Shown here: positions 1 through 64,000 of the stretch, in pieces
Layout of the letters: each line of letters begins with the position of its first letter
How positions within the stretch are numbered: position 1 is the stretch's first letter
Source: Nocardioides carbamazepini
Lineage (GTDB): Bacteria; Actinomycetota; Actinomycetes; Propionibacteriales; Nocardioidaceae
Assembly: GCF_024614185.1 (NCBI RefSeq)
Contig: NZ_JAHTLF010000013.1
Span: 186,001 to 250,000 of the forward strand
Length of the DNA: 64,000 bases
Direction: 5' to 3'
Position numbers and translations under genes: made by a program
Notes under the pieces: model-generated
Databases searched by the model: none
The model's input: the letters and a program-made list of their open reading frames with translations, nothing else
Told to the model about the DNA's origin: nothing

Positions 1-511
1 GAGCCGGCCCGAGCCGGTCCCCCCGCGGCAGGCCGGCGAGCGCGACGACCTGATCGACCAGGGCGGCGAGATCCGCGCGGACCTCGGCGTCCAGGTCCGG
101 GCCGGCCAGCAGCCGGTCGGGAAGGAACAACGGGCTCGGTGCGGTCAGCGCGCCGAACCAGGCCAGTACGTCGCGCAGGTGGCGCTCGGCCCCCAGCGCG
201 TGCTCAGGTGCGGCCGCCACCGTCAGGATCGCCACGGGACGCGTGCCGAACGCCTCCACCCCGAGCGCGTCGAAGAGCAGCTTGAGCGTGGCCGGGAAGG
301 AGGCCCGGAAGACGGGACTGGCGACCACCACGCCCGACGCCGCGGCGACCTGCTCGGCGGCGTCCTCGGGCCAGGCGGTCGGGGTCAGCGGACTCAGCCG
401 GCTGGCCCGCCAACCGGCCAGGCCGGCCGCGTGGTCCTCGGCCGCCGCCAGGGCGCGCGCCAGCTTCCCCGGCGGCGTCGGGCTGCCGTACACGGTGAGC
501 AGCGTCTTCAC
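1..511 (-). CDS. NAD(P)H-dependent FMN reductase, SsuE/MsuE-like (C-terminus outside window)
   Basis: Predicted NAD(P)H-dependent FMN reductase with the flavodoxin-like fold; it would supply reduced flavin to a monooxygenase. The GTG at 511-509 overlaps the stop of the upstream flavin reductase gene (GTGA), so translation is probably coupled. The frame stays open for 170 codons to base 1, so the C-terminus lies outside the window. Residues 2-16 (KTLLTVYGSPTPPGK) form the phosphate-binding loop of this fold, and VVVASPVFRASFP from residue 61 is a second typical stretch. It is the last visible gene of a three-gene operon with an LLM oxygenase and another flavin reductase. Cofactor preference cannot be read from sequence. 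Confidence 0.8.
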   Translation of the reverse strand, partial: MKTLLTVYGSPTPPGKLARALAAAEDHAAGLAGWRASRLSPLTPTAWPEDAAEQVAAASGVVVASPVFRASFPATLKLLFDALGVEAFGTRPVAILTVAAAPEHALGAERHLRDVLAWFGALTAPSPLFLPDRLLAGPDLDAEVRADLAALVDQVVALAGLPRGDRLGPA

Positions 512-1065
512 CGCGCACCTCCGGCGGCGAGGAAGTCTCCCCGGAAGTAGAGCAGCGGCGCGTCGTCCGCCCCCACCTCCAGGGCACCGACCGCGGCGAT
601 CGCCAGCAGGTGGTCGCCGGCGTCGACCTCGCGCACCAGCGCGCACTCGATCCACGCGAGCAGCCCCTCGGGGCGCGGCAGCCCGGTCGCCGAGGGGGCC
701 CAGTCGACGCCACGGAACTTGTCGGGACCACTGCGGGCCAGGGCCCGGGCGAGCTCGTCCTGCCCGGTCGCGAGCACGCCCACCCCGAAGCGACCGTGCC
801 GTCGGATCCGCGGCCAGGTCGTCGAGGTCCGCTGCACGCTCAGCAGCACCTCGGGCGGGTCGAGGGAGAGTGCGGAGAACGCCTGGCAGGTGAAGCCGAC
901 CGGTTCGTCGTCGTGGAGCGAGGTGACGACCGTCAGGCCGGTGCAGAAGCGCCCGAGCACGTCCTTGTACGCCGCCGGATCCGAGGCGCCGCCCGAGGCC
1001 CACGCTCCGTCGTCGGACCGGATGCCCGCCTCCGGGCCCGGCCGCAGTGCCTCGGCCACCCTCAC
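508..1065 (-). CDS. Flavin reductase-like domain protein (HpaC/RutF-type)
   Basis: A 185-residue flavin reductase of the HpaC/HsaB/RutF superfamily, the small component of two-component flavin monooxygenases, which reduces FMN or FAD with NAD(P)H. The domain begins near residue 32 with YKDVLGRFCTGLTVVTS. The typical stretches GFTCQAFSALSLDPP and LLSVQRTSTTWP follow. The GTG start at 1065 overlaps the TGA of the LLM gene (GTGA), and its own stop overlaps the next gene in the same way. These overlaps tie it to the oxygenase as its likely reductase partner. Having a second, unrelated FMN reductase directly downstream is a little redundant. Confidence 0.85.
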   Translation of the reverse strand: MRVAEALRPGPEAGIRSDDGAWASGGASDPAAYKDVLGRFCTGLTVVTSLHDDEPVGFTCQAFSALSLDPPEVLLSVQRTSTTWPRIRRHGRFGVGVLATGQDELARALARSGPDKFRGVDWAPSATGLPRPEGLLAWIECALVREVDAGDHLLAIAAVGALEVGADDAPLLYFRGDFLAAGGAR

Positions 1066-2204
1066 TCCCGCAGCCCCGCCTCACGCATCAGGGGCATCAC
1101 GGCCTCGCCGAAGTAGGGCAGCTCCTCGACGTAGTCGAGGAAGCCGACCATCATGCCGCCGATCCCCGCCTGCTCGAGCTCGAGCAGCTGCTCGACGACC
1201 TGCTCGGGTGTGCCGATGAGCGGGTAGCCGCCGTAGCCCAGGATGAACCGCTCCTGGAGCGCCTTGACCTTGTCGAAGGAGCCGCTCTCCGAGCCGAGGC
1301 CGGCGGAGACCATCTCCGCGACGGCCCAGTCGCCCTTCTCCAGGATGTGGTCGAGGAGCTGCTTGGTCTCCTTCTCGGTGTCGCGGCAGATGATGTTCCC
1401 GTAGCCCAGGATGCCGAGGTCGCGCCCCTGGGCCTGGGCGATCCCGCGCACCTGCGCGGCCGTCGTCCGCGCCTCGTCCACGTCGGCGAACGCGATGAAG
1501 TTGAAGTCGCACTCCCGCGCGCAGAACTCCAGGCCGGCGGGCGAGTTGCCGGCGTTGACCAGCACCGGCCACGGCTCCTGGATCGGCTTCGGGTCGGACA
1601 TCGCGTCCTTGATCTCGAAGAACTCGCCGGAGAAGTCGACGCGGTCCTGGGTCCACATCCGCTTGGCGATCTCGATCCACTCCGAGCCGAACCGATACCG
1701 GGCGTCGTGCTCGCGCTGGGTGCCGCCGAACATCTCCATCTCCGCCTGGTACCAGCCCATGGTCATGTTGAGTCCGAAGCGGCCACCCGAGATGTGGTCG
1801 ACGGTGACCGACTCCTTGGCCGCCACGATCGGGTGCTTGGTGGGCAGGTGGGTGGTGGAGAAGACCATGATCTGCTCGGTCGCCTGCGCGATGCCGGCCG
1901 CCCACGTGTGGGTCTCGTAGTTCTCGCCGTTGAAGTTCGTGTCGCCGCCCATGCCGCGGTAGCGCGCCACCGGGAGCATCGCCTCGAAGCCGAGCCCGTC
2001 AGCGATCTGGGCGATCCGCTGGGTGTGGTCCCAGGTCAGCTCATAGCTGCTCTCGGCGTGGGTCGCCATCAGTCCGTGGCTGCAGTTGGCGCCGAAGATG
2101 CCGAGCTTCATCCGGTTCCGGTTGTACATCGCCACGCCACTGGCTCGGCGGGCCTCCACCAACTCCTCGTAGGAGAGATCGGGGCGAACGGTGCTGACGG
2201 TCAT
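1062..2204 (-). CDS. LLM-class flavin-dependent monooxygenase, RutA-like
   Basis: A 380-residue luciferase-like TIM-barrel monooxygenase that uses reduced FMN and O2. Residues from about 32 resemble RutA (pyrimidine oxygenase): MKLGIFGANCSHGLM at the start, then THLPTKHPIVAAKE, DHISGGRFGLN and the pattern CDFNFIAFADV. Other family members attack sulfones, sulfonates or nitrilotriacetate, so the substrate is open. The ATG is preceded by GAGGAG five bases upstream. It is first in an overlapping operon with two flavin reductases, which supports a two-component system. None of the other rut genes are in this window, so uracil degradation is not shown. Confidence 0.85.
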   Translation of the reverse strand: MTVSTVRPDLSYEELVEARRASGVAMYNRNRMKLGIFGANCSHGLMATHAESSYELTWDHTQRIAQIADGLGFEAMLPVARYRGMGGDTNFNGENYETHTWAAGIAQATEQIMVFSTTHLPTKHPIVAAKESVTVDHISGGRFGLNMTMGWYQAEMEMFGGTQREHDARYRFGSEWIEIAKRMWTQDRVDFSGEFFEIKDAMSDPKPIQEPWPVLVNAGNSPAGLEFCARECDFNFIAFADVDEARTTAAQVRGIAQAQGRDLGILGYGNIICRDTEKETKQLLDHILEKGDWAVAEMVSAGLGSESGSFDKVKALQERFILGYGGYPLIGTPEQVVEQLLELEQAGIGGMMVGFLDYVEELPYFGEAVMPLMREAGLRE

Positions 2205-2299
2205 TGCTTCTCCTCATCTGACGGCGCCCGGCCGGTGGCCTATGACAGCCATCACATTCACTGGGTCGCGCCACAGTAGGAGCGGGTCGTCGCACCGGA

Positions 2300-2326
2300 C
2301 TATCCGTCGACGAGCCGTCCGGATAG
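2300..2326. promoter_or_regulatory. Inverted repeat in front of the monooxygenase operon
   Basis: CTATCCG at 2300-2306 and CGGATAG at 2320-2326 form a 7-bp inverted repeat with a 13-bp spacer in the 153-bp gap between the PH-domain gene and the monooxygenase operon. It could be an operator for the operon or part of a terminator for the gene to the right. There is no U tract, so I cannot choose between them. Confidence 0.3.
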
Positions 2327-2357
2327 CCACTTTGCGCAGCCGGGATGAGGTCGTTCG

Positions 2358-2915
2358 TCAGTTGGGGACACGGGGGCCGCGCAGGCCCGACCGCTGCACC
2401 ACGCGCTGGATGGCGAGGTCACGCTCGTCGGGGCGCCCGACGTACCGGATGTCGCGCAGGCCCTGCTCCTGGGCGGCGGACTCGAAGCAGAAATGGCCGA
2501 AGCCGAGGAGCCGGCCGTGCAGTGGCTTCTTCACCGAGATGTCGAGGATCCGGCTCAACGGCATGGTCGCGAGGCTCTGCGACAGGACCCCGTGCACGCG
2601 GAAGACCCGCATGTTCGTGATGACGAAGCGGTCCCGGAGCACGCCCAGGGCGACCCAGCCGGCGCGGGTCAGCAGGATCACCGCGACGATGATGAGGAAC
2701 CACGCGATCTGGACCGATACGAGCCAGCTCGCGACGAGCAGCACCATCGCAAGCGCGGTCAGCAGGGCGGGTCGGACGTAGGCGAACCAGTGGTGGGTCA
2801 CCTCGTCGACGACGACCTCGCCCTCGTCGCGCAGCAGGTGCTTGCCGATCTTCGGGTCACCGAGCCGGGCCACGAGGCCGGGGACGGCCCCGGCGACCGC
2901 AGGCAGGGAGGGCAT
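2358..2915 (-). CDS. PH domain-containing membrane protein (YdbS-like)
   Basis: A 185-residue membrane protein. Two adjacent hydrophobic segments at about residues 47-85 (PALLTALAMVLLVASWLVS and AWFLIIVAVILL) precede a bacterial PH domain at about 92-170, which contains RDRFVITNMRVFRVHGVLS and MPLSRILDISVKKPL. That layout is the one seen in the YdbS/bPH_2 family. The role is unknown; these proteins are generally thought to act at the cytoplasmic membrane. It sits twelve bases after the tiny membrane protein gene at 2928-3098 and may be co-transcribed with it. Confidence 0.85.
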   Translation of the reverse strand: MPSLPAVAGAVPGLVARLGDPKIGKHLLRDEGEVVVDEVTHHWFAYVRPALLTALAMVLLVASWLVSVQIAWFLIIVAVILLTRAGWVALGVLRDRFVITNMRVFRVHGVLSQSLATMPLSRILDISVKKPLHGRLLGFGHFCFESAAQEQGLRDIRYVGRPDERDLAIQRVVQRSGLRGPRVPN

Positions 2916-2927
2916 GGCGGCCGCTGG

Positions 2928-3098
2928 TCAGTCCATCGCGCCGACGAAGTCGATGACCCCGTCGAACGCCTGCGTCGTCAGGTCCCAGCCGTTGGTCGCC
3001 GCCGACTTCGACGCGTCCGCGAGGCCGGACGGGTCGGTGAACATCCAGAACCCGAGGAACACGATCACCACGAGCGCGATCAGCTTCTTGGCGTCCAT
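2928..3098 (-). CDS. Small hypothetical membrane protein (56 aa)
   Basis: A 56-residue protein with a short cytoplasmic start (MDAKK), one hydrophobic segment (LIALVVIVFLGFWMF) and a polar tail, so probably a single-pass membrane protein with the tail outside. The ATG at 3098 is favoured because the membrane segment starts directly after it and GGAG lies upstream. A longer reading would add an arginine- and alanine-rich stretch with no protein-like features. The start lies inside a 20-bp duplicated sequence. I recognise no family. Its stop is 12 bases from the PH-domain gene. Confidence 0.55.
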   Translation of the reverse strand: MDAKKLIALVVIVFLGFWMFTDPSGLADASKSAATNGWDLTTQAFDGVIDFVGAMD

Positions 3099-3128
3099 GT
3101 GCGGGCGTCTCCATCCATGTGCGGGCGT
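3094..3128. repeat. 15-bp direct repeat with 20-bp period over a start codon
   Basis: TCCATGTGCGGGCGT occurs at 3094-3108 and again at 3114-3128. On the minus strand the repeat includes the start codon of the 56-residue membrane protein and a duplicated upstream copy of it, which looks like a local slippage duplication. Confidence 0.8.
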
Positions 3129-3210
3129 GCCCGCGAGGGCACGGATCCCCACATTCGTACCAAAGGCACCACCTGCCACATGGGAGGCGCGCCCGAGCCA
3201 TCTCAGCACT

Positions 3211-3238
3211 GACCCGTCGCGTTTGAACGCGACGGGTC
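3211..3238 (-). terminator. Strong hairpin after the M1 peptidase gene
   Basis: GACCCGTCGCGT at 3211-3222 pairs perfectly with ACGCGACGGGTC at 3227-3238 around a TTGA loop. It starts nine bases beyond the stop of the M1 aminopeptidase gene and precedes the next leftward gene. There is no long U tract, as is usual in actinobacteria. Confidence 0.75.
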
Positions 3239-3246
3239 GGCGCAGC

Positions 3247-4722
3247 TCAGGGGCAGACGGCGGTGCCGAGGCCGTTGGCGAGCGTCGCCTCCGGCGCGCG
3301 GCCGCTGCGCAGCCACGCATCGAAGAAGCCGTCCAGGTCGCTCTGGCCCGACACCGTCTCGGCCAGCGCCTGGAACTGCTCCACGGTCGCGTTGCCGTCG
3401 TGGTGGTCGGCGACCCAGCGGCGCAGCAGCGCGTCGAAGGCGGCGGCGCCGATCCGGTTGCGCAGGGCGGCGACCACCATCGCGCCCCGGTCGTAGACCG
3501 GCTCGGCGAAGATCTGTGCCGGGCCGGGGTTCGAGAGGTCGAGGCGCCAGAACTCGGAGGTCGGGGTGCGGCAGGAGCGGGCCCACATCCGGTCGAGGTA
3601 CGTCTCGACGCTCACTCCGCCGTGCGCGGCGGCGTACTCCGCCTCCATGTAGGTCGCGAAGCCCTCGTTGAGCCAGATGTCGCGCCAGCGCTGCACGGCC
3701 ACGCTGTCGCCGAACCACTGGTGGGCCAGCTCGTGGACGACGACGCCGGGATAGATCCAACGCCCGTACGTCGGCCGCGACTGGTTCTCGAGGGCGAAGC
3801 CGACGTCGAGGCCGGTGACCAGGCCACCGGTGCTGGCGAACGGGTAGGGCCCCAGCCGGGCCTGCAGCCAGTCGGTGATGCCCGCGGTGCGGGCGAGCGT
3901 GCGACGGACCTGGCGGCGCTCCGCGCCCGGGATCGCCTTGGAGACCGCGTTGTAGAACGGGATGCCCGCGGCGGTGGTGCCACGGTCGATGAGATAGGGA
4001 CCCGCGGCGAAGAACGCGAGGTAGGTCGCCATCGGGTCGGTCATCCGCCAGCGCGTGGTGGCCAGGGCGCCGTTGACCTTGCGGCCGGCGCGCACGCCGT
4101 TGCTGACGACCTGCTTGCCCTTCGGCGCGGTGACCCGGATGTCGAAGGTCGCCTTGTCGCTGGGGTGGTCGTTGGACGGGAACCACCACGGCGCCATGTG
4201 CGGCTGGTTCATGGCGACGACCTCGGTGCCGTTCGCCAGCCAGTTGCGCTCACCGGCATAGCCGTAGCGCGCCGGCCGCCCGGCGTACTTCACGACGACC
4301 TTGAACCGGGCGCCGGCCGCGATCGGCTGCCTCGGCGCGACCCGCAGCTCGTGCTTGCCTGCCCTGCGGAACTTCGCGGCCCGGCCGTCGATGCGCACCG
4401 AGGTCGTCGGGAGCAGCAGGTCGAGGGAGAGGCTGCTCAGGTCGGCTGTCGCGGTCATGGTGATCGCGGTGCGGCCGGTGAGCATCCCGCTCGCGAAGTC
4501 GTAGCGCACCTTGACGCCGTAGTGCTGGGCATCGGTGCCGCCGTTGCCGTCCTGCGGCCAGTACGGGTCGGTGCCTTCGGCCGCACCGGGGCCCGGCGCG
4601 GTGCGCTCGGACCGGTCGGGCTGCTCGGCCCGGGCGACCGGGAGGCCGGACATCGTGGCCAGGCCGGGCAGGCCGACCAGCAGGACGAGGAGCAGGGTCA
4701 GCGGGGCGGGGAGACGGCGCAC
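3247..4722 (-). CDS. Secreted M1-family zinc metallo-aminopeptidase
   Basis: A 491-residue exported aminopeptidase. Residues 1-32 are a signal peptide (arginines, a leucine-rich core, then PVARA). The zinc motif HELAHQWFGD is at 330-339 with the distal glutamate in LNEGFATY (Glu353). The exopeptidase motif of M1 enzymes appears as FALENQ at 309-314. The protein is shorter than ~850-residue PepN, because it ends soon after the catalytic and small helical region, as many secreted actinobacterial M1 enzymes do. It would trim peptides outside the membrane. The GTG start lies six bases after a possible -10 box, so the mRNA may be leaderless. Confidence 0.92.
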   Translation of the reverse strand: MRRLPAPLTLLLVLLVGLPGLATMSGLPVARAEQPDRSERTAPGPGAAEGTDPYWPQDGNGGTDAQHYGVKVRYDFASGMLTGRTAITMTATADLSSLSLDLLLPTTSVRIDGRAAKFRRAGKHELRVAPRQPIAAGARFKVVVKYAGRPARYGYAGERNWLANGTEVVAMNQPHMAPWWFPSNDHPSDKATFDIRVTAPKGKQVVSNGVRAGRKVNGALATTRWRMTDPMATYLAFFAAGPYLIDRGTTAAGIPFYNAVSKAIPGAERRQVRRTLARTAGITDWLQARLGPYPFASTGGLVTGLDVGFALENQSRPTYGRWIYPGVVVHELAHQWFGDSVAVQRWRDIWLNEGFATYMEAEYAAAHGGVSVETYLDRMWARSCRTPTSEFWRLDLSNPGPAQIFAEPVYDRGAMVVAALRNRIGAAAFDALLRRWVADHHDGNATVEQFQALAETVSGQSDLDGFFDAWLRSGRAPEATLANGLGTAVCP

Positions 4723-4728
4723 CGGGTC

Positions 4729-4757
4729 AATGTACGCCGAGGCCGGCGCCGATAAAC
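4729..4757 (-). promoter_or_regulatory. Possible leaderless promoter of the M1 peptidase gene
   Basis: On the minus strand TACATT (4734-4729) fits TANNNT and lies six bases before the GTG at 4722. A weak TTTATC (4757-4752) sits 17 bp upstream. The geometry would put the transcript start on the start codon. No ribosome binding site is present. Confidence 0.35.
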
Positions 4758-4800
4758 CAGTTGCCGCGCCGCCCGCGGATCCCGCAGGGTGTCCCTGTCC

Positions 4801-4820
4801 GTCCGCGTGATCGCGCGGAC
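4801..4820 (+). promoter_or_regulatory. Hairpin before the RIO kinase leader
   Basis: GTCCGCG (4801-4807) and CGCGGAC (4814-4820) form a 7-bp stem with a 6-base loop, just upstream of the GAGAGGAG of a small reading frame that leads into the RIO kinase gene. It may be part of a 5' leader; function is not shown. Confidence 0.35.
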
Positions 4821-4839
4821 CCGTCGAGAGGAGCGTGAC

Positions 4840-4932
4840 ATGTCGATCGCTGTCGCCGGCCTGCCCTCAGACCGCATCCTCTCGACCCCAAGGAACCACC
4901 GTGTCCCAGGAGAACCTCTCCCCCGGCTCTGA
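4840..4932 (+). CDS. Candidate 30-aa leader peptide overlapping the RIO kinase start
   Basis: The ATG at 4840 has a strong ribosome binding site (GAGAGGAG, 4826-4833) and opens a 30-codon frame, MSIAVAGLPSDRILSTPRNH onward, that stops at 4932. That stop lies 31 bases inside the RIO kinase gene, which begins at 4901 in another frame. It could be a leader peptide that couples or tunes translation of the kinase. It could also be chance. No family is recognisable. Confidence 0.3.
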   Translation: MSIAVAGLPSDRILSTPRNHRVPGEPLPRL

Positions 4933-5752
4933 CCTCGACCCCCGCTTCGTCTTCGACTACGTCGCCTACGACGACCTCGACGACGGCCAGCGCTGGTCCA
5001 CCTGGCTCGACGTCGAGCCGCTGTCCCGCGGTCCCGAGCCGCGCCCCGACTGGGTCGTGACGTCCCAGGGCGCGATCGACACCGACCTCGGCATCTTGAA
5101 GACCGGCAAGGAGGCCGACGTCTTCCTGCTCGACCGCAGCGACCCGCACGACCCGGCGCAGAGCGTGGTGATGGCAGCGAAGCGGTACCGCTCCGCCGAG
5201 CACCGCAGCTTCCACCGGTCCGCCACCTACACCGAGGGCCGCAGCATGAAGCGCTCCCGCGACGAGCGGGCGATCAAGCGCAAGAGCACCTTCGGCCGGG
5301 AGGTGGCCGCCGGCGAGTGGGCGATCTCGGAGTGGACGGCGCTCAACCGCTGCTGGTCGCTCGGTCTGCCGGTCCCCTACCCCGTGCAGGTCGACGGCAC
5401 CGAGATCCTGATGGAGTGGATCACCGTCGACGGCGAGACCGCGCCCCGGCTGGCGCAGACCCGGCCGGACCCGACGCTGCTGGCGTCGTACTTCGACCAG
5501 CTGCGTGACGTGCTGCTCACCCTCGCCGAGGCCGGGCTGGTGCACGGCGACCTGTCCGCCTACAACATCCTGGCGGCCGGCGAGCGCCTCGTCGTCATCG
5601 ACCTTCCGCAGCTGGTCGACCTGGCCGGGAACGCGCAGGGCTTCGACTTCCTGCTGCGCGACTGCACCAATGTGTGTAGCTGGTTCCAGCGCCGGGGCCT
5701 GGAGATCGATCCGCAGGAGCTGTTCGGCGAGCTGATGGCTCACACGTTCTGA
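4901..5752 (+). CDS. RIO1-like serine protein kinase/ATPase
   Basis: A 283-residue atypical kinase of the RIO family, best known in archaea and eukaryotes for ribosome maturation and found patchily in bacteria. GKEADVFLLDR is the ATP-loop region. HGDLSAYN at 215-222 holds the catalytic Asp217 and metal-binding Asn222, and VVIDLPQ at 231-237 supplies the metal-binding Asp234, the RIO equivalent of DFG. The GTG at 4901 is chosen because AAGGA (4890-4894) sits six bases before it. The longer upstream extension has no conserved features. It stands alone between an M1 peptidase and a converging dehydrogenase. Its bacterial substrate is unknown. Confidence 0.88.
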   Translation: MSQENLSPGSDLDPRFVFDYVAYDDLDDGQRWSTWLDVEPLSRGPEPRPDWVVTSQGAIDTDLGILKTGKEADVFLLDRSDPHDPAQSVVMAAKRYRSAEHRSFHRSATYTEGRSMKRSRDERAIKRKSTFGREVAAGEWAISEWTALNRCWSLGLPVPYPVQVDGTEILMEWITVDGETAPRLAQTRPDPTLLASYFDQLRDVLLTLAEAGLVHGDLSAYNILAAGERLVVIDLPQLVDLAGNAQGFDFLLRDCTNVCSWFQRRGLEIDPQELFGELMAHTF

Positions 5753-5850
5753 TCCATCGGGGCGAGCGCGTCTCCGGCGGCGCGAAAGCCAAGCAAGTTC
5801 CCGGAGGCCGCCTCCCGCCGCGCTGCCGCCCAGATCCACTGGGCCTACCC

Positions 5851-6915
5851 CTAGGGCCCGTCTCTCCAGGCGGCCTCGAGGATCGCCTCGAGGTCGCCCC
5901 GGGTCGGCGGGCGCGGGTTGCGGTACGGCGCCGCGAGCACCTCGTCCGCGACGCGGGCCAGGTCGGCGTGGTCGACGCCGAGTGCCCGGAGGCCCGCCGG
6001 GACCCCGACCCGGGCAGCGAGTGCGCGCAGGGCGGAGGGGACGTCGTCGGTGGCGAGCGCTCGCCGCAGCACCGTGTCGGCCTCGGGGGCGAAGGGCAGG
6101 TTGTAGGCCGCGACGTGGGGCAGCACGATCGCGTGGGTCTCGGCGTGCGGCAGGTCGAGCATGCCACCGAGGGCGTGGCACAGCTTGTGGTGCAGACCCA
6201 TCGTGGTCGCCCCGAGGCACGCGCCGCAGAGCCAGGCGCCCTGCAGGGCGAGGGCCCGGGCCGCGGCGTCCGCACCGTCCGCGACGACGGTGGGCAGCGC
6301 CGCGGCCAGGTCGTGGACACCCCGCTCGGCCATCGCGCTGACGACCGGCGTGCCGTCGGGGGCGTAGAGCGCCTCGACCGCGTGCGCGATGGCGTTGAGC
6401 CCGCTCGGCCCCGACACCGCGGCCGGCAGGGCATGGGTCAGGTCCGGGTCGTAGACCACCGAGCGCGGCAGCACCACGGGGTCCCGGCCGGTCCGCTTGC
6501 GGCCGTCCTCCGTGAGCCCCCACACCGGCGTCATCTCGGAGCCGGCGTAGGTCGTCGGCACGACCACCGACGGCAGACCCAGGCGCAGCGAGAGCGCCTT
6601 GGCCAGCCCGATCGTGGAGCCCCCGCCGATCGCGAGACAGCCGTCCGCACCTGCCGCGCCGACGGCCTCCTCCGCGGCCACGACGCTCGCCACGGGGACG
6701 TGCATCCGGGCACCGTCGAAGGTGCCGCCCGCGCGGTCGCCGAGCAGCGTGGTGACCCGCGCGGCGAGCGCCCCCTGCCGGGGCGTCGAGAGCACGAGGA
6801 TCCGGCTCAGGCCGAGCCGCTCGACCTCCTCGGCCACCTTGTCGAGAGCCCCGGCCCCGAAGACCACGCGCATGGGCAGGGCGTCATGGACGAACACCCC
6901 ACCAGTCTGGCGCAC
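5851..6915 (-). CDS. Iron-containing alcohol dehydrogenase, maleylacetate reductase-like
   Basis: A 354-residue group III (iron-type) dehydrogenase. The NAD(P)-binding loop appears as LAIGGGSTIGLAKAL and the metal-site region as GLNAIAHAVEALY and GLHHKLCHALGGMLDLPHAETH, as in maleylacetate reductases, which reduce maleylacetate to 3-oxoadipate in (chloro)aromatic degradation. No hydroxyquinol dioxygenase or other partner is in the window, so the substrate is inferred by resemblance only. The start is either GTG 6915 or GTG 6897 (MFVHDALPMRVVFG); the second has a GGTGGG upstream. It follows metX by four bases, so it is probably co-transcribed with the methionine genes, an odd pairing. Confidence 0.82.
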   Translation of the reverse strand: MRQTGGVFVHDALPMRVVFGAGALDKVAEEVERLGLSRILVLSTPRQGALAARVTTLLGDRAGGTFDGARMHVPVASVVAAEEAVGAAGADGCLAIGGGSTIGLAKALSLRLGLPSVVVPTTYAGSEMTPVWGLTEDGRKRTGRDPVVLPRSVVYDPDLTHALPAAVSGPSGLNAIAHAVEALYAPDGTPVVSAMAERGVHDLAAALPTVVADGADAAARALALQGAWLCGACLGATTMGLHHKLCHALGGMLDLPHAETHAIVLPHVAAYNLPFAPEADTVLRRALATDDVPSALRALAARVGVPAGLRALGVDHADLARVADEVLAAPYRNPRPPTRGDLEAILEAAWRDGP

Positions 6916-6919
6916 CGCG

Positions 6920-8014
6920 TCAGACCAGGAAGGAGCGCACCAGGTCGTGGTAGCCGGGCGGCTCCAGCAGGAAGGAGTCGTGCCCCCAGGGCGAGGCGAC
7001 CTCGGTGTGGTCGACCCGGACGCCGCGCGCCGCCAGCTGGTCGCGGATCCGCAGCGAGTGGGCGGTCGGGAAGCGCCAGTCCGAGTCGAAGGAGACCAGC
7101 CGGAACCGCGTCGACGGTACGGCGTCCGGGTGCGTGTCGAACGGGTCGAAGTAGTCCATCGGCCGGGTCAGGTGGAGGTAGGACAGCGCGTCGAACCGGT
7201 CCAGGAAGCCCTGGCCCTGGTGCTGGAGATAGTGCTCGACCTCGAAGTCGGCGCCCAGACGCCGGTCCGGGCCGGTGGTGTCGCGCCGGTGGCCGAACTT
7301 CGCCTCCAGCGAGACGTCGGAGACGTAGGTGATGTGCGCCATCATCCGGGCGATCTTGAGCCCGTGCCGGGGAGTGACGCCGCGCTCGGCGTACCGGCCG
7401 CCGTGGAAGTCGGGGTCCTCCATGATCGCGGCCCGCGCGACGGAGGAGAACGCGATGTTCTCGGTGGTCAGCCGCGAGCTCGCGGCGACCAGCACCGCGC
7501 GGTCGATCCGGTCGGGCTCGCGCAGGGCCCACTCGAGGATCTGCATGCCGCCCATCGAGCCACCGACCGCCGCGTGCAGCCGCCGGATCCCGAGTCGGTC
7601 CAGCAGCCTGCGGTGCACGGCGACGAAGTCGGCCATGTCGAGCACCGGGAAGTCCGGTCCGTAGGCCCGCCCCGTCGCCGGGTCGATCGAGGACGGTCCG
7701 GTCGTGCCGGAGCAGCCGCCCAGCAGGTTGGCGCTCACGACGAAGAACCGGTCGGTGTCGACGGCCTTGCCGGGGCCGATCAGGTTGTCCCACCACCCGC
7801 GCCGCTTGGCACCGAGGTGCAGGCCGGCCGCGTGGGCGTCGCCGGTCAGGGCGTGGCACACCATCACCGCGTTGTCGCGCGCGGCGTTGAGCTCGCCATA
7901 GGTCTCGTAGGCGACCTCGACGTGCGCCAGCGTCGCCCCGCCCGTCAGGACGAGCGGGTCGTGCTCGGTGGCGAGCACGACCCGCTGCGTCTCGACATAT
8001 CCCATCGTCCCCAC
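6920..8014 (-). CDS. metX: Homoserine O-acetyltransferase
   Basis: MetX, 364 residues, an alpha/beta-hydrolase that transfers acetyl from acetyl-CoA to homoserine. The nucleophile elbow GGSMGGMQ has Ser153. The acidic residue is in SFDSDWRFP and the histidine in SPWGHDSFLL. LLGGCSGTTGPSS near 98-109 is the acyl-binding signature of the family. The start is GTG 8014 or ATG 8005; the difference is three residues. It lies 22 bases after metY and together they form the direct-sulfhydrylation route to methionine: homoserine to O-acetylhomoserine to homocysteine. Confidence 0.95.
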   Translation of the reverse strand: MGTMGYVETQRVVLATEHDPLVLTGGATLAHVEVAYETYGELNAARDNAVMVCHALTGDAHAAGLHLGAKRRGWWDNLIGPGKAVDTDRFFVVSANLLGGCSGTTGPSSIDPATGRAYGPDFPVLDMADFVAVHRRLLDRLGIRRLHAAVGGSMGGMQILEWALREPDRIDRAVLVAASSRLTTENIAFSSVARAAIMEDPDFHGGRYAERGVTPRHGLKIARMMAHITYVSDVSLEAKFGHRRDTTGPDRRLGADFEVEHYLQHQGQGFLDRFDALSYLHLTRPMDYFDPFDTHPDAVPSTRFRLVSFDSDWRFPTAHSLRIRDQLAARGVRVDHTEVASPWGHDSFLLEPPGYHDLVRSFLV

Positions 8015-8036
8015 GGGCGATGAACCTACCGGCGCC

Positions 8037-9323
8037 TCACTTCGACGCGGAGAGGGCCTGCTCGAGGTCGGCGACGATGTCCTCGATGTGCTCGATGCCG
8101 ATCGAGAGCCGGACCATGTCCTCGGGCACGCCGGCGGCCTCGAGCTCGTCGGGCGTGAGCTGGGAGTGGGTCGTCGTCGCGTTGTGGATCGCCAGCGACT
8201 TGGTGTCGCCGATGTTGGCGAGGTGGCTGAACAGGTCCAGCGCCTCCACGAACCGCTTGCCGCCGTCCCGGCCGGACTTCACGCCGAAGCTGACCAGGCC
8301 GCCGTACCCCTTGCCGGTGAAGATGCGGTCGGCGACGGCCTTGTAGGGGCTGTCCGCGAGGCCCGGGTAGCTCACCCAGGAGACCGCGTCGTGGCCCTGG
8401 AGGTACTCGGCGACCGCGAGCGCGTTGGCGCTGTGCCGCTCCATGCGCAGGTGGAGGGTCTCCAGGCCCTGCAGGAAGAGCCAGGAGTTGAGCGGCGCGA
8501 CCGCCGCGCCGGTGTTGCGCAGCAGCACGGTCCGGGCACGGATGATGTAGGCGAGGTTGCCGACGGCCTCGGTCCAGACCACGCCGTGGTAGGCGCCGTC
8601 GGGCTGGGTGAGACCGGGGAACCGCTCGGAGTGGGCGGCCCAGTCGAAGTTGCCCGAGTCGACGATGATGCCGCCGATGGAGGTGCCGTGGCCACCGATG
8701 TACTTCGTCGCGGCGTGCACCGCAACGTCGGCGCCCTGGTCGAAGACCCGGGCGAGGTACGGCGTGGGCGCGGTGTTGTCGACGATCAGCGGCAGGCCCT
8801 GCGCGTGGGCGGCGTCCGACCACGCGCGGATGTCCACCACGTTGATCTTCGGGTTGCCCACGGTCTCGGCGAAGACCAGCTTGGTCTTCTCGTCGACGTA
8901 CTTGGCGAGGTCCTCCGGCTTCTCCGGGTCGACGAAGCGGACCTCGATGCCGAACTGCGGGAGCGTGTGCGCGAAGAGCGCGTAGGTGCCGCCGTACAGC
9001 GTGGACAGGGCGACGATGTTGTCGCCGGCGTAGGTCAGGTTGAGCACGGCGTAGGTCGTCGCGGCGGAGCCGGACGCGGTGGCCAGCGCGCCGACGCCGC
9101 CCTCGAGCTGGGTCATCCGGTCCTCGAAGACCGACTGGGTCGGGTTCATGATCCGGGTGTAGATGTTGCCGGGCTCGGCGAGCGCGAACAGGTTCGCGGC
9201 GTGCTCGGTGTCGTTGAAGACGTACGACGTCGTCTGGTAGATCGGCACCGCCCGCGCGTTGGTGGCGGGGTCGGCCTCCTCCTGGCCGGCGTGGACGGCG
9301 AGGGTCTCGGGACGATAGGTCAT
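8037..9323 (-). CDS. metY: O-acetylhomoserine sulfhydrylase
   Basis: A 428-residue PLP enzyme of the Cys/Met metabolism family, matching the length of O-acetylhomoserine aminocarboxypropyltransferases. The PLP lysine is Lys207 in HAATKYIGGHG. The start reads LAVHAGQEEADPATNARAVP, typical of MetY, and TETVGNPKIN-like and VDNTAPTPYL stretches line the cofactor site. It converts O-acetylhomoserine and sulfide to homocysteine. The ATG has GGAG upstream. It is first in an operon with metX, and a promoter is visible about 55 bases upstream. I saw no SAM riboswitch in the short leader. Confidence 0.95.
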   Translation of the reverse strand: MTYRPETLAVHAGQEEADPATNARAVPIYQTTSYVFNDTEHAANLFALAEPGNIYTRIMNPTQSVFEDRMTQLEGGVGALATASGSAATTYAVLNLTYAGDNIVALSTLYGGTYALFAHTLPQFGIEVRFVDPEKPEDLAKYVDEKTKLVFAETVGNPKINVVDIRAWSDAAHAQGLPLIVDNTAPTPYLARVFDQGADVAVHAATKYIGGHGTSIGGIIVDSGNFDWAAHSERFPGLTQPDGAYHGVVWTEAVGNLAYIIRARTVLLRNTGAAVAPLNSWLFLQGLETLHLRMERHSANALAVAEYLQGHDAVSWVSYPGLADSPYKAVADRIFTGKGYGGLVSFGVKSGRDGGKRFVEALDLFSHLANIGDTKSLAIHNATTTHSQLTPDELEAAGVPEDMVRLSIGIEHIEDIVADLEQALSASK

Positions 9324-9374
9324 CGGTGGCTCCTGTCGGTGGCCCCTGCGATAACACGGGGCGATGTCTCACCA

Positions 9375-9403
9375 AGATTAAAGTCAAGTTAATCACTAGA
9401 CAA
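9375..9403 (-). promoter_or_regulatory. Promoter of the metY-metX operon
   Basis: On the minus strand TTGTCT (9403-9398) and TAATCT (9380-9375) are separated by exactly 17 bp in an AT-rich island that contrasts with the flanking DNA. The start codon of metY lies about 52 bases downstream. The match to -35/-10 boxes is partial (4/6 in the first box). Confidence 0.5.
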
Positions 9404-9448
9404 ATGGCGTCCCACAGAGCAGACACCGGCCGGGGTAGCGTCCGGGCC

Positions 9449-10396
9449 GTGAGGAGCACCCGCGCCAGGAATGTCGTCGTCGAGTGCCGCACCGACGACG
9501 ACCATGCCCTCGAGGCCGATGCCGGAGCCGTCGCGGGCAGCCACGTCGCCGGCCTCGACATCACCCGCACCCGGCTCTACACACCCGGCGAGCTCTACGA
9601 CACGTCCGCGTACGCCGACTCCTTCGACAGCCGCGCCTACCACTGGGCGCTGACCACCGCCGGGCCCGCCGAGGCGCTGGCCGAGGTGCTGCACGACCAG
9701 GCGATCGACACCGCGCTCGGCACATGGGCCACCGGACGCAGCCTGGTCGGCGTCATGGGCGGCCACGCCGCCGACCGCGGCACGCCCGCGTACGCCGAGG
9801 CGGCCCGCCTCGGCGCCCTGCTCGGTCGCGACCACGTCGTCGCCACCGGCGGCGGGCCCGGCGCCATGGAGGCCGCCAACCTCGGCGGCCGGATGGCCGC
9901 CGCTCCCCCCGCCGCTCTCGCCGAGGCACTGCGCCGGGTCGCCGACGTGCCGTCCTTCCGGCCCTCGGTCGACGACTGGGTCGCCGCCGCCCGTGCCGCC
10001 CTCGACCTCGTCCCCGACCCGAGTCCGTCGCTCGGCGTACCGACCTGGCACTACGGCCACGAGCCGCCGAACCTGTTCGCGACCGCGATCGCGAAGTACT
10101 TCCGCAACGCGCTGCGCGAGGCCATCCTGCTCATGGTCTGCGACGCCGGGATCGTGTTCCTTCCCGGTGCCGGCGGCACGGTGCAGGAGATCTTCCAGGA
10201 CGCCTGCGAGAACTACTACGCCGCCGATGACGACGTGGCGCCGATGGTGCTCGTCGGGCGGCGGTACTGGACCGACGAGCTGCCGGCCTGGCCGCTGCTG
10301 CGGGCCCTCGCCCGTGGCCGTGCCATGGAGCAGCACGTCCATCTCGTCGACACGGTCGAGGAGGCCGCGGCCCTGGTCACGCGGCCCGGGCGCTGA
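9449..10396 (+). CDS. LOG-family nucleotide-binding protein (PpnN/YgdH-like)
   Basis: A 315-residue Rossmann-fold protein with both LOG signatures: GGGPGAMEAANLGG in the first half and PGAGGTVQEIFQD in the second. LOG proteins hydrolyse nucleoside monophosphates such as cytokinin ribotides or purine nucleotides; members this long resemble PpnN and Rossmann-fold proteins of unknown role. The GTG at 9449 is favoured because the reading upstream of it overlaps the metY promoter. GVMGGHAADRGTPAYAEAA is the usual start of the fold. It converges on the glycosyltransferase gene and overlaps its 3' end by 20 bases. Confidence 0.8.
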   Translation: MRSTRARNVVVECRTDDDHALEADAGAVAGSHVAGLDITRTRLYTPGELYDTSAYADSFDSRAYHWALTTAGPAEALAEVLHDQAIDTALGTWATGRSLVGVMGGHAADRGTPAYAEAARLGALLGRDHVVATGGGPGAMEAANLGGRMAAAPPAALAEALRRVADVPSFRPSVDDWVAAARAALDLVPDPSPSLGVPTWHYGHEPPNLFATAIAKYFRNALREAILLMVCDAGIVFLPGAGGTVQEIFQDACENYYAADDDVAPMVLVGRRYWTDELPAWPLLRALARGRAMEQHVHLVDTVEEAAALVTRPGR

Positions 10397-11528
10397 CCGC
10401 GCCGCCCACCACGGCGCGATAGTGCGCGACCAGCTGCTCGTTGATCTCGAACCAGGACCGCTCCTGCACGGCCCGCTGTGCGGTCGCCGCCATCCGGTCC
10501 CGCAGCGCCGGGTCACCGGCCAGCCGGGCTACCGAGGCGGCCAGGGCGGCGCCGTCGCCGGGGCGGTACAGCAGGCCGGAGGCGCCGTGCGCGACCACGT
10601 CCACCGGACCGCCGGCAGCCGGGGCGACCACCGGGACACCCGAGGCCAGGGCCTCCTGGGCCGACTGGCAGTAGGTCTCGTAGCGCCCGGTGTGCACGAA
10701 GACGTCGAGCGACGCGTACGCGCGGCTCAGCTCGTCGCCGTGCAACAGGCCGAGGAAGGTCGCGTGCCGGCCGAGCAGCCCCCGGAGACGCTGCTCCTCG
10801 GGTCCCGCGCCGACGACCACCAGGGCATAGCGCGGGTCGTCGGCGAGATGCCGCAGCAGGTCGAGCTCCTTCTCCGCGGCCAGCCGTCCGACGTACCCGA
10901 CGAGGAGCCGGCCGTCCGGCGCGATGCGCCGGCGCAGCTCCTCGTCGCGGTGACGCGGGTGGAAGGCCACCAGGTCGACGCCACGGGCCCAGCGGTGGAC
11001 CTCCGGCACGCCGAGCGCGCGGAGCTGCTCGATGCTGGCCGTCGACGGCGCCAGGGTGCGGTCGACGTGCTGGTGGATGCGCCGGGTGAGACCGGCCGCC
11101 GCGCGAACGCCGCCCGGGACGTCGTACCGCTCGGCGAAGCCGACGAGGTCGGTCTGGTAGATCGCGACGGTCGGGATGCCCAGCTCCTCGGCGGCACGTG
11201 CGGCCTGGTAGCCGAGCGTCGCGGGCGACGCGATGTGGACGACGTCGGGGCGGAACCGGACCATCCGCTGCCGGAGCCGGCGCCGGGTCTCCAGCCCGAG
11301 CCGGAAGTCCGGGTAGAACGGCAGGTTCGCGCCCCGCGCGCGACGGACCCGGAATCCGGCGTACGTGTCCGGGCCGGTCGGCGCCATGAGCTCGGCGTGA
11401 TGACCTTCGGCCGCGAGGTGCTCGAGCACCCGGCGCACCGAGTTGGTCACTCCGTTGATCTGTGGGAGGAAGGACTCGGCGACCACCAGGACGCGGAGCT
11501 TGCCCCCCTCGGGCACGGCCTCACTCAT
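10377..11528 (-). CDS. GT4 glycosyltransferase, alpha-mannosyltransferase-like
   Basis: A 383-residue GT-B glycosyltransferase. The N-terminal domain begins LRVLVVAESFLPQINGVTNS, the acceptor-site start of the PimB/MgtA-like mannosyltransferases. The C-terminal domain has YVGRLAAEKELDLL for donor phosphate binding and the EX7E region ESFAS-like as YCQSAQEALASGVPVV. It would act at the cytoplasmic face on a lipid or glycan acceptor with GDP-mannose or a similar donor. The ATG at 11528 gives a clean N-terminus; longer readings add an arginine-rich tail. Its 3' end overlaps the converging LOG gene by 20 bases. Confidence 0.85.
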   Translation of the reverse strand: MSEAVPEGGKLRVLVVAESFLPQINGVTNSVRRVLEHLAAEGHHAELMAPTGPDTYAGFRVRRARGANLPFYPDFRLGLETRRRLRQRMVRFRPDVVHIASPATLGYQAARAAEELGIPTVAIYQTDLVGFAERYDVPGGVRAAAGLTRRIHQHVDRTLAPSTASIEQLRALGVPEVHRWARGVDLVAFHPRHRDEELRRRIAPDGRLLVGYVGRLAAEKELDLLRHLADDPRYALVVVGAGPEEQRLRGLLGRHATFLGLLHGDELSRAYASLDVFVHTGRYETYCQSAQEALASGVPVVAPAAGGPVDVVAHGASGLLYRPGDGAALAASVARLAGDPALRDRMAATAQRAVQERSWFEINEQLVAHYRAVVGGAVSARAA

Positions 11529-11614
11529 GACACGGACGCTAAGGAGGGCGCGCCAACGGGCCGTCACCGTTGTGCGAGTGTCCGGAGTCACGTTCGTGAA
11601 CGACAGGGGTACGC

Positions 11615-11644
11615 CGGACACCGGCCTCCGTGGCTCCCTAGACT
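11615..11644 (+). promoter_or_regulatory. Possible leaderless promoter of the lipoprotein gene
   Basis: TAGACT (11639-11644) fits TANNNT and sits six bases before the ATG at 11651. CGGACA (11615-11620) is an 18-bp-spaced, 4/6 -35 match. No ribosome binding site is present, so a leaderless transcript is likely if this promoter is real. Confidence 0.35.
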
Positions 11645-11650
11645 CCCGCC

Positions 11651-12205
11651 ATGCATCGAGGTCACCCACGGATCGCGGTGCTGACCGCTCTGGTCGTGCT
11701 GCTCGGCGCGTCGGGTGGCTGCGCCACAGACAAGTCAGCGGACAAGTCGACAGGCAAGTCGGCGGGCAGCGCCGCCGCGCCGACGAGCTTCACCATCGTT
11801 CCCGATGACTATCACGTGCCCTACGCCGGCACCGCGGAGGACGGTCGGAGGTTCTTCCTCAGCGAGGAGCTGTTCGACGCCGACCGGTCCTATGTCGGCC
11901 TGTTCCTGTGGCGTGCCGACGGAGCGTTCGACGAGGTGCGGGTCGACGAGGTCGACCGCCCGGACGGCCTCCCGCCCGGGCAGGCGGCACCGGCACGCGC
12001 CGACGACCTCGTCACCACCCGGCTCGCCGAGCTCGGCGACTACACGCTGGAGCCGATCGAGGTGACGCCGTTCACCACCGAGGTCGACGGCGTCACCTTC
12101 GGCTGGGAGGTCACGGAGTACGACGGGGAGTTCTCGATCAACGTCGCCCCCGGCGACTTCATCGCCTACTACGCCCCCTGGGACGGGATCGACTACGACA
12201 CCTGA
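11651..12205 (+). CDS. Hypothetical lipoprotein
   Basis: A 184-residue exported protein. Residues 1-24 are a lipoprotein-type signal (RIAVLTALVVLLGASGGC), although the residues before Cys24 are SGG rather than the usual LAG/LSA. A low-complexity lysine/serine linker with three DKS- or GKS-type repeats (TDKSADKSTGKSAGSAA) joins it to an acidic beta-rich domain of about 140 residues with no motif I recognise. It is transcribed alone, divergently from the glycosyltransferase. Function unknown. Confidence 0.7.
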   Translation: MHRGHPRIAVLTALVVLLGASGGCATDKSADKSTGKSAGSAAAPTSFTIVPDDYHVPYAGTAEDGRRFFLSEELFDADRSYVGLFLWRADGAFDEVRVDEVDRPDGLPPGQAAPARADDLVTTRLAELGDYTLEPIEVTPFTTEVDGVTFGWEVTEYDGEFSINVAPGDFIAYYAPWDGIDYDT

Positions 12206-12314
12206 GCCTGCCCAGCTCTTCGGCAGCGCTCGGACGATCGAACGAGACAGACCCGACGCCGACACCGACGCCTTCTGGGGGGCAGTTCGGTGGCAGTCGA
12301 ACCACGTCGAGCGC

Positions 12315-12341
12315 GGGAGCCGGGATCGACCAGCGGCTCCC
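12315..12341. terminator. Hairpin between converging lipoprotein and gntR genes
   Basis: GGGAGCCG (12315-12322) pairs with CGGCTCCC (12334-12341), an 8-bp GC-rich stem with an 11-base loop, seven bases from the stop of the GntR gene. It may terminate both converging transcripts. Confidence 0.5.
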
Positions 12342-12347
12342 TCGTGA

Positions 12348-13073
12348 TCAGGGGCCAGGCGAGACCGGCGGCGCCGCCGGCTCACCGGTGCTCTGCCCCG
12401 TGACCCGAGCCAGCCTCAACCGGCTGCGCTGGATATGACCGGCGAGGATGTGACCGGCGTGCAGGGCGTCGCCGCTGCGGACCGCCGCCAACAGGAGGCG
12501 ATGCTCCGCATCGACGATCCACCAGCCGTCCTCCCCCTCTGCCGTCTCGTCGCCGTCCAGCAGGCGGGTGAAGGTGCGCCGATAGTGCTGGGTGGTGTCC
12601 CAGAAGCGCTCCACCATCTCGAGCATCGACTCCATGGGGCATCCGGAGTAGGTGAGCAGGTGGAACGACCGGTCGAGCGCGAGGAACTGCTCGACATCGC
12701 GGGTCTGCGCAATCCGGCCCTGCAACGCCGCGAGCTCGGCCATGGTCTCCGCGGTGAGCCGCGGGACCGACTCCATGAGCACGATGGGCTCGACCTGTTC
12801 ACGCACCCGGTAGATCAGATCGCACTCCGCCGGGTCGAAGGGCATCACGGTCGCACCCGCGTTGGGGCGGAGTCGAACGAGACCTTGATGGCGGAGGATC
12901 TGCAGCGCCTCGCGGACCGGCAGCCGACTCGACCCGAGCTCGGCGGCGACCTCCTCCTGCCGGATACGGGCCCCGGGCGCCAGGTCGCCGGCGAGGATCA
13001 GGGCGCGCAGGTGCTCGACCACCCGCCCGCTGGCGAAGTGGCCGCTCCCTAGGCCGTCGTCGATCATGCGCAC
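12348..13073 (-). CDS. GntR-family transcriptional regulator (FadR/FCD subfamily)
   Basis: A 241-residue regulator. The winged helix is at about 15-80 (ALILAGDLAPGARIRQEEVA, then SSRLPVREALQIL). An FCD effector domain follows at about 95-220 with the metal-ligand pattern LDRSFH and H near the end of the domain (AGHILAGHIQRS). FCD regulators usually bind small carboxylic acids. I take the GTG at 13073 because AGAGGA ends six bases upstream; ATG 13091 and ATG 13067 are alternatives. It is divergent from the 2-oxoacid dehydrogenase operon and probably controls it through repeated ATCC motifs in between. Confidence 0.88.
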   Translation of the reverse strand: MRMIDDGLGSGHFASGRVVEHLRALILAGDLAPGARIRQEEVAAELGSSRLPVREALQILRHQGLVRLRPNAGATVMPFDPAECDLIYRVREQVEPIVLMESVPRLTAETMAELAALQGRIAQTRDVEQFLALDRSFHLLTYSGCPMESMLEMVERFWDTTQHYRRTFTRLLDGDETAEGEDGWWIVDAEHRLLLAAVRSGDALHAGHILAGHIQRSRLRLARVTGQSTGEPAAPPVSPGP

Positions 13074-13091
13074 AGTATGTCCTCTTGGCAT

Positions 13092-13166
13092 TTCGGATCC
13101 AATATGACACTCTCAAACCCCACATAGCGCGGATTCGATGATCATTCGTCGCAGATTGGATTCGAT
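13092..13166. promoter_or_regulatory. Three related motifs between gntR and the E1 gene, candidate GntR sites
   Basis: TTCGGATCCAAT at 13092-13103 (plus), ATCGAATCCAAT at 13166-13155 (minus) and ATCGAATCCGCG at 13139-13128 (minus) share a core of TCGRATCC. The first two face each other as an inverted repeat across the divergent region. The simplest reading is binding sites of the adjacent GntR protein; this is inference from position and repetition. Confidence 0.45.
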
Positions 13167-13172
13167 CTACCG

Positions 13173-15398
13173 ATGCCCTTGCATTCTCCGATGAACACCG
13201 AGGTCCCGTGGACGGCCCTGGCCGCCACCGACGCCGACTGGGCGGAGGCCGATCCGGCCCTGCTGCGGGCGATGTACGCGCAACTGGTCCTGATCCGGAC
13301 CTTCGAGGAGCAGGTTCTCGACCTCGCGGGCTCCGGTCTGGTCCATGGGCCGGCTCACTCGAGCATCGGCCAGGAGGGTGGAGCCGTCGGCTCGATCCTG
13401 ACCCTGCGATCGAGCGACACGGTGAACGGATCCCATCGCGGTCACCACCAGTTCCTGGCCAAGGCCCTGGCGCACGTCCACCCCCTGACCGGCGCCACCC
13501 CCCTCGACCCGCGCGACAAGATCGAGTCCGAGGTCCGCGAGGTGCTGCACCGCACCCTGGCCGAGATCTGCGGGCTGGCCGACGGCTACTGCCGTGGCCG
13601 CGGCGGCTCGATGCACCTGAAGTGGCAGGATGCCGGCGCCATGGGCACCAACGCCATCGTCGGCGGCGGAGTCCCCCAAGCCCTCGGCTTCGCGTGGTCG
13701 CACCGCCAGGCCGCCACCGACGACGTCTCGATCGCCTACTTCGGCGACGGCGCGATGAACATCGGCTCGGTCCTGGAGAGCCTCAACCTGGCCGCCGCGT
13801 GGAAGCTCCCGGTCTGCTTCTTCGTCGAGAACAACCAGTACGCCGTCGCCACCACCGTCGCGGAGTCCACCGCCGAGAGCCGGCTCTCCGCCCGCGGCCC
13901 GGGCTTCGGCATCCCCAGCTGGCGGGTCGACGGCATGGATCCGCTCGCGGTCCACCTCGCCATGCAGGAGATCCTCGAACACGTCCGCTCAGGCGCCGGA
14001 CCGGCGATCCTCGAGGCCGACGTCTACCGCTACTTCCACCAGAACGGGCCCTTCCCCGGCAGCGCGTTCGGCTACCGCGACAAGGCCGAGGAGCGCGCCT
14101 GGCGCGACCGCGACCCCATCGCGCTCACCCGCCGCCGCCTCATCGAGCTCGGCCTGCACACCGATGCCGAACTGACGTCGTACGACGAGCACGTCGGCGC
14201 CGTGCTGACCGAGGTCGCCGGCGTACTCGTGGAGCCGGTGCCGGACGGCAGGCCCGGCCAGCGGCGCATCCGCCCGTCGGCATGGCCGAACCCGGGCTTC
14301 GTCGACGTCGGCGTGGTCGGCGACCTGTCCGAGCTGGCCGGTATGACCACCGTCGACAAGGGGACGTGGTCGGGCGAGCTCGTCGAGACCGGCTTCATCG
14401 ACGTGGTCTCCGAGGTGATGGCCCGCCGACTGGCCACCGACCGGCGGATCGTGGTCATGGGCGAGGACATCCACCGGCTCAACGGCGGCACCAACGGCGC
14501 CACCCGGGGCCTGGCCGCCGCCTATCCCGACCGGGTGCTCGGCACCCCGATCTCCGAGAACGCCTTCACCGGTCTGGCCGGGGGCATCGCCCTCGACGGC
14601 CGCTACCGCCCGGTGGTGGAGTTCATGTTCGCCGACTTCATGTGGGTCGCCGCCGACCAGGTCTTCAACCAGATCGGCAAGGCACGGCACATGTTCGGCG
14701 GCGACGACGCCGTGCCGATGGTGATCCGCAGCAAGGTCGCGGCCGGGACCGGCTACGGATCCCAGCACTCGATGGACCCCACGGGGGTGCTCGCCATGTC
14801 TCCGGGACTGCGCATCTGCGCGCCCACCACGCCCTTCGACTACATCGGCATGATGAACGCCGCGCTCGCCTGCGACGACCCGGTCGTCGTCCTCGAGCAC
14901 GTCGATCTCTACGGGACCACAGGGCTGGTCCCGGTCGAGGACCGCGACTACCAGGTCGAGATCGGCAGGGCCAGCATCCGTCGCCCGGGCACGCACCTGA
15001 CCGTCCTCACCTACCTCTCCATGGTCGACACCGCACTGCGCGCGGCGCAGACGCTGCATGACGAGAGCGGTCTCGATGTCGAAGTGGTCGACCTGCGCTG
15101 GCTCGACCGCCACTCGTTGGACTGGGAGACCATCGCCGACAGCATCCGGCGGACCGCCAACGTGGTGATCGTCGAGCAGGGCTCGAGCGCGACGTCGTAC
15201 GGCGCCTGGTTGGCCGCTGAGGTGCAGCGACGGCTCTTCGACTGGCTGGACCAGCCGGTGCAGGGCGTCACGGGCGGGCTCGCCTCGCCCAGCATCAGCA
15301 AGGTGCTCGAGGCCGCCGCCCTGGCCCAGGAGGATGACGTGACCGCCGCGCTGCGTGCCGCGGATCCCCGGGTTGCGCACAGCGTGGAGAAGGCCTGA
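13173..15398 (+). CDS. 2-oxoacid dehydrogenase E1, alpha and beta subunits fused
   Basis: A 741-residue fusion of the E1 alpha and beta chains that are separate in most branched-chain or acetoin dehydrogenases. The alpha part (about 1-400) holds the TPP motif from GDGAMNIG (191-198) to ENNQYA. The beta part starts near 415 (FIDVVSEVMARRL) with GEDIHRL and ends in a transketolase C-terminal domain. It would decarboxylate a 2-oxo acid (branched-chain acid, acetoin or pyruvate) and pass the acyl group to E2. The start is ATG 13173 or ATG 13191; neither has a clear ribosome binding site. E2 follows after one base. No E3 gene is nearby. Confidence 0.9.
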   Translation: MPLHSPMNTEVPWTALAATDADWAEADPALLRAMYAQLVLIRTFEEQVLDLAGSGLVHGPAHSSIGQEGGAVGSILTLRSSDTVNGSHRGHHQFLAKALAHVHPLTGATPLDPRDKIESEVREVLHRTLAEICGLADGYCRGRGGSMHLKWQDAGAMGTNAIVGGGVPQALGFAWSHRQAATDDVSIAYFGDGAMNIGSVLESLNLAAAWKLPVCFFVENNQYAVATTVAESTAESRLSARGPGFGIPSWRVDGMDPLAVHLAMQEILEHVRSGAGPAILEADVYRYFHQNGPFPGSAFGYRDKAEERAWRDRDPIALTRRRLIELGLHTDAELTSYDEHVGAVLTEVAGVLVEPVPDGRPGQRRIRPSAWPNPGFVDVGVVGDLSELAGMTTVDKGTWSGELVETGFIDVVSEVMARRLATDRRIVVMGEDIHRLNGGTNGATRGLAAAYPDRVLGTPISENAFTGLAGGIALDGRYRPVVEFMFADFMWVAADQVFNQIGKARHMFGGDDAVPMVIRSKVAAGTGYGSQHSMDPTGVLAMSPGLRICAPTTPFDYIGMMNAALACDDPVVVLEHVDLYGTTGLVPVEDRDYQVEIGRASIRRPGTHLTVLTYLSMVDTALRAAQTLHDESGLDVEVVDLRWLDRHSLDWETIADSIRRTANVVIVEQGSSATSYGAWLAAEVQRRLFDWLDQPVQGVTGGLASPSISKVLEAAALAQEDDVTAALRAADPRVAHSVEKA

Positions 15399-15399
15399 G

Positions 15400-16644
15400 A
15401 TGCCCACGCTGATCCGGATGCCCGCGGTCGCAGCGGGAGCCACCGAGGTGGTCCTCGCCGAGTGGCCCGTCGGCGAGACGGACTCCTTCGTCGCCCACCA
15501 GACCTATGCCGTGATCGAGACCGACAAGGCCGTCGTCGACCTCGAGGCCGAGGCCGACGGCGTGCTGGTCCGCGCCCTGGTCCCCGCCGGCGCCAAGGTC
15601 GAGGTGGGCGACCCGATCGCTCTGGTCGCCGCACCCGGTGAGCAGATCGACGACGTGGCCGCGGCCCTCGCCGCGCTGGGCGTCACCGTGGCGGTCGAGC
15701 ACGAGCTCCCGGTCCGGCGGGAGGTGACCGAGGTTGCCGCGCCCCCGTCCGCCCCGCGGATCGCGGCCGACGGCCGCCGGGTCTTCGCCAGCCCGCTCGC
15801 CCGCCGCCTGGCCCGCGACGCCGGTCTCCGCGCGAGCGATCTGGTCGGCACCGGCCCCGGCGGACGCGTGGTCCGCCGCGACATCGAGCTGGCCATCGCC
15901 GCCCGCCACTCCGCCCCCGAGTCGAGCGCTCCCGCTCCTGGTCCGGCCACTGCCCAGGAGCACGGCGGGATCACCGAGGTCCCGCACACTCGCGTGCGCC
16001 GCGCCGTCGCGAGCAGGTTGACGCGGAGCAAGCAGGAGAGACCGCACTTCTACGTCTCCGGCAGCGCGCGGGTGGACCGGCTCCTCGCCCTCCGGGCGGA
16101 GGTCGAGGCGGCCACCGGCATCAAGGTGTCCCTCAACGACCTCGTGGTGCGCGCCGTCGGTCGTGCCCACGAGCTGGTTCCCGAGCTGAACGTGACCTGG
16201 ACCGACGACGCCGTGATCCAGCACCGGCGCGTCGACGTCGGCATCGCGGTCGCCACCGAGCGCGGGCTGATGACCCCCGTCGTGACCGACGTGACCGGCC
16301 GCTCCCTGCTCGACCTGTCGGCTGCGACCCGGGACCTCGCGACCCGCGCCGGGGACGGCGGCCTCCGCCAGCACGAGCTCGAGGGTGGGACCGTCGCCGT
16401 CTCCAATCTGGGCATGTTCGGCGTCGAGGAGTTCAGCGCGATCATCAACCCACCGCACGCCTCGATCCTCGCCGTCGGCGCGGCCCGTCAGGAACCGGTC
16501 GTCGCCGACGGAGCGCTCGAGGTCGGCACCGTGATGCGGTTCGTCCTCTCCGTCGACCACCGCCCCGTCGACGGCGTGGCCGCGGGCCGGTGGATGCAAG
16601 CCTTCCTCCGACTGGTGGAGCACCCCGCAGGGATGCTCGCATGA
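15400..16644 (+). CDS. Dihydrolipoamide acyltransferase E2
   Basis: A 414-residue E2 core subunit. One lipoyl domain carries Lys43 in ETDKAVVDLEA. The peripheral subunit-binding domain at about 128-165 reads FASPLARRLARDAGL and GTGPGGRVVRRDI. The catalytic domain ends with DHRPVDG, His387 and Asp391 being the acyltransferase residues. The ATG at 15400 has GGAGAAGG upstream, one base after the E1 stop. It forms the core of the complex with the fused E1; E3 must come from elsewhere in the genome. Confidence 0.93.
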   Translation: MPTLIRMPAVAAGATEVVLAEWPVGETDSFVAHQTYAVIETDKAVVDLEAEADGVLVRALVPAGAKVEVGDPIALVAAPGEQIDDVAAALAALGVTVAVEHELPVRREVTEVAAPPSAPRIAADGRRVFASPLARRLARDAGLRASDLVGTGPGGRVVRRDIELAIAARHSAPESSAPAPGPATAQEHGGITEVPHTRVRRAVASRLTRSKQERPHFYVSGSARVDRLLALRAEVEAATGIKVSLNDLVVRAVGRAHELVPELNVTWTDDAVIQHRRVDVGIAVATERGLMTPVVTDVTGRSLLDLSAATRDLATRAGDGGLRQHELEGGTVAVSNLGMFGVEEFSAIINPPHASILAVGAARQEPVVADGALEVGTVMRFVLSVDHRPVDGVAAGRWMQAFLRLVEHPAGMLA

Positions 16645-17219
16645 TCGGCGCCGACGGCGGCCGCGAGGACACGGCCCGGCGGGGTCTGCCCGGCCTGCGA
16701 CGCCTCGATCACGTCGGCTTCACGGTCCCCGACTTCGCCGAGGCCCGGCGCTTCCTCGAGGAGGTGCTCGGCTGCGAGTACCTCTACGCCAACGGCCCCT
16801 TCCAGGATGACGATGGCACCTGGATGGCCGACCACCTCGACGTGCACCCGCGCGCCACGTGCGTCCTGCACTTCTTCCGACTCGGCGGCCAGGCGGTGCT
16901 GGAGGTCTTCGAGTACGACGCCCCCGACCAGCGCCGGTCGAGCCCCGCCAACAGCGACGTCGGCGGACACCACCTGGCGCTCTACGTCGACGACATCGAC
17001 CTCGCGATCGCCCATCTCCGCTCGCACGACATCCGTGTGCTCGGCGAGCCCACGACCAGCGGCGGGCCGAGCACGGGCCAGCGGTTCGTCTACTTCCTCA
17101 GTCCCTGGGGCATGCAGTTCGAGTTGGTGTCCTACCCCGAGGGCAAGCAGTTCTTCCTCGACGAGGCGCGGGCGAAGGCCGAGTGGGCCGAGGCCGAGCA
17201 GGCGCTCGACCAGGGTTGA
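16641..17219 (+). CDS. VOC-family (glyoxalase/dioxygenase-fold) protein
   Basis: A 192-residue vicinal-oxygen-chelate protein. RLDHVGFTVPDFAEARRFLE opens the first beta-alpha-beta module, with His in LDHVGF as a likely metal ligand. GGHHLALYVDDIDLAI and PWGMQFELVSYPEGK are in the second, giving further His and Glu ligands. Possible activities include isomerase, epimerase, lyase or dioxygenase. The start ATG overlaps the E2 stop (ATGA), so it belongs to the dehydrogenase operon and may process the substrate or a side product of that complex. Confidence 0.85.
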   Translation: MIGADGGREDTARRGLPGLRRLDHVGFTVPDFAEARRFLEEVLGCEYLYANGPFQDDDGTWMADHLDVHPRATCVLHFFRLGGQAVLEVFEYDAPDQRRSSPANSDVGGHHLALYVDDIDLAIAHLRSHDIRVLGEPTTSGGPSTGQRFVYFLSPWGMQFELVSYPEGKQFFLDEARAKAEWAEAEQALDQG

Positions 17220-17229
17220 GCCCGGACCG

Positions 17230-17832
17230 TCACTCGATGTCGAGCGCCTTGCAGCAGATGTCGGTCGCTACCCGCAGCAGCTGGTCCTCGCCGCCGGCCC
17301 AGACGCCCTGGACAAGGGCGTGGAAGAACATCTGGTCGAGCATGACCACGAGCATCTGCACGCGGATCTTCATGTCGGCGCGGTCATCGGCCGGGACCGT
17401 CCGGAGGAACTCGGCGATCTCGTCGGAGAGCCGGTCGTAGCGCGGCTGGAACTCCTTGGCGAACTCCGGGTCGCTGGCCATCGCCTCGTGCTTGGACGGC
17501 ATCAGGCTCGCGTTGTCGCGCGCCCAGTGGGTGAGCCGGAGGATCCAGCGGGCCATCGCGTCCCGGGTGCCGCTCATCAGCGCGGTGTTGAGCTCGCGCC
17601 AGTACTCGTCCGTGTGCATCCGGTCGAGTGCCACGACCTCGCGGAACACCGCCGCCTTGTCGGGGAAGTGGAGATAGAACGTCGCCCGGTTGATCGCGGC
17701 CTCGGTGGTGATCAGGCCGATGGACGCACCCGCGTAGCCCTGCTGCTCGAACACCACGCGCGCGGCGTCGATGATGCGCGAGCGCGTCAGCGCCTTCTGC
17801 GCCTCCCTGAGGGACCCGGTGCCTGTCGTCAC
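17230..17832 (-). CDS. TetR-family transcriptional regulator
   Basis: A 200-residue TetR regulator. The helix-turn-helix lies at about 10-60 (ALTRSRIIDAARVVFEQQGY and the recognition segment INRATFYLHFPDKAAVF). The C-terminal ligand domain is variable. The start is taken at GTG 17832; it has no good ribosome binding site, so a longer N-terminus is possible. It is the last gene of the leftward carboxylase operon and is a natural candidate for the repressor that binds the inverted repeats in front of the two CoA operons. Confidence 0.88.
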   Translation of the reverse strand: MTTGTGSLREAQKALTRSRIIDAARVVFEQQGYAGASIGLITTEAAINRATFYLHFPDKAAVFREVVALDRMHTDEYWRELNTALMSGTRDAMARWILRLTHWARDNASLMPSKHEAMASDPEFAKEFQPRYDRLSDEIAEFLRTVPADDRADMKIRVQMLVVMLDQMFFHALVQGVWAGGEDQLLRVATDICCKALDIE

Positions 17833-17865
17833 ATGCGAACTGTAGGCGGAGCGTCGTTCACTCGA

Positions 17866-17875
17866 CAACTTGTTG
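17866..17875. promoter_or_regulatory. Small palindrome upstream of the TetR gene
   Basis: CAAC-TT-GTTG at 17866-17875 lies in the short gap between the SDR stop and the TetR start. It could be an autoregulatory site of the TetR protein, but its half-site spacing differs from the other palindromes in this window. Confidence 0.25.
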
Positions 17876-17913
17876 CCTCTTTCGACAGGCAGCGATGGCT
17901 TGGTGGCGGTCGG

Positions 17914-18717
17914 TCAGCCCTGCGGCTTGAAGTCGCGACCCGCCTTGGACGAGTGCGAGCCGCCGTCGACGAACAGCGACGTTCCCGTCGTGTACGCCGA
18001 CAGCGGGCTGGCCAGGTAGACGATGGCGTCCGCGACGTCCTTCGGCACGCCCAGCCGGCCCAGCGGCACCGATGTGCCGGGCTCGTCGGCCAGGTGTGTG
18101 TCGACCTGCGTCATGGCGGTCTCGACGACGCCGGGATGCACGGCGTTGACCCTGATCCCGTGCGGGCCGAGCGAGGCGGCGAGCGAGTAGGTGAGCATCC
18201 GGACGGCGCCCTTGGAGATGTTGTAGGTCGGCATCGAGGCGGAGCCGAGCACGCCGCCGACCGACGAGATCGTGACGATCACGCCCTCGCGACCGCCGGC
18301 CACCATCGACCGGGCGGCGGCCTGGCACGCGAAGAAGGTGCCCTTGACGTTCACGTCCAGCATCGCGTCGTAGTCGGACTCGGTGACGGCGAGGACGTCC
18401 TCCATCCGCAAGATGCCGGCCGCCGGGACCATGATCGACACACCGCCCATCACCTCGGCGGCCGCGACCGCGGAGCGCAGCGAGGCGACCGAGGTGACAT
18501 CGCACTGGGCGAAGATCGCCGGGACGCCCAGCTCGGTCAGCACCTCGGCCGTCGGCACGCCACCCTCGCGGGGCTCGCGCCGCAGGTCGGCGACGACGAC
18601 GCCGTCCACACCGGCCTCGGCCAGCCGCAGCGCGGTCGCCCGGCCGAGGCCGGACGACCCGCCCGTCACGACCGCGACCTGCCCGGAGAGCAGGTCGGAG
18701 GGCCAGCCGGTGCTCAT
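17914..18717 (-). CDS. Short-chain dehydrogenase/reductase
   Basis: A 267-residue classical SDR. TGGSSGLG (18-25) binds the cofactor, an acidic residue in VVADLR points to NAD(H), the catalytic serine is in ISSVGG and the YxxxK pair is YNISK. FVDGGS closes the substrate pocket region. It would oxidise or reduce a hydroxy or keto group of the pathway intermediate. The ATG overlaps the stop of the acyl-CoA dehydrogenase (ATGA), tying it to that operon. Confidence 0.92.
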   Translation of the reverse strand: MSTGWPSDLLSGQVAVVTGGSSGLGRATALRLAEAGVDGVVVADLRREPREGGVPTAEVLTELGVPAIFAQCDVTSVASLRSAVAAAEVMGGVSIMVPAAGILRMEDVLAVTESDYDAMLDVNVKGTFFACQAAARSMVAGGREGVIVTISSVGGVLGSASMPTYNISKGAVRMLTYSLAASLGPHGIRVNAVHPGVVETAMTQVDTHLADEPGTSVPLGRLGVPKDVADAIVYLASPLSAYTTGTSLFVDGGSHSSKAGRDFKPQG

Positions 18718-19859
18718 CCGACTCCCTTGAGGATCTGTGAGCCGATCAGGTTGCGCAGGGCCTCGGTGGTGCCTCCGCCGAGGGTGAACATGCGCGCGTC
18801 GCGGTAGAGCCGCTCCACCCGGATGTTGCGGGAGTAGCCGAGCGCGCCGTGCAGCTGGAGCGCGGTGGAGCTCACCGTGATGGCGTTCTCCGCGGCGTGC
18901 AGCTTGGCGAGCGCGGCGAGCTCCGGGTCGGGCAGGCCCGACTCCGAGAGCGAGGCCGACGCGGCAGCGCGGTGGATCAGCAGGCGCGAGGCGTCGAGCG
19001 CGAGACGCATGTCGACCAGGCGCCAGCGCAGGCCCTGGAAGTCGGAGATCGGGTGGCCGAACTGCTGACGCTGCGTCGTGTAGCGGAGCGCGTCCTCGTA
19101 GGCCGCCTGGGCCAGGCCGAGGGCGACCGTGGCCGCGCCGACGCGCTGGTTGTTGTAGCGGCCCATGATGTCCTTGAGGCCGAACATCAAGACGTGGGAG
19201 CGCGGGACCGTCAGGTCGTTGAAGTGGACGTCCATCTCAGGGATGCCGCGCAGGCCCATCATGTAGTTGCGCTTGCCGAGGTCGAAGCCCTCGTCGTCGC
19301 GCTCGCAGTAGACCGCGCAGAGGCCCTTGTCCTCACCGTCCTCGATGAGCTTGGCGACGACCACGTTGACGATGGAGTCCTGGGCGCCGGTGATCCAGGT
19401 CTTGGTGCCGTTGAGCACGACCGTGTCGCCGCGGACCTCGGCAGTCGTGGTCATCGCGTTGACGTCGGTGCCGCCGGCCGGCTCGGTGATCTGGATGACC
19501 GGCTTGTCACCGGCCAGCACGAGCTCGGCGACGTGCCTCTTCAGCTCTTCCGAGCCCGCCTTCATGATGATGCTGAGCGCACCGAGGTTCCCGTCGACGA
19601 CGATGCGGCCCGAGACGCCGCAGCCCTTGGCGATCTCCTCGACCACCAGGACCACGTCGTAGAGCGACAGGCCGGCGCCGCCGTACTGCTTCGGGATGGT
19701 CATGCCCATGAAGCCGGCGGCAGCGAGCTCCTTGGCGTTCTGCATCGGGTACTGCTCGGTGCGGTCGACCTCGGTGGCGCGCTCCGCGAACACCCCGGAG
19801 AGCTCGCGGGCGCGGGCCTGGAGGTCGAGCTGCCCGGCGGTGGGAGTGGGGACGGTCAT
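18714..19859 (-). CDS. Acyl-CoA dehydrogenase-family protein with atypical catalytic site
   Basis: A 381-residue FAD flavoprotein of the acyl-CoA dehydrogenase fold. FAD/substrate signatures are ITEPAGGTDVNAM and GLRGIPEMDVHF; RQQFGHPISDFQGL precedes the C-terminal helices. Where medium-chain enzymes have YEGT with the catalytic glutamate, this protein has GGGT (TLGGGTTEALRN). At the alternative position used by isovaleryl-CoA dehydrogenase it has Gln (YNNQRV). Either a different residue is the base or it works as part of a heteromer. It overlaps both neighbours by four bases in the carboxylase operon. Confidence 0.9.
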   Translation of the reverse strand: MTVPTPTAGQLDLQARARELSGVFAERATEVDRTEQYPMQNAKELAAAGFMGMTIPKQYGGAGLSLYDVVLVVEEIAKGCGVSGRIVVDGNLGALSIIMKAGSEELKRHVAELVLAGDKPVIQITEPAGGTDVNAMTTTAEVRGDTVVLNGTKTWITGAQDSIVNVVVAKLIEDGEDKGLCAVYCERDDEGFDLGKRNYMMGLRGIPEMDVHFNDLTVPRSHVLMFGLKDIMGRYNNQRVGAATVALGLAQAAYEDALRYTTQRQQFGHPISDFQGLRWRLVDMRLALDASRLLIHRAAASASLSESGLPDPELAALAKLHAAENAITVSSTALQLHGALGYSRNIRVERLYRDARMFTLGGGTTEALRNLIGSQILKGVG

Positions 19860-21250
19860 CGCGGTTCTCCTACGAGGTCAGTGGTTTCGAGCCAGGTGGT
19901 GGTGTGCCGTGAGGCGGCGAAGTCGGGGTGGGCCAGGACGCCGAGGTGCAGCGGCGCGGTGGTGATCGGGCCGTCGATCCGCAGCTCCTCGAGCGCCCGC
20001 GTCATCCGGGCGATCGCGACCTCGCGGGTCGGGCCCCACGCGATGAGCTTGGCGATCATCGAGTCGTAGTAGGGCGAGATCCGGTAGCCGGCGGTGCAGT
20101 GTGTGTCGACGCGTACGCCGATGCCGCCCGGCAGGTCGAGCTCGTCGATCCGGCCGGGGCGCGGCAGGAAGGTGCGCGGGTCCTCGGCGTTGATCCGGCA
20201 CTCGATCGCGTGCGCGGCGGGCAGCTGCGAGGCGGGCTCGACGAGCGGCACCTCGCCGGTGGCGGCGAACCACAGCTGGGCGGCCACCAGGTCGACACCG
20301 TGGACGACCTCGGTGACCGGGTGCTCGACCTGGATGCGGGTGTTCATCTCGATGAAGAAGAACTCGCGCGAGTCCATGTCGTAGAGGAACTCGACCGTGC
20401 CGGCGCCGGAGTAGTCGATGCCGGACGTCAGCGCGCGGGCCGCCTCGGTGAGCGCGGTGCGCGTCTCGGGAGAGAGCACCGGCGACGGCGACTCCTCGAT
20501 GAGCTTCTGATGGCGGCGTTGGACCGAGCAGTCGCGCTCCCCGAGCACCACCACTCCCCCGGCGCCGTCGCCGAAGACCTGGACCTCGACATGGCGGGCG
20601 GCCTGCACATAGCGCTCGACGTACATCTCGCCCGACCCGAAGACCGCGAGGGCCTCGGCGCTCGCCTCGGTGTACTGGTCGACGAAGTCCTCCTCGCGCA
20701 GCACCGGGCGGATGCCCTTCCCGCCGCCGCCGGCCGCAGCCTTGAGCAGCACCGGGAACCCGACGGCCGCGGCGGCCGCGAGCGCCTGCTCGGCCGTCGC
20801 GTCGCTCAGCGTGGCACCGGGGACGACCGGGACCGCGAGCTTCTCGGCGGCCTCACGGGCGGCGATCTTGTCGCCCATCGTGTCGATGGCCTCGGCGCTC
20901 GGCCCGACGAACGTCAGCCCGGCCTCGGCGATCGCGCGGGCGAACTCGGCGTTCTCGGCGAGGAAGCCGTATCCGGGGTGGATCGCGTCGCAGCCGGCCG
21001 CCTCCGCGACCGTCACGATGGTCTCGATGGAGCGGTAGCTCCTGGTGACGTCGGCGGGCCCGATGCACACCGAGCGGTCGGCGAGGCGCACCGCGAGCCC
21101 GTCGCGGTCGACGTTGCTGTGGACGACGACCGTCTCGAAGCCGAGCTCGCGGCAGGCGCGCACGATGCGCACCGCGATCTCACCACGGTTGGCTACCAGC
21201 ACGCGGTAGCGACCGCCCGCACGGCCGACGGGAACGGGTGACGTGCTCAC
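19856..21250 (-). CDS. Biotin carboxylase (AccC-type)
   Basis: A 464-residue stand-alone biotin carboxylase; there is no fused biotin carrier domain. The N-terminus is YRVLVANRGEIAVRIVRACR. The ATP-grasp glycine loop is AAAGGGGKGIRPV, and ERDCSVQRRHQKLIEE and EMNTRIQVEHPVTE carry metal and bicarbonate residues. It carboxylates biotin on the carrier protein encoded at the head of the same operon. The start overlaps the thiolase stop and its stop overlaps the next gene, both by ATGA. A housekeeping acetyl/propionyl-CoA carboxylase role is unlikely because no AccD-type carboxyltransferase is here. Confidence 0.94.
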   Translation of the reverse strand: MSTSPVPVGRAGGRYRVLVANRGEIAVRIVRACRELGFETVVVHSNVDRDGLAVRLADRSVCIGPADVTRSYRSIETIVTVAEAAGCDAIHPGYGFLAENAEFARAIAEAGLTFVGPSAEAIDTMGDKIAAREAAEKLAVPVVPGATLSDATAEQALAAAAAVGFPVLLKAAAGGGGKGIRPVLREEDFVDQYTEASAEALAVFGSGEMYVERYVQAARHVEVQVFGDGAGGVVVLGERDCSVQRRHQKLIEESPSPVLSPETRTALTEAARALTSGIDYSGAGTVEFLYDMDSREFFFIEMNTRIQVEHPVTEVVHGVDLVAAQLWFAATGEVPLVEPASQLPAAHAIECRINAEDPRTFLPRPGRIDELDLPGGIGVRVDTHCTAGYRISPYYDSMIAKLIAWGPTREVAIARMTRALEELRIDGPITTAPLHLGVLAHPDFAASRHTTTWLETTDLVGEPR

Positions 21251-22386
21251 GAGCGGGCCAGCACGTGGACGGCCGCGGCGCCGTTGTCGACGCCCCAGAT
21301 CCCGCCACCGGTGCAGTGCGCGACGCCGACCTTGGCGCCGTCGACCTGGTTGGCACCGGTCTCGCCGCGCAGCTGGGCGACGAGCTCGACGACCTGGACC
21401 ACGCCGGTCGCGCCGAGCGGGTGGCCGCGCGAGAGGAGACCGCCCCCGGTGTTGACCGCCGTCCTGCCGGCCAGCGCGGACTGGCCGGAGAGCACGAAGC
21501 TCGCGCCCTCGCCGCGCTCGCAGAGGCCGAGGGCCTCGTAGTACATGACCTCGCCGATCGCGGCGGCGTCATGCACCTCGGCCACGTCGACGTCCTTGGC
21601 CGTGATGCCGGCCGAGGCGTAGGCCTGCTCGACCGCGCGGAGGGTGATGTCGGGCCAGGCCATGTCACGCCGGCCCTGGAAGAACTGGCCGCTGAGCACC
21701 ACCGAGGAGAGCACCTCGGCCGAGCGGGCGTCTCCGGCCGCGGCCGGGTCGCTGGTCACCACGACCGCGGCCGCACCGTCGGCGTTGGGACACATCTGGA
21801 GCAGCGTGATCGGGTCGGCGACCAGCCGCGACTCCATCACCTCGTCGATGGTGACCGGCGTGCGGTACTGCGCGTTGGGGTTGCGCGAGGCAGCGTCGCG
21901 GCTCTTCACCGAGACCTGCGCGATGTCCTCCGGCTTGCCACCGAAGCGGGAGAGCCACGACTCCGTGCGCATGGCGTACGCCGCCGGCATGGTGAGGCCG
22001 GCCTTGATCTCCGGGTCTCCGGGGCCGATCGGCAGCAGCCCGCCGCCGAGGGCGCTGAGCTGCTCGACGCCGATCACCAAGACGGTGGTGAACTCGCCGT
22101 TCCTCACCGAGCGGTAGGCCTGGGCGAGGGCGCTCGCGCCGCTGGCGCAGGCGTTCTCGAAGTTGTAGCAGGGCAGGCCGTCGAGGCCCATCTCCTTGCC
22201 GATGCGCTGCCCGACGAGCGAGCCGGCGTAGGCATTGCCGCAGAACAGCGCCTCGACGTCGGTGCGCTGGAGCCCGGCGTCGCGGACGGCGGCGATGCCC
22301 GCCTCGACGGCCAGCGACTCGAGGGTGCGGTCACGGAACTTGCCGAACGGCGTGGTGGCGGCACCCACGATGCGGGGGTTGGTCAT
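21247..22386 (-). CDS. Thiolase-family acyltransferase with intact catalytic residues
   Basis: A 379-residue thiolase of the SCP2/thiolase-like group. The nucleophile is Cys80 in ENACASG, the histidine is in RGHPLGATG and the second cysteine in AHCTGGG, so real thiolytic or condensing activity is plausible. The ATG at 22386 is preceded two bases earlier by the stop of a DUF35 protein gene; such OB-fold proteins form complexes with SCP2-type thiolases. It overlaps the biotin carboxylase gene by four bases. It would cleave a 3-ketoacyl-CoA made by this operon. Confidence 0.9.
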   Translation of the reverse strand: MTNPRIVGAATTPFGKFRDRTLESLAVEAGIAAVRDAGLQRTDVEALFCGNAYAGSLVGQRIGKEMGLDGLPCYNFENACASGASALAQAYRSVRNGEFTTVLVIGVEQLSALGGGLLPIGPGDPEIKAGLTMPAAYAMRTESWLSRFGGKPEDIAQVSVKSRDAASRNPNAQYRTPVTIDEVMESRLVADPITLLQMCPNADGAAAVVVTSDPAAAGDARSAEVLSSVVLSGQFFQGRRDMAWPDITLRAVEQAYASAGITAKDVDVAEVHDAAAIGEVMYYEALGLCERGEGASFVLSGQSALAGRTAVNTGGGLLSRGHPLGATGVVQVVELVAQLRGETGANQVDGAKVGVAHCTGGGIWGVDNGAAAVHVLARS

Positions 22387-22388
22387 CC

Positions 22389-22763
22389 TCAGGCCTCCTG
22401 CCCGGTGGGCGCGGACGCGTGGTCCACGGTGAAGAAGTGGTCGCCGGTCTCGGCGTCGGCGTGGGTGGTCACGGTCATGCCGGGCGCGAGCGGCCGGTCC
22501 TCGGCCCAGTTCACGACGCGCCCCAGGACCCGGACGTCGCCGTCGAAGTCGGCGTAGCACAGGGCGTAGGGCACCTCGAAGAGGTTGCCCATCCGCACGA
22601 CGGTCCAGGTGGCGACGGTGCCGGTCGGCGCGAGGTCGTGGGCCGGCAGGTCGCTCGCCCAGCAGGTCGGGCACAGGTCGCGCCCGGGGTAGAAGCCGCG
22701 GTCGCAGGCGACGCAGTGCGTCCCGGTGAGGGCGACCGGGGCCGCGGTCTCGGTGCTGGTCAT
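22389..22763 (-). CDS. DUF35 zinc-ribbon/OB-fold protein
   Basis: A 124-residue acyl-CoA-associated DUF35 protein. The zinc ribbon is CVACDRGFYPGRDLCPTCW, two CxxC pairs, followed by an OB-fold with TVATWTVVRMG and YALCYADFDGDVRVLGRVV. Proteins of this type bind acyl-CoA and partner thiolases or hydratases. The ATG at 22763 has GGAGG six bases upstream; longer readings cover the neighbouring gene in the wrong frame. It directly precedes its presumed thiolase partner. Confidence 0.88.
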   Translation of the reverse strand: MTSTETAAPVALTGTHCVACDRGFYPGRDLCPTCWASDLPAHDLAPTGTVATWTVVRMGNLFEVPYALCYADFDGDVRVLGRVVNWAEDRPLAPGMTVTTHADAETGDHFFTVDHASAPTGQEA

Positions 22764-22777
22764 GGTGGTCCTCCAGG

Positions 22778-23989
22778 TCAGGCGGTCGCGGCGGGAACCG
22801 CGCCGGTGGCGCGGGCGATGTGCTCGGAGTCGAGGCCGAGGGCGCCGAGGACGGCGTCGTTGTCCTGACCCAGGCGGGGCACCGTCCCGGCGGGGATCGG
22901 GCCCATGTCGCTCATCGTGAAGGGGGCGTGCGGCATCTTGATCTCGCCGACGTCGGGGTCCTGCACGCGGACGAACATGCCGCGCGCCTCGAGATGGGGG
23001 CACGCGGAGATGTCGGCGGAGTCCTGCACGATGCCGGCCGGCACGCCCCCCTTCTCGAACTCGGCGACGACCTCGGCACGGGTGCGCTCCTTCATCCAGG
23101 CGAGCATCGCCGGGAGGTAGGCGTCGGGGTTGGCGGCGCGGGCGGCGCCGGTGGCGGTGCTCGGGTCGTCGGCAAGCTCGGCGCGGCCGATGATCGCAGC
23201 GACGCGGCGCCACATCAGGTCGTTGGGTACGACGAGGGAGATGAAGCCGTCGGAGCACTCGTAGGCACCCATCGGCGCCTGGAAGCGATCCGGTCCGCGG
23301 GTGATCACGTCGCCGGTGAAGGCGTGCTGCATCAGCGGGCGCTCGTTGAGCGCGACCATGGTGTCGTACATCGACACGTCGATCAGGCGGCCCTGACCGG
23401 TGCGGCTGCGGTCGAAGAGCGACATCAGGATCTGGTAGCCGGTGAGGATCGCCGTGGTCATGTCGGCGAGGCCGTACATCGGCAGCTCGGGCGGCAGGTC
23501 GGCGCTGCTGCCGGTCACGTGGGTGATGCCGGCCATGCCGAGGATCGCGGCGTCGAACGCCGGGCGGCCGGCGTACGGTCCCGCACTGCGGCCGTAGCCG
23601 GACACGGCGGCGTAGATGAGGCCGGCGTGGTCCTTGCTGAGGTCGGCGTAGCCGATGCCCAGCTTGTCGGTGGCGCCGGGACGGAGGTTCTCCACGACGA
23701 CATCGGCGGTGGCGACGAGCGCCCGGTAGGCCTGGCGGCCCTCCTCGCTCGCGAGGTCGAGCGTGACCGACATCTTGTTGCGGTTGAAGGAGAAGAAGCC
23801 GCCGGAGACCGACGCGCCGTCCTCGCCCTCGAGCCGCGGCATGAAGACGCGACGCGGGTCGCCGCCGTCGGGGCGCTCGACCTTGATCACCTCGGCGCCG
23901 GCGTCGGCCAGCCACATCGTGCAATAGGGGCCGGAGATGTACTGCTCGAGCGCGACCACGCGGACGCCTTCGAGGGGCAGTCTGGACAC
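22778..23989 (-). CDS. Class III CoA-transferase (CaiB/BaiF family)
   Basis: A 403-residue family III CoA-transferase. It starts LEGVRVVALEQYISGPYCTM, then DAGAEVIKVERPDGGDPRR for CoA binding; the catalytic aspartate segment is IDVSMYD. It would move CoA between a donor acyl-CoA and a carboxylic acid, which fits activating the acid product of a carboxylation or recycling CoA. The GTG start has GGAG seven bases upstream. The gap to the carboxyltransferase gene is 24 bases and to the DUF35 gene 14. Confidence 0.93.
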   Translation of the reverse strand: MSRLPLEGVRVVALEQYISGPYCTMWLADAGAEVIKVERPDGGDPRRVFMPRLEGEDGASVSGGFFSFNRNKMSVTLDLASEEGRQAYRALVATADVVVENLRPGATDKLGIGYADLSKDHAGLIYAAVSGYGRSAGPYAGRPAFDAAILGMAGITHVTGSSADLPPELPMYGLADMTTAILTGYQILMSLFDRSRTGQGRLIDVSMYDTMVALNERPLMQHAFTGDVITRGPDRFQAPMGAYECSDGFISLVVPNDLMWRRVAAIIGRAELADDPSTATGAARAANPDAYLPAMLAWMKERTRAEVVAEFEKGGVPAGIVQDSADISACPHLEARGMFVRVQDPDVGEIKMPHAPFTMSDMGPIPAGTVPRLGQDNDAVLGALGLDSEHIARATGAVPAATA

Positions 23990-24013
23990 GGTGGGTCTCC
24001 TTCTCGGAGTGGG

Positions 24014-25492
24014 TCAGTGGGTGGGTCGGCGGCCGACGTCGATACGGACGTCGAGCCGGGAGATGTCGTCGCGGCCAGCGAGGTGGCCGACCAGGGCGCC
24101 GAGCGGGCTGAGCTCGCGCACGGGCAGCTCGTCGACGGGCCGCTGCCTCATGGCCTCGACCTGCGCGGGCTGGCAGAACAGGGCGAAGAAGACGTCGTCG
24201 TCGGTCGCGTCCGCCGGCAGGTCGGCCCGGATCCCGGGCAGCATCGGCTCGGCGTAGGCGGCCATCGGGTCGACGGCGGGCGCGTCGCCGAGGATCCTGT
24301 CGAGAACATCGGGGTCGATCGGGCCGGGCGGCTCGCCGTAGTGACCGGCCGCGTAGGTGCGCAGGTCGGCCGGCACGGTGTGGAACCGCTTGCCGTCGAG
24401 GACGTTGAGCATCGCCTGAACCCCGACGAGCTGGCTGAACGGCGTCACCATGCCGGGGCAGCCGAGGTCGACGCGCACCCGGGCCGCCTCCTCGAGCACC
24501 TCGGGGAGGCGGTCGATGAGGCCGAGTGCCTCGAGCTGGCCGACGTAGTGGGACATCATCCCGCCGGGGATCTGGTGGCCGACGTAGGAGCGGTAGTTGT
24601 CCTCGTCGTACTCCACGTGGGGGGCGAGGTCCTTGCCGTAGTCGTAGGCCACGTAGCTGAAGTAGGAGTCCATCCAGGCGACCTCGTCCTCGTCGAGGTC
24701 GACGCGGACGCCCTCCTCCTTCGCCAGCGCCACGAGATCGGCGGTGGCCGGGACGGAGTTGCTGCCGGCGACGGAGCGGGCGGCGCTGGACAGCGCCGTG
24801 ACGCCGTTGCGCAGCGCCTCGCGGTAGCACTCGAGCGCGAGGCCGGTCTGGTCGTGGACGTTCATCTCGATCGGCAGGCCGGGAGCCGCGCCGCGGATCG
24901 CGGCGACCAGCGGGGCGATCCGCTCGGGCCGCAGCACGCCGCAGGCGTCGTAGAGCAGGATCCCCGAGGCGCCGTACGCCGCGTACTCCTTGGCCTTGCT
25001 GGCGAAGTACTCGTCGGTGTGGACCGGCGACTCGGAGAAGGTCAGGCAGGCGGAGGTGTGCATGCCGAGTCGACGACCCTCACGGATGTGGTGCTCGACA
25101 TTGCGGGTGTCGTTGAGCGCGTCGAAGACCTCGAACTCGTCGAGACCGAGGCCGGCGAGGTACTCGAGGAAGAAAGTCACGACATCGTCGCTGTAGCGGG
25201 TCCAGCCGAAGAGGTTGCGGCTGCGGACCAGGATCGTGCTCGGCGTGTCCCCCATCAGCTCGCGCAGCAGGCGGAACCTGTCGAGCGGGTTCTCCTCGAG
25301 GAAGGAGACCGCGACCTCGAAGCCGACGCCGCTGAGCAGGTTGCTGCGGGCGAAGCCGGCGTTGGCGGCATGCGGCGCTGCCGGCAGCATGTGCCGGGTC
25401 CGGAGCCGGTTCGCCCACAGGGACTGCGGGCCGTCGCGGAAGGTCTCGTCGGCGACCTGGAGGGTGAGCTGCTCGCTCGTCGTGTCCGACAC
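24014..25492 (-). CDS. Transcarboxylase-5S/pyruvate carboxylase-like carboxyltransferase, divergent
   Basis: A 492-residue HMGL-like TIM-barrel carboxyltransferase like transcarboxylase 5S and the CT domain of pyruvate carboxylase, which move CO2 between carboxybiotin and a keto acid. DETFRDGPQSLWANR (15-29) and HQIPGGMMS, GCPGMVTPFSQLVG are well conserved. Two of four metal ligands differ: the carbamylated lysine of KDMAG is Tyr181 (YDACG), and the first histidine of HTHxTSG is Asn211 (NVHDQTG); Asp15 and His213 remain. There is no fused biotin domain. It lies two bases after the biotin carrier gene, so it should use that carrier. The acceptor is unknown. Confidence 0.85.
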   Translation of the reverse strand: MSDTTSEQLTLQVADETFRDGPQSLWANRLRTRHMLPAAPHAANAGFARSNLLSGVGFEVAVSFLEENPLDRFRLLRELMGDTPSTILVRSRNLFGWTRYSDDVVTFFLEYLAGLGLDEFEVFDALNDTRNVEHHIREGRRLGMHTSACLTFSESPVHTDEYFASKAKEYAAYGASGILLYDACGVLRPERIAPLVAAIRGAAPGLPIEMNVHDQTGLALECYREALRNGVTALSSAARSVAGSNSVPATADLVALAKEEGVRVDLDEDEVAWMDSYFSYVAYDYGKDLAPHVEYDEDNYRSYVGHQIPGGMMSHYVGQLEALGLIDRLPEVLEEAARVRVDLGCPGMVTPFSQLVGVQAMLNVLDGKRFHTVPADLRTYAAGHYGEPPGPIDPDVLDRILGDAPAVDPMAAYAEPMLPGIRADLPADATDDDVFFALFCQPAQVEAMRQRPVDELPVRELSPLGALVGHLAGRDDISRLDVRIDVGRRPTH

Positions 25493-25494
25493 GC

Positions 25495-26016
25495 TCAGGC
25501 CTCGATCCGGACCAGCACCTGCTCGAACTCGACGAGCTCGGCGTTGTCCACGCAGACCTCCACGACCGTGCCGGCGACACCCGCCCGGACCGTGTTCATC
25601 AGCTTCATCACCTCGACGATGCCGATGACGTCGTCGGCGCCGACCTGCTGGCCGACCTCGACGAACGGCGGGGCGTCCGGGCTGGGCGCGCGGTAGAAGA
25701 CGCCGGCGATCGGGGCCGCGACCGGCTCGCCGCGGCCCTCGGTGGCAGGCGCCGGAGTCGCGGCCGGTGCCGCGACGGCGTCCTGGGGTGCCGGAGTCGG
25801 GGCGACGGCCACAGCGGGGGCGACGGGAGGAGCTGCGACGACGACCGGGGCGGAGCTGGTGCCGCGCTCGACCTCGAGACGCAGGGGGCCGTCCTTGTAG
25901 ACGATCCGGGTCGGGAGGTCCGAGCCGTCGAGCATCGTCAGCAGCTCGACCACGGTGTCGAAGGTGAGCCCCTCGGAGGAGCCGCTGGAGGTGGTCTTGC
26001 CGGGGGCCTTGGCCAT
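25495..26016 (-). CDS. Biotin carboxyl carrier protein
   Basis: A 173-residue AccB-type carrier. The biotin attachment motif is EVMKLMN with Lys138, 35 residues from the C-terminus as usual. An N-terminal region (DTVVELLTMLDGSDLPTRIV) resembles AccB, and a proline/alanine linker of about 50 residues joins the two. The ATG at 26016 has GAAGGA seven bases upstream. It is the first gene of the nine-gene leftward operon and shuttles carboxybiotin between the biotin carboxylase and the 5S-like carboxyltransferase encoded behind it. Confidence 0.94.
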   Translation of the reverse strand: MAKAPGKTTSSGSSEGLTFDTVVELLTMLDGSDLPTRIVYKDGPLRLEVERGTSSAPVVVAAPPVAPAVAVAPTPAPQDAVAAPAATPAPATEGRGEPVAAPIAGVFYRAPSPDAPPFVEVGQQVGADDVIGIVEVMKLMNTVRAGVAGTVVEVCVDNAELVEFEQVLVRIEA

Positions 26017-26074
26017 CGTCTTGTCCTTCGTCTCAGCACTGCCGGACCGACCGGTCAGTGACATCTGTCACGCT

Positions 26075-26119
26075 AAGAGACAACATAGTGTCGTGTCAAG
26101 AGACACTATGTCGTCTCTT
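26075..26119. promoter_or_regulatory. Long near-perfect inverted repeat, operator of the carboxylase operon
   Basis: AAGAGACAACATAGTGTC (26075-26092) and GACACTATGTCGTCTCTT (26102-26119) are 18-base arms with one mismatch around a 9-base spacer. The site lies 59-103 bases before the biotin carrier gene and is far more AT-rich than the surroundings. AAGAGACA also recurs as a direct repeat. The size and symmetry suit a dimeric TetR-type repressor, perhaps two dimers. Confidence 0.75.
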
Positions 26120-26136
26120 GTGGGTGCGACCAGCCG

Positions 26137-26167
26137 GCGCGGGGACGGGACGAGCTCGCCCCCGCGC
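26137..26167 (-). terminator. GC-rich hairpin after the metallo-hydrolase gene
   Basis: GCGCGGGG (26137-26144) pairs with CCCCGCGC (26160-26167), extendable by two more pairs past a mismatch. It starts 17 bases after the stop of the leftward metallo-hydrolase gene and separates that operon from the carboxylase operon. Confidence 0.55.
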
Positions 26168-26183
26168 TGGTCCGCCGAGGGGG

Positions 26184-26978
26184 CTACTTCAGGTCGTACG
26201 TGTGGAACTGCCGGGCCAGCCGGTAGTGCCCGATGTCCTCGCTGGGCCGGTCGGGGTCGTCGCCGTACGCGCCGTCGGCGTAGTGCACCATCAGGGTCTT
26301 GCGCTGGAAGTCCTCCGGCATCGACAGCAGGTCCTCGACCGGCGAGTGCAGGTTGCGGATGTCGGCGCCGAGGGCATCGGTCGGACCGAACCAGGCGTCG
26401 TGCATGACCAGGTCGCAGTCGTCGAACCACGCCCACTTCTGCTTGTCGACGCCGGCGTCCGGCGCGTAGCCGAACTTCGTGCCGCCGAAGTCGAACTTGT
26501 ACTGCAGGCAGCGCGGGTGGTGGCGGGTCTCGGTGAACTCCACGGTGAAGCCGCCGAGATCCATGCCGTTCTCGATCGGCTGGGCGTCGAAGAACCAGTC
26601 GAAGTTGGCCAGGCCGCCGTCACCGCGAGCGGACTCCTCCAGCGAGGGCCGCAGGCTCGACCAGATGTCGCTCAGCAGCCACTGCGGGGCGTAGAGCTTG
26701 ATCGGGTTCTCCGTGACGTAGTACTGGAGGTAGGCCAGCTCCTCGAGCCCGTTCACGTGGTCGGCGTGCATGTGGGTGATGAAGATCTCCCGGTACTGCG
26801 TGTGCTCCACCTGCCGGGTGCCCTCGCGGTTGTTGGTCGCCAGCATCTTGGGCAGGTAGGGCGGACAGTCCAAGAAGACCTCGCGGCCGTCGATGTCCAT
26901 CAGGACGTGGGTGTTGAAGTGCCGGGTGGTGAAGGCGTCACCCACCCCGAGTGTGTAGAGGCTCACCTTGTCAGCCAT
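26184..26978 (-). CDS. Metallo-beta-lactamase-fold hydrolase
   Basis: A 264-residue MBL-fold protein of the RNase Z-like branch. The metal motif is HMHADH (69-74), with further ligands in TRHHPRC, a late Asp in YAPDAG and His in MHDAWFG. It could be a thioesterase, lactonase or phosphodiesterase. Position at the end of the leftward thiolase/DUF35/MaoC gene set suggests hydrolysis of a CoA ester or lactone in the pathway, but this is inference. The next gene upstream lies 33 bases away. Confidence 0.88.
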   Translation of the reverse strand: MADKVSLYTLGVGDAFTTRHFNTHVLMDIDGREVFLDCPPYLPKMLATNNREGTRQVEHTQYREIFITHMHADHVNGLEELAYLQYYVTENPIKLYAPQWLLSDIWSSLRPSLEESARGDGGLANFDWFFDAQPIENGMDLGGFTVEFTETRHHPRCLQYKFDFGGTKFGYAPDAGVDKQKWAWFDDCDLVMHDAWFGPTDALGADIRNLHSPVEDLLSMPEDFQRKTLMVHYADGAYGDDPDRPSEDIGHYRLARQFHTYDLK

Positions 26979-27011
26979 GTCCGGCTCCTGTCGTTGGGCG
27001 GGTTGCGGTGC

Positions 27012-27527
27012 TCACTCGGGCGGCACCAGATCCGTGACTGTCGATTCCACCGCATCGTGTCCGTCGCGGACCGGCAGCCCGGGCCGAACGCCGGCGACCC
27101 TGAAGAACGGCAGCACCCACTCCCCGACCTGCACAGGTACGACATCGCAGCGGTCGCCGACGCGGGGCCGGCGCCCCTCCGGGAGTACGTCGGTGAGCAG
27201 GTGGGTCAGCAGCGTGGCACCCTCCTCGAGCCGCACCAGGCCGACGTAGTAGGGCGTGACCGCGCCCCACGAGGCCTGGCCGGGACGATGCACCTCGGAG
27301 TGGGTCACCAGCTCGGCGCGTCCGGTCGCCTCGACGAACGACAGCTCGGCCGACCAACAGCGCACGCAGCGGGTGCGTGGATAGCCCTGAGCCGTGCCGC
27401 ACGCGCCGCACGTCTGGACGGTGAGCCGCCCCGCGCGCAGCGCGTCCCACCAGGGCCGGGACTCGGCCGTCGGCGTCGGCGGCGCGACGGAGAGGTCGGC
27501 GTAGGCCCGTTCGCCCCGCAGACTCAT
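27012..27527 (-). CDS. DUF35 OB-fold protein, partner of the Ltp2-like aldolase
   Basis: A 171-residue DUF35 protein. The zinc ribbon CGACGTAQGYPRTRCVRCW lies near residue 40, followed by an OB-fold (TGRAELVTHSEVHR, TPYYVGLVRLEEG). The start ATG overlaps the stop of the thiolase-like gene (ATGA), so the two proteins are probably made in equal amounts. In steroid side-chain degradation, the DUF35 domain of ChsH2 binds the thiolase-like aldolase Ltp2; this pair matches that arrangement. Confidence 0.88.
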   Translation of the reverse strand: MSLRGERAYADLSVAPPTPTAESRPWWDALRAGRLTVQTCGACGTAQGYPRTRCVRCWSAELSFVEATGRAELVTHSEVHRPGQASWGAVTPYYVGLVRLEEGATLLTHLLTDVLPEGRRPRVGDRCDVVPVQVGEWVLPFFRVAGVRPGLPVRDGHDAVESTVTDLVPPE

Positions 27528-28681
27528 GAGGTCCCTCCCAGCACGAGCGCGGCGGCCTCGCTGAGGGTCGCGCCGTTGCCGGTGACCATGCTCAGCCGGG
27601 GGTCCGGGATCTGCCGCTCCCCCGCCTCGCCGCGAAGCTGGCGAACCGCCTCGACGACATGGGACATCGGGCCGGCGAGGCCACACTGACTGAAGCCGAG
27701 CTGGCCACCGTGGGTGTTCATCGGGAAGTCGCCGGTCGGCGAGAAGTCGTGGTCGGCGAGCCAGGGCCCGAACTTGCCGGGCGCGACGACGCCGAGGTCC
27801 TCGATGGTGATGCCGACGACGATCGTGTAGCAGTCGTAGAGCTGGTAGTTGCCGAGGTCGGCGAGCCCGACCTCGGCCTGCGCCATGGCATGGGCCATGG
27901 CGTCCTTGAGCGGGCCGGTCGTGATCGCGGGCGCGCCGGAGAGAGCGCGGTGGGTCACCTTCTCCCCCGCGCCCAGCAGGTGGGCGCCGGCGCGGCCGAG
28001 GCCGCGCGCCCGCTCGGGCGAGACGACCACCAGGGCGCTGGCGCCGGCGGCCTCCATGACGGCCTCCAGCATGTGGATCGGCGCGCTGATCATCGGCGAG
28101 GCCAGCACGTCCTCGACGGTGATCGGCCTGCCGTGGAAGATCGCCGCCGGGTTGAGCTGCGCGTTGGCGCGGGACCGGACGGCGATCTCGGCGAGCTCCT
28201 CCGCCGTCGTGCCGTAGGTGTCCATGTGGGCCTGGGCGATCATGGCGTACGTCGTGTTGGCGCCGCTGGCACCGAAAGGGACGTCGTACTCGCGGATCGG
28301 CGCGCGATAGCTCGACCTCGGGAAGCCGGTCGCCGGTCGCGCGGCGCCACCCACGCAGAGCACCACCTCGCACATCCCGGCCCGGATGGCCGCCGCTGCC
28401 CGCCAGACCATGCCGGCGGCGCTGGCGCCGCCGAGGTCGACGACATTGGCCGCCGTCGGGCGCAGGCCGAGGTACTCCGCGACGGATGCGGGCACGTGCA
28501 TCGGGATCTCGCCGTACTGCTGGCCGACGAGGAGACCATCGACGTCCTCGGGTCCGAGCCCCGCGTCGGCCACCGCCAGGGCGGCGGCCTCGGCCATCAG
28601 GCCGAGGGAGCTCTCACCGGTGGTGGACCGTCGCGGGGTCAGCTCGCCGATGCCGACGATCGTGGCAAGGGGTGCTCTCAC
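27524..28681 (-). CDS. Thiolase-fold protein lacking thiolase cysteines, Ltp2-like aldolase candidate
   Basis: A 385-residue SCP2-thiolase-fold protein. The nucleophile loop reads DLGGASAAG, with Gly85 where thiolases have the reactive cysteine, and the C-terminal cysteine motif is TGNGAT. His324 (NTHGGQLG) is kept. LYDCYT (281-286) offers tyrosines like those used by the retro-aldolase Ltp2. It is therefore unlikely to be a thiolase and more likely cleaves a beta-hydroxyacyl-CoA by retro-aldol chemistry, or plays a structural role. It is followed by its DUF35 partner and preceded by a MaoC hydratase. Confidence 0.85.
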   Translation of the reverse strand: MRAPLATIVGIGELTPRRSTTGESSLGLMAEAAALAVADAGLGPEDVDGLLVGQQYGEIPMHVPASVAEYLGLRPTAANVVDLGGASAAGMVWRAAAAIRAGMCEVVLCVGGAARPATGFPRSSYRAPIREYDVPFGASGANTTYAMIAQAHMDTYGTTAEELAEIAVRSRANAQLNPAAIFHGRPITVEDVLASPMISAPIHMLEAVMEAAGASALVVVSPERARGLGRAGAHLLGAGEKVTHRALSGAPAITTGPLKDAMAHAMAQAEVGLADLGNYQLYDCYTIVVGITIEDLGVVAPGKFGPWLADHDFSPTGDFPMNTHGGQLGFSQCGLAGPMSHVVEAVRQLRGEAGERQIPDPRLSMVTGNGATLSEAAALVLGGTS

Positions 28682-28688
28682 GGGGGGC

Positions 28689-29192
28689 TCAGCCCTCGCT
28701 CGTCTCGGCCTCCGCAGCCGCGAGCAGCGACTTGCGGGGCGACATGTAGGTCAGCACCTCGCCCTCGAGCACGACCTGGCCGTCGGAGCGGGTCACGGTC
28801 TGCTTGAGCTTGGCGATCGGCTTGTCGTGGCGCACCTCGAGCACCTCGACTCGGGAGACGACCTCGTCGGGGATGTAGACCGGAGCGACGAAGCGCCAGC
28901 TGACCGAGAGGAACACGCTGCCCGGGCCGGGGATGTCCTGGGCGCCGACCTCGCTGATGGCGCCGATGATCAGGCCGCCGTGGGAGATCCGACCCTCGAA
29001 CATCGTCGAGTCCTCGATGAAGGCGTCGTCGAAGTGGAGCGGGTTGTAGTCGCCGCTGGCCTTCGCGAACGCGTCGACATCGTCCTGGGTGATGGTCCGG
29101 GTGCGCTCCGCGCTCTCGCCGACCACCAGCGGGCGGCCGAGGAAGGTGGTGTTCCAGACGGAGTTGTTCTCGTCGTAGGTGACGTCGGGCAT
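28689..29192 (-). CDS. MaoC-family enoyl-CoA hydratase
   Basis: A 167-residue hot-dog hydratase. The hydratase-2 motif runs from DDVDAFAKASGDYNPLHFDD to GRISHGGL and includes the catalytic Asp and His. It would add water to an enoyl-CoA. The ATG at 29192 has GAGGAG ten bases upstream. It lies seven bases ahead of the thiolase-like gene, so hydration would feed the aldolase-like step directly, as in the ChsH1-ChsH2-Ltp2 system. Confidence 0.9.
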   Translation of the reverse strand: MPDVTYDENNSVWNTTFLGRPLVVGESAERTRTITQDDVDAFAKASGDYNPLHFDDAFIEDSTMFEGRISHGGLIIGAISEVGAQDIPGPGSVFLSVSWRFVAPVYIPDEVVSRVEVLEVRHDKPIAKLKQTVTRSDGQVVLEGEVLTYMSPRKSLLAAAEAETSEG

Positions 29193-29234
29193 GGTGGCGC
29201 TTCTCCTCAATAGGGACTACGTGGGGAACTGCAG

Positions 29235-31229
29235 TCAGGACCGGACCGCGAATGCGGTGAACTGGTCCAGCGAACCGGGGTTCTGCATCGCGCCCGAGGT
29301 GGCGACGTCGGTGACGGCCGCACCCTCGAGGATCTTCTTCACCGGCACCTCGAGCCGCTTGCCGGTGAGATTGCGCGGCACGTCGCGGATCGCGAGCACC
29401 TCGTCGGGCAGATGGCGAGGTGAGAGCCTGGTCTTGATCGCGTCACGGATCCTCCCGAGCAGGTCCTCGTCCATCGAGGTGCCCTCGGTGAGCACGACGA
29501 AGAGCAGCAGCTTGCCGCCCTCGCCGGGGCTGCGCTCGGCGTGGACGACGAGGGCGTCCTCGACCCCCGGCATCGCGTCCAACAGCTCGTAGTACTCGGC
29601 CGTCCCGAGGCGCACCCCGTCCCGGTTGAGGGTGGCGTCGGAGCGGCCGTAGATCGCACACGAGCCGTCGGGCCAGAAGGTGATCCAGTCGCCGTGGCGC
29701 CACACCCCCGCGAAGTCGTCGAAGTAGGCGTCCCGGTAGCGCGCGTCGCCCTCGTCGCCCCAGAAGCCGACGGGCATGGAGGGCATCGGCTTGGTGATGA
29801 CAAGCTCACCCTGCTCTCCGACCAGCTCCGTGCCGTCCGGTGCGTAGGCGCTCACCGCCACTCCGGGGTAGGCCGAGGCCATCCGGCCGGTGCGGACGTC
29901 CTGGCTCGGGGAGTCGCCGACGAAGCCGGAGCAGATGTCGGTGCCGCCGGAGCCGGACATGAGGCGCACGTCGTCGGAGATCGACGCGCATGCCCAGGCC
30001 GCGAGGTCGCCGGGACACGCGGTGCCGGTGACGCCGAGCTGGAGGATCGCGGAGGTGTCGACCTGCTCGCGCGGCACGAAGCCGGCCTTGCGGCACAGCT
30101 GGAGGAAGCCGGGCGAGGTGCCGAAATGGGTGATGCCGGCGCGGTCGGCGATCCGCCACAGCGCGCCCACGTCGGGAGCGGTCGGGTTGACGTCGCTGGT
30201 GACCACCGTGGCGCCGAGCCCGAGTCCCGACACCACGAGGTTCCACATCATCCAGCCGGTGGTGGTCTGCCAGAAGACCCGGTCGCGGCTGTGTACGTCG
30301 TGCGCGAACGACAGCGACTTGAGATGCTCCAGGGTGATGCCGCCGTGGCCGTGCATGATCGCCTTGGGCAGGCCGGTCGTGCCGGAGGAGAAGAGGATGT
30401 AGAGCGGGTGGTCGAACGACACCCGCTCGGTCGTCGGCTCGGTGGGACTCGCGGTGAGCTCGGCCCACGTCTGGGTGGCACCCTCGACGGCCGGCGCGCC
30501 GGAGAGGTAGGGCAGCACGACCAGGTGGCCGACCGAGGGCAGCGACGCCACGATGGACGCGACCTCCTCGTGACGGGCGACGGCCTTCGCGCCGTACCGG
30601 TAGCCGTCGATCGCGACGACGACCTTCGGCTCGATCTGGCGCCAGCGGTCGATCACGCTCTGCACGCCGAACTCCGGCGCGCAGGAGGTGAAGACGGCGC
30701 CGAGGCCGGCGGTGGCGACGAGCAGCGCGACGGTCTCGGGGATGTTGGGGAGGTAGGCGGCGACGCGGTCACCACGGCCGACGCCGGCCGCGCGCAGGCC
30801 TGCCTGGATCCGGCCGACGAGGTCGCGCAGCCCGGCAGCGGTCAGCGTCGTGTCCGGGCGGCTGTCGGAGTAGCCGAGGAGCGCGGGGTCGCCGTCGGCG
30901 AGGCCCGGCATCGCGAGCATCCACTCGGCGTAGTTGAGCTCCGCACCCGGGAACCACCGCGGCTTGAAGACCTGGTCGCGCTGCTCAGGGCGCAGCGCCA
31001 CGTGACCGACGCCCGGCAGGCCCCCCCAGTCCCACAACCGCGACCAGAACACGTCGTGCTGTTCGATCGACCAGGCCAGGAAGGCGTCGTAGTCGTCGAA
31101 GGAGAGGTCGTGGTCCCTGGTGAGCCGGGCCAGGAAGCCCTCGAGCGCGGTGGGACGACGACGGTCGGCCGGCGTCCACAGCACCTCGGAGGGCACCTGG
31201 TCCTGGTCGGGCGCGGCAGTGAGGGTCAC
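29235..31229 (-). CDS. Acetoacetate-CoA ligase
   Basis: A 664-residue adenylate-forming enzyme of the length typical for acetoacetyl-CoA synthetases. The extended N-terminus (VLWTPADRR, then LTRDHDLSFDDYDAFLAWSI) is family-specific. The AMP-binding loop is LFSSGTTGLPKAIMHGHGG, WMMWN and GSGGTDICSGF line the acyl site and the C-terminal lysine loop is NLTGKRLEVPVKK. It would activate acetoacetate or a related 3-keto acid to its CoA ester. The thiolase gene lies 63 bases upstream in the same direction. Confidence 0.93.
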   Translation of the reverse strand: MTLTAAPDQDQVPSEVLWTPADRRRPTALEGFLARLTRDHDLSFDDYDAFLAWSIEQHDVFWSRLWDWGGLPGVGHVALRPEQRDQVFKPRWFPGAELNYAEWMLAMPGLADGDPALLGYSDSRPDTTLTAAGLRDLVGRIQAGLRAAGVGRGDRVAAYLPNIPETVALLVATAGLGAVFTSCAPEFGVQSVIDRWRQIEPKVVVAIDGYRYGAKAVARHEEVASIVASLPSVGHLVVLPYLSGAPAVEGATQTWAELTASPTEPTTERVSFDHPLYILFSSGTTGLPKAIMHGHGGITLEHLKSLSFAHDVHSRDRVFWQTTTGWMMWNLVVSGLGLGATVVTSDVNPTAPDVGALWRIADRAGITHFGTSPGFLQLCRKAGFVPREQVDTSAILQLGVTGTACPGDLAAWACASISDDVRLMSGSGGTDICSGFVGDSPSQDVRTGRMASAYPGVAVSAYAPDGTELVGEQGELVITKPMPSMPVGFWGDEGDARYRDAYFDDFAGVWRHGDWITFWPDGSCAIYGRSDATLNRDGVRLGTAEYYELLDAMPGVEDALVVHAERSPGEGGKLLLFVVLTEGTSMDEDLLGRIRDAIKTRLSPRHLPDEVLAIRDVPRNLTGKRLEVPVKKILEGAAVTDVATSGAMQNPGSLDQFTAFAVRS

Positions 31230-31292
31230 AGCAGGAGGCTCCTGGTTCGGCAGAGGGTCGGGCAGAGGGGCGAGAGGGTGCCGGCGTGGGGC

Positions 31293-32546
31293 CTAGACAC
31301 GCTCGATGACGATGGCCATGCCCTGACCACCGGCGACACACATCGTGGCCAGGCCCGTCGACTGGTCGCGGGCTTCGAGGGAGTGCAGGAGGGTGGTCAC
31401 CAGGCGGGTGCCGGTCATGGCGAACGGGTGGCCGATGGCGATCGAGCCGCCCTGCACGTTGAGCCTGTCGTCGGGCACGCCGAGATCGGCGGCGCACGGG
31501 ATCGCCTGCGCCGCGAAGGCCTCGTTGAGCTCGACCAGGTCGATGTCGCCGATGCTCATGCCGGCGCGACGCATCGCCTGGCGGGACGCCTCGACCGGCG
31601 CCAGGCCCATGATCTCGGGCGAGAGGGCGCTGACGCCGCCGGCGACGATGCGGGCCCGCGGCCTGATGCCGAGCTCGAGAGCGCGCGACTCGCGCATGAC
31701 GATGATCGAGGCGGCGCCGTCGTTGAGCGGGCAGGCGTTGCCGGCGGTGACGGTGCCGCCGTCCTCGGCGGGGCGGAACACGGGCTGGAGCGCCGCGAGC
31801 CTCTCGATCGTCGAGCCGGCCCGGGGCGACTCGTCCTCGCTGATCCACTCGCCCGCCGCGTTGCGGACCGGGGTGATGTCGGTCTTGAAGAAGCCGGCCG
31901 CGATGGCCGCCTCGGCCTTGTGCTGGCTGTGCAGGGCGAACTCGTCCTGTGCCCGCCGCGAGATCCCGCGCAGCCCGGCGACGTTCTCGGCGGTACGGCC
32001 CATCTCCATGTAGACGTAGGGCAGCTCGCCACGCTCGCGCGGGTCGCTCCAGGGCTCGCCCGCCTCCTCGCGGGCCCGGGCCCGCTCGTCGGCCTCGTCG
32101 AAGCCGTGGTGCTTCCACGAGCCGCCGACCAGCGCCTGCGCGTCGGCGGGGAGGTAGTCACTGGTGCCACGGCGGTGCCGGCTCTCGAGCTCGAGGCCGC
32201 CCGTGACGAACACGTCGCCCTCGCCGGCCATGATCGCGTGATGCGCGGTGCGCAGTGCCTGGATCGAGGCCGAGCAGTAGCGGGTGATCGTCATGCCCGG
32301 CACCGTGTCGAGGCCCAGCTGGACGGCGATGACCCGGCTGATGTTGCTGCCGTGCTCGCCGCCGGGCTGGCCGCAGCCGAGGACGAGGTCGTCGATGGTG
32401 TGCGGGTCGAGCTCGGGCACCTGCGCCAGAGCCGCCTCGACGACCTGGCGCCCGAGATCCTCGGGACGGGTCCCGGCGAAGGCTCCCTTGTAGGCGCGCC
32501 CCATGGGCGAGCGCGCCGCGGCGACGATCACGGCACGGTCCGACAT
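31293..32546 (-). CDS. Acetyl-CoA acyltransferase (thiolase)
   Basis: A 417-residue canonical thiolase. The nucleophile is in TRYCSASIQALR, the histidine in IGHPFAMTGTR and the second cysteine in CVAGGQGMA. It would cleave acetoacetyl-CoA or a longer 3-ketoacyl-CoA, which fits the acetoacetate-CoA ligase encoded next. It is the first gene after the regulatory gap that contains an inverted repeat related to the site at 26075-26119. Confidence 0.94.
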   Translation of the reverse strand: MSDRAVIVAAARSPMGRAYKGAFAGTRPEDLGRQVVEAALAQVPELDPHTIDDLVLGCGQPGGEHGSNISRVIAVQLGLDTVPGMTITRYCSASIQALRTAHHAIMAGEGDVFVTGGLELESRHRRGTSDYLPADAQALVGGSWKHHGFDEADERARAREEAGEPWSDPRERGELPYVYMEMGRTAENVAGLRGISRRAQDEFALHSQHKAEAAIAAGFFKTDITPVRNAAGEWISEDESPRAGSTIERLAALQPVFRPAEDGGTVTAGNACPLNDGAASIIVMRESRALELGIRPRARIVAGGVSALSPEIMGLAPVEASRQAMRRAGMSIGDIDLVELNEAFAAQAIPCAADLGVPDDRLNVQGGSIAIGHPFAMTGTRLVTTLLHSLEARDQSTGLATMCVAGGQGMAIVIERV

Positions 32547-32585
32547 GACCCCTCCTCGCTGACGTGACGGGTGTCACGCATCTCG

Positions 32586-32622
32586 GTCAACATAGTGACG
32601 ACTCAATCGTCGATGTGTCAAC
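32586..32622. promoter_or_regulatory. Imperfect inverted repeat before the thiolase gene, related to the 26075 site
   Basis: GTCAACATAGTGACGA (32586-32601) faces TCGTCGATGTGTCAAC (32607-32622), with 11 of 16 positions symmetric. Its CAACATAGTG (32588-32597) is identical to 26081-26090. Each site lies 40-105 bases ahead of the first gene of a leftward CoA-chemistry unit, so one regulator may act on both. Confidence 0.6.
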
Positions 32623-32646
32623 GCTTACTTCGGGACCGCCCGTCCC

Positions 32647-33414
32647 TCAGGCCCTGACGTCGCGGATCGTGTTCGACATGAAGCCCCCGTCGACGAGCAG
32701 ATCGTGCCCGCAGACGTACGACGAGTCGTCGCTGGCGAGGTAGACCACGGCTGCCGCGATGTCCTCGGGCGCGCAGGTGCGGCCGAGCGGCGTGGCGTCG
32801 CTGAAGGAGCGGACCAGGTTGGGCGCGTTCTCCGTCAGCGGGGTCGGCACGAAGCCGGGCGAGACCGAGTTGACCCGCACGCCACGGGAGCCGAGCTCGT
32901 CGGCGGCCGTCTGGGTCAGGCCTCGCACAGCCCACTTCGAGGCGGCGTACGACGCCGCGCGGTAGCCGGTGTAGGACGCGAACGAGGCGACGTTGACGAT
33001 GCTGCCGCCGCGGTTGCCGACCATGGAGCGGCCGGCGTGCTTCATGCCAAGGAAGACCCCAGTGAGGTTGACCGCGAGGACCCGGTCCCAGTCCTCGACC
33101 TTGGTCTCGAGAACGCCGAACCGGTTGGTGATGCCGGCGTTGTTGACGAGCACGTCGACGCCGCCGACCTCGCCCTCGAGCCGGGAGACGAGCGACTCCC
33201 AGGACGCCTCCGAGGCGACGTCGAGGGCGATGCCGACGGCGCCGACACCCCGCTCGCACAGCTCGGCGGCGACGGCATCGACCCGGGCGCCGTCGAGATC
33301 GGCGAGGACGACGGTGCCGGCGCCCTCGCGGGCGGCGAGAGCGATGGTCGCCGAGCCGATGCCACCGAGGGCTCCGGTCACGAGGACGGTCTTGTTCTTC
33401 AGTCGATCGGTCAT
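32647..33414 (-). CDS. Short-chain dehydrogenase/reductase
   Basis: A 255-residue classical SDR. TGALGGIG binds the cofactor, LADLDG suggests NAD(H), VNNAGITN is the NNAG motif and SYAASK holds the YxxxK pair. The C-terminus has CGHDLLVDGGFMSN. It would interconvert a secondary alcohol and ketone. It follows the cupin gene by 48 bases, in the same direction, and is separated from the thiolase by a 100-base regulatory gap. Confidence 0.9.
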   Translation of the reverse strand: MTDRLKNKTVLVTGALGGIGSATIALAAREGAGTVVLADLDGARVDAVAAELCERGVGAVGIALDVASEASWESLVSRLEGEVGGVDVLVNNAGITNRFGVLETKVEDWDRVLAVNLTGVFLGMKHAGRSMVGNRGGSIVNVASFASYTGYRAASYAASKWAVRGLTQTAADELGSRGVRVNSVSPGFVPTPLTENAPNLVRSFSDATPLGRTCAPEDIAAAVVYLASDDSSYVCGHDLLVDGGFMSNTIRDVRA

Positions 33415-33462
33415 GTCAGGACTCCGGTTCAGGGGTTGATGGCAGAGATCTGGAGGCGGGGC

Positions 33463-33996
33463 TCAGCGCACGAGGGCCTCGGCGGCCCCGACACCCAGGC
33501 CGTTGGCCGCGTAGTGGTCGCGGGCGGCGGTGAGCTTGGAGAAGACGTCCTCGACCCCGACGGGAGCACCGTCGACGTCGACATAGATGTAGGCGCCGGA
33601 GACGTGGAAGAGGGTCCGCATCTCGTCGCAGTCCTCCGGCACCTCGAGCGTGTGGATGTCGCCGGGCGGCTCGAAGGCGTAGGAGCCCTGCTCGGCCCAC
33701 CAGTCGTGCTCGAGGTAGTGCCAGCGGCCCCTCAGCGTCAGCGCGTGGACCGGGCCGGCGTGGCGGTGGCGCGACAGGATGCCGGAGCGGCGGACCCGCA
33801 GGATGTTGACCCAGTAGCCCTGGGTCACGTTGAGCAGCAGCGGCCGGAAGTCGACGCCCGGCGCCTGCGGCACCCAGAGCCGCTCGTCGACGTCGTCGTG
33901 CAGCGCGCCCCCGACGACCAGGTCGTCGACGACGAAGGGCAGTGGGTCACCGGCATAGGGGACGGCGTCCTGGTCGGGTGGTGCTGGCGCGCGCAT
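33463..33996 (-). CDS. Cupin dioxygenase, 2,4'-dihydroxyacetophenone dioxygenase-like
   Basis: A 177-residue single-domain cupin. HRHAGPVHALTL gives the first metal histidines and PPGDIHTLEVPE the last, a three-histidine arrangement as in 2,4'-dihydroxyacetophenone dioxygenase and acetylacetone dioxygenase, which cleave C-C bonds next to a carbonyl with O2. Other cupins (ChrR-like) cannot be ruled out. The ATG at 33996 has GAGG six bases upstream. It is divergent from the TPP-enzyme gene and leads an SDR gene. Confidence 0.72.
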   Translation of the reverse strand: MRAPAPPDQDAVPYAGDPLPFVVDDLVVGGALHDDVDERLWVPQAPGVDFRPLLLNVTQGYWVNILRVRRSGILSRHRHAGPVHALTLRGRWHYLEHDWWAEQGSYAFEPPGDIHTLEVPEDCDEMRTLFHVSGAYIYVDVDGAPVGVEDVFSKLTAARDHYAANGLGVGAAEALVR

Positions 33997-34106
33997 CTGG
34001 ATCCTCGTTCTCCTTCTCGGACACCCGCGCCGGAGTGCGGGCCGGATGACCCATCTCACATTCAGCGGGGGTGATCCGATTTTCGAATGACACCTTGACG
34101 AATTGG

Positions 34107-34121
34107 ACAACAGCCTGTTGT
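34107..34121. promoter_or_regulatory. Palindrome CAACA-N3-TGTTG before the TPP-enzyme gene
   Basis: ACAACA-GCC-TGTTGT is a perfect 15-bp inverted repeat seven bases after a TTGACG -35-like box (34095-34100), in the region shared with the divergent cupin gene. The same core recurs at 35834-35846. A repressor bound here would cover the promoter spacer. Confidence 0.6.
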
Positions 34122-34174
34122 GTGTGCCGGGCATCACTTCTATCACAGGTGCACCTACCGCCGGAAGGACCTCG

Positions 34175-35782
34175 ATGTACTACCACCAGGCACTGGCCCG
34201 GGCGATGGCCGACCAGGGGATCACCGACGTCTTCGGCGTCCTCGGCGACGCGAACCTCTACTTCATGGAGGCCTGGGAGCGCGCCGGCGGCCACTACGTC
34301 GCGGCGGCCCACGAGGGGGCCGGCGTCCTCGCCGCGACCGGCTACGCCTCGACCGCCGACAAGGTCGGCGTCGCCACCGTGACCCACGGCCCTGCCCTCA
34401 CCAACGCGCTCACGGCGCTGGTCGACGCGACACGGGCCCGGATGCCGGTCCTGCTCATCGCCGGCGACACCGATCCCCAGGTGCGCGGCCACCTGCAGAG
34501 CATCGACCAGCACAGCGTGGTTCAGGTCAGCGGCGCCGGCTGGGAGCCCGCGACGACGCCGCAGAACGTCGCGACGGACCTCGCCCGCGCGCTGCGCCGA
34601 GCCGAGGCCGAGTCGCGGCCGGTCGTGCTGAACATCCCGATCACCTTCCAGTGGACCGATGTCGACTACGTCCCGGCGCCGTCCGCGTCCGTGCGCCACC
34701 GTCGTACGCGCCCCGACCAGGACGCCCTCGAGGAGGCCACCGGCATCCTGGCCGCGGCCCGCCGCCCGGTGGTCCTCGGCGGCCGCGGCGCCCGCCACTC
34801 CCGCGAGGCGCTCGTCGCCCTCGCCGAGCGCCTCGGCGCCCCGATGGCCACCTCACTGCGCGGCAAGGGCCTGTTCTCCGGCCACCGCCACGACCTCGGC
34901 ATCTGTGGCACGCTGTCGCACGCGACCGCGCTCGCCACGATGGACCGGGCCGACTGCGTGGTGGCCTTCGGCGCCGCGCTCAACGACTTCACCACCGCCG
35001 AGGGCTCACTGCTCCGGGGCAAGCGCGTCATCCACGTCGACACCGACCCCGCCCGTCCCGACCTGTGGTCCTCGGCGGACGTGGGCGTGGTCGGCGACGC
35101 CGGTGCCGTGGCCGACGCGCTCGTGGAGCTGCTGGACGAGATCGAGCACTCCCCCACCGGCTTCGCCGATGACGACCTGGCCCTCGCCCTCAAGGCCCCG
35201 CGTCCGGCCCTGCGCACGACGCATACCGGCGGCCTCGACGTGGTGGCCGTCCTGCGCCGGATCGACGAGGCCTTCCCGGCCGACCGGACGCTGGTGGTCG
35301 ACGACGGCCGGTTCATCCTCACCGCCTACGCCGAGCTCGGCGCACCGCATCCGTCGGCGTACGTCCACACGTGCAGCTTCGCCTCGATCGGCCTCGGCCT
35401 CGGCAACGCGATCGGCGCCTACGCCGGCGCGCCCGGGCGACCGGTGCTGGCCGTGGTCGGCGACGGCGGCTTCATGAGCGCCGGCCTCAACGAGCTCAAC
35501 ACCGCCGTGCGCGCCGGCACCGACCTGGTGCTGGTGATGGTCAACGACCGGGCCTACGGCGCCGAGCACGTCCAGCTGGTGCACAAGGGCCTCGACCCGG
35601 CGATCTCGACCTTCGACTGGCCCGACTTCGCCCCGGTCGCCGAGTCCCTGGGCGCGCACGGCATCACCGTGCGCTCTCTCGAGGACCTCGACGCCGCCCT
35701 CAGCCGGGTCGCCGAGCGGGACCGACCGGTCCTGATCGACGTCCAGGTGGACCCGTACGACGTCCCGGGCTCGTTCCTCTGA
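34175..35782 (+). CDS. Thiamine pyrophosphate enzyme, 2-oxoacid decarboxylase/acetolactate synthase-like
   Basis: A 535-residue three-domain TPP enzyme. The activating glutamate is Glu47 (AAHEGAG). The TPP-metal motif runs from GDGGFMSAG to VMVNDRAYG. The architecture fits benzoylformate, sulfopyruvate or similar 2-oxoacid decarboxylases, as well as acetolactate synthase relatives; no regulatory subunit is nearby, which argues against valine biosynthesis. The ATG at 34175 has GGAAGGA four bases before it. With the hydroxyacid oxidase and aldehyde dehydrogenase downstream it would supply the decarboxylation step of a three-step oxidation. Confidence 0.85.
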   Translation: MYYHQALARAMADQGITDVFGVLGDANLYFMEAWERAGGHYVAAAHEGAGVLAATGYASTADKVGVATVTHGPALTNALTALVDATRARMPVLLIAGDTDPQVRGHLQSIDQHSVVQVSGAGWEPATTPQNVATDLARALRRAEAESRPVVLNIPITFQWTDVDYVPAPSASVRHRRTRPDQDALEEATGILAAARRPVVLGGRGARHSREALVALAERLGAPMATSLRGKGLFSGHRHDLGICGTLSHATALATMDRADCVVAFGAALNDFTTAEGSLLRGKRVIHVDTDPARPDLWSSADVGVVGDAGAVADALVELLDEIEHSPTGFADDDLALALKAPRPALRTTHTGGLDVVAVLRRIDEAFPADRTLVVDDGRFILTAYAELGAPHPSAYVHTCSFASIGLGLGNAIGAYAGAPGRPVLAVVGDGGFMSAGLNELNTAVRAGTDLVLVMVNDRAYGAEHVQLVHKGLDPAISTFDWPDFAPVAESLGAHGITVRSLEDLDAALSRVAERDRPVLIDVQVDPYDVPGSFL

Positions 35783-35812
35783 CGCGCGCCGCAAACCCCT
35801 CCCGCCGATCCA

Positions 35813-35847
35813 TTGACATGTTGGCGATTGAACCAACAAGATGTTGT
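35813..35847 (+). promoter_or_regulatory. Promoter and operator of the ABC transporter operon
   Basis: A perfect TTGACA -35 (35813-35818) is followed by TGTTGG (35819-35824), CCAACA (35833-35838) and TGTTGT (35842-35847). CAACA-AGA-TGTTG (35834-35846) repeats the palindrome of 34107-34121, and TGTTGG/CCAACA add a second inverted pair. The -10 region (CAAGAT, 18-bp spacing) is weak and lies inside the palindrome, as expected for a repressible promoter. Confidence 0.55.
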
Positions 35848-35897
35848 CCGAACCGGGATGTGACCGCGCTCACACCCCTCGATGAAACGGAGTCCTG

Positions 35898-36731
35898 ATG
35901 GTCTCTGCACCACCCGAGAACCTCGTCGCCCACCCGCATGTGGGCGGTGCCGAGCAGATCGCGATCGACTCAGCGGCCAAGACCTACCTGCGCCGGGGCG
36001 CGTCCCCGGTGGAGGCGCTGCGCCCCACGGAGCTGGTCGTGAAGCCTGGCGAGTTCGTCAGCCTCGTGGGCCCCAGCGGCTGCGGCAAGACCACCTTGCT
36101 GAAGCTGATCGCCGGCCTCGACCACGCCACCGGCGGCAGCGTCGTCGTCGGTGAGCGAAAGGTCACGAAGCCGGACCCGCAGGTCTCCGTCGTCTTCCAG
36201 AAGGCCGCACTGCTCAAGTGGTACACCGTCGAGCAGAACGTCCTCCTCCCGGCCAGGATCGCCGGCACGCTGACGAAGCAGACCCGCCAGCGGGCCGCCG
36301 AGCTGCTGGAGTTCATCGGCCTGGCCGACTTCAAGGACCGCTACCCCAGCGAGCTGTCGGGTGGCATGCAGCAGCGGGTCTCCATCGCCCGTGCCCTGGC
36401 CGGCGAGCCGAAGGTGCTGCTGATGGACGAGCCGTTCTCGGCTCTCGACGAGTTCACCCGCGAGGTGCTCCACGACGAGCTCCTCCGCCTGTGGACCGGC
36501 CACCCCAAGACGGTCATCTTCGTCACCCACAACATCAGCGAGGCGGTCTACCTCTCCGACCGCGTCGCCGTGATGGCCCCACGACCGGGCCGCATCGAGA
36601 CGGTCGTCGACATCGACCTGCCCCGCCCGCGCACGTCCGCGCTGCGCACCGACCCCCAGTTCTTCGAGATGGTCAGCGCCATCCGCTCCCACTTCAGCAA
36701 AGCCGGCGCCCTCGGAGGTGAGTCCGCATGA
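35898..36731 (+). CDS. ABC transporter ATP-binding protein (SsuB/TauB-type)
   Basis: A 277-residue nucleotide-binding subunit of the nitrate/sulfonate/taurine importer family. Walker A is GPSGCGKTTLLKL, the Q-loop is in SVVFQKAALLKW, the ABC signature LSGGMQQRVSIARAL, Walker B LLMDEPFSALDE and the H-loop FVTHNISEAVYLSDR. It overlaps the permease gene by ATGA. It energises uptake of a small sulfonate, nitrate-like or carboxylate solute with the permease and lipoprotein encoded next. Confidence 0.94.
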   Translation: MVSAPPENLVAHPHVGGAEQIAIDSAAKTYLRRGASPVEALRPTELVVKPGEFVSLVGPSGCGKTTLLKLIAGLDHATGGSVVVGERKVTKPDPQVSVVFQKAALLKWYTVEQNVLLPARIAGTLTKQTRQRAAELLEFIGLADFKDRYPSELSGGMQQRVSIARALAGEPKVLLMDEPFSALDEFTREVLHDELLRLWTGHPKTVIFVTHNISEAVYLSDRVAVMAPRPGRIETVVDIDLPRPRTSALRTDPQFFEMVSAIRSHFSKAGALGGESA

Positions 36732-37576
36732 CCATGACCGCAGAGCCCACGAGCACGACGAAGGTCCCACGCCGCCGCAAGGCCCAGCCAGACGCCCTCC
36801 CCACCGCGAACCGCGGCTCGGCGGTCGCGAAGAACGTCGGGCTGCGGCTCATCGTGCCGGCCGTCGTGCTGCTGGCCTGGTGGTACACCACGTCTCGCGA
36901 CATGGTGTCCCCGCTCATCGTGCCAGCGCCCGGCGACGTGTGGGACGCCCTCGACAGCTACGTACTCGGCGGCGTGTGGAACGAGGACATCCTGTCCAGC
37001 GCCCGCGGCACTCTGTGGAGCTTCGCCATCGGCCTGGTGCTCGGGATCGTCGGCGGCTCGATCATGGCGTTCGTCGCCTCGATCAAGACCGCCGTCTACC
37101 CCTACATCCTGGCGTTCCAGGCCTTCCCGAAGATCGCAGTCGCCCCGCTCTTCGTCGTCTGGCTCGGCTACGGCGACGCACCGAAGATCATCATCGGCGC
37201 CTCGCTCGCCGTCTTCCCGGTCATCAGCGCCACCATGGCCGGGCTCATCGACGTCGACCCCGACGAGCACAACCTCATGCGAAGCGTCGGGGCGAGCAAG
37301 CGGCAGGAGCTGCGTCACCTGCGGTTCCCCCGGGCTATGTCGTACGTCTTCCCCGCCCTCGACATCGCCGTGGTCGGCGCCCTCCTGGGTGTCATCACCG
37401 CCGAGATCGTCGGCACCGAGTACGGCCTGGGTCGCGTCATCACCGAACGCGCGGCGTACGGCGACTCAGCTGCTGTCTACGCCGTCCTGATCGTCCTGGC
37501 CGTGGCGGGAGCGATCCTCCACCTGGCCGTCAGCACGCTCCACCGGGTGATGCCCCGCTCCATCGTCCCCAAGTAG
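36728..37576 (+). CDS. ABC transporter permease (SsuC/TauC-type)
   Basis: A 282-residue permease with about six membrane segments, among them LIVPAVVLLAWWYTT, FAIGLVLGIVGGSIMAFV and VYAVLIVLAVAGAILHLAV. The cytoplasmic coupling loop is present as MRSVGASKRQELRHLRFPRAM, matching the EAA motif region of the binding-protein-dependent transporters. It overlaps the ATPase gene by four bases and is followed, after a 142-base gap with a hairpin, by the binding protein gene. Confidence 0.93.
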   Translation: MTMTAEPTSTTKVPRRRKAQPDALPTANRGSAVAKNVGLRLIVPAVVLLAWWYTTSRDMVSPLIVPAPGDVWDALDSYVLGGVWNEDILSSARGTLWSFAIGLVLGIVGGSIMAFVASIKTAVYPYILAFQAFPKIAVAPLFVVWLGYGDAPKIIIGASLAVFPVISATMAGLIDVDPDEHNLMRSVGASKRQELRHLRFPRAMSYVFPALDIAVVGALLGVITAEIVGTEYGLGRVITERAAYGDSAAVYAVLIVLAVAGAILHLAVSTLHRVMPRSIVPK

Positions 37577-37601
37577 AGACAGGACATAGGACATCCCACC
37601 A

Positions 37602-37621
37602 CCCGCCGACCCCGGGGCGGG
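37602..37621 (+). promoter_or_regulatory. Hairpin between permease and binding-protein genes
   Basis: CCCGCC (37602-37607) pairs with GGCGGG (37616-37621) in the gap after the permease. In transporter operons such intercistronic hairpins often stabilise or attenuate the transcript so that the binding protein is made at another level; here that is inference. Confidence 0.35.
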
Positions 37622-37718
37622 CGTCGACGGCCCTCGACGACGCCCCCTCGTGGGTCACCCCTGCCCGCCCACGGGCGCCCCTCTCGGGTCCCCACCCACC
37701 TCACAGAAGGACAGGCCC

Positions 37719-38870
37719 ATGACTCATCCCCGACTCGCATCCGCTCCGCTGCGGCGATTGCGCCGCACCGGCCTCCGCACCACCGCCGTAGCTCTGACTC
37801 TCGCCGTGGCCAGTGTGTTCCTCGCCTCCTGCGGCTCCGACGACGAGGCGGAGAACGCCGACGGAACCGTCGCGCTCAGCGGAGTGAACGGCGACCCGTC
37901 CAACGGCCCCTCCGGCGCTCCGTGGGGCTCGATCCAGATCAAGGAAGGCTGGGACAAGGCCGACGGCTACACCCTGAAGTGGGATGTGGCCCAGAGCGCG
38001 GCCGCCGGCCTGCAGCTCCTGAGCGCCGGCAAGGTCGACATGTCCCAGGGCTCGGCGCCGACGGCCTACGCGGCCGCCAAGCTCGACCCGGACCTGCGGA
38101 TCATCGGCTTCCTCAACGGCCCCGCCTACCTCATGGTCGCCCCGGAGGGCAGCGGCATCGAGGCCACCGCCGACCTGAAGGGCAAGAAGATCGGCGTCAT
38201 GGCCCTCGGCTCCGCCTCCGACATGATGGTCCGCGGCTCCCTCAACGAGGCCGGCCTGGTCCCCGACAAGGACGTCAAGATCCTGCCGATCGGCGTCGGT
38301 GCACCGATGGCGGAGGCCCTCAACTCCGGCACCGTCGACGCGATCGCCGGCTGGGAGGGCATGTGGCAGAGCATCTCCGCCCTCACCGACACGCCCCTGG
38401 CCCCGGTCGAGTCCGCGATGTCCGACCTTCCGGGCATGATGCTGCAGGTCACCACGCAGGAGGTGCTCGAGGAGAAGAACGACGAGCTGGTGGCCTACAT
38501 GCGCAACTTCTACAAGGGCTGCGCGGTGGCCGCCGAGGACCCGGCGCGCGCCGTTGCCGACCACTGGGACGTCTTCGCCAACGTCTCCCCGCCGGCCGAC
38601 AAGTACGACCAGCAGCTGGCCGACCAGGCCGACTGGAACCAGAACTTCTTCTCGATCTGCGCGGCACCCGGCGCTGAGACCGGTGTCCCCGGCGTGCTGT
38701 CGGAGGAGGAGGTCAAGACCGTCTACGACTGGCTGCGCAAGTACAACATCCTCGAGGACGATGTCGACTACGAGACCATCGTCGACACCTCGGTCACCGA
38801 GGAGGCCATGAAGGACCTCGACCTCACCACCTGGGCGAGCGAGTACCTCGCGGAGAACCCGGCGGACTGA
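37719..38870 (+). CDS. ABC transporter substrate-binding lipoprotein (NitT/TauT family)
   Basis: A 383-residue exported lipoprotein. A long arginine-rich start is followed by a hydrophobic core and the lipobox LASCG, with Cys35 as the lipidation site. The mature part has the periplasmic-binding-protein fold of the nitrate/sulfonate/taurine group: PTAYAAAKLDPDLRIIGFLN, then DLKGKKIGVMALGSASD. The ATG at 37719 has AGAAGGA seven bases upstream. It captures the solute for the importer; ligand identity cannot be read from sequence. Confidence 0.92.
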   Translation: MTHPRLASAPLRRLRRTGLRTTAVALTLAVASVFLASCGSDDEAENADGTVALSGVNGDPSNGPSGAPWGSIQIKEGWDKADGYTLKWDVAQSAAAGLQLLSAGKVDMSQGSAPTAYAAAKLDPDLRIIGFLNGPAYLMVAPEGSGIEATADLKGKKIGVMALGSASDMMVRGSLNEAGLVPDKDVKILPIGVGAPMAEALNSGTVDAIAGWEGMWQSISALTDTPLAPVESAMSDLPGMMLQVTTQEVLEEKNDELVAYMRNFYKGCAVAAEDPARAVADHWDVFANVSPPADKYDQQLADQADWNQNFFSICAAPGAETGVPGVLSEEEVKTVYDWLRKYNILEDDVDYETIVDTSVTEEAMKDLDLTTWASEYLAENPAD

Positions 38871-38883
38871 GTCCCGACCGGCC

Positions 38884-38918
38884 GGGCGGCGGCGGGTGTG
38901 CTCCACCCGCCGTCGCCC
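38884..38918 (+). terminator. Strong terminator after the binding-protein gene
   Basis: GGGCGGCGGCGGGTG (38884-38898) pairs with CACCCGCCGTCGCCC (38904-38918), 14 of 15 positions, around a 5-base loop, starting 14 bases after the stop. It would end most transcription of the transporter operon before the oxidase gene. Confidence 0.75.
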
Positions 38919-38975
38919 GCTGTTCGCCCGGTCCCGACCTCTCGCACATCCGTCCCCTGTCGCAGGAGGGCCCCG

Positions 38976-40415
38976 ATGACCAACGCTGCACCCGCTCGGC
39001 TCGATACCGACCCCGACCCGCTGGTCGAGGCGCTGGCCAGCACATTGCCCGGGGGCGTCGTCGTCATGGACTCCGAGCGCGTGGAGAAGTACCGCCACGA
39101 CCGGTTCGAGGATCTGCCCGCGGGGCATCCGCGCGCCGTCGTCCGTGCCCAGACCACCGAGCAGGTCCAGGTCGCGCTGCGCTGGGCCACCGAGCACCGG
39201 ATCCCGGTCGTCCCCCGAGGCGCGGGCACCTCGCTGTCCGGCGGCGCCACCGCGGTCGACGGCTGCCTCGTCCTGAGCCTCGAGCGGATGACCGGGATCC
39301 AGATCGATCCCGACCGTCGGGTCGCGCGTGCCGAGCCCGGCGCCCTCAACATCTCCGTCAAGGAGGCCGCCGCTGTCCACGAGCTCTGGTACCCGCCGGA
39401 CCCCGGCTCCTTCCGGATCTCGACCATCGGCGGGAACATCGCCACGAACGCCGGCGGCCTGTGTTGCGTCAAGTACGGCGTCACCGCTGACTACGTCCTC
39501 GGCCTCGAGGTCGTCCTCGCCGACGGGCGACTGCTGAGGCTGGGCGGCGAGACCATGAAGGATGTCGCCGGCCTCAACCTGCGCCAGCTCTTCGTCGGCA
39601 GCGAGGGCACTCTCGGTGTCGTGACCGGAGCCGTGCTGCGCCTGGTCCCGCGGCAGGGCGACGTCTCCACCCTGGTCGCGACCTTCCCCGACCTGGTGTC
39701 CGCCGGCACGGCCGTGACCCGCATCGGACGGACCATCCGGCCGGCGATGCTCGAGCTGATGGACCAGGTCGCGATCAACGCGGTCGAGGACTTCTCGCCC
39801 CGCGGCCTGGACCGCGACGCCGGCGCCCTGCTGATCGTCCAGTCCGACGCCCCCGGCCGGGCCCGCGCCGAGGAGATCGCGGCCGTCGAGCGGCTGTGCC
39901 ATCAGGCCGGCTGCACGGAGGTGCTCAGCACCGACGACGCCGACGAGGGGCTGATGTTCGTCGACGCACGACGCAGCTCCGGCGATGCCGTCGAGGCCCG
40001 CGGGACGCTCCTGGCCGAGGACATCTGCGTGCCCGTCGACCGGTTGCCCGACGTGCTCGCCGAGATCGCCGCGATCGGCGAGCGCCACGACCTGGAGATC
40101 CCCGTCGTCGCCCACGCCGGCGACGGCAACCTGCATCCGGGAATCGTCTACCCGCCCGGCGACGCCGCGGCGCGCGGCCGAGCCTGGCGGGCCTTCGACG
40201 ACCTGATGGCGCTCGCGCCGGCGTACGGCGGCACTGTCACCGGGGAGCACGGCGTGGGCCGCACCAAGGTCCGCAGCCTGGCGGCCCAGGTCGGCGCGGA
40301 CGTCCTGGACGTCTCCCACGCCGTGAAGACCGCGCTCGACCCGCTCGGGCTGCTCAACCCGGGTGCGCTGCTGCCGTCCGGCGACCGTCCGACAACACTC
40401 GGAGACACCACGTGA
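38976..40415 (+). CDS. FAD-linked 2-hydroxyacid dehydrogenase (GlcD/D-lactate dehydrogenase-like)
   Basis: A 479-residue VAO-type flavoprotein. The FAD-binding domain holds PVVPRGAGTSLSGGA, STIGGNIATNAGGL and FVGSEGTLGVVTGAVL. The C-terminal FAD-oxidase domain has HAGDGNLHP and GEHGVGRTK, which hold metal and substrate residues. It resembles glycolate oxidase subunit GlcD and D-2-hydroxyacid dehydrogenases and would oxidise a 2-hydroxy acid to the 2-oxo acid. The ATG has AGGAGGG five bases upstream. Its stop overlaps the aldehyde dehydrogenase start (GTGA). Confidence 0.92.
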   Translation: MTNAAPARLDTDPDPLVEALASTLPGGVVVMDSERVEKYRHDRFEDLPAGHPRAVVRAQTTEQVQVALRWATEHRIPVVPRGAGTSLSGGATAVDGCLVLSLERMTGIQIDPDRRVARAEPGALNISVKEAAAVHELWYPPDPGSFRISTIGGNIATNAGGLCCVKYGVTADYVLGLEVVLADGRLLRLGGETMKDVAGLNLRQLFVGSEGTLGVVTGAVLRLVPRQGDVSTLVATFPDLVSAGTAVTRIGRTIRPAMLELMDQVAINAVEDFSPRGLDRDAGALLIVQSDAPGRARAEEIAAVERLCHQAGCTEVLSTDDADEGLMFVDARRSSGDAVEARGTLLAEDICVPVDRLPDVLAEIAAIGERHDLEIPVVAHAGDGNLHPGIVYPPGDAAARGRAWRAFDDLMALAPAYGGTVTGEHGVGRTKVRSLAAQVGADVLDVSHAVKTALDPLGLLNPGALLPSGDRPTTLGDTT

Positions 40416-41878
40416 CCCTCACCACCTGCGCCGACACCGTGTCCGGCCCGCTCCCCCGCACCCCCCTCGACCTCCTCGTCGGCGGGAACTGGCAGCCCAC
40501 GACGGACCGCTTCACCGTCGAGGACCCGGCCACGCTCAGCCCGATCGCCCGCGTGGCCGACGCTCACGAGGACGACGCTCAGGCTGCCGTCGCGGCCGCG
40601 CACGACGCCTTCGGCCCGTGGGCGGACCGCTCGCCGCGTGAGCGCGCCGAGGTGTTGCGGCGTGCGCACGAGCTCATGGTCGCCGAGGCCGAGACCGGCG
40701 CGCTGCTCATCGCCCGGGAGAACGGCAAGGCCTGGCGCGACGCCCTCGGCGAGGTGGTCTACGCCGCCGAGTTCTTCCGCTGGTTCGCCGAGGAAGCGGT
40801 GCGGGTCCAAGGCGACTTCCGTACCGCGCCCGGTGGTGACAAGACGATCATCGTGGACCACCGTCCGATCGGCGTCGCCTACCTGATCACGCCCTGGAAC
40901 TTCCCCGCCGCGATGGCGACCCGCAAGATCGCCCCGGCGCTCGCCGCCGGCTGCACCTGCATCCTCAAGCCCGCCGCCGAGACTCCGCTCACCGCGCTGT
41001 GGATCGGCGACCTGCTCCAGCGGGCAGGCCTCCCGGCTGGCGTGGTCAACGTGCTGCCGACGACCCGGCCGGGGCCGGTGTCCGACGCCATCCTGGCCGA
41101 CCCTCGCGTCGCCACGCTGTCCTTCACCGGCTCGACGCCCGTCGGCAAGTCGCTGATGGCGAGCACCGCCGACCGGGCACTGCGGGTCTCGATGGAGCTC
41201 GGCGGCAATGCTCCCTTCCTCGTGCTCGAGGACGCCGACGTCGATCAGGCCGTCGAGATCGCCCTGGTCGCCAAGATGCGCAACGGCGGCAGCGCCTGCA
41301 CCGCTGCCAACCGGCTCTACGTCCACGCCTCGCTCGCCGACGAGTTCGGCCGCCGCCTCACCGCGGCCTTCGCCCGGCTCCGGGTGGGCCCCGGCGCCGA
41401 TCCCGCCACCGAACTCGGCTCGATGGTATCCACCCGAGAGCAGCGCAAGATCCACGACCTCCTCGAGCTCGCCGAGGCCGAGGGGGCGCGCGTCGCCCGG
41501 ACCCAGGCCGCGCCCGCGGGCGGCGCGTTCGTGGCGCCGTACGTCGTCCACGACGTCCACCATGGCGACACCCTCACCAGCACCGAGATCTTCGGGCCCG
41601 TGGCACCACTGATCCCGTTCGACCACGTCGACGAGGCCGTCCGGATGGCCAACGACACGCCCTTCGGCCTCATCTCCTATGTCGTCTCCGCCGATCAGGG
41701 CCAGGGCATCAGGATCGCCCGCCGGCTCGAGAGCGGCATGGTCGCGGTCAACCGCGGCACGCTGTCCGACCCGGCAGCGCCGTTCGGCGGGATGAAGGAG
41801 TCCGGCATCGGCCGCGAGGGTGGCTTCGCCGGCATCCACGAGTTCCTCGAATCCCAGTACATCGCGGCCGACCTGTGA
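40412..41878 (+). CDS. NAD(P)-dependent aldehyde dehydrogenase (succinate-semialdehyde dehydrogenase-like)
   Basis: A 488-residue aldehyde dehydrogenase. TPWNFPAAMATRKIAPALAA and LKPAAETPLTAL bind the cofactor, the glutamate lies in MELGGNAP and the nucleophile in GGSACTAANR. The C-terminus has PFGGMKESGIGREGG, typical of the succinate-semialdehyde group. The GTG at 40412 overlaps the oxidase stop, so the two are coupled. It would oxidise the aldehyde left by the TPP decarboxylase to an acid. Confidence 0.94.
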   Translation: MTLTTCADTVSGPLPRTPLDLLVGGNWQPTTDRFTVEDPATLSPIARVADAHEDDAQAAVAAAHDAFGPWADRSPRERAEVLRRAHELMVAEAETGALLIARENGKAWRDALGEVVYAAEFFRWFAEEAVRVQGDFRTAPGGDKTIIVDHRPIGVAYLITPWNFPAAMATRKIAPALAAGCTCILKPAAETPLTALWIGDLLQRAGLPAGVVNVLPTTRPGPVSDAILADPRVATLSFTGSTPVGKSLMASTADRALRVSMELGGNAPFLVLEDADVDQAVEIALVAKMRNGGSACTAANRLYVHASLADEFGRRLTAAFARLRVGPGADPATELGSMVSTREQRKIHDLLELAEAEGARVARTQAAPAGGAFVAPYVVHDVHHGDTLTSTEIFGPVAPLIPFDHVDEAVRMANDTPFGLISYVVSADQGQGIRIARRLESGMVAVNRGTLSDPAAPFGGMKESGIGREGGFAGIHEFLESQYIAADL

Positions 41879-41943
41879 CGGGGCCGGTGCCGGCCGTCGT
41901 CGAGGCCGCCGGGACGCGCCGGTCGCGGCCCCCAGACGCTCCT

Positions 41944-41959
41944 CGTGCCGACCGGCACG
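41944..41959. promoter_or_regulatory. Palindrome upstream of the AhpD-like gene
   Basis: CGTGCCG-AC-CGGCACG at 41944-41959 is a perfect 16-bp inverted repeat about 30 bases before the AhpD-like gene. It may be an operator, or a short hairpin ending the oxidase/aldehyde dehydrogenase transcript. Confidence 0.35.
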
Positions 41960-41990
41960 AACCGCCCCACCTTTCACTGAGGAGAGACAC

Positions 41991-42317
41991 GTGCACTACC
42001 ACGACACCGACGACAAGGCGTACCACCGCACCCTGCGGGGGGCCGCGCCGGCGGCGGTCGAGGCGTTCACCGCCTTCGACCAGGCCGTGTTCGGCACCGA
42101 GGGCGCCCTCGACGCCAAGACCAAGGAGCTGATCGCGATCGCGGTGGCCGCGACCACACAGTGCCCCTACTGCATGGAAGCCCACGCGGGTGGGGCCAAG
42201 AAGGCCGGGGCGTCGGAGTCCGAGGTCGCCGAGGCCGTCATGGTCGCCGCCGCGCTCCGCGCCGGTGGCGCGCTGACGCACGGCTGGCTCGCGCTCAAGC
42301 AGTACGCCGAGGCCTGA
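41991..42317 (+). CDS. Carboxymuconolactone decarboxylase/AhpD-family protein
   Basis: A 108-residue AhpD-like protein. The redox motif is CPYCMEAH, a CxxC followed by histidine, as in AhpD peroxidase partners, and TKELIAIAVAATTQ precedes it. The CxxC points to peroxidase or thiol chemistry rather than to lactone decarboxylation. The GTG at 41991 has GAGGAGAG upstream. It follows the aldehyde dehydrogenase by 112 bases and may protect against peroxide formed by the flavin oxidase, which is inference. Confidence 0.9.
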   Translation: MHYHDTDDKAYHRTLRGAAPAAVEAFTAFDQAVFGTEGALDAKTKELIAIAVAATTQCPYCMEAHAGGAKKAGASESEVAEAVMVAAALRAGGALTHGWLALKQYAEA

Positions 42318-42341
42318 TCCCCAGGCCGGCCCGGGTGATTC

Positions 42342-43253
42342 TCAGGCTGGCTTGGTCCCGCCCGCCGCGCGACACACGATCTGCAGCAACGCGGCGGCGG
42401 GACCGTCCAGCGGACGGTCCCGCCGCCAGATCGCGGTGAGCGGACGCTCCAGGTCGAGGTCGTGACGCACCTCGACCAGCTCGCCGGTCTCCAGTCCCGC
42501 CCGGACCGCGTGGGGAGTGACCACCGCGGGCCCCACGCCGGCGAGTGCCGCGCCGACCATCGCCGTCGTCGAGGCGGCCACCATCGCGATCCGTGGCTGC
42601 GCGGCGAGAGCGCGCTCGAAGGTGCTCCGGGTACCGCTCCCCTCCTCGCGCACGACGAACTCCGCAGCGAGCAGCTGCTCCCGCGTCAGCGGAGTGCTGC
42701 GCCGCGCCCAGGGATGAACGGCGGGCACCACGATCACGAGCCGGTCCGTGCCGACCACACGCCGGGCCAGATCCTGCGAGACCCGCATCGACTCCACGAA
42801 CCCGATCGCGCAGTCACCCGAGTGGACCAGGTCGTCGACGCGGTCGGAATTCTGGACCTGCAGGCGCAGGTGCACCTCCGGCATCAAGACGCGCAGCTCC
42901 CCGATCCAGCGGGGCAGCACGAACTCAGCCACCGTCAGGCTGGCGGCGACCCCGAGATCCGACCCGCCCTGGGACCGCCGCGCACTCAGCGCCTGCAGGC
43001 CGCCGCGGACGGTGTCGATCTGGTGCAGCACATCTCGGCCCCACGCCGCGATCGTGACGCCGTCAGGTGTCAGCCGCGTGCCCCGAGGCGTGCGCTCGGC
43101 GACCCGCAGCTGCCACCGCGTCTCGAACGCCCGCAGCGTGGTGCTGGCCGCGGGTTGTGTGATGCCGAGACGCCGGCCGGCCGCGCCGAGGCTGCCCTCC
43201 TCCTCGAGGAGGACCAGGAGGCGTAGCGCCTGGAGGTCCAGCTCCTTGCTCAT
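42342..43253 (-). CDS. LysR-family transcriptional regulator (YeiE/CysB-like position)
   Basis: A 303-residue LysR regulator. The winged helix is at the N-terminus (LDLQALRLLVLLEEEGSLGA, ITQPAASTTLRAFE). The effector domain starts near 90 (DLGVAASLTVAEFVLPRWI). It is divergent from a YeiH-type exporter gene, the classical arrangement of YeiE and YeiH, in which the LysR protein controls the exporter. It may also act on the nearby transporter and oxidation genes. Confidence 0.92.
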   Translation of the reverse strand: MSKELDLQALRLLVLLEEEGSLGAAGRRLGITQPAASTTLRAFETRWQLRVAERTPRGTRLTPDGVTIAAWGRDVLHQIDTVRGGLQALSARRSQGGSDLGVAASLTVAEFVLPRWIGELRVLMPEVHLRLQVQNSDRVDDLVHSGDCAIGFVESMRVSQDLARRVVGTDRLVIVVPAVHPWARRSTPLTREQLLAAEFVVREEGSGTRSTFERALAAQPRIAMVAASTTAMVGAALAGVGPAVVTPHAVRAGLETGELVEVRHDLDLERPLTAIWRRDRPLDGPAAALLQIVCRAAGGTKPA

Positions 43254-43279
43254 AAGCAGAGACTATGACCTGACCCCGG

Positions 43280-43296
43280 GTCGACGTCTAGTCGAC
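43280..43296. promoter_or_regulatory. Candidate LysR site between the regulator and the exporter
   Basis: GTCGAC occurs at 43280-43285 and again at 43291-43296, each itself palindromic, 11 bases apart in the 71-base divergent gap. Spacing by one helical turn suits a LysR-type binding region. Confidence 0.4.
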
Positions 43297-43324
43297 ACCC
43301 TGTCGTGCGAACCATCCTTCTGGT

Positions 43325-44410
43325 GTGGCCGCGCACCAGACCGAGACCGATCCTCATCCCGTGGGGACCGCCCCGCCCCCGTCGCCGTCGTCGTCGATCC
43401 CGAGTCCGGGACCAGCCACCACGTCGGCACGCCAGGGCCGCGCCGCGCATGCCCGTCGCGCGCTGCTGGCCCTCGCGGTCGCGGGAGTTGCGCTGGCGAT
43501 CAGCACGGCCGTTCCGCTGCTCGGCCCACTCCTGGTCGCGCTGGTCATCGGCGTGGTCGCCGCGAACACGCCGGGTGTCAGTCGCCATGTCGTCGCCACC
43601 GCGCCGCGCCTCGACAAGCTCCTGCTCCGCTCCGGCATCGTGCTCCTGGGCCTCAAGATCGCCGTGACCGACATCCTCGCGCTCGGTCCCGCCGGCGTCG
43701 CGGTCGTCATCGCCACGGTCGTCTCGACGTACGTCGTCACGCAGGTCGCCGGACGCCTCCTCGGCCTCGAGCGCGACCTGGTCACCCTGATCGCCGCGGG
43801 CTTCTCGATCTGCGGCGCCGCCGCGGTGGCCGCGGTCGAGTCGTCGATCAAGGCCGCGCCGAAGAACGTGGCGCTGGCCGTCACGCTGGTCACGGTCTTC
43901 GGAACGATCATGATCGGCGCCGTCCCGGCCCTCGGACACGTCCTCGGCCTCACCGACGCCCAGACCGCGATCTGGGCAGGGGCCAGCATCCACGAGGTCG
44001 CCCAGGTGATCGCCGCCGGCTCACTCATCGGCACCGGCGGCGCCGCCGTGCTCGCCGCGGCGACGACGGTCAAGCTGGCACGCGTCACCCTGCTGGCCCC
44101 CGTGCAGGTCGTGTCGGCGCGGATGTGTCGCTCCGCGGAGAGCACCCGGCGCGGACCGGTCATCCCGCTGTTCCTGGTCGGCTTCCTGGCCGCGGTGGCG
44201 ATCCGCTCCACCGGCGTGCTGCCCCAGGACGCTCTCGACGTCGCCGCCGCACTCACCACGCTGCTGCTCAGCGCCGCGATGTTCGGCCTGGGAACAGGCA
44301 TCATCGCCCGTCAGCTCTGGCCGGCGCCTGTCCGCGCCCTGCTCCTGGCCACCATCTCCACAGCGGTCGCGGCCACCGTCGCACTCACCCTGGTCGCTCT
44401 CCTGATCTAG
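43325..44410 (+). CDS. YeiH/UPF0324-family putative sulfate or sulfite exporter
   Basis: A 361-residue membrane protein with about ten hydrophobic segments after a proline-rich cytoplasmic N-terminus of about 45 residues. Family signatures are RSGIVLLGLKIA, GFSICGAAAVAAVESS and AGASIHEVAQVIAA. YeiH-type proteins are annotated as sulfate exporters in taurine and related catabolic clusters, although direct proof is thin. It is divergent from a LysR gene. Its presence is the strongest hint that the neighbouring cluster handles an organosulfonate. Confidence 0.88.
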   Translation: MAAHQTETDPHPVGTAPPPSPSSSIPSPGPATTSARQGRAAHARRALLALAVAGVALAISTAVPLLGPLLVALVIGVVAANTPGVSRHVVATAPRLDKLLLRSGIVLLGLKIAVTDILALGPAGVAVVIATVVSTYVVTQVAGRLLGLERDLVTLIAAGFSICGAAAVAAVESSIKAAPKNVALAVTLVTVFGTIMIGAVPALGHVLGLTDAQTAIWAGASIHEVAQVIAAGSLIGTGGAAVLAAATTVKLARVTLLAPVQVVSARMCRSAESTRRGPVIPLFLVGFLAAVAIRSTGVLPQDALDVAAALTTLLLSAAMFGLGTGIIARQLWPAPVRALLLATISTAVAATVALTLVALLI

Positions 44411-44445
44411 AGAGCCGATGATCGATCGCCCGGGTTTGGGCAGTC

Positions 44446-44473
44446 CCTGTCGGCGCCGGTGTCAGCCGACAGG
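44446..44473. terminator. Bidirectional hairpin between yeiH-like gene and rlmN
   Basis: CCTGTCGGC (44446-44454) pairs perfectly with GCCGACAGG (44465-44473). It lies between two converging genes and includes the rlmN stop codon, so it may serve both. Confidence 0.6.
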
Positions 44474-45607
44474 CGCGGCGGCGAGCTGCCCGCAGGCCGC
44501 GTCGATCTCGCTGCCCCGCGTGTCCCGCATCGTCGCTGCGATGCCCTTGGCCTCGAGGCGGCGGACGAACTCGTCCATGTCGTCCTCGCGGGACCGGGTG
44601 AACTGTGAGCCCGGCACCTCGTTGAGCGGGATCGGGTTGACGTGGACCCAGCCCGTGCCGCGGCCGTCCGCGGACAGCACGTCGGCGAGCAGGTCGGCGC
44701 GCCAGCCCTGGTCGTTGATGTCCCGCATCAGGGCGTACTCGATCGAGACCCGGCGACCGGTCTTCGAGAAGTACTCGTAGGCGGCGTCGACCGTCTCGGC
44801 GACGGAGAAGCGCGTGTTGATCGGCACGAGGTCGTTGCGCAGCTCGTCGTCGGGCGCGTGCAGGGACAGCGCGAGCGTGACGGGGATGCCCTCATCGGCG
44901 AGCTGCCTCATCCGGGGCACCAGACCCACGGTCGAGACCGTCACGTGACGGGCTGACAGGCCGAGCCCGGACGGGGCCGGCTCGGTGAGACGGCGTACGG
45001 CGCCCACGGTCGCCTTGTAGTTGGCGAGCGGCTCGCCCATGCCCATGAAGACGACATTGGAGAGCCGGCCCGGTCCACCCTCGACGTCGCCGCTGGCCAT
45101 GGCGCGGGCGCCGACGACGACCTGGTGCACGATCTCGGCGGTCGACATGTTCCGCTGCAGGCCGCCCTGCCCGGTCGCGCAGAACGGGCAGGCCATGCCG
45201 CAGCCGGCCTGGCTCGAGATGCAGATCGTGGCGCGGTCCTTGTAGCGCATCAGCACCGACTCGACGAGCGAGCCGTCGAAGAGCTTCCACAGCGTCTTGA
45301 CCGTCTTGCCCTTGTCGGCGCTCTGCTGCCGGATCGGGTCCATCAGGTCCGGGAGAAGGGCACCGACCAGCTCGGCGCGCTGGGCGGCGGGCAGGTCCGT
45401 CATCTCGGCAGGGTCGTGGACCAACCGGCCGAAGTAGTGCATCCCGAGCTGCTTGGCCCGGAAGCCGGGCAGCCCCATCTCGACCAGCAGGTCCTTGCGC
45501 TCCGCTTCGCTCAGGTCCGCCAGGTGCCGGGGTGGCTTCTTGCGCCCCCGGGGCTCGGTGAAGACGAGGGGAAGCGGGCGCGGCTGCGCGGCGGGCTGCT
45601 CGGACAT
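44462..45607 (-). CDS. rlmN: 23S rRNA (adenine-C2)-methyltransferase RlmN
   Basis: A 381-residue radical-SAM enzyme that methylates A2503 of 23S rRNA and A37 of some tRNAs. The 4Fe-4S cysteines are in [11 protein letters not shown]. The N-terminal HhH-like region has [15 protein letters not shown], and the resting cysteine of the C-terminus is in IDAACGQ. The ATG at 45607 is favoured; the longer reading adds a hairpin region. It belongs to the usual rpsB-tsf-pyrH-frr-cdsA-rlmN order but is separated from cdsA here by three inserted rightward genes and one membrane protein gene. Confidence 0.97.
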
Positions 45608-45626
45608 GTCCCGACGATTCTCCCAC

Positions 45627-45654
45627 CCGGGGGCGCGGGGGCCCAATCCCCCGG
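45627..45654 (-). terminator. GC hairpin between the membrane protein gene and rlmN
   Basis: CCGGGGG (45627-45633) pairs with CCCCCGG (45648-45654) in the gap after the leftward membrane protein gene and ahead of rlmN. Weak evidence: the stem is short and there is no U tract. Confidence 0.35.
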
Positions 45655-45683
45655 AATCGGCCCAGGAACGTGCCGGAGCAGGC

Positions 45684-46055
45684 TCAGGCGTCCTTGTTGA
45701 GCAGGAACCACACGACCGCCACGCCGACCGCGACGACGACGAGCACGGTGGCGACCATGCCGAGCAGCATGTAGCGGCCGAACCGGCGCGTGTGCTGAGG
45801 CACCAGCATGCCGATCGGGACGACGAACATGAGCAGCACGAACGGGAAGAGCTCCTCGACCCGCTTGTAGCCCGCGACCCACTTGATGATGGCGGCGTAC
45901 AGGCCGGGGACGACGATGACCGCGACCATGCCCGTGAAGAATCCGGCGAGCGGGAAGAACACGGGGTGCCCGCGGTGGAACCAGTCGGGGCGCCGGGACC
46001 TTTCGTCCGGTGCGTCCACCTCGCCGCTCACGCGGCCCTCGCCTGCCTCAGTCAT
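45684..46055 (-). CDS. Hypothetical membrane protein
   Basis: A 123-residue protein with a polar N-terminus of about 28 residues and three hydrophobic segments ([32 protein letters not shown] and [19 protein letters not shown]). The ATG at 46055 gives the natural length. I recognise no family; proteins of this kind occur next to cdsA/rlmN in related genomes, as I recall. It lies 76 bases upstream of rlmN in the same direction. Confidence 0.7.
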
Positions 46056-46148
46056 GTCCGGGCGATCGTAGCGGCCGGATACCAATGAGCCGATATCAGC
46101 CGGTCATCGGGGTGCCGGGACCGGCGGCGAGAGAAAGTCCGGCGGCGA

Positions 46149-46175
46149 TGTCGATCTCCCGGTTCCCCGATCGAC
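46149..46175 (+). promoter_or_regulatory. ECF42-type promoter of the DGPF/sigma operon
   Basis: TGTCGA (46149-46154) and CGAC (46172-46175) are 17 bp apart, about 50 bases before the DGPF gene. This matches the signature I recall for ECF42 sigma factors (TGTCGA at -35, CGA/TC at -10), so the operon is probably autoregulated by its own sigma factor. Confidence 0.65.
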
Positions 46176-46225
46176 CGAGGGATGGAAGGGTCGAGACGCG
46201 ACCCCCGACAACGACGGAGAACATC

Positions 46226-46654
46226 ATGAAGTACATGCTCATCATGCGGTCCACCGACGAGGCCGAGGCGGCCTTCGCCGACAGCGACATCCCCTTCGAG
46301 GAGATCATGGAGTCGATGGGCCGGTTCAACGACGAGATGGTCCAGGCCGGTGTCCTCGTCGCCGCCGAGGGCCTCGACCCCGACCCGGCCACCGGGGTGG
46401 TCGTCGACTACTCCAGCCAGCCGCCGGTCGTGACCGACGGGCCGTACGGCGAGACCAAGGAGCTGTTCGGCGGGTACTGGATCGTCGACGTGGCGTCGCT
46501 GGAGGAGGCCACCGCGTGGGCCAGGCGGGCCCCGCTCGCCGGCCCCGGCATGAAGGCCGAGATCCGCCGGATCAGCTCGATCGACGAGTTCCCGCAGGAC
46601 AACGTGTGGATCCAGAAGGAGCGGGCCTGGCGCGAGGCGACCGGCCAGCTGTGA
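46226..46654 (+). CDS. DGPF/YCII-domain protein
   Basis: A 142-residue YCII-related protein. MKYMLIMRSTDEAEAAF opens the fold, the family signature DGPYGETKELFGGYWIVDV lies near residue 72, and a C-terminal helix follows. DGPF proteins are the standard genomic partners and targets of ECF42 sigma factors; their biochemical function is not established. The ATG at 46226 has GGAG upstream. The stop overlaps the sigma factor start (GTGA). Confidence 0.93.
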   Translation: MKYMLIMRSTDEAEAAFADSDIPFEEIMESMGRFNDEMVQAGVLVAAEGLDPDPATGVVVDYSSQPPVVTDGPYGETKELFGGYWIVDVASLEEATAWARRAPLAGPGMKAEIRRISSIDEFPQDNVWIQKERAWREATGQL

Positions 46655-47925
46655 CCGAGGCGTCCCGGGGTGCCGAGGGTCGGCGCGCCGTCGAGGCCGT
46701 GTGGCGGATCGAGTCCGCACGGATCGTCGGCGCGCTGGCCCGGTACACCGGCGACTTCACCGTGGCCGAGGACCTCGCCCAGGAGGCGTTCGCCGAGGCG
46801 CTCGTCGCATGGCCCCGCGACGGCGTCCCGGCGAACCCGGCCGGCTGGCTGCTCACCGTGGGCCGGCGCCGGGCCATCGACGGGTTCCGGCGCCGGGCCG
46901 CCCGCGACGAGCGGTACGCCGTCCTCGGCCGCGACCTGGCATCCCGCGCGTCCGCGGCCGACGACGGCGACCTCGACCTGCTCGCCGACCCCGGGCACAT
47001 CGACGACGACCTGCTCGCCCTCGTCTTCATCGCCTGCCACCCCACCCTCTCCCCCGAGTCCCAGGTCGCGCTGACCCTGCGCACCGTCGGCGGCCTGACC
47101 AGCGACGAGATCGCCCGTGCCTTCCTCGTGCCGACGGCGACCGTGCAGGCGCGGATCACCCGCGCCAAGAAGACGTTGGCGGCCGCCCGGGTCGCATTCG
47201 TCGTGCCCCCTCCCCAGGAGTGGCGCGACCGGCTGCGGGCGGTCCTCGGCGTCGTGTACGTCGTCTTCACCGAGGGCTCCTCAGCGACCTCGGGCGACGC
47301 CTGGATCCGGGCCGACCTGGCCCGGGAGGCGATCCGGATGGCACGGGTGCTGACCCGGCTGGTGCCCGACGAGCCCGAGGCGCACGGACTGCTCGCCCTG
47401 CTCGAGCTCACCGCTGCCCGGTTCCCCGCGCGGACGACCCCCGCCGGTCGGCCGGTGCTGCTGGAGGACCAGGACCGCCGGCGCTGGGACCGGACGGCGA
47501 TCCGGCGGGGCCTGGCCGCCCTGGACCGGGCCGAGCGGGTCGGTCAGGGCCTGGGCGCCTACGGCATCCAGGCCGCCATCGCCGCCTGTCACGCCCGCGC
47601 GGCCTCGGTGGCGGCGACGGACTGGGACCGGATCGTGTCGCTCTACGAGGCGCTCGGCCGGATCGCACCCTCGCCTGTCGTCGAGCTCAACCGCGCGGTG
47701 GCCGTCTCGATGGCCTCCGGACCGGCCGCCGCACTCCCCGTGGTCGACGAGCTGGCGGCGCAGGGCGCGTTCGCCGGCTCCCCGATGCTGCCCGGCGTGC
47801 GTGGCGAGCTGCTGCGCCGGCTGGGCCGGACCGAGGACGCCCGGACCGAGCTGCGGCTCGCCCTGGACCTGTGCGGGAACGAGTCCGAGCGCGTGGTGCT
47901 GGCAGGAAAGCTGGCCGACCTGTGA
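46651..47925 (+). CDS. ECF42-group RNA polymerase sigma factor with C-terminal TPR-like domain
   Basis: A 424-residue ECF sigma factor, about twice the usual length. Sigma region 2 is near residues 15-80 (FTVAEDLAQEAFAEALVAW), region 4 near 140-185 (LTSDEIARAFLVPTATVQARI). A helical C-terminal extension of about 220 residues (DUF6596-like, with TPR-like repeats at the end, such as RTEDARTELRLALDLC) is typical of the group and needed for activity instead of an anti-sigma factor. The GTG overlaps the DGPF gene stop, as expected for the pair. Confidence 0.93.
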   Translation: MTEASRGAEGRRAVEAVWRIESARIVGALARYTGDFTVAEDLAQEAFAEALVAWPRDGVPANPAGWLLTVGRRRAIDGFRRRAARDERYAVLGRDLASRASAADDGDLDLLADPGHIDDDLLALVFIACHPTLSPESQVALTLRTVGGLTSDEIARAFLVPTATVQARITRAKKTLAAARVAFVVPPPQEWRDRLRAVLGVVYVVFTEGSSATSGDAWIRADLAREAIRMARVLTRLVPDEPEAHGLLALLELTAARFPARTTPAGRPVLLEDQDRRRWDRTAIRRGLAALDRAERVGQGLGAYGIQAAIAACHARAASVAATDWDRIVSLYEALGRIAPSPVVELNRAVAVSMASGPAAALPVVDELAAQGAFAGSPMLPGVRGELLRRLGRTEDARTELRLALDLCGNESERVVLAGKLADL

Positions 47926-47935
47926 CAGTAGGCCG

Positions 47936-48739
47936 GTGACCGAGCAGACGCCGGGACAGCACCCGTCCCTCACCTACAGCAGCTACCTCGCCCTCGATGA
48001 GGTCCTCGCGGCGCAGCACCCCCGCTCGGACGAGCACGACGAGCTGCTCTTCATCGTGATCCACCAGGTCTACGAGCTGTGGTTCAAGCAGATGCTGCAC
48101 GAGCTCGCCGGGCTCCAGCAGCGGCTCGAGGCAGGCGACACCCCGCGCGCGCTGCACACGCTCGGGCGGGTGCTGACGATCCTCAAGGTCAACGTCGCGC
48201 AGGTCGACGTGCTGGAGACGATGACCCCGCGCCAGTTCACCAGCTTCCGCGGCCGCCTCGACGCCTCCAGCGGCTTCCAGTCGGCGCAGTTCCGCGAGCT
48301 GGAGGCGACCCTGGGCCGCCGCGACCCCCGCGTGTTCGAGCACTACCCGGCCGGCAGCGACGAGCGGGAGCGGATCGCCGCCGCGATGTCGCGCCGGTCG
48401 GTGTTCGACTCGTTCCTGCGCTACCTAGTCACCCAGGGCTACGACGTCTCGCGGGCCGCGCTCGACCGCGACCTGACCGTCGCGTGGGAGCCCTCCGCGG
48501 ACGTGCAACGCCTGCTGCTGGCGGCGTACGACGACGACGGCGGTGCCGCGCAGGTCGCCGAGCGGCTGGTCGACCTCGACGAGGGACTCCAGGAGTGGCG
48601 CTACCGCCACGTGAAGATGGTCGAGCGCACCATCGGCGCCAAGCCCGGGACCGGCGGCTCCTCGGGCGCCACCTACCTGTGGAGCACCGTCACGCGGTCG
48701 CTGTTCCCCGACCTGTGGGCGATCCGCAGCGAGATGTGA
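47936..48739 (+). CDS. kynA: Tryptophan 2,3-dioxygenase
   Basis: A 267-residue heme dioxygenase that opens the indole ring of tryptophan to N-formylkynurenine. YSSYLALDEVL and DELLFIVIHQVYELWFKQM form the distal pocket. The proximal histidine lies in YRHVKMVERTIG, and GTGGSSGATYL is the substrate-closing loop. The GTG at 47936 sits ten bases after the sigma factor stop, so it may be co-transcribed with the DGPF/ECF42 pair. No kynureninase or formamidase gene is in the window. Confidence 0.95.
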   Translation: MTEQTPGQHPSLTYSSYLALDEVLAAQHPRSDEHDELLFIVIHQVYELWFKQMLHELAGLQQRLEAGDTPRALHTLGRVLTILKVNVAQVDVLETMTPRQFTSFRGRLDASSGFQSAQFRELEATLGRRDPRVFEHYPAGSDERERIAAAMSRRSVFDSFLRYLVTQGYDVSRAALDRDLTVAWEPSADVQRLLLAAYDDDGGAAQVAERLVDLDEGLQEWRYRHVKMVERTIGAKPGTGGSSGATYLWSTVTRSLFPDLWAIRSEM

Positions 48740-48751
48740 GCCGGTGCTGCG

Positions 48752-49627
48752 TCAGGTGAAGATGCCGTAGTGCAGTAGCAGCCAGATCGGGGCGATCGTG
48801 GCGAGCAGCGAGTCGAGGCGGTCCATCAGGCCGCCGTGGCCCGGGATCACCTGGCTCATGTCCTTGATGCCGAGGTCACGCTTCATGACCGACTCGCACA
48901 GGTCGCCGAGCGTGGCCATGACGACCGCGATCAGGCCGAGGGCGACGCCGATCCACCAGTCGCCGTCGAGCAGCCAGACCACCAGCGCGACGCCCGCGCC
49001 CACCGTGGCCAGCGCCGAGCCGGCGAAGCCCTCCCAGGACTTCTTGGGCGAGATGACCGGCGCCATCGGATGCTTGCCGAACAGCACGCCCGCGACGTAC
49101 CCGCCGATGTCGGAGGCGATCGTCACCAGGATGAAGGTGATGATGCCCTTCACGCCCGGGTCGTCGAGGCCGCCACCGGAGCGACCGCCCTCGGCGAGCA
49201 TGAGTGCGACGAAGGAGCCCAGGAAGGGCACGTAGACGAGCGCGAAGACGGAGGCCGTGGCGTTCTTGACGTAGCCGTCGATGCCGCGGCGGAGCAGCCA
49301 GAGCATGATCACCAGCGCGCTCACGGCGGTCGCGGTCACCAGGGCCGCCGAGCCCCACAGATAGGCGACCACCACCATGACGACGCCGCCGACCATCAGC
49401 GGCTGCTCGGGCAGGTCGATGTCCTTGGCGAGCAGGCCCTTGCGCAACTCCCACATCGCCACGACCACGGCGATCGCGACGATCACCATGAACGCCGGCT
49501 TCCAGAACAGCAGCGAGACCGCGATCGCGCTCAGGAGCACGACCGCCGAGCCGACCGCCGCCTTCAGGTCGCGACCGGCGCGACCGTGGTCCTTCGCGGG
49601 GGCAGCGTCGTCGGACGTCGAGGACAT
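48752..49627 (-). CDS. cdsA: Phosphatidate cytidylyltransferase
   Basis: A 291-residue integral membrane enzyme that makes CDP-diacylglycerol from phosphatidate and CTP. The signature runs from SPKKSWEGFAGS to GDLCESVMKRDLGIKDM and GHGGLMDRLDS, with the conserved acidic metal-binding residues. About eight hydrophobic segments precede and flank it. It lies 22 bases after frr and ends 12 bases from the converging kynA gene. Confidence 0.96.
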   Translation of the reverse strand: MSSTSDDAAPAKDHGRAGRDLKAAVGSAVVLLSAIAVSLLFWKPAFMVIVAIAVVVAMWELRKGLLAKDIDLPEQPLMVGGVVMVVVAYLWGSAALVTATAVSALVIMLWLLRRGIDGYVKNATASVFALVYVPFLGSFVALMLAEGGRSGGGLDDPGVKGIITFILVTIASDIGGYVAGVLFGKHPMAPVISPKKSWEGFAGSALATVGAGVALVVWLLDGDWWIGVALGLIAVVMATLGDLCESVMKRDLGIKDMSQVIPGHGGLMDRLDSLLATIAPIWLLLHYGIFT

Positions 49628-49649
49628 CGGGTGTGGGAGCGGATCGAGG

Positions 49650-50207
49650 TCAGACCTCGAGCAGCTCGGCTTCCTTGTTCTTGAGCAGCTCGTCGATCGC
49701 CTCGGTGTGCTTCTTGGTCAGGCCGTCGAGGCGCTTCTCGGCACCGGTGACGTCGTCCTTGCCGACCTCGCCGTCCTTCTCGAGCTTCTCGAGGCTCTGC
49801 TTGGCCTTCTGGCGGACCTGGCGCACGGCGACCTTGCCGCCCTCGGCCTTCTCCTTGGCGAGCTTGATGAACTCCTTGCGGCGCTCCTCGGTCAGCTCGG
49901 GGAAGACGCAGCGCAGCTGCTTGCCGTCGCTGGACGGGTTGATGCCCAGGTCGGAGTCCCGGATCGCCCGCTCGACATTGCCGATCGCGCCCACGTCGAA
50001 CGGCGCCACGATGATGATGCGCGGCTCGGGAGCCGTGAACGAGGCGAGCTGCTGAATCGGCGTCGGGGTGCCGTAGTACTCGACCATGATCTTGCTGAAC
50101 ATGCTCGGGTGCGCCCGACCGGCCCGGATCGCCGCGAACTCCTCACGGGTCGCGTCGACCGACTTGCCCATCTTCTGGTCGGCCTCGTTGAGGGTCTCGT
50201 TGATCAC
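49650..50207 (-). CDS. frr: Ribosome recycling factor
   Basis: A 185-residue protein of exactly the family length. The N-terminal helix has RAGRAHPSMFSKIMVEYYGT, the hinge is PTPIQQLAS, and the C-terminal helices carry KEFIKLAKEKAEGGKVAVR. With EF-G it splits the post-termination ribosome. It follows pyrH by 24 bases in the conserved pyrH-frr-cdsA order. Confidence 0.98.
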   Translation of the reverse strand: MINETLNEADQKMGKSVDATREEFAAIRAGRAHPSMFSKIMVEYYGTPTPIQQLASFTAPEPRIIIVAPFDVGAIGNVERAIRDSDLGINPSSDGKQLRCVFPELTEERRKEFIKLAKEKAEGGKVAVRQVRQKAKQSLEKLEKDGEVGKDDVTGAEKRLDGLTKKHTEAIDELLKNKEAELLEV

Positions 50208-50231
50208 CGGTTCTCCTTCGTTCGCTGCTGT

Positions 50232-50945
50232 TCAGCCCGCGCTGACCCGCGTACCGATCCTCTCACCCTGCACGACGCGCAGGATGTTGCCCTCGGGCTC
50301 CATGCCGAAGACGATCATCGGCAGCTTGTTCTCGCCGCACAGCGCGAACGCCGTCTGGTCCATGATCCGCAGACCCTCGGCGATCGCCTGGTCGTAGGTC
50401 AGCTCGTCGTACTTCGTCGCGGTCGGGTCGACGTTCGGGTCGGCGCTGTAGACGCCGTCGACGCCGTTCTTGGCGACCAGGACGACATCGCACCGGCTCT
50501 CGAGCGCCCGCTGCACCGCGACGGTGTCGGTGGAGAAGTAGGGCATGCCCATGCCGGCGCCGAAGATCACGACGCGGCCCTTCTCCATGTGCCGGATCGC
50601 GCGGCGCGGGATGTAGGGCTCGGCGACCTGGCCCATGGTGATGGCCGTCTGCACGCGCGTCTCGACGCCCTGCTTCTCCAGGAAGTCCTGGAGGGCGAGA
50701 CAGTTCATGACGATGCCGAGCATGCCCATGTAGTCCGCGCGGACGCGGTCCATGCCGCGCTGCTGGAGCTCGGCACCGCGGAAGAAGTTGCCTCCACCGG
50801 TGACGACCGCGATCTGCACGCCGGCGTCCACGACCGCCTTGATCTCGTGGGCGACCGCCTGCACGACGTCGGGGTCGACCCCGACCTTGCCGCCACCGAA
50901 CACCTCACCCGAGAGCTTCAGGAGGACTCGCTTGTAACCGGCCAC
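50232..50945 (-). CDS. pyrH: UMP kinase
   Basis: A 237-residue amino-acid-kinase-fold enzyme that phosphorylates UMP to [16 protein letters not shown] and [13 protein letters not shown] bind phosphate, and [16 protein letters not shown] and [14 protein letters not shown] line the nucleotide sites. The GTG at 50945 ([14 protein letters not shown]) is chosen because GGAAGGA lies five bases upstream; an ATG at 50975 would add ten residues and has no such site. It heads the conserved pyrH-frr-cdsA run, but is separated from tsf by a three-gene insert. Confidence 0.97.
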
Positions 50946-51013
50946 CGGGGTCCTTCCAGTCGTTCGTCCACTCATCGTCAAGGCGGACCCGAGGCTACCG
51001 TGTCGACGCCCGC

Positions 51014-51298
51014 TCAACGAACCCGCTGCACCCGCTTGCGGTAGTCGTCCCCGTTGTCGCCGTCGATGCCCGAGCTGCGCGTCCTCGCGATGTGGTCGAC
51101 CTTCTCCTCGCCGCCCTGCGGCGGCTGGGCCTCGATGATGGTGTCGCGCTCGAACTCGTGGGACTTGTCGGTGTTGCGGTAGTAGCGGTAGAACGCCCAG
51201 TACGTCGCGACACCGCCCGCGGGCCCTGCGGCGAGCAGCCACACGGCCCCGTCGTCGGAGGCCATCGCGATGAGCGCCGTGATGAGGTCGAGGTTCAT
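51014..51298 (-). CDS. Small hypothetical membrane-anchored protein
   Basis: A 94-residue protein with one or two hydrophobic stretches ([10 protein letters not shown] and [20 protein letters not shown]) followed by a charged, probably cytoplasmic tail ([17 protein letters not shown] onward). I recognise no family. It lies 67 bases after the zinc-ribbon protein gene and probably belongs with the SPFH cassette. Confidence 0.65.
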
Positions 51299-51365
51299 TC
51301 CGGGGTCCCCGATCGTCTGTTCGCGGAGGAGGGAAGCGGAGGAGCGAAGAAACGAGTGGCGTGGT

Positions 51366-52622
51366 TCATGCCATCGCCACCAGGATCGCGCCGGCGATGC
51401 CTTCGAGGAAGGTGCCGACCGTGAACGCCGCGAGCAGCAGCTTCGGCTGGGACACGGGGATGCTGCCCATGGTCTCTCCCGTCCGGGCGTTGACCGCGAT
51501 GTAGTGGAGGAGCCCGTTGCTCTCCTGGCGGTAGGAGTACAGCCAGACCGGGAGGTACATCGACACCCAGCGGGAGCCGCCGACGTCGACCTGCTCCTGC
51601 TCCCAGCGCACGCCGCGGTCGAAGCGACCCAGCGACCCGCGCACCTGCGAGCGGCCTATGGAGAGCAGTTGGTCCTCGAGGAGCGGCTTGACCGCCTCGA
51701 CGTTGAGGTTGCGCTTCTCGCTGGTGAAGCCCACGAGGTAGCTGGCGTTCCACTTGACCGCGTTCTTGGTGTCGAACGGGAGGATGGTGTTGATGATGTT
51801 GTTGGTGTTCGCCGGTCCGATCTGGGCGCGCTCCGAGGAGCCCTCCACGGTCAGGTCGTCGACGGTGAAGGAGACCTGCCGGGACAGTCGGTAGACGTCG
51901 GCGGCGTAGTAGGTGACGTTGTTGTCGCCCTGCTTCTCCGTCCAGCGCCGGGTCTGGACCTCGCCCTTGCCCCAGTACTGGGACTCCGCGCGGGCGTCGA
52001 TCACCAGGTAGGGCAGATAGACGCCGAGCACGTTCTCCGGCACGAACTCCTTCTTGAACCGCTTGTGCGCGAAGAGCCGTCGCTTGGAGGCGAACTCGCG
52101 GATCTTCTCGACGGCCTCGTCCTTGGTCAACCGGAACGGCAGGACCGCGTCGGGTACGGCGCCGTTGGGGATCTGCTGGTTGACGTTGAGGGTGTGCCGG
52201 CACCAGTGGCAGCGCGCGTTGAGCGCATGGGCCGTGTCGACGACGACCTCTGCACCGCACGCCTCGCACTTGAAGGTGAGCTGGTCGGCCGCGTCGGCCG
52301 CGATGTCACCCGCCCCACTCGCGATGACCGTGCCCTCGAGCTGGTCGATGCCCTCGCCGAGGCCGAACTCCTCCTCGACCCGCGCCTCCTGCCACTCGTT
52401 GCGGCAGAACAGGCACACCAGCATGCCCGTCGAGCCGCGCAGCCGGACGTCGGTCGAGCCACACTTCGGGCACCGGTTGAGTCCGTCCTTGAGGGACTCG
52501 TTGACCGTCTCGATGCTCGGCTTGGGCTCCGGCTCGGCCTTGGCCGCGGCCAGCTCCTCCTCCAGGGACAGCGGTGGCCCGTCGAAGGTGGGCTGCTGCG
52601 GCTCAGCGGACTCCTGGGACAT
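51366..52622 (-). CDS. TFIIB-type zinc-ribbon membrane-associated protein
   Basis: A 418-residue protein. Zinc ribbon 1 has CPKCGSTDVRLR and CLFCRNEW; ribbon 2 has CEACGAEVVVD and CHWCRHTLN, giving eight zinc cysteines. A middle domain (about 170-370, with LGVYLPYLVIDARAESQYWG) has no motif I know, and a hydrophobic C-terminus (LLLAAFTVGTFLEGIAGAIL) may anchor it to the membrane. Annotated relatives are called TFIIB-type zinc-ribbon proteins without known function. The start is one base after the SPFH gene stop, so they form a unit. Confidence 0.82.
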   Translation of the reverse strand: MSQESAEPQQPTFDGPPLSLEEELAAAKAEPEPKPSIETVNESLKDGLNRCPKCGSTDVRLRGSTGMLVCLFCRNEWQEARVEEEFGLGEGIDQLEGTVIASGAGDIAADAADQLTFKCEACGAEVVVDTAHALNARCHWCRHTLNVNQQIPNGAVPDAVLPFRLTKDEAVEKIREFASKRRLFAHKRFKKEFVPENVLGVYLPYLVIDARAESQYWGKGEVQTRRWTEKQGDNNVTYYAADVYRLSRQVSFTVDDLTVEGSSERAQIGPANTNNIINTILPFDTKNAVKWNASYLVGFTSEKRNLNVEAVKPLLEDQLLSIGRSQVRGSLGRFDRGVRWEQEQVDVGGSRWVSMYLPVWLYSYRQESNGLLHYIAVNARTGETMGSIPVSQPKLLLAAFTVGTFLEGIAGAILVAMA

Positions 52623-52623
52623 G

Positions 52624-53835
52624 TCAGAGACCGAGCGCCTTCGCCTTCGCCGCGTCGTAGTCGGCCTGGGTGATCAGGCCGGCGTCGAGCATCTCCTTGG
52701 CCCGCTTGAGCACGGCCATCGGGTCCTCCGCGGCGGGCTCGGCCGCGGCAGCCGGGGCGGGAGCCGCAGGGGCGGCGGGGGCAGCCGGGGCGGCGGGCGC
52801 CTGGGCGGGCGGCACAGGCTGCTGGAGACCACCGAGACCCATGCCACCGGTCGCCATGCCCATCCCGATCAGGCCACCCGGGCCGGCGTTCTCGCCGGCC
52901 GACTCGATGCCGGCCGCGACCGACGCCTGCAGGTTCGAGTTGCCGCGGGAGCCCGACAGGGCGTCGGCACGCTGGACGTTCTTGAGCAGCTCACGGGTGT
53001 TGGCGTCGTACTCGATCGAGATGATCGCGGTCTTGACGATCTCCAGGCCGCGGTCGGTCCGCCACTGGTAGTTCTGCTCGACCGCCGCCGACAGCGACTG
53101 GGCGAAGCCGATCGAGTCCTGCTGGAGCCGCGCGATCCGGTTCCCCTTGGCGGGGTCGTTGGTGTACATCGAGAACGCCGGTGCCAGCGAGCCGACGACC
53201 TCGTTGAACAGCTGCTCGCCGGCAGGGTTGTCCATGTCGGTGAAGTCGAAGGGCTTCCGGCCGCTGATGACCTCGGCAGGCACGAAGTTGCGGATGAACG
53301 TCAGCGGGTCGGTGATCTTCAGGGTGTAGGTGCCGCGGGTGATCGCGCCGACCTGGGTGTTGAGGAAGGCGTCGTCCCAGTAGATCTCCGACTGGGTGCC
53401 GAACTTGTTGTTGGGCAGCTCCTTGAGCGTCACGAAGACGGCGTTCTGCTGGGCCGACGGGCGACCACCGAACTTGAACCGCTCCCAGCTCTGCTTGATG
53501 AGCGAGTCGACGAGGCCGCCGCCGGTGAAGATCGACTGCGAGGCCGGGTCGTCGGAGTTCCAGATGTAGGCACCCGGCTCGGCGGCGAAGCCGGTGAAGG
53601 CACCGTCCTCGAGGAGAACCAGGCCGTAGCCCTCCGGCACGACGATCTTGGAGCCGTTCGTGATCACGCCCTCGGAGCCCTGGGTGTTGCTGCCACGGCC
53701 GGCGTTCTGTCCCTTGGCGACGGCGGGGAAGACCGCCACCGTCGAGCCGACGCCGTCCGGAACGCCGTAGAAGTCGACCCACTGGTCGGCGAGCGTGCCG
53801 CCGATCGCGCCGATCGCAGCCTGAATGAGTCCCAT
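52624..53835 (-). CDS. SPFH-domain protein with C-terminal SHOCT motif (YdjI-like)
   Basis: A 403-residue SPFH/band-7-like protein, of the YdjI or virion-core-like group. The SPFH domain covers about 60-290 (EGYGLVLLEDGAFTGFAAEP, GGRPSAQQNAVFVTLKE, GTYTLKITDPLTFIRNF). A glycine/methionine and alanine/proline linker follows, then a SHOCT motif at the end (LKRAKEMLDAGLITQADYDA). Such proteins assemble at membranes and recruit partners. The ATG at 53835 has GAAGGAGAT upstream. It is the first gene of the three-gene insert after tsf. Confidence 0.88.
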   Translation of the reverse strand: MGLIQAAIGAIGGTLADQWVDFYGVPDGVGSTVAVFPAVAKGQNAGRGSNTQGSEGVITNGSKIVVPEGYGLVLLEDGAFTGFAAEPGAYIWNSDDPASQSIFTGGGLVDSLIKQSWERFKFGGRPSAQQNAVFVTLKELPNNKFGTQSEIYWDDAFLNTQVGAITRGTYTLKITDPLTFIRNFVPAEVISGRKPFDFTDMDNPAGEQLFNEVVGSLAPAFSMYTNDPAKGNRIARLQQDSIGFAQSLSAAVEQNYQWRTDRGLEIVKTAIISIEYDANTRELLKNVQRADALSGSRGNSNLQASVAAGIESAGENAGPGGLIGMGMATGGMGLGGLQQPVPPAQAPAAPAAPAAPAAPAPAAAAEPAAEDPMAVLKRAKEMLDAGLITQADYDAAKAKALGL

Positions 53836-53960
53836 TTCCCGATCTCCTTCACCTGACACCGAAGTGCGCCCGCGAGCGCGGGACGCAGGGCCGACACATG
53901 TCCGATGGCCGGGCGCGACAAACCTACCCCGTGGCCGTGCGGACCCGGGGCGGAAATGCC

Positions 53961-53998
53961 GACGGCCGGTGGCCACCCTGGGGTGACCACCGGCCGTC
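53961..53998 (-). terminator. Terminator after tsf
   Basis: GACGGCCGGTGG (53961-53972) pairs perfectly with CCACCGGCCGTC (53987-53998). It starts 13 bases after the tsf stop and separates rpsB-tsf from the SPFH cassette. Confidence 0.75.
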
Positions 53999-54010
53999 AG
54001 GTGAGATCGG

Positions 54011-54820
54011 CTACGCGCCGACCTCGAAGCGGGCGAACCGCTTCACCGTCGTGTTCGCGGCGTCGAGGACGGCCTTGACCGTCTTCTTCGACTCCGAGAC
54101 CGACTCCTGCTCGAGCAGGACGAGCTCCTTGAAGAAGCCGCCCAGACGACCCTCGACGATCTTGGCGACGGCAGCCTCGGGCTTGCCCTCCTCGATCGTC
54201 TTCTTGGTCAGGACGTCCTTCTCGGCGGCGACGATGTCCGCGGGGACCTCGTCACGGGTGAGGTACTGCGCCTTGAGGGCGGCCACCTGCATGGCCGCGC
54301 CGCGGGCGGCGGCCTCGTCGCCGTCGTACGCGACGAGCACGCCGACGGCGGGCGGCAGGTCGGCCGCACGCTTGTGCAGGTAGACCGCGACCGGGCCGTC
54401 GAAGTACGCGACGTTGCCGAGCTCGATCTTCTCACCGATCGTGATGGCGAGGTTCTCGACGACCTGGCCCACAGTGCTGTCGCCCAGCGGCAGCGCCTTG
54501 GCGGCCTCCGTGTCGGTCGCCTCGCCCGCGGCGACCGCCTCGGCGATCTGCTGCGCCGCCTTGATGAACTCCTCGTTCTTGGCGACGAAGTCGGTCTCGG
54601 ACTTCAGCTCGATGAGCGCGCCACCCGCGTTGGCCACCAGGCCGGCGGATGCCTCACGCTCGGCGCCGCGGGCGGCCGCCTTGGCGGCACCCTTGACGCG
54701 GAGCAGCTCGACGGCCTTGTCGAAGTCGCCGTCGGTCTCGTCGAGCGCCTTCTTGCAGTCCATCATTCCGGCGCCGGTCAGCTCGCGGAGCTTCTTGACG
54801 TCAGCAGCAGTGAATGCCAT
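54011..54820 (-). CDS. tsf: Translation elongation factor Ts
   Basis: A 269-residue EF-Ts that exchanges GDP on EF-Tu. The N-terminal UBA-like module is [20 protein letters not shown] with [16 protein letters not shown], and the core contains [12 protein letters not shown], the Tu-contacting segment. The length fits the family. It follows rpsB by 42 bases and ends at a strong hairpin, so rpsB-tsf is its own transcription unit. Confidence 0.98.
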
Positions 54821-54862
54821 GGATCCTCGTTCGCTTTCTCGAAAGGGTGGAGGTGGAGTGGC

Positions 54863-55879
54863 TCAGGCCTCGGCCGGAGCGTCGGCCGCGGGGGCCTCCT
54901 CGGCGGCGACCTCGGCCGCGGGGGCCTCCTCGACAGCAACCTCAGCCGCGGGGGCCTCCTCGACAGCAGCCTCAGCCGCGGGGGCCTCCTCGACAGCAGC
55001 CTCGGCGGCAGGCGCCTCCTCGACAGCAGCCTCGGCGGCAGGCGCCTCCTCGACAGCAGCCTCGGGAGCAGCCTCGGCCGGAGCGTCGGCCGCGGCGGCC
55101 GGAGCAGCGGCGGCGTCACCCTCGAGCAGCTCGCGCTCCCACGCGGCGAGGGGCTCCTCGGCGGCCGGGCTCGCGGAGGAGCCGGCACCGGAGCGGGACA
55201 TGAGGCCGTCGGCCGCGGCGTCGGCGATGACGCGGGTCAGCAGGCCCACCGCACGGATGGCGTCGTCGTTGCCCGGGATCGGGAAGTCGACGTCGTCCGG
55301 GTCGCAGTTGGAGTCGAGGATCGCGATGATCGGGATGCGCAGCTTGCGCGCCTCCTCGACCGCCAGGTGCTCCTTGTTGGTGTCGACGATCCACACCGCC
55401 GACGGGACCCGGGACATCTCGCGGATGCCGCCCAGGGTCTTCTCGAGCTTGGCGTGCTCCCGCTTCATCTGCAGGAGCTCCTTCTTGGTGCGGTTGGAGC
55501 CGGCCACGTCGTCGAAGTCGACGTCGTCGAGCTCCTTGAGGCGGTTGATCCGCTGGTTCATGGTCGCGAAGTTGGTGAGCATGCCGCCCAGCCAGCGCTG
55601 GTTGACGTAGGGCATCCCGACGCGGGTCGCCTGCTCGGCGATCGACTCCTGGGCCTGCTTCTTGGTGCCGATGAACATGATCGTGCCGCCCTTGGCCACG
55701 GTCTCCTTGACGAAGGCGTAGCTGCGGTCGATGTAGGCCAGCGACTGCTGCAGGTCGATGATGTAGATGCCGTTGCGGTCCGTGAGGATGAATCGCTTCA
55801 TCTTCGGGTTCCAACGACGGGTCTGGTGTCCGAAGTGGACGCCGCTCTCGAGGAGCTGGCGCATGGTCACGACAGCCAT
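54863..55879 (-). CDS. rpsB: 30S ribosomal protein S2 with long repetitive acidic C-terminus
   Basis: A 338-residue S2. Residues 1-255 are the standard protein ([62 protein letters not shown]). The last ~80 residues are Ala/Glu/Pro-rich, made of tandem [10 protein letters not shown] units. Actinobacterial S2 often has an acidic tail, but this one is long and highly regular. The ATG at 55879 has GGAG five bases upstream in an A-rich leader with two TGAAACA copies. The tail is likely flexible on the ribosome surface. Confidence 0.97.
54886..55066. repeat. Tandem 30-bp repeats in the 3' end of rpsB
   Basis: About six tandem units of 30 bp, each encoding ten residues close to [10 protein letters not shown]. 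The plus-strand unit contains GCCGCGGGGGCCTCCTCGAC or GGCGGCAGGCGCCTCCTCGA variants. Neighbouring copies are nearly identical at DNA level, which suggests recent expansion by slippage or unequal recombination. Boundaries are approximate. Confidence 0.85.
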
Positions 55880-56199
55880 GATTTCTCCTGTTTCACTTGT
55901 TTCAGTTGGGGCCTGTCGTCTGCACGCGATCCGACCGCCGACCCGGAGGTCGTGCGGACTGAGGATCGACGCCCACGGGCGACCGCGGCACCTTCTCGCG
56001 GAGAGGGATGCCACGTCGTGGTCTGCGGACGAGCGAATTCCGGTCCAGGGCGGACCGGTGCCTCTCAGCGTACGACGTCAGGCACTCGACGTACCAATCC
56101 GTGCCCTCGCCCCTCCCCAGCCCCGGTCCTCCCCCGGGTCGTCCACAGACGGGACGGCGCCCACCTCGCTCCGTCCCCGTCGGCGCGCATGCTGCCGCC
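55880..56199. other. 320-bp gap: rpsB promoter and leader region
   Basis: No gene is visible. On the minus strand a TACGCT -10-like box (56072-56067) with TTGGTA (56097-56092, 19-bp spacing) could start the rpsB transcript, giving a leader of about 180 bases. CCGGTCC (56040-56046) and GGACCGG (56052-56058) form a 7-bp hairpin near its 5' end, where S2 autoregulation could act. A plus-strand reading upstream of the M23 gene is arginine- and proline-rich and not convincing. Confidence 0.4.
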
Positions 56200-56790
56200 A
56201 TGACACGACTCCTCGCGTTGGCCACCGCCCTCATCCTGCTGGTCCCGTCCCCAGCCCGGGCCGAGGACCCGGTCGGCGCGTGGCCGCTCCAGCCGGTCCC
56301 GGAGGTGGTCCGCCACTTCGACCCGCCCGACTCCCCCTACGGCGCCGGCCACCGCGGCGTCGACCTGGCCGGGCGCGTGGGCCAGCCGGTGCGGACCGCG
56401 CTGCCCGGGCAGGTGGTGTTCACCGGCCGGATCGCCGGGCGCGGGATCGTGGTGGTCGGGCACGGTGCCACGCGGACGACCTACGAGCCCGTCACGTCCT
56501 CGGCCGCCGTCGGCGCCGAGCTGGCGGGCGGCGCGGTGCTCGGCACGCTCGAGTCCATCGGGTCCCACTGTCTTCCTCGCACCTGCCTGCACTGGGGCTG
56601 GATCGACGGCGAGACCTACCTCGACCCGCTGCGTCTCGTCGGCGCCGGGCCGGTGCGACTGCTGCCGCTGTGGCGCGACCTGCCCCGGAACCGGCTGCCG
56701 CGGACCTCAGGCCCGTGGATGGGCCTGCTGGTAGGCCCGGCGCAGCCGGTCGGTGGTGACGTGCGTGTAGCGCTGGGTGGTGGCGAGTGA
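56200..56790 (+). CDS. Secreted M23-family (LytM) peptidase-like protein
   Basis: A 196-residue exported protein. Residues 1-24 are a signal peptide ([20 protein letters not shown]). The LytM domain has [15 protein letters not shown] with the zinc His and Asp, and CLHWGW with the other zinc His; the first histidine of the usual HxH pair is a cysteine. I recall actinobacterial relatives beside rpsB sharing this C-L-H form. It would cleave or bind peptidoglycan bridges. The ATG at 56200 directly starts the signal peptide. Its 3' end overlaps the converging xerC by 84 bases. Confidence 0.85.
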
Positions 56791-57642
56791 CGCGTGGCCG
56801 AGCAGCTCCTGCACCGAGCGCAGGTCGGCCCCGCCCTCGAGCAGATGGGTGGCCGCCGTGTGCCGGAGCCCGTGCGGTCCGAGGTCGGGCGCGCCGGGGA
56901 CGTCGGCGAGCCGACGGTGCACCAGCGTCCGCACGGCCCGCTGGTCGATCCGGCCGCCACGGGCCCCGAGGAACAGGGCCGGCCCCGACCCCTGCCGCGC
57001 CAGCTCGCCACGGCCCTGGGCCAGCCAGCGGTCGAGGGCCGCGGCCGCCGGCTGCCCGAACGGGACGGTGCGCTCCTTGCGTCCCTTGCCGAACACCCGG
57101 ACGACGTTGCGATCGCGATCGAGGTCGTCGACGTCGAGGCCGCACAGCTCCCCGACGCGCATCCCCGTGGCATACAGCAGCTCGAGCATGGCGACGTCGC
57201 GGAGCCCGACCGCGCTCCCGTCGTCCGCGAGCTCGGTCGCCGCGCCGATCAGCCGGGTGGCCTCGTCCACCCGCAGGACCTCCGGCAGGGGGTGGTGCGG
57301 CCGGGGCGAGCCGAGGGCCGAACCGACGTCGTTCGGGATCCGTCCGGTCCGGGCCAGCCACGCGGTGAACACCCGCGCGGCGGTGGCCCGTCGGGCCAGG
57401 GTGGTGCGCGACAGGCCCAGGCTCTGCTGCTTGGCCAGCCAGCTGCGCAGGCTCCGCAGGTCGAGTTCGGTCACGTCGACGAGGCCCAGCCGGTCCGCAT
57501 GCTCGACCAGTCCCGCGATGTCACCGAGGTAGGCCCGGACGCTGTGCGGAGCCAGGTCACGCTCGGCGACGAGATGGCGCTCGTAGTCGGCGAGCGTGCG
57601 CGCGAACACCTCCGGCAGCGCGTGCTCCGCCTCGTCGGTCAT
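56707..57642 (-). CDS. xerC: Site-specific tyrosine recombinase XerC
   Basis: A 311-residue tyrosine recombinase that resolves chromosome dimers at dif with XerD. The core-binding domain covers about 10-100 ([20 protein letters not shown]). Catalytic residues are Arg in [13 protein letters not shown], the HxxR box in [13 protein letters not shown], and the tyrosine in [15 protein letters not shown]. The ATG overlaps the dprA stop (ATGA). The last 84 bases overlap the M23 peptidase gene on the other strand. Confidence 0.95.
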
Positions 57643-58787
57643 TGATCGATCGTAGAGCGCGCGTCCTCTCCCAGCCGCCAGCCCGACGGCAGCCGCTCGA
57701 CGTGTCCGTCGCGGGCGAGTCCGTCCAGGAGCTGCTCGACCTCGTCGGCACCCAGGCCCGCGACCCGCGCGACCGACGCGGCGCTCGCCGGCGAGGAGAC
57801 GGGAACGGCGTCGAGCACCTGTCGGGCGCGGATGGTCAACCGGTCGCGCGGCGCCTCCGGCGCGCGCCGGACGTCGAGGAGGTGCTCGCCCGGCGCGCCG
57901 AGGAGCTCCAGCACGTCGTCACCGCACGTGACGAGCGAGGCACCTCCTGCACGGATCAGCTCGTGCACTCCCTCGGAGGCCGCGCTGACCACCGGTCCGG
58001 GCACCCCCATCACGGTCCGGTGCATCCGGTCGGCCCAGGACGCGGTGTTCAGCGCGCCGCTGCGGACGGCCGCCTCGACCACGACCGTGCCGCGCGTCAG
58101 GGCGGCGATCAGCCGATTGCGGGCGAGGAAGCGGATGCTCAGCGGGGCGGACCCGGGCGGCGCTTCGGACACGACGGCGTGGTGCTCGCCCAGGTGATCG
58201 AGCATCTGCCGATGGGCGAGCGGATAGGGGCGGTCCACCCCGCAGGCGAGGACGGCGACGGTGCGACCGTCGGCGGTGACAGCCCCGCGGTGCGCGGCGT
58301 AGTCGACGCCGTAGGCCGCCCCCGAGACCACCGTCCATCCGGCCGCGCCGAGGACGGCCGCCATGTCGCCGGCCACCTCGTCGCCGTACGACGTGGAGGA
58401 GCGCGAGCCTACGACGGCGACCGCGGCACCGAGCCGGTCGATCCGGATCGGACCCCGGACCCACAGGCCGACCGGGACCTCCCCGCGGGCATGCAGCATG
58501 CCGGCGTCGGCCAGGTCGTCGAGCGAGGAGGGCCATTCGTCGTCGCCGGGGACCACGAACCTGATGCCTCGGCGAGCGGCGTCCTCGAGGACGCGTTCCG
58601 GCTGCGCGCCGGCCAGCCGACCGGCGGCCGCGACGAAGGCGGGCCTCAGGTCGGGCTGCTCCCGCAGCACCTCGAGGAATCGGATGCCTCCGAGCTCGCG
58701 GGTCAGGCCGAGGCACCGGAGGTCACCCGGCTCGGTGACGATGTTGATCGTGACGCGGGCGATCCGCTCCTCGTCGGAGACCGTCAT
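57639..58787 (-). CDS. dprA: DNA-processing protein DprA
   Basis: A 382-residue DprA, which loads RecA on incoming single-stranded DNA. The Rossmann-like domain shows [38 protein letters not shown] and [21 protein letters not shown] winged-helix C-terminus ([20 protein letters not shown]) follows. It overlaps yifB upstream and xerC downstream by four bases each, so this is a tightly coupled operon. Confidence 0.96.
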
Positions 58788-60400
58788 GCGACCCCCTCCA
58801 CACCGGACCGGGGCTGGAACATGGCGAGGTCCAGCGCCTGGCCGGACCGGAGGCGCAGCGCCGTCCGCACCTCGTCGACGTCGGGCTCGACGTCACGACC
58901 GGTCCGGACCGAGCGCACGTCGGCCACCGTCCACGCCAGCCGATGGACCCGCACGGCGCCGCGGGCGCTGAGCCGGCCGGCGAGCATCTCGGCGTCGATC
59001 AGCTGCTGGGCCGCGGTCGGCAGCGGCCAGGTGTCCTTGAGGCGCGGGCTCGGGATGTGGGCGTTCAACCGCCAGCTGCGCCCCACGAACCGGTCCGCCT
59101 GCCGCGCTCGCGCGGCCGCCACCCGCTCGCGCACCTCGGCCGACGACTCGACGGCACGGAAGGGGTCGTGGCTGGCGGGCGACGCAGGCTGCACATGGCG
59201 CACGATGTCGATCCGGTCGATGATCGGACCGGACATCCGCGCGCGGTAGGCACGACGCACGGTCTCGGCACACGTGCATCGGTTGGACCGCGCCGCCCGC
59301 GTGAAGTTGCCGCAGGGGCAGGGATTGCTCGCCAGCACCAGGATGCCGCCGGCGGGCAGCGTCACCGACTCGTCGCGCCGCGCGACGGTGACGTCACCGT
59401 TCTCGAGCGGCTGCCGCAGCGCCTCGATGACATCGGAGCGGAACAGCGGGAACTCGTCGAGGAACAGGACGCCGCAATGGGCGCGGCTGATCTCGCCGGG
59501 CTGCACCCGCCCGGAGCCGCCCCCGACCACGCTGACCTTGCTGGCGTCATGGTGGGGCGCGGCGAACGGAGGACGGAGGACCATCCCCTGTCCGGGGTCG
59601 AGCGCGCCGGCCAGGGAGTGGAGGGCCGTCAGCTCCAGCGACTCCTCCGACGTGAGGTCCGGGAGGATGGTGGGCAGGCGCTCGGCCAGGCTGGTCTTGC
59701 CGCATCCCTTGGGTCCCGACAGCTGCACCGGATGGCCTCCGGCCGCGGCGACCTCGACGGCGTACTTCTCCTCGGTCATCCCGCGCAGGTCGGCGAGGTC
59801 GAGCTCGTCGAGGCGCTCGTCGCCGCGCCACGTGACCAACCGGAGCCCGGTGGCGGCGGCCACCGGTGGCGCCGGGGGCGGCTCCTCGCCACCGAGCGAC
59901 GCGACCACCTGCCCGAGGGAGCGGACACCGATGACCTCGAGGTCGGGCACCATCATCGCCTCGCGGACCTGGGGCTCGGGGACGTAGATGCGGCGGACGC
60001 CGCCCGCCGCCGCGGCCAGTGCCATCGGCAGCACGCCCAGTGCGGGACGGAGCCCACCCGCCAGGGTCAACTCGCCGACGAAGGCGGTCCGGTCGAGCCA
60101 CGCGGGCTCCAGCTGCCCGTCCGCCGCCAGCAGGCTGACCGCCATCGCCAGGTCGAAGTGCGTGCCGGACTTCCGGAGATCGGCCGGCGAGAACAGGACG
60201 GTGCACCGCTTGGTCGCGGGCCACCGCAGGTCGGAGTTGATCAGCGCCATCCGGACCCGGTCGACGCCCTCGCGCAGGAGCGAGTCGGCCCGCCCCACGA
60301 CCACCGTCGTCGGCTGCCCGACCGACACGTCGGTCTGGACGTCGATGAGGTGCCCGACCGCTCCGTCGAGCGCGACACAGCACGCGGTCGCGAAGGGCAT
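58784..60400 (-). CDS. YifB-family Mg-chelatase-like AAA+ ATPase (ComM-like)
   Basis: A 538-residue protein. The N-terminal Lon-protease-like domain has GLPN-like positions (FVGELTLAGGLRPALGVLPM). The AAA+ domain has Walker A LSGPKGCGKTSLAERLP and Walker B GVLFLDEFPLF; a C-terminal zinc-like cysteine set is SNPCPCGN and CTC. Homologue ComM is a branch-migration helicase in transformation, which fits the dprA neighbour. The ATG at 60400 overlaps the yraN stop by one base (TGATG). Confidence 0.95.
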   Translation of the reverse strand: MPFATACCVALDGAVGHLIDVQTDVSVGQPTTVVVGRADSLLREGVDRVRMALINSDLRWPATKRCTVLFSPADLRKSGTHFDLAMAVSLLAADGQLEPAWLDRTAFVGELTLAGGLRPALGVLPMALAAAAGGVRRIYVPEPQVREAMMVPDLEVIGVRSLGQVVASLGGEEPPPAPPVAAATGLRLVTWRGDERLDELDLADLRGMTEEKYAVEVAAAGGHPVQLSGPKGCGKTSLAERLPTILPDLTSEESLELTALHSLAGALDPGQGMVLRPPFAAPHHDASKVSVVGGGSGRVQPGEISRAHCGVLFLDEFPLFRSDVIEALRQPLENGDVTVARRDESVTLPAGGILVLASNPCPCGNFTRAARSNRCTCAETVRRAYRARMSGPIIDRIDIVRHVQPASPASHDPFRAVESSAEVRERVAAARARQADRFVGRSWRLNAHIPSPRLKDTWPLPTAAQQLIDAEMLAGRLSARGAVRVHRLAWTVADVRSVRTGRDVEPDVDEVRTALRLRSGQALDLAMFQPRSGVEGVA

Positions 60401-60765
60401 CAGGACAACCCCCGCACGTGATCGACGACCGCCGGCCCCTGCCGGGGCCGGAGCACGGCGACGAGGTCGATGCGGATCCCGTCGGGTCGCACGCCCCTCT
60501 CGATCGCCCACCTCTCCCCCAATCGCCTGAGACGATCGAGCTTGGCGTCCGTGATCGCCTCGTGCGGAGTGCCGGCCACGAGCGAGGTGCGGGTCTTCAC
60601 CTCGCACACGACGAGGGTCGACCCGTCGCGCAGCAGGATGTCGATCTCGCCCTCGCCGCATCGCCAGTTCCGCTCCAGGACCGTCATCCCGAGCTCACCG
60701 AGGTGGCGAGCGGCCACGTCCTCACCGTAGGCGCCGATCGCCTGGCGTGCCTGTGCTGTCGTCAT
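60400..60765 (-). CDS. UPF0102/YraN-family putative nuclease
   Basis: A 121-residue restriction-endonuclease-fold protein. [20 protein letters not shown], then [20 protein letters not shown] and VKTRT carry the PD-(D/E)xK-type residues (Glu, Asp and the ExK). Function is unknown, perhaps nuclease or Holliday junction related. The ATG at 60765 gives the usual length; a longer reading up to 60888 lacks conservation. It heads the yifB-dprA-xerC operon. Confidence 0.93.
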
Positions 60766-60911
60766 GCCGGCCAGCGTGGCCCGCGTCCGCGAGATCGGAC
60801 GCCGGACCCCCGCCTCCCTGGGGACAACCGGTGCCGATACGTCCCCTGTGGAGGCCCAACGGCTCCTGCCGTGACCAGAGGTGGTCATGTGGCGGCATCA
60901 CCGTCAGGTCG

Positions 60912-60948
60912 CCGATGTCCTGATGCAGAACTGTCACCGATGTCCTGA
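60912..60948. repeat. Duplicated CCGATGTCCTGA, possible insertion-sequence end remnant
   Basis: CCGATGTCCTGA occurs at 60912-60923 and 60937-60948. The second copy continues GAGACACCACC, and GATGTCCTGAGACA resembles, from memory, terminal repeats of IS481-type elements in actinobacteria. No transposase remains. Confidence 0.35.
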
Positions 60949-60976
60949 GACACCACCTGGGGGGGCGCGAGGAGTC

Positions 60977-61006
60977 TTGATTGTTCGAACATGTGTTCGA
61001 TAGGAT
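60977..61006 (+). promoter_or_regulatory. LexA (SOS) box inside a leaderless promoter
   Basis: TCGAACATGTGTTCGA (60985-61000) is a perfect actinobacterial LexA box. It lies between TTGATT (-35, 60977-60982) and TAGGAT (-10, 61001-61006). The ATG at 61013 is seven bases after the -10 box, so transcription should start on the start codon. LexA binding would block the promoter until DNA damage. Confidence 0.88.
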
Positions 61007-61012
61007 GAGCGC

Positions 61013-62437
61013 ATGACTTCTCCCGGAGCGCTCGACACGGCCACCACCGTGGTCGCGCGCGCCCAGGAGCTGGCCCAGACCTCATGGGCCGACCTGTCCG
61101 GCCCCGAGACCCTCGAGATCGCCGCCGCGGTGGCCACCGCCCGAGGACTGGTCGACGCCGCGCTGGTCGGGATCGCAGGACGCCTCGACGGGGACAACGT
61201 CCTCCTCGAGACCGGATGGGCCTCCGCGAAGGACTACCTGACCCATCTGCTCGGTGCCCACAAGGGCGTGGGTGGCGGACTGGTCCGCGCCGCCGAACGG
61301 CTCGCCGGCCTACCCACGGTCCGAGACGCGCTCGAGGACGGGCGGATCACGTTGCCCCAGGCGCGAGTGATCGCCGACAAGGTCGCCACCTTGCCCCGGG
61401 TGCCCGAGTTCCGCGAGCAGGTGGCCGACGCCATGCTCGGCCTGGCCACCACCCACAGCCTCGACGCCACCGACCTGCAGGCCACGTTCGGTGAGGTCGT
61501 CCGTCAGCACGACCCCGACGGCACGTTGATCGACCTCGACAAGGAACGCGCCAAGCGCGAGAAGGGCGCCCACCACGCCCGCCACCTCCGCTTCGCCGAG
61601 GACGGCCTCGGCGGGGTCAAGGTCACCGGCTACGGCACCATCGAGGACGCCGAGGCGATCAAGACCACCCTGCATCCTCTGGCCGCACCCGTCACGACCG
61701 AGCCCGGAGCCTGCGGCGGCATCAACCGCCAACCGGGTCAGCCGATGTTCGACGACGACGGCGTCTCGACCCAGCAGCCCTGTCTCGAACCCGGCTGCGG
61801 CCACGACGGCTCCGACCCCCGCGACCCGGGCGCCCGCCTGTGGGACGCCCTCGTCGACGCCTGCGACCGACTCGCCGCCACCGACGACCTGCCCCGCGAC
61901 CACGGAACCAAGCCCCGCGTGGTCGTCCTCATCGACCACGAGTCACTCCGCCAGCAGGTCATCGACGCCGGCTACGCGAAACCCGGCCAGACCCCCACCG
62001 GTGCCCGCCTCTCCGCCACCGCCGTACGACGCATGGCCTGCGACGCCGAGATCATCCCCGCCGTCCTCGGCGCACACGGCCAGGTCCTCGACGTCGGACG
62101 GACACAGCGCCTGGTGACCGCCGCCCTCTGGCTGGCCCTCATCGTCCGCGACCGACACTGCGCCTTCCCCGGCTGCACCCGCATGCCCCTGGCCTGCGAC
62201 GCCCACCACATCACCCACTGGGCCGACGGCGGCACCACCGCGCTGTCGAATCTCGTGATGGTCTGCCGACACCACCACACCGTCCTCCACCACACCCCCT
62301 GGGTCGTGAAGATCGATGAGGACACCCGACAACCCGTCTGGACCCCACCACCACGCGCCACCCTCGACTCACTCCACGGCCGAGTCACCTACGCACCCGC
62401 CCGACCACGGGCGACCTCTCCACCCAGTGCCGCCTGA
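61013..62437 (+). CDS. DUF222 and HNH endonuclease protein (13E12-type)
   Basis: A 474-residue protein of the DUF222-HNH family, multicopy in many actinobacteria. The N-terminal DUF222 region (about 30-290) contains LPQARVIADKVATLP. The HNH nuclease is at about 375-425: CAFPGCTRMPLACDAHHITH, then NLVMVCRHHHTVLH, with zinc cysteines and catalytic histidine. A LexA box and promoter abut the ATG, with no ribosome binding site, so expression is SOS-induced and probably leaderless. Its role in the damage response is unknown. Confidence 0.93.
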   Translation: MTSPGALDTATTVVARAQELAQTSWADLSGPETLEIAAAVATARGLVDAALVGIAGRLDGDNVLLETGWASAKDYLTHLLGAHKGVGGGLVRAAERLAGLPTVRDALEDGRITLPQARVIADKVATLPRVPEFREQVADAMLGLATTHSLDATDLQATFGEVVRQHDPDGTLIDLDKERAKREKGAHHARHLRFAEDGLGGVKVTGYGTIEDAEAIKTTLHPLAAPVTTEPGACGGINRQPGQPMFDDDGVSTQQPCLEPGCGHDGSDPRDPGARLWDALVDACDRLAATDDLPRDHGTKPRVVVLIDHESLRQQVIDAGYAKPGQTPTGARLSATAVRRMACDAEIIPAVLGAHGQVLDVGRTQRLVTAALWLALIVRDRHCAFPGCTRMPLACDAHHITHWADGGTTALSNLVMVCRHHHTVLHHTPWVVKIDEDTRQPVWTPPPRATLDSLHGRVTYAPARPRATSPPSAA

Positions 62438-62500
62438 GCGGGCACGCTCCGCGATCAGCCAGATCTGCGCTCGCCAGTTGCCGGAGCCGGTCAGGGCGGG

Positions 62501-62513
62501 GGCGGTGACCGCC
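62501..62513. terminator. Short hairpin between converging HNH and secreted protein genes
   Basis: GGCGG-TGA-CCGCC at 62501-62513, 64 bases beyond the HNH gene stop. The stem is short; it may help terminate either converging gene. Confidence 0.25.
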
Positions 62514-62559
62514 TCTGGGGGCGGCCGATGTTCCCGTTACAGACGTGTCCGTGGGATCT

Positions 62560-64000
62560 TCATCCGACGAGCTTGGGCGTCCCGCAGCCCGGCCGGCCAC
62601 TCGCCTTCAACGTGGTCTTCCCCAGTTCGATGCCCAACTTGCCGAGGAGACTGGTGAGAGCCGGCAGCAAAGCCGCGTTCAAGATGTTGACCACGGGCCT
62701 CACCAGGTTCTCCAGAACCGGCGCCAAGAGATTGCCGACGATTCCTCCGATGAAGGACTCGTCCGACGACGTCACCGCGAACTGGATGTTGAGCGGACTC
62801 ACCGCCTTGGTGTTGTAGGGCATCTCTTCGGCGGGGGGCGCCGGGTAGTTCAGCGTCACGGCGTACGGCGCCGGGTCACCCACGTTGGCGTGCAAACCGA
62901 GGAGAGTCGAGTCCACGGGGGGCAGATCGGTCCAGTTCGCCGGCCAGAGGGCCAAGATCGAGGACCGCTTCTTCTGCTGCAGTTGGTACCTGAGGTCGAG
63001 CGCTGCCGTCACCGACGCAACGCTGGGCAGCACGTCGAAGCCCACCGAACCCGACGAGCTGCAGACGTTGCCCGTTTGGCTCTTCAGGGTTGCTTTCGAC
63101 TTGGCCGCTGTCACCGTGAGCCGCAGCCGCGAGGTCATCGAGTTCGGCTTGACCTGCTGCATATGGGTGCCGAGAAGACCGCCCAGCAATCCCTCCAACA
63201 GGTTGTTCACACCCGCGAGAAGATTGCCCACGAGCTGTCCCGCTCCAGCCGGAAGATTGAGGGTGGTCGTCAACTCGATCTGCGCCGAGGTCGCCTCGAC
63301 GGGATCCGGCCCGGGACGGTTGGGATTGCCGCAGGCGATCTTGGGGATCGCGATGATCGAGACATCAGTAGTGAGAGTGCCGAGCGATCCGAGGTTCAGG
63401 GGAAGGCTCGCCCCCACCGCATGCGGATCGCCCTGGGCGTCTTGTCCTGCCACGTAGACCACCGCGTTGAGGAGATCGAGCACGCCGAGTTCGGCAGTGA
63501 GCGCGCTGCCGGGGTTCGGGCCGAGGTCAAGAATCTCCGAGATCACGAGGGTTGGCGTCGCGAGCGTTGCTTGCAGGACCAGCGCGTCGAGAATCGCCGC
63601 CGCGCTGATGTCGGCCAGGCTTGCCGGCTCCTTCCTCAAGACCACGGCCGAGGCACTCAACAACTCACCGATGGTAATCGGATCGTCTGACGTCACCAGT
63701 CCATCGACGGTCCCGACACCGAGGGCCGCCGAGAGGTCGATGAGTGGGATCTGGGCCTGTTGCAGAGCCACGATCCCGCCCGGCCCGACAACCGAGGTGG
63801 AGACGTCGAGGAGGTTGATCCCGAGCATGTTCTCCAGCAGTTGGACCAAGAAGTTGTTGGACGTGTTGAGGTCAAGCAGATTCGTGCCGACGGAGAAGCA
63901 CACCGAGGCTTCATTCGAGGATGCGACAGCCGATCTGCTTCCCTCGCCCCGTTTTGTTCCGGTGACGCCGCCGAACGCGAAGGCCGTGTCGGACTTCGCC
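62560..64000 (-). CDS. TadG/DUF2134-like secreted protein (N-terminus outside window)
   Basis: The frame is open from base 64000 to the stop at 62560, 479 codons, so the true start lies beyond the window edge; the first internal GTG is at 63903. Patterns such as NLLDLNTSNNFLVQLLENML, LGVGTVDGLVTSDD, LGVLDLLNAVVYVAGQD and LTTDVSIIAIPKIACG resemble the C-terminal part of TadG/DUF2134 proteins of Flp pilus loci. The C-terminus is hydrophobic and beta-rich, GTPKLVG at the end. GC is near 60%, clearly below the rest. Function is inferred from resemblance only. Confidence 0.6.
   Translation of the reverse strand, partial: AKSDTAFAFGGVTGTKRGEGSRSAVASSNEASVCFSVGTNLLDLNTSNNFLVQLLENMLGINLLDVSTSVVGPGGIVALQQAQIPLIDLSAALGVGTVDGLVTSDDPITIGELLSASAVVLRKEPASLADISAAAILDALVLQATLATPTLVISEILDLGPNPGSALTAELGVLDLLNAVVYVAGQDAQGDPHAVGASLPLNLGSLGTLTTDVSIIAIPKIACGNPNRPGPDPVEATSAQIELTTTLNLPAGAGQLVGNLLAGVNNLLEGLLGGLLGTHMQQVKPNSMTSRLRLTVTAAKSKATLKSQTGNVCSSSGSVGFDVLPSVASVTAALDLRYQLQQKKRSSILALWPANWTDLPPVDSTLLGLHANVGDPAPYAVTLNYPAPPAEEMPYNTKAVSPLNIQFAVTSSDESFIGGIVGNLLAPVLENLVRPVVNILNAALLPALTSLLGKLGIELGKTTLKASGRPGCGTPKLVG

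Follow-up and report, generated by a model that had tools for sequence, protein, structure and literature searches.

In the p-ethylphenol route of Aromatoleum, an alcohol dehydrogenase precedes HacABC, which is followed by the acetoacetyl-CoA-ligase-like AcsA1 and a predicted thiolase, TioL1 (PMC10715001). HpeCBA catalyzes a biotin-dependent carboxylation after a kinase step, with subsequent CoA activation and acetyl-CoA loss, and it carboxylates the ketone in its phosphorylated form rather than free acetovanillone (PMC9618137). We read the two papers as describing one enzyme under two names, HacABC (PMC10715001) and XccBCA (PMC9618137), the 4-hydroxyacetophenone carboxylase of Aromatoleum aromaticum EbN1. 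For oxaloacetate decarboxylase (OAD), a mechanism has been proposed in which the carboxyl group is passed on via an active-site lysine next to a zinc ion (PMC2881705).

The window analyzed here, a stretch of 64,000 nucleotides from Nocardioides carbamazepini, contains nine co-directional genes on the minus strand (17230-26064). Their families were assigned by Pfam and NCBIfam profiles (Table 1). From the biotin carboxyl carrier protein (BCCP) gene to the TetR gene, the intergenic distances are 2, 24, 14, 2, -4, -4, -4, and 45 bases. The nine families with their tiny gaps or overlaps are present as described in the initial annotation. Its upper end, position 26119, overshoots by 55 bases the earliest start codon that the carrier gene could use. 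The carrier has an MKL motif starting at residue 153, and the DUF35 protein has four cysteines at positions 17, 20, 31, and 34. The closest solved relative of the thiolase is a benzoylsuccinyl-CoA thiolase subunit (7pxp, 246.5 bits), and the best NCBIfam model for the acyl-CoA dehydrogenase is 3-sulfinopropanoyl-CoA desulfinase, with 469 bits under a cut-off of 600. Beyond what had been annotated before, same-direction genes extend upstream of the operon as far as 34146.

Table 1. Genes of the operon and of the co-directional run upstream of the carrier gene.
Feature	Position	Strand	Profile evidence and remarks
TetR-family regulator	17230..17868	-	TetR_N 51 bits
Short-chain dehydrogenase (SDR)	17914..18717	-	adh_short_C2 183 bits
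Acyl-CoA dehydrogenase	18714..19859	-	Acyl-CoA_dh_1, _N, _M
Biotin carboxylase	19856..21250	-	Three biotin carboxylase domains; NCBIfam PRK08591 610.3 (cut-off 597)
SCP2-type thiolase	21247..22386	-	Thiolase_C_1 133.6 bits
DUF35/ChsH2-type zinc-ribbon and OB-fold thiolase partner	22389..22763	-	OB_ChsH2_C 41 bits, zf-ChsH2 25.5 bits
Class III CoA-transferase	22778..23989	-	CoA_transf_3 366.7 bits
Carboxyltransferase (CT), OadA/5S type, altered active site	24014..25492	-	PYC_OADA 97.4 bits (cut-off 27); HMGL-like 31.4 bits (cut-off 29)
Biotin carboxyl carrier protein (BCCP)	25495..26064	-	Biotin_lipoyl 58 bits; NCBIfam BCCP TIGR00531 132.6 (cut-off 115.2)
Metallo-beta-lactamase-fold hydrolase	26184..26978	-	Lactamase_B_2; 119 bases upstream of carrier gene; operon membership uncertain
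Second DUF35 (27012-27527) and SCP2-type thiolase (27524-28681)	27012..28681	-	4-base overlap; membership uncertain
MaoC dehydratase, acetoacetate-CoA ligase, thiolase, SDR, cupin	28689..34146	-	Co-directional; membership uncertain
Acetoacetate-CoA ligase	29235-31229	-	TIGR01217 676 (cut-off 520.9)
Upstream thiolase	31293-32546	-	
Upstream SDR	32647-33414	-	
Cupin	33463-34146	-	Closest to 2,4'-dihydroxyacetophenone dioxygenase (E 3.5e-29)

Profile and predicted fold both place the window CT among the pyruvate/oxaloacetate (OadA/5S) enzymes. The model (pLDDT 91.4) has the fold of the 5S, OAD, and pyruvate carboxylase CTs, with Foldseek matches to 5ks8, 2nx9, and 1rqh at E values from 1e-34 to 2e-32. 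The protein scores below the NCBIfam cut-offs for oadA (323.3 vs 756.5), 5S (246.8 vs 827), and pyruvate carboxylase subunit B (356.5 vs 402), and as the genome also contains a separate 1173-aa frame with pyruvate-carboxylase-type domains, a plain pyruvate carboxylase was ruled out. A scan with the single protein, which reaches close relatives, yielded no viral relatives.

Canonical enzymes of this family carbamylate an active-site lysine equivalent to K178 of the Vibrio OAD. When the window CT was aligned to 2nx9, 1rqb, and 5ks8, this lysine corresponded to Tyr181 and His205 to Asn211, while His207 was retained as His213. Asp20 is also retained, and the AHQ histidine is replaced by a proline at position 22. 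The metal ligands, which we take from the 5S and pyruvate carboxylase literature to be Asp, His, and His, are thus incomplete, as the first histidine is missing. The lysine is present in 84 of the 104 other rows of the site alignment (clade of 12, see below, left out). The altered active site had gone unnoticed in the initial annotation, and the statement therein that enzymes of the 5S type either carboxylate keto acids or act as decarboxylases is not transferable as such to a CT in which the lysine and a metal ligand are missing. Judged from these residues, which are thought to be essential, the protein may catalyze another chemistry or be inactive.

The window CT belongs to a clade of 12 members from several phyla (SH-aLRT 100) on a long branch (1.32). 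The lysine is missing in all 12 members, the AHQ histidine is missing clade-wide, and one metal histidine is missing in eight.

On balance, we favor the view that the operon codes for a biotin-dependent ketone carboxylase of three parts and for the enzymes that use its product, with an aryl or alkyl ketone as our best guess for the substrate. The ketone suggested in the initial annotation gains support. The reactions, their sequence, and the class of substrate are those that we infer from the gene families. The SDR or another enzyme would provide an enolizable ketone, and the biotin carboxylase would load the carrier with CO2 by means of ATP and bicarbonate. The divergent 5S-type CT would then carboxylate the ketone, unphosphorylated, at its alpha carbon to give a beta-keto acid, which the class III CoA-transferase could convert to the beta-ketoacyl-CoA, for example with succinyl-CoA as the donor. 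Cleavage with CoA would be carried out by the DUF35/SCP2-thiolase pair, and the acyl-CoA dehydrogenase would open beta-oxidation of the released acyl-CoA. TetR is the putative regulator of the operon.

The CT, carrier, and biotin carboxylase genes lie together, and thiolase and CoA-activation genes are recurrent neighbors, both of which help the ketone carboxylase reading. The acetoacetate-CoA ligase and the cupin in the upstream run also speak for it, as do the comparable routes described for p-ethylphenol in Aromatoleum (PMC10715001) and, with a kinase, for HpeCBA (PMC9618137). The substrate is most likely an unphosphorylated ketone, as a genome search with PPDK_N (PF01326), the kinase family covered (others would escape), gave a single partial match (58 positions, 30 bits) on another contig and no complete HpeI-like ATP-binding part. 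Against the ketone route, a kinase-free step departs from the kinetic precedent of HpeCBA (PMC9618137), and an aryl methyl ketone needs no acyl-CoA dehydrogenase. With the window acyl-CoA dehydrogenase as the query, a match among the 11 other clade loci was obtained only in L057 (24-25% identity, more than 4 kb from the CT).

A thiolase gene was found within 2 kb of the CT gene in seven of the 12 clade members (window, L056, L057, L058, L059, L061, L063), whereas the remaining five, the M29 branch, have an M29-like gene in its place. Six of these seven also have a CoA-activating enzyme, namely a CoA-transferase (window, L057, L059) or an AMP-forming ligase (L058, L061, L063), and in the latter three loci the thiolase next to the CT and the ligase is FadA-type. 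That CoA-transferase and ligase replace each other suggests that the carboxylase makes a free acid. As queries with window proteins alone miss thiolases of the FadA type and ligases in L056, L058, L061, and L063, clade queries were used; the neighbors in L058 and L063 were judged by tblastn. Among 82 other CT loci serving as controls, five had a thiolase within 6 kb, and wider queries with a lower threshold raised this number to 10 with a thiolase in the locus. The Fisher values of the first of these two counts (8.5e-7 and 4.1e-4) are indicative only, since the queries were clade-derived and included self-hits (L056, L057, L061), the thresholds are in the clade's favor, and the loci have common ancestors; L058, L059, and L063 supplied none of the thiolase queries, and the thiolases found there count as independent. 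The wider control count and an open fork in the tree, by which the seven thiolase-bearing members need not be one branch, make the contrast between the clade and the other loci slightly weaker. Genes for CT, CoA activation, and thiolase also lie together in other phyla. Profile, fold, and neighbors bear out the earlier description of a CT of the 5S/OadA type that has a carrier and a biotin carboxylase of its own and is linked to CoA transfer and thiolysis.

L057 (Desulfobacteraceae) has the same six-gene core in a different order: CoA-transferase, DUF35, SCP2 thiolase, CT, carrier, and biotin carboxylase. This locus adjoins BadF and HGD-D genes of the benzoyl-CoA-reductase/2-hydroxyacyl-CoA-dehydratase type. 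In a 14-row tree, the window CoA-transferase grouped with the L057 and L059 homologs (48% identity). This identity was rejected as proof of a shared pathway, as CoA-transferases with 45-47% identity occur on two plasmids on which the operon carboxylase genes are unmatched within 10 kb; 48% alone proves nothing.

The strongest competitor, although an improbable one, is a carboxylase whose substrate is an acyl-CoA or another CoA-bound intermediate: the CoA-transferase would activate an acid, the dehydrogenase desaturate it, the CT carboxylate it, and the DUF35/thiolase pair cleave it, as in bbs. The bbs beta-oxidation set consists of a class III CoA-transferase, an acyl-CoA dehydrogenase, an SDR, and a DUF35/thiolase pair, and the operon has these families with a thiolase nearest to the benzoylsuccinyl-CoA enzyme. 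The BadF and HGD-D genes beside L057 also fit, and a rebuilt CT site could accept a new substrate. However, the 29 aligned solved sequences and the 50 Foldseek matches listed bear the names pyruvate carboxylase, oxaloacetate decarboxylase, or transcarboxylase 5S, without any acyl-CoA-specific CT. Moreover, L058, L061, and L063, which combine AMP-ligase, CT, and FadA-type thiolase, gave no match to the window acyl-CoA dehydrogenase, and a free beta-keto acid fits these loci better.

It is quite unlikely that the CT is degenerate and inactive, with the carrier and biotin carboxylase serving an orphan AccD or a second 5S-like protein (G000:C11). The loss of the lysine, one histidine ligand, and the AHQ histidine and the long branch would agree with such a decay. 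Yet the same lysine and AHQ histidine losses occur clade-wide across several phyla, and E16, E59, R92, W97, and a four-residue insert are fixed in all 12 members; these new residues and the insert are found in none of the 83 canonical-site rows. The clade members also keep constant neighbors, the codon-position signal of the CT reading frame is strong, and the G000:C11 paralog already has its own biotin carboxylase. PF01039, the AccD-type profile, is absent from the window, in agreement with the initial annotation, so that an AccD-type acyl-CoA carboxylase was ruled out for the operon. The genome has seven such genes, and an AccD partner elsewhere that uses this carrier, which the initial annotation named as the finding that would speak against its proposal, appears unlikely; yet three of the seven have no biotin-carboxylase domain within 5 kb. 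Slightly less probable still is a CT working in reverse, by keto acid decarboxylation or carboxyl transfer as in OAD or transcarboxylase with the biotin carboxylase only balancing, because, although the closest characterized folds include decarboxylase and transcarboxylase subunits, a biotin carboxylase in the operon and in eight of the 11 other clade loci points to ATP-driven carboxylation, and none of the genes scanned with Pfam between 17230 and 40415 codes for the decarboxylase membrane beta subunit.

Returning to the ketone carboxylase, we tentatively propose, as a possibility short of an even chance, that these 12 proteins represent a new class of biotin carboxyltransferases that function without the carbamyl-lysine or the canonical metal site. 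Its rebuilt pocket (Glu16, Glu59, Arg92, Trp97, and the insert) might enolize an unactivated, unphosphorylated ketone by a presumably metal-free chemistry and feed a kinase-free pathway common to the organism of the window, Burkholderiales, and relatives of sulfate reducers. A lysine-less clade spanning several phyla makes the OAD-type lysine/zinc mechanism directly testable, and it may offer a biotin route by which ketones become beta-keto acids with no kinase involved. The clade further indicates that catabolic carboxylases labeled 'pyruvate carboxylase subunit B' or 'hypothetical protein' span several active-site types.

In comparison with known systems, OAD alpha, transcarboxylase 5S, and the pyruvate carboxylase CT share family and fold with the window CT and differ from it at the lysine and the first metal histidine. 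The benzoylsuccinyl-CoA thiolase BbsAB likewise pairs an SCP2-type thiolase with the gene of a DUF35 partner, which we take to be BbsA, but the window thiolase is joined to a biotin carboxylase, and its similarity is to one subunit. The Hpe/Acv system of Rhodococcus rhodochrous GD02 and Sphingobium SYK-6 (HpeHI, HpeCBA, HpeD, HpeE, HpeF) also has the biotin carboxylase, CT, and carrier as separate subunits that act on the side chain of a ketone, with CoA activation and acetyl-CoA removal as later steps (PMC9618137). The window shares with it the three-subunit biotin carboxylase with an OadA-type CT, but by the PF01326 search its genome lacks a complete PPDK_N-type dikinase HpeHI, and there is no phosphatase among the operon genes (Pfam). 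Unlike the window CT, the CT of an Hpe-like cluster on a Rhizobium plasmid (L042), which served as a stand-in, keeps the lysine and both metal histidines, although its AHQ histidine is Asn. HacABC/AcsA1/TioL1 has the same arrangement of a biotin-type ketone carboxylase with a preceding alcohol dehydrogenase and later CoA activation and predicted thiolase (PMC10715001; PMC9618137). At the family level only, this gene set is found together in the window: SDR, BCCP/CT/biotin carboxylase, CoA-transferase (plus the upstream acetoacetate-CoA ligase), and thiolase. In contrast to the HacABC route as described, the window has a class III CoA-transferase in the operon, an SCP2/DUF35 thiolase, an extra acyl-CoA dehydrogenase, and a lysine-less CT. 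With HacABC (PMC10715001) and HpeCBA (PMC9618137), each followed by CoA activation and acetyl-CoA loss, the route is less uncommon than initially annotated. Ketone carboxylation itself has precedent, and the CT variant is the new element.

Pfam and NCBIfam place the carboxyltransferase (CT) of the operon in the group comprising pyruvate carboxylase subunit B, the alpha subunit of oxaloacetate decarboxylase (OAD), and 5S, and its scores lie below the cut-offs of the NCBIfam models for these three proteins. The AlphaFold2 model (pLDDT 91.4, pTM 0.90) resembles 5ks8, 2nx9, and 1rqh in their CT portions. Lysine 178, the proposed acceptor of the carboxyl group in OAD (PMC2881705), aligns in 2nx9 with Tyr181 of the window CT, His205 aligns with Asn211, and His207 is retained as His213. 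In addition, Pro22 replaces the histidine of the canonical RDAHQ motif.

In 36 genomes of the same genus, all matches to the CT at E <=1e-30 were at most 34% identical, and in 394 genomes of the class, six including the window's own had a match at E <=1e-70, with 39% identity for the best of the others. Of 582 stretches confirmed in a contig scan with an eight-row CT alignment, the best 80 were retained (more exist), and together with earlier loci they gave 104 further CT rows, among them five reference rows and one gene counted twice (overlapping loci L065 and L071); 83 of these carry lysine-His-His, one lysine-Val-His, and 20 no lysine.

A 66-row tree places the window CT inside a clade of 12 members (SH-aLRT 100; the window and the CT loci L055-L064 and L039), although its placement within the clade is unsure due to its long branch (1.32). 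The clade, several members of which are metagenome assemblies, includes Ideonella, Caenimonas, other Burkholderiales or Betaproteobacteria, Desulfobacteraceae, Deltaproteobacteria, an actinobacterium, Lutimaribacter, and Sulfitobacter. The lysine is absent in all 12 members listed, and the first histidine is also absent in eight (window, L055-L059, L061, and L063). Glu16, Glu59, Arg92, and Trp97 occur in all 12 and are rare among the 83 canonical-site rows, and a four-residue insert at 302-305 is found in 12/12 versus 0/83. At the sequence level, these fixed new residues and the insert argue for an active site that was rebuilt rather than one that decayed.

Lysine presence requires a minimum of two changes on the tree. 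A second lysine-less group, with Glu, Tyr, or Gly at the lysine position, includes L041, a Rhodococcus pyridinivorans plasmid cluster adjoined by PEP-utilising enzymes, and L048, another CT of the window's genome. The CTs of L043, L052, and L053, near which SCP2 thiolase and ligase matches were found, have lost the canonical site separately: Tyr stands in place of the lysine and Asn in place of the second histidine (Y-H-N). Two different 5S-like CTs lie about 14 kb apart on one contig (L049 and L050, G115:C305).

The nine genes named in the initial annotation were all found, with Pfam among the bases, in the order biotin carboxyl carrier protein (BCCP), CT, class III CoA-transferase, DUF35, thiolase, biotin carboxylase (BC), acyl-CoA dehydrogenase, SDR, and TetR, and the tight spacing it described was borne out (2, 24, 14, 2, -4, -4, -4, and 45 bases). 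For eight of the nine genes, codon-position G+C selected the frame; in this analysis an over-extended thiolase frame masked the short one of DUF35, which is based on Pfam. The same-strand run continues upstream of the operon, with 119 bases between the MBL-fold hydrolase and BCCP genes, and G+C across the window is 68-75% per 4-kb block, a level consistent with the term actinobacterial in the initial annotation.

Features of the operon region in window coordinates
Feature	Position	Strand	Remarks
Nine-gene operon	17230-26064	minus	
CT, OadA/5S type	24014-25492	minus	
Upstream run	as far as 34146	minus	
MBL-fold hydrolase	upstream run	minus	
Second DUF35/SCP2-thiolase pair	upstream run	minus	
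MaoC dehydratase	upstream run	minus	
Acetoacetate-CoA ligase	upstream run	minus	TIGR01217, 676 bits over 520.9
FadA-type thiolase	upstream run	minus	
SDR	upstream run	minus	
Cupin	upstream run	minus	closest solved relative 2,4'-dihydroxyacetophenone dioxygenase
Fused E1; E2-like lipoyl protein; VOC-like protein	13173-17219		convergent towards operon; E1 alpha + beta in one 741-aa protein; the other two named from sequence reading
TPP-dependent enzyme; ABC transporter with NMT1-like binding protein; GlcD-like FAD oxidase	34103-40415		divergent from cupin gene

Searches with queries drawn from the clade itself placed a thiolase gene no more than 2 kb from the CT in seven of the 12 members (window, L056, L057, L058, L059, L061, and L063), a group by gene content and not an established single branch. 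Six of them have a CoA-activating gene, namely a class III CoA-transferase (window, L057, and L059) or an AMP-forming ligase (L058, L061, and L063), and in L056 none was found within the locus stretch searched. L055, L060, L062, L064, and L039 form one branch, in which the clade queries matched no thiolase and all five loci carry an M29-like gene (37% identity between L055 and L060); among three of these genes scanned, one reached 26.5 bits with Pfam M29, just below the cut-off of 27, and two gave no match. This branch possibly represents a different pathway. It has BCCP and CT throughout and BC in four of five loci, and TRAP transporter genes then follow in L039.

Among 82 other CT loci, a 150-bit threshold gave five with a thiolase no further than 6 kb away, each also with a CoA-activating gene, and wider queries at 100 bits gave ten with a thiolase in the locus. 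This contrast is biased towards the clade, since queries were taken from L056, L057, and L061 and many of the other loci are truncated. Thiolase and CoA-activating genes were both present in four of the 42 other loci with 4 kb on both sides. L104, a canonical-site CT locus, also holds a thiolase and a CoA-transferase, indicating that the pathway logic is independent of lysine loss.

The window's six-gene core recurs in a different order in L057, which comes from a Desulfobacteraceae assembly (CoA-transferase 48%, thiolase 38%, CT 44%, BCCP 32%, and BC 49% identity; DUF35 25% over 84 residues), and is followed there by BadF, acyl-CoA dehydrogenase, and two HGD-D genes. As a control, no operon carboxylase genes were matched within 10 kb of CoA-transferases with 45-47% identity on two plasmids. 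One of 95 related genomes, the window's own aside, had a CoA-transferase match at E <=1e-70 (38% identity).

The window's genome has seven biotin carboxylase C-domains, seven AccD-type matches, and three PYC_OADA matches. A BC lies within 5 kb of four AccD matches, once in the same 1932-aa frame, and none was found within 5 kb of the other three; the remaining three BCs occur together with the three PYC_OADA proteins. From this distribution, the window carrier most simply serves the adjoining CT. The CT of L048 (G000:C11:299000-318000) is 5S-like, 35% identical, and has Glu for the lysine; BC, AMP-ligase, SCP2-type thiolase, MaoC, a luciferase-like monooxygenase, a cyclase-family protein, and two SDRs surround it, and the locus is probably another catabolic carboxylation cluster.

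The most economical reading of the operon is that a ketone would be carboxylated to a beta-keto acid, which would then undergo CoA transfer, and that thiolysis of the CoA-activated product would feed beta-oxidation. This reading is based on the co-location of CT, CoA-activating, and thiolase genes and on two published pathways. The p-ethylphenol pathway of Aromatoleum is described with the carboxylase HacABC, AcsA1, and TioL1 (PMC10715001). The carboxylase of the Hpe pathway is reported to accept 4-phospho-acetovanillone and not acetovanillone, and its authors raise the possibility that XccBCA likewise acts on a phosphorylated compound (PMC9618137); the HpeHI kinase is the subject of PMC12167813. 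A second-hand figure puts the number of cases with clustered kinase and carboxylase genes at only 52 out of 836 (PMC13101465), so kinase-less clusters had already been noticed by others. PPDK_N family kinase candidates in the window's genome amounted to one partial match. For an acetone-grown sulphate reducer, formylation is reported, and others induce further genes (PMC7888143).

None of the literature matches listed, whose coverage excludes most subscription papers, concerned a CT of this class lacking the lysine or the metal, or the combination of such a CT with a class III CoA-transferase. OAD, 5S, and Hpe each have defining features that the window system lacks, and we therefore file it as a variant of the ketone-carboxylase kind and not as a member of any of these three systems.
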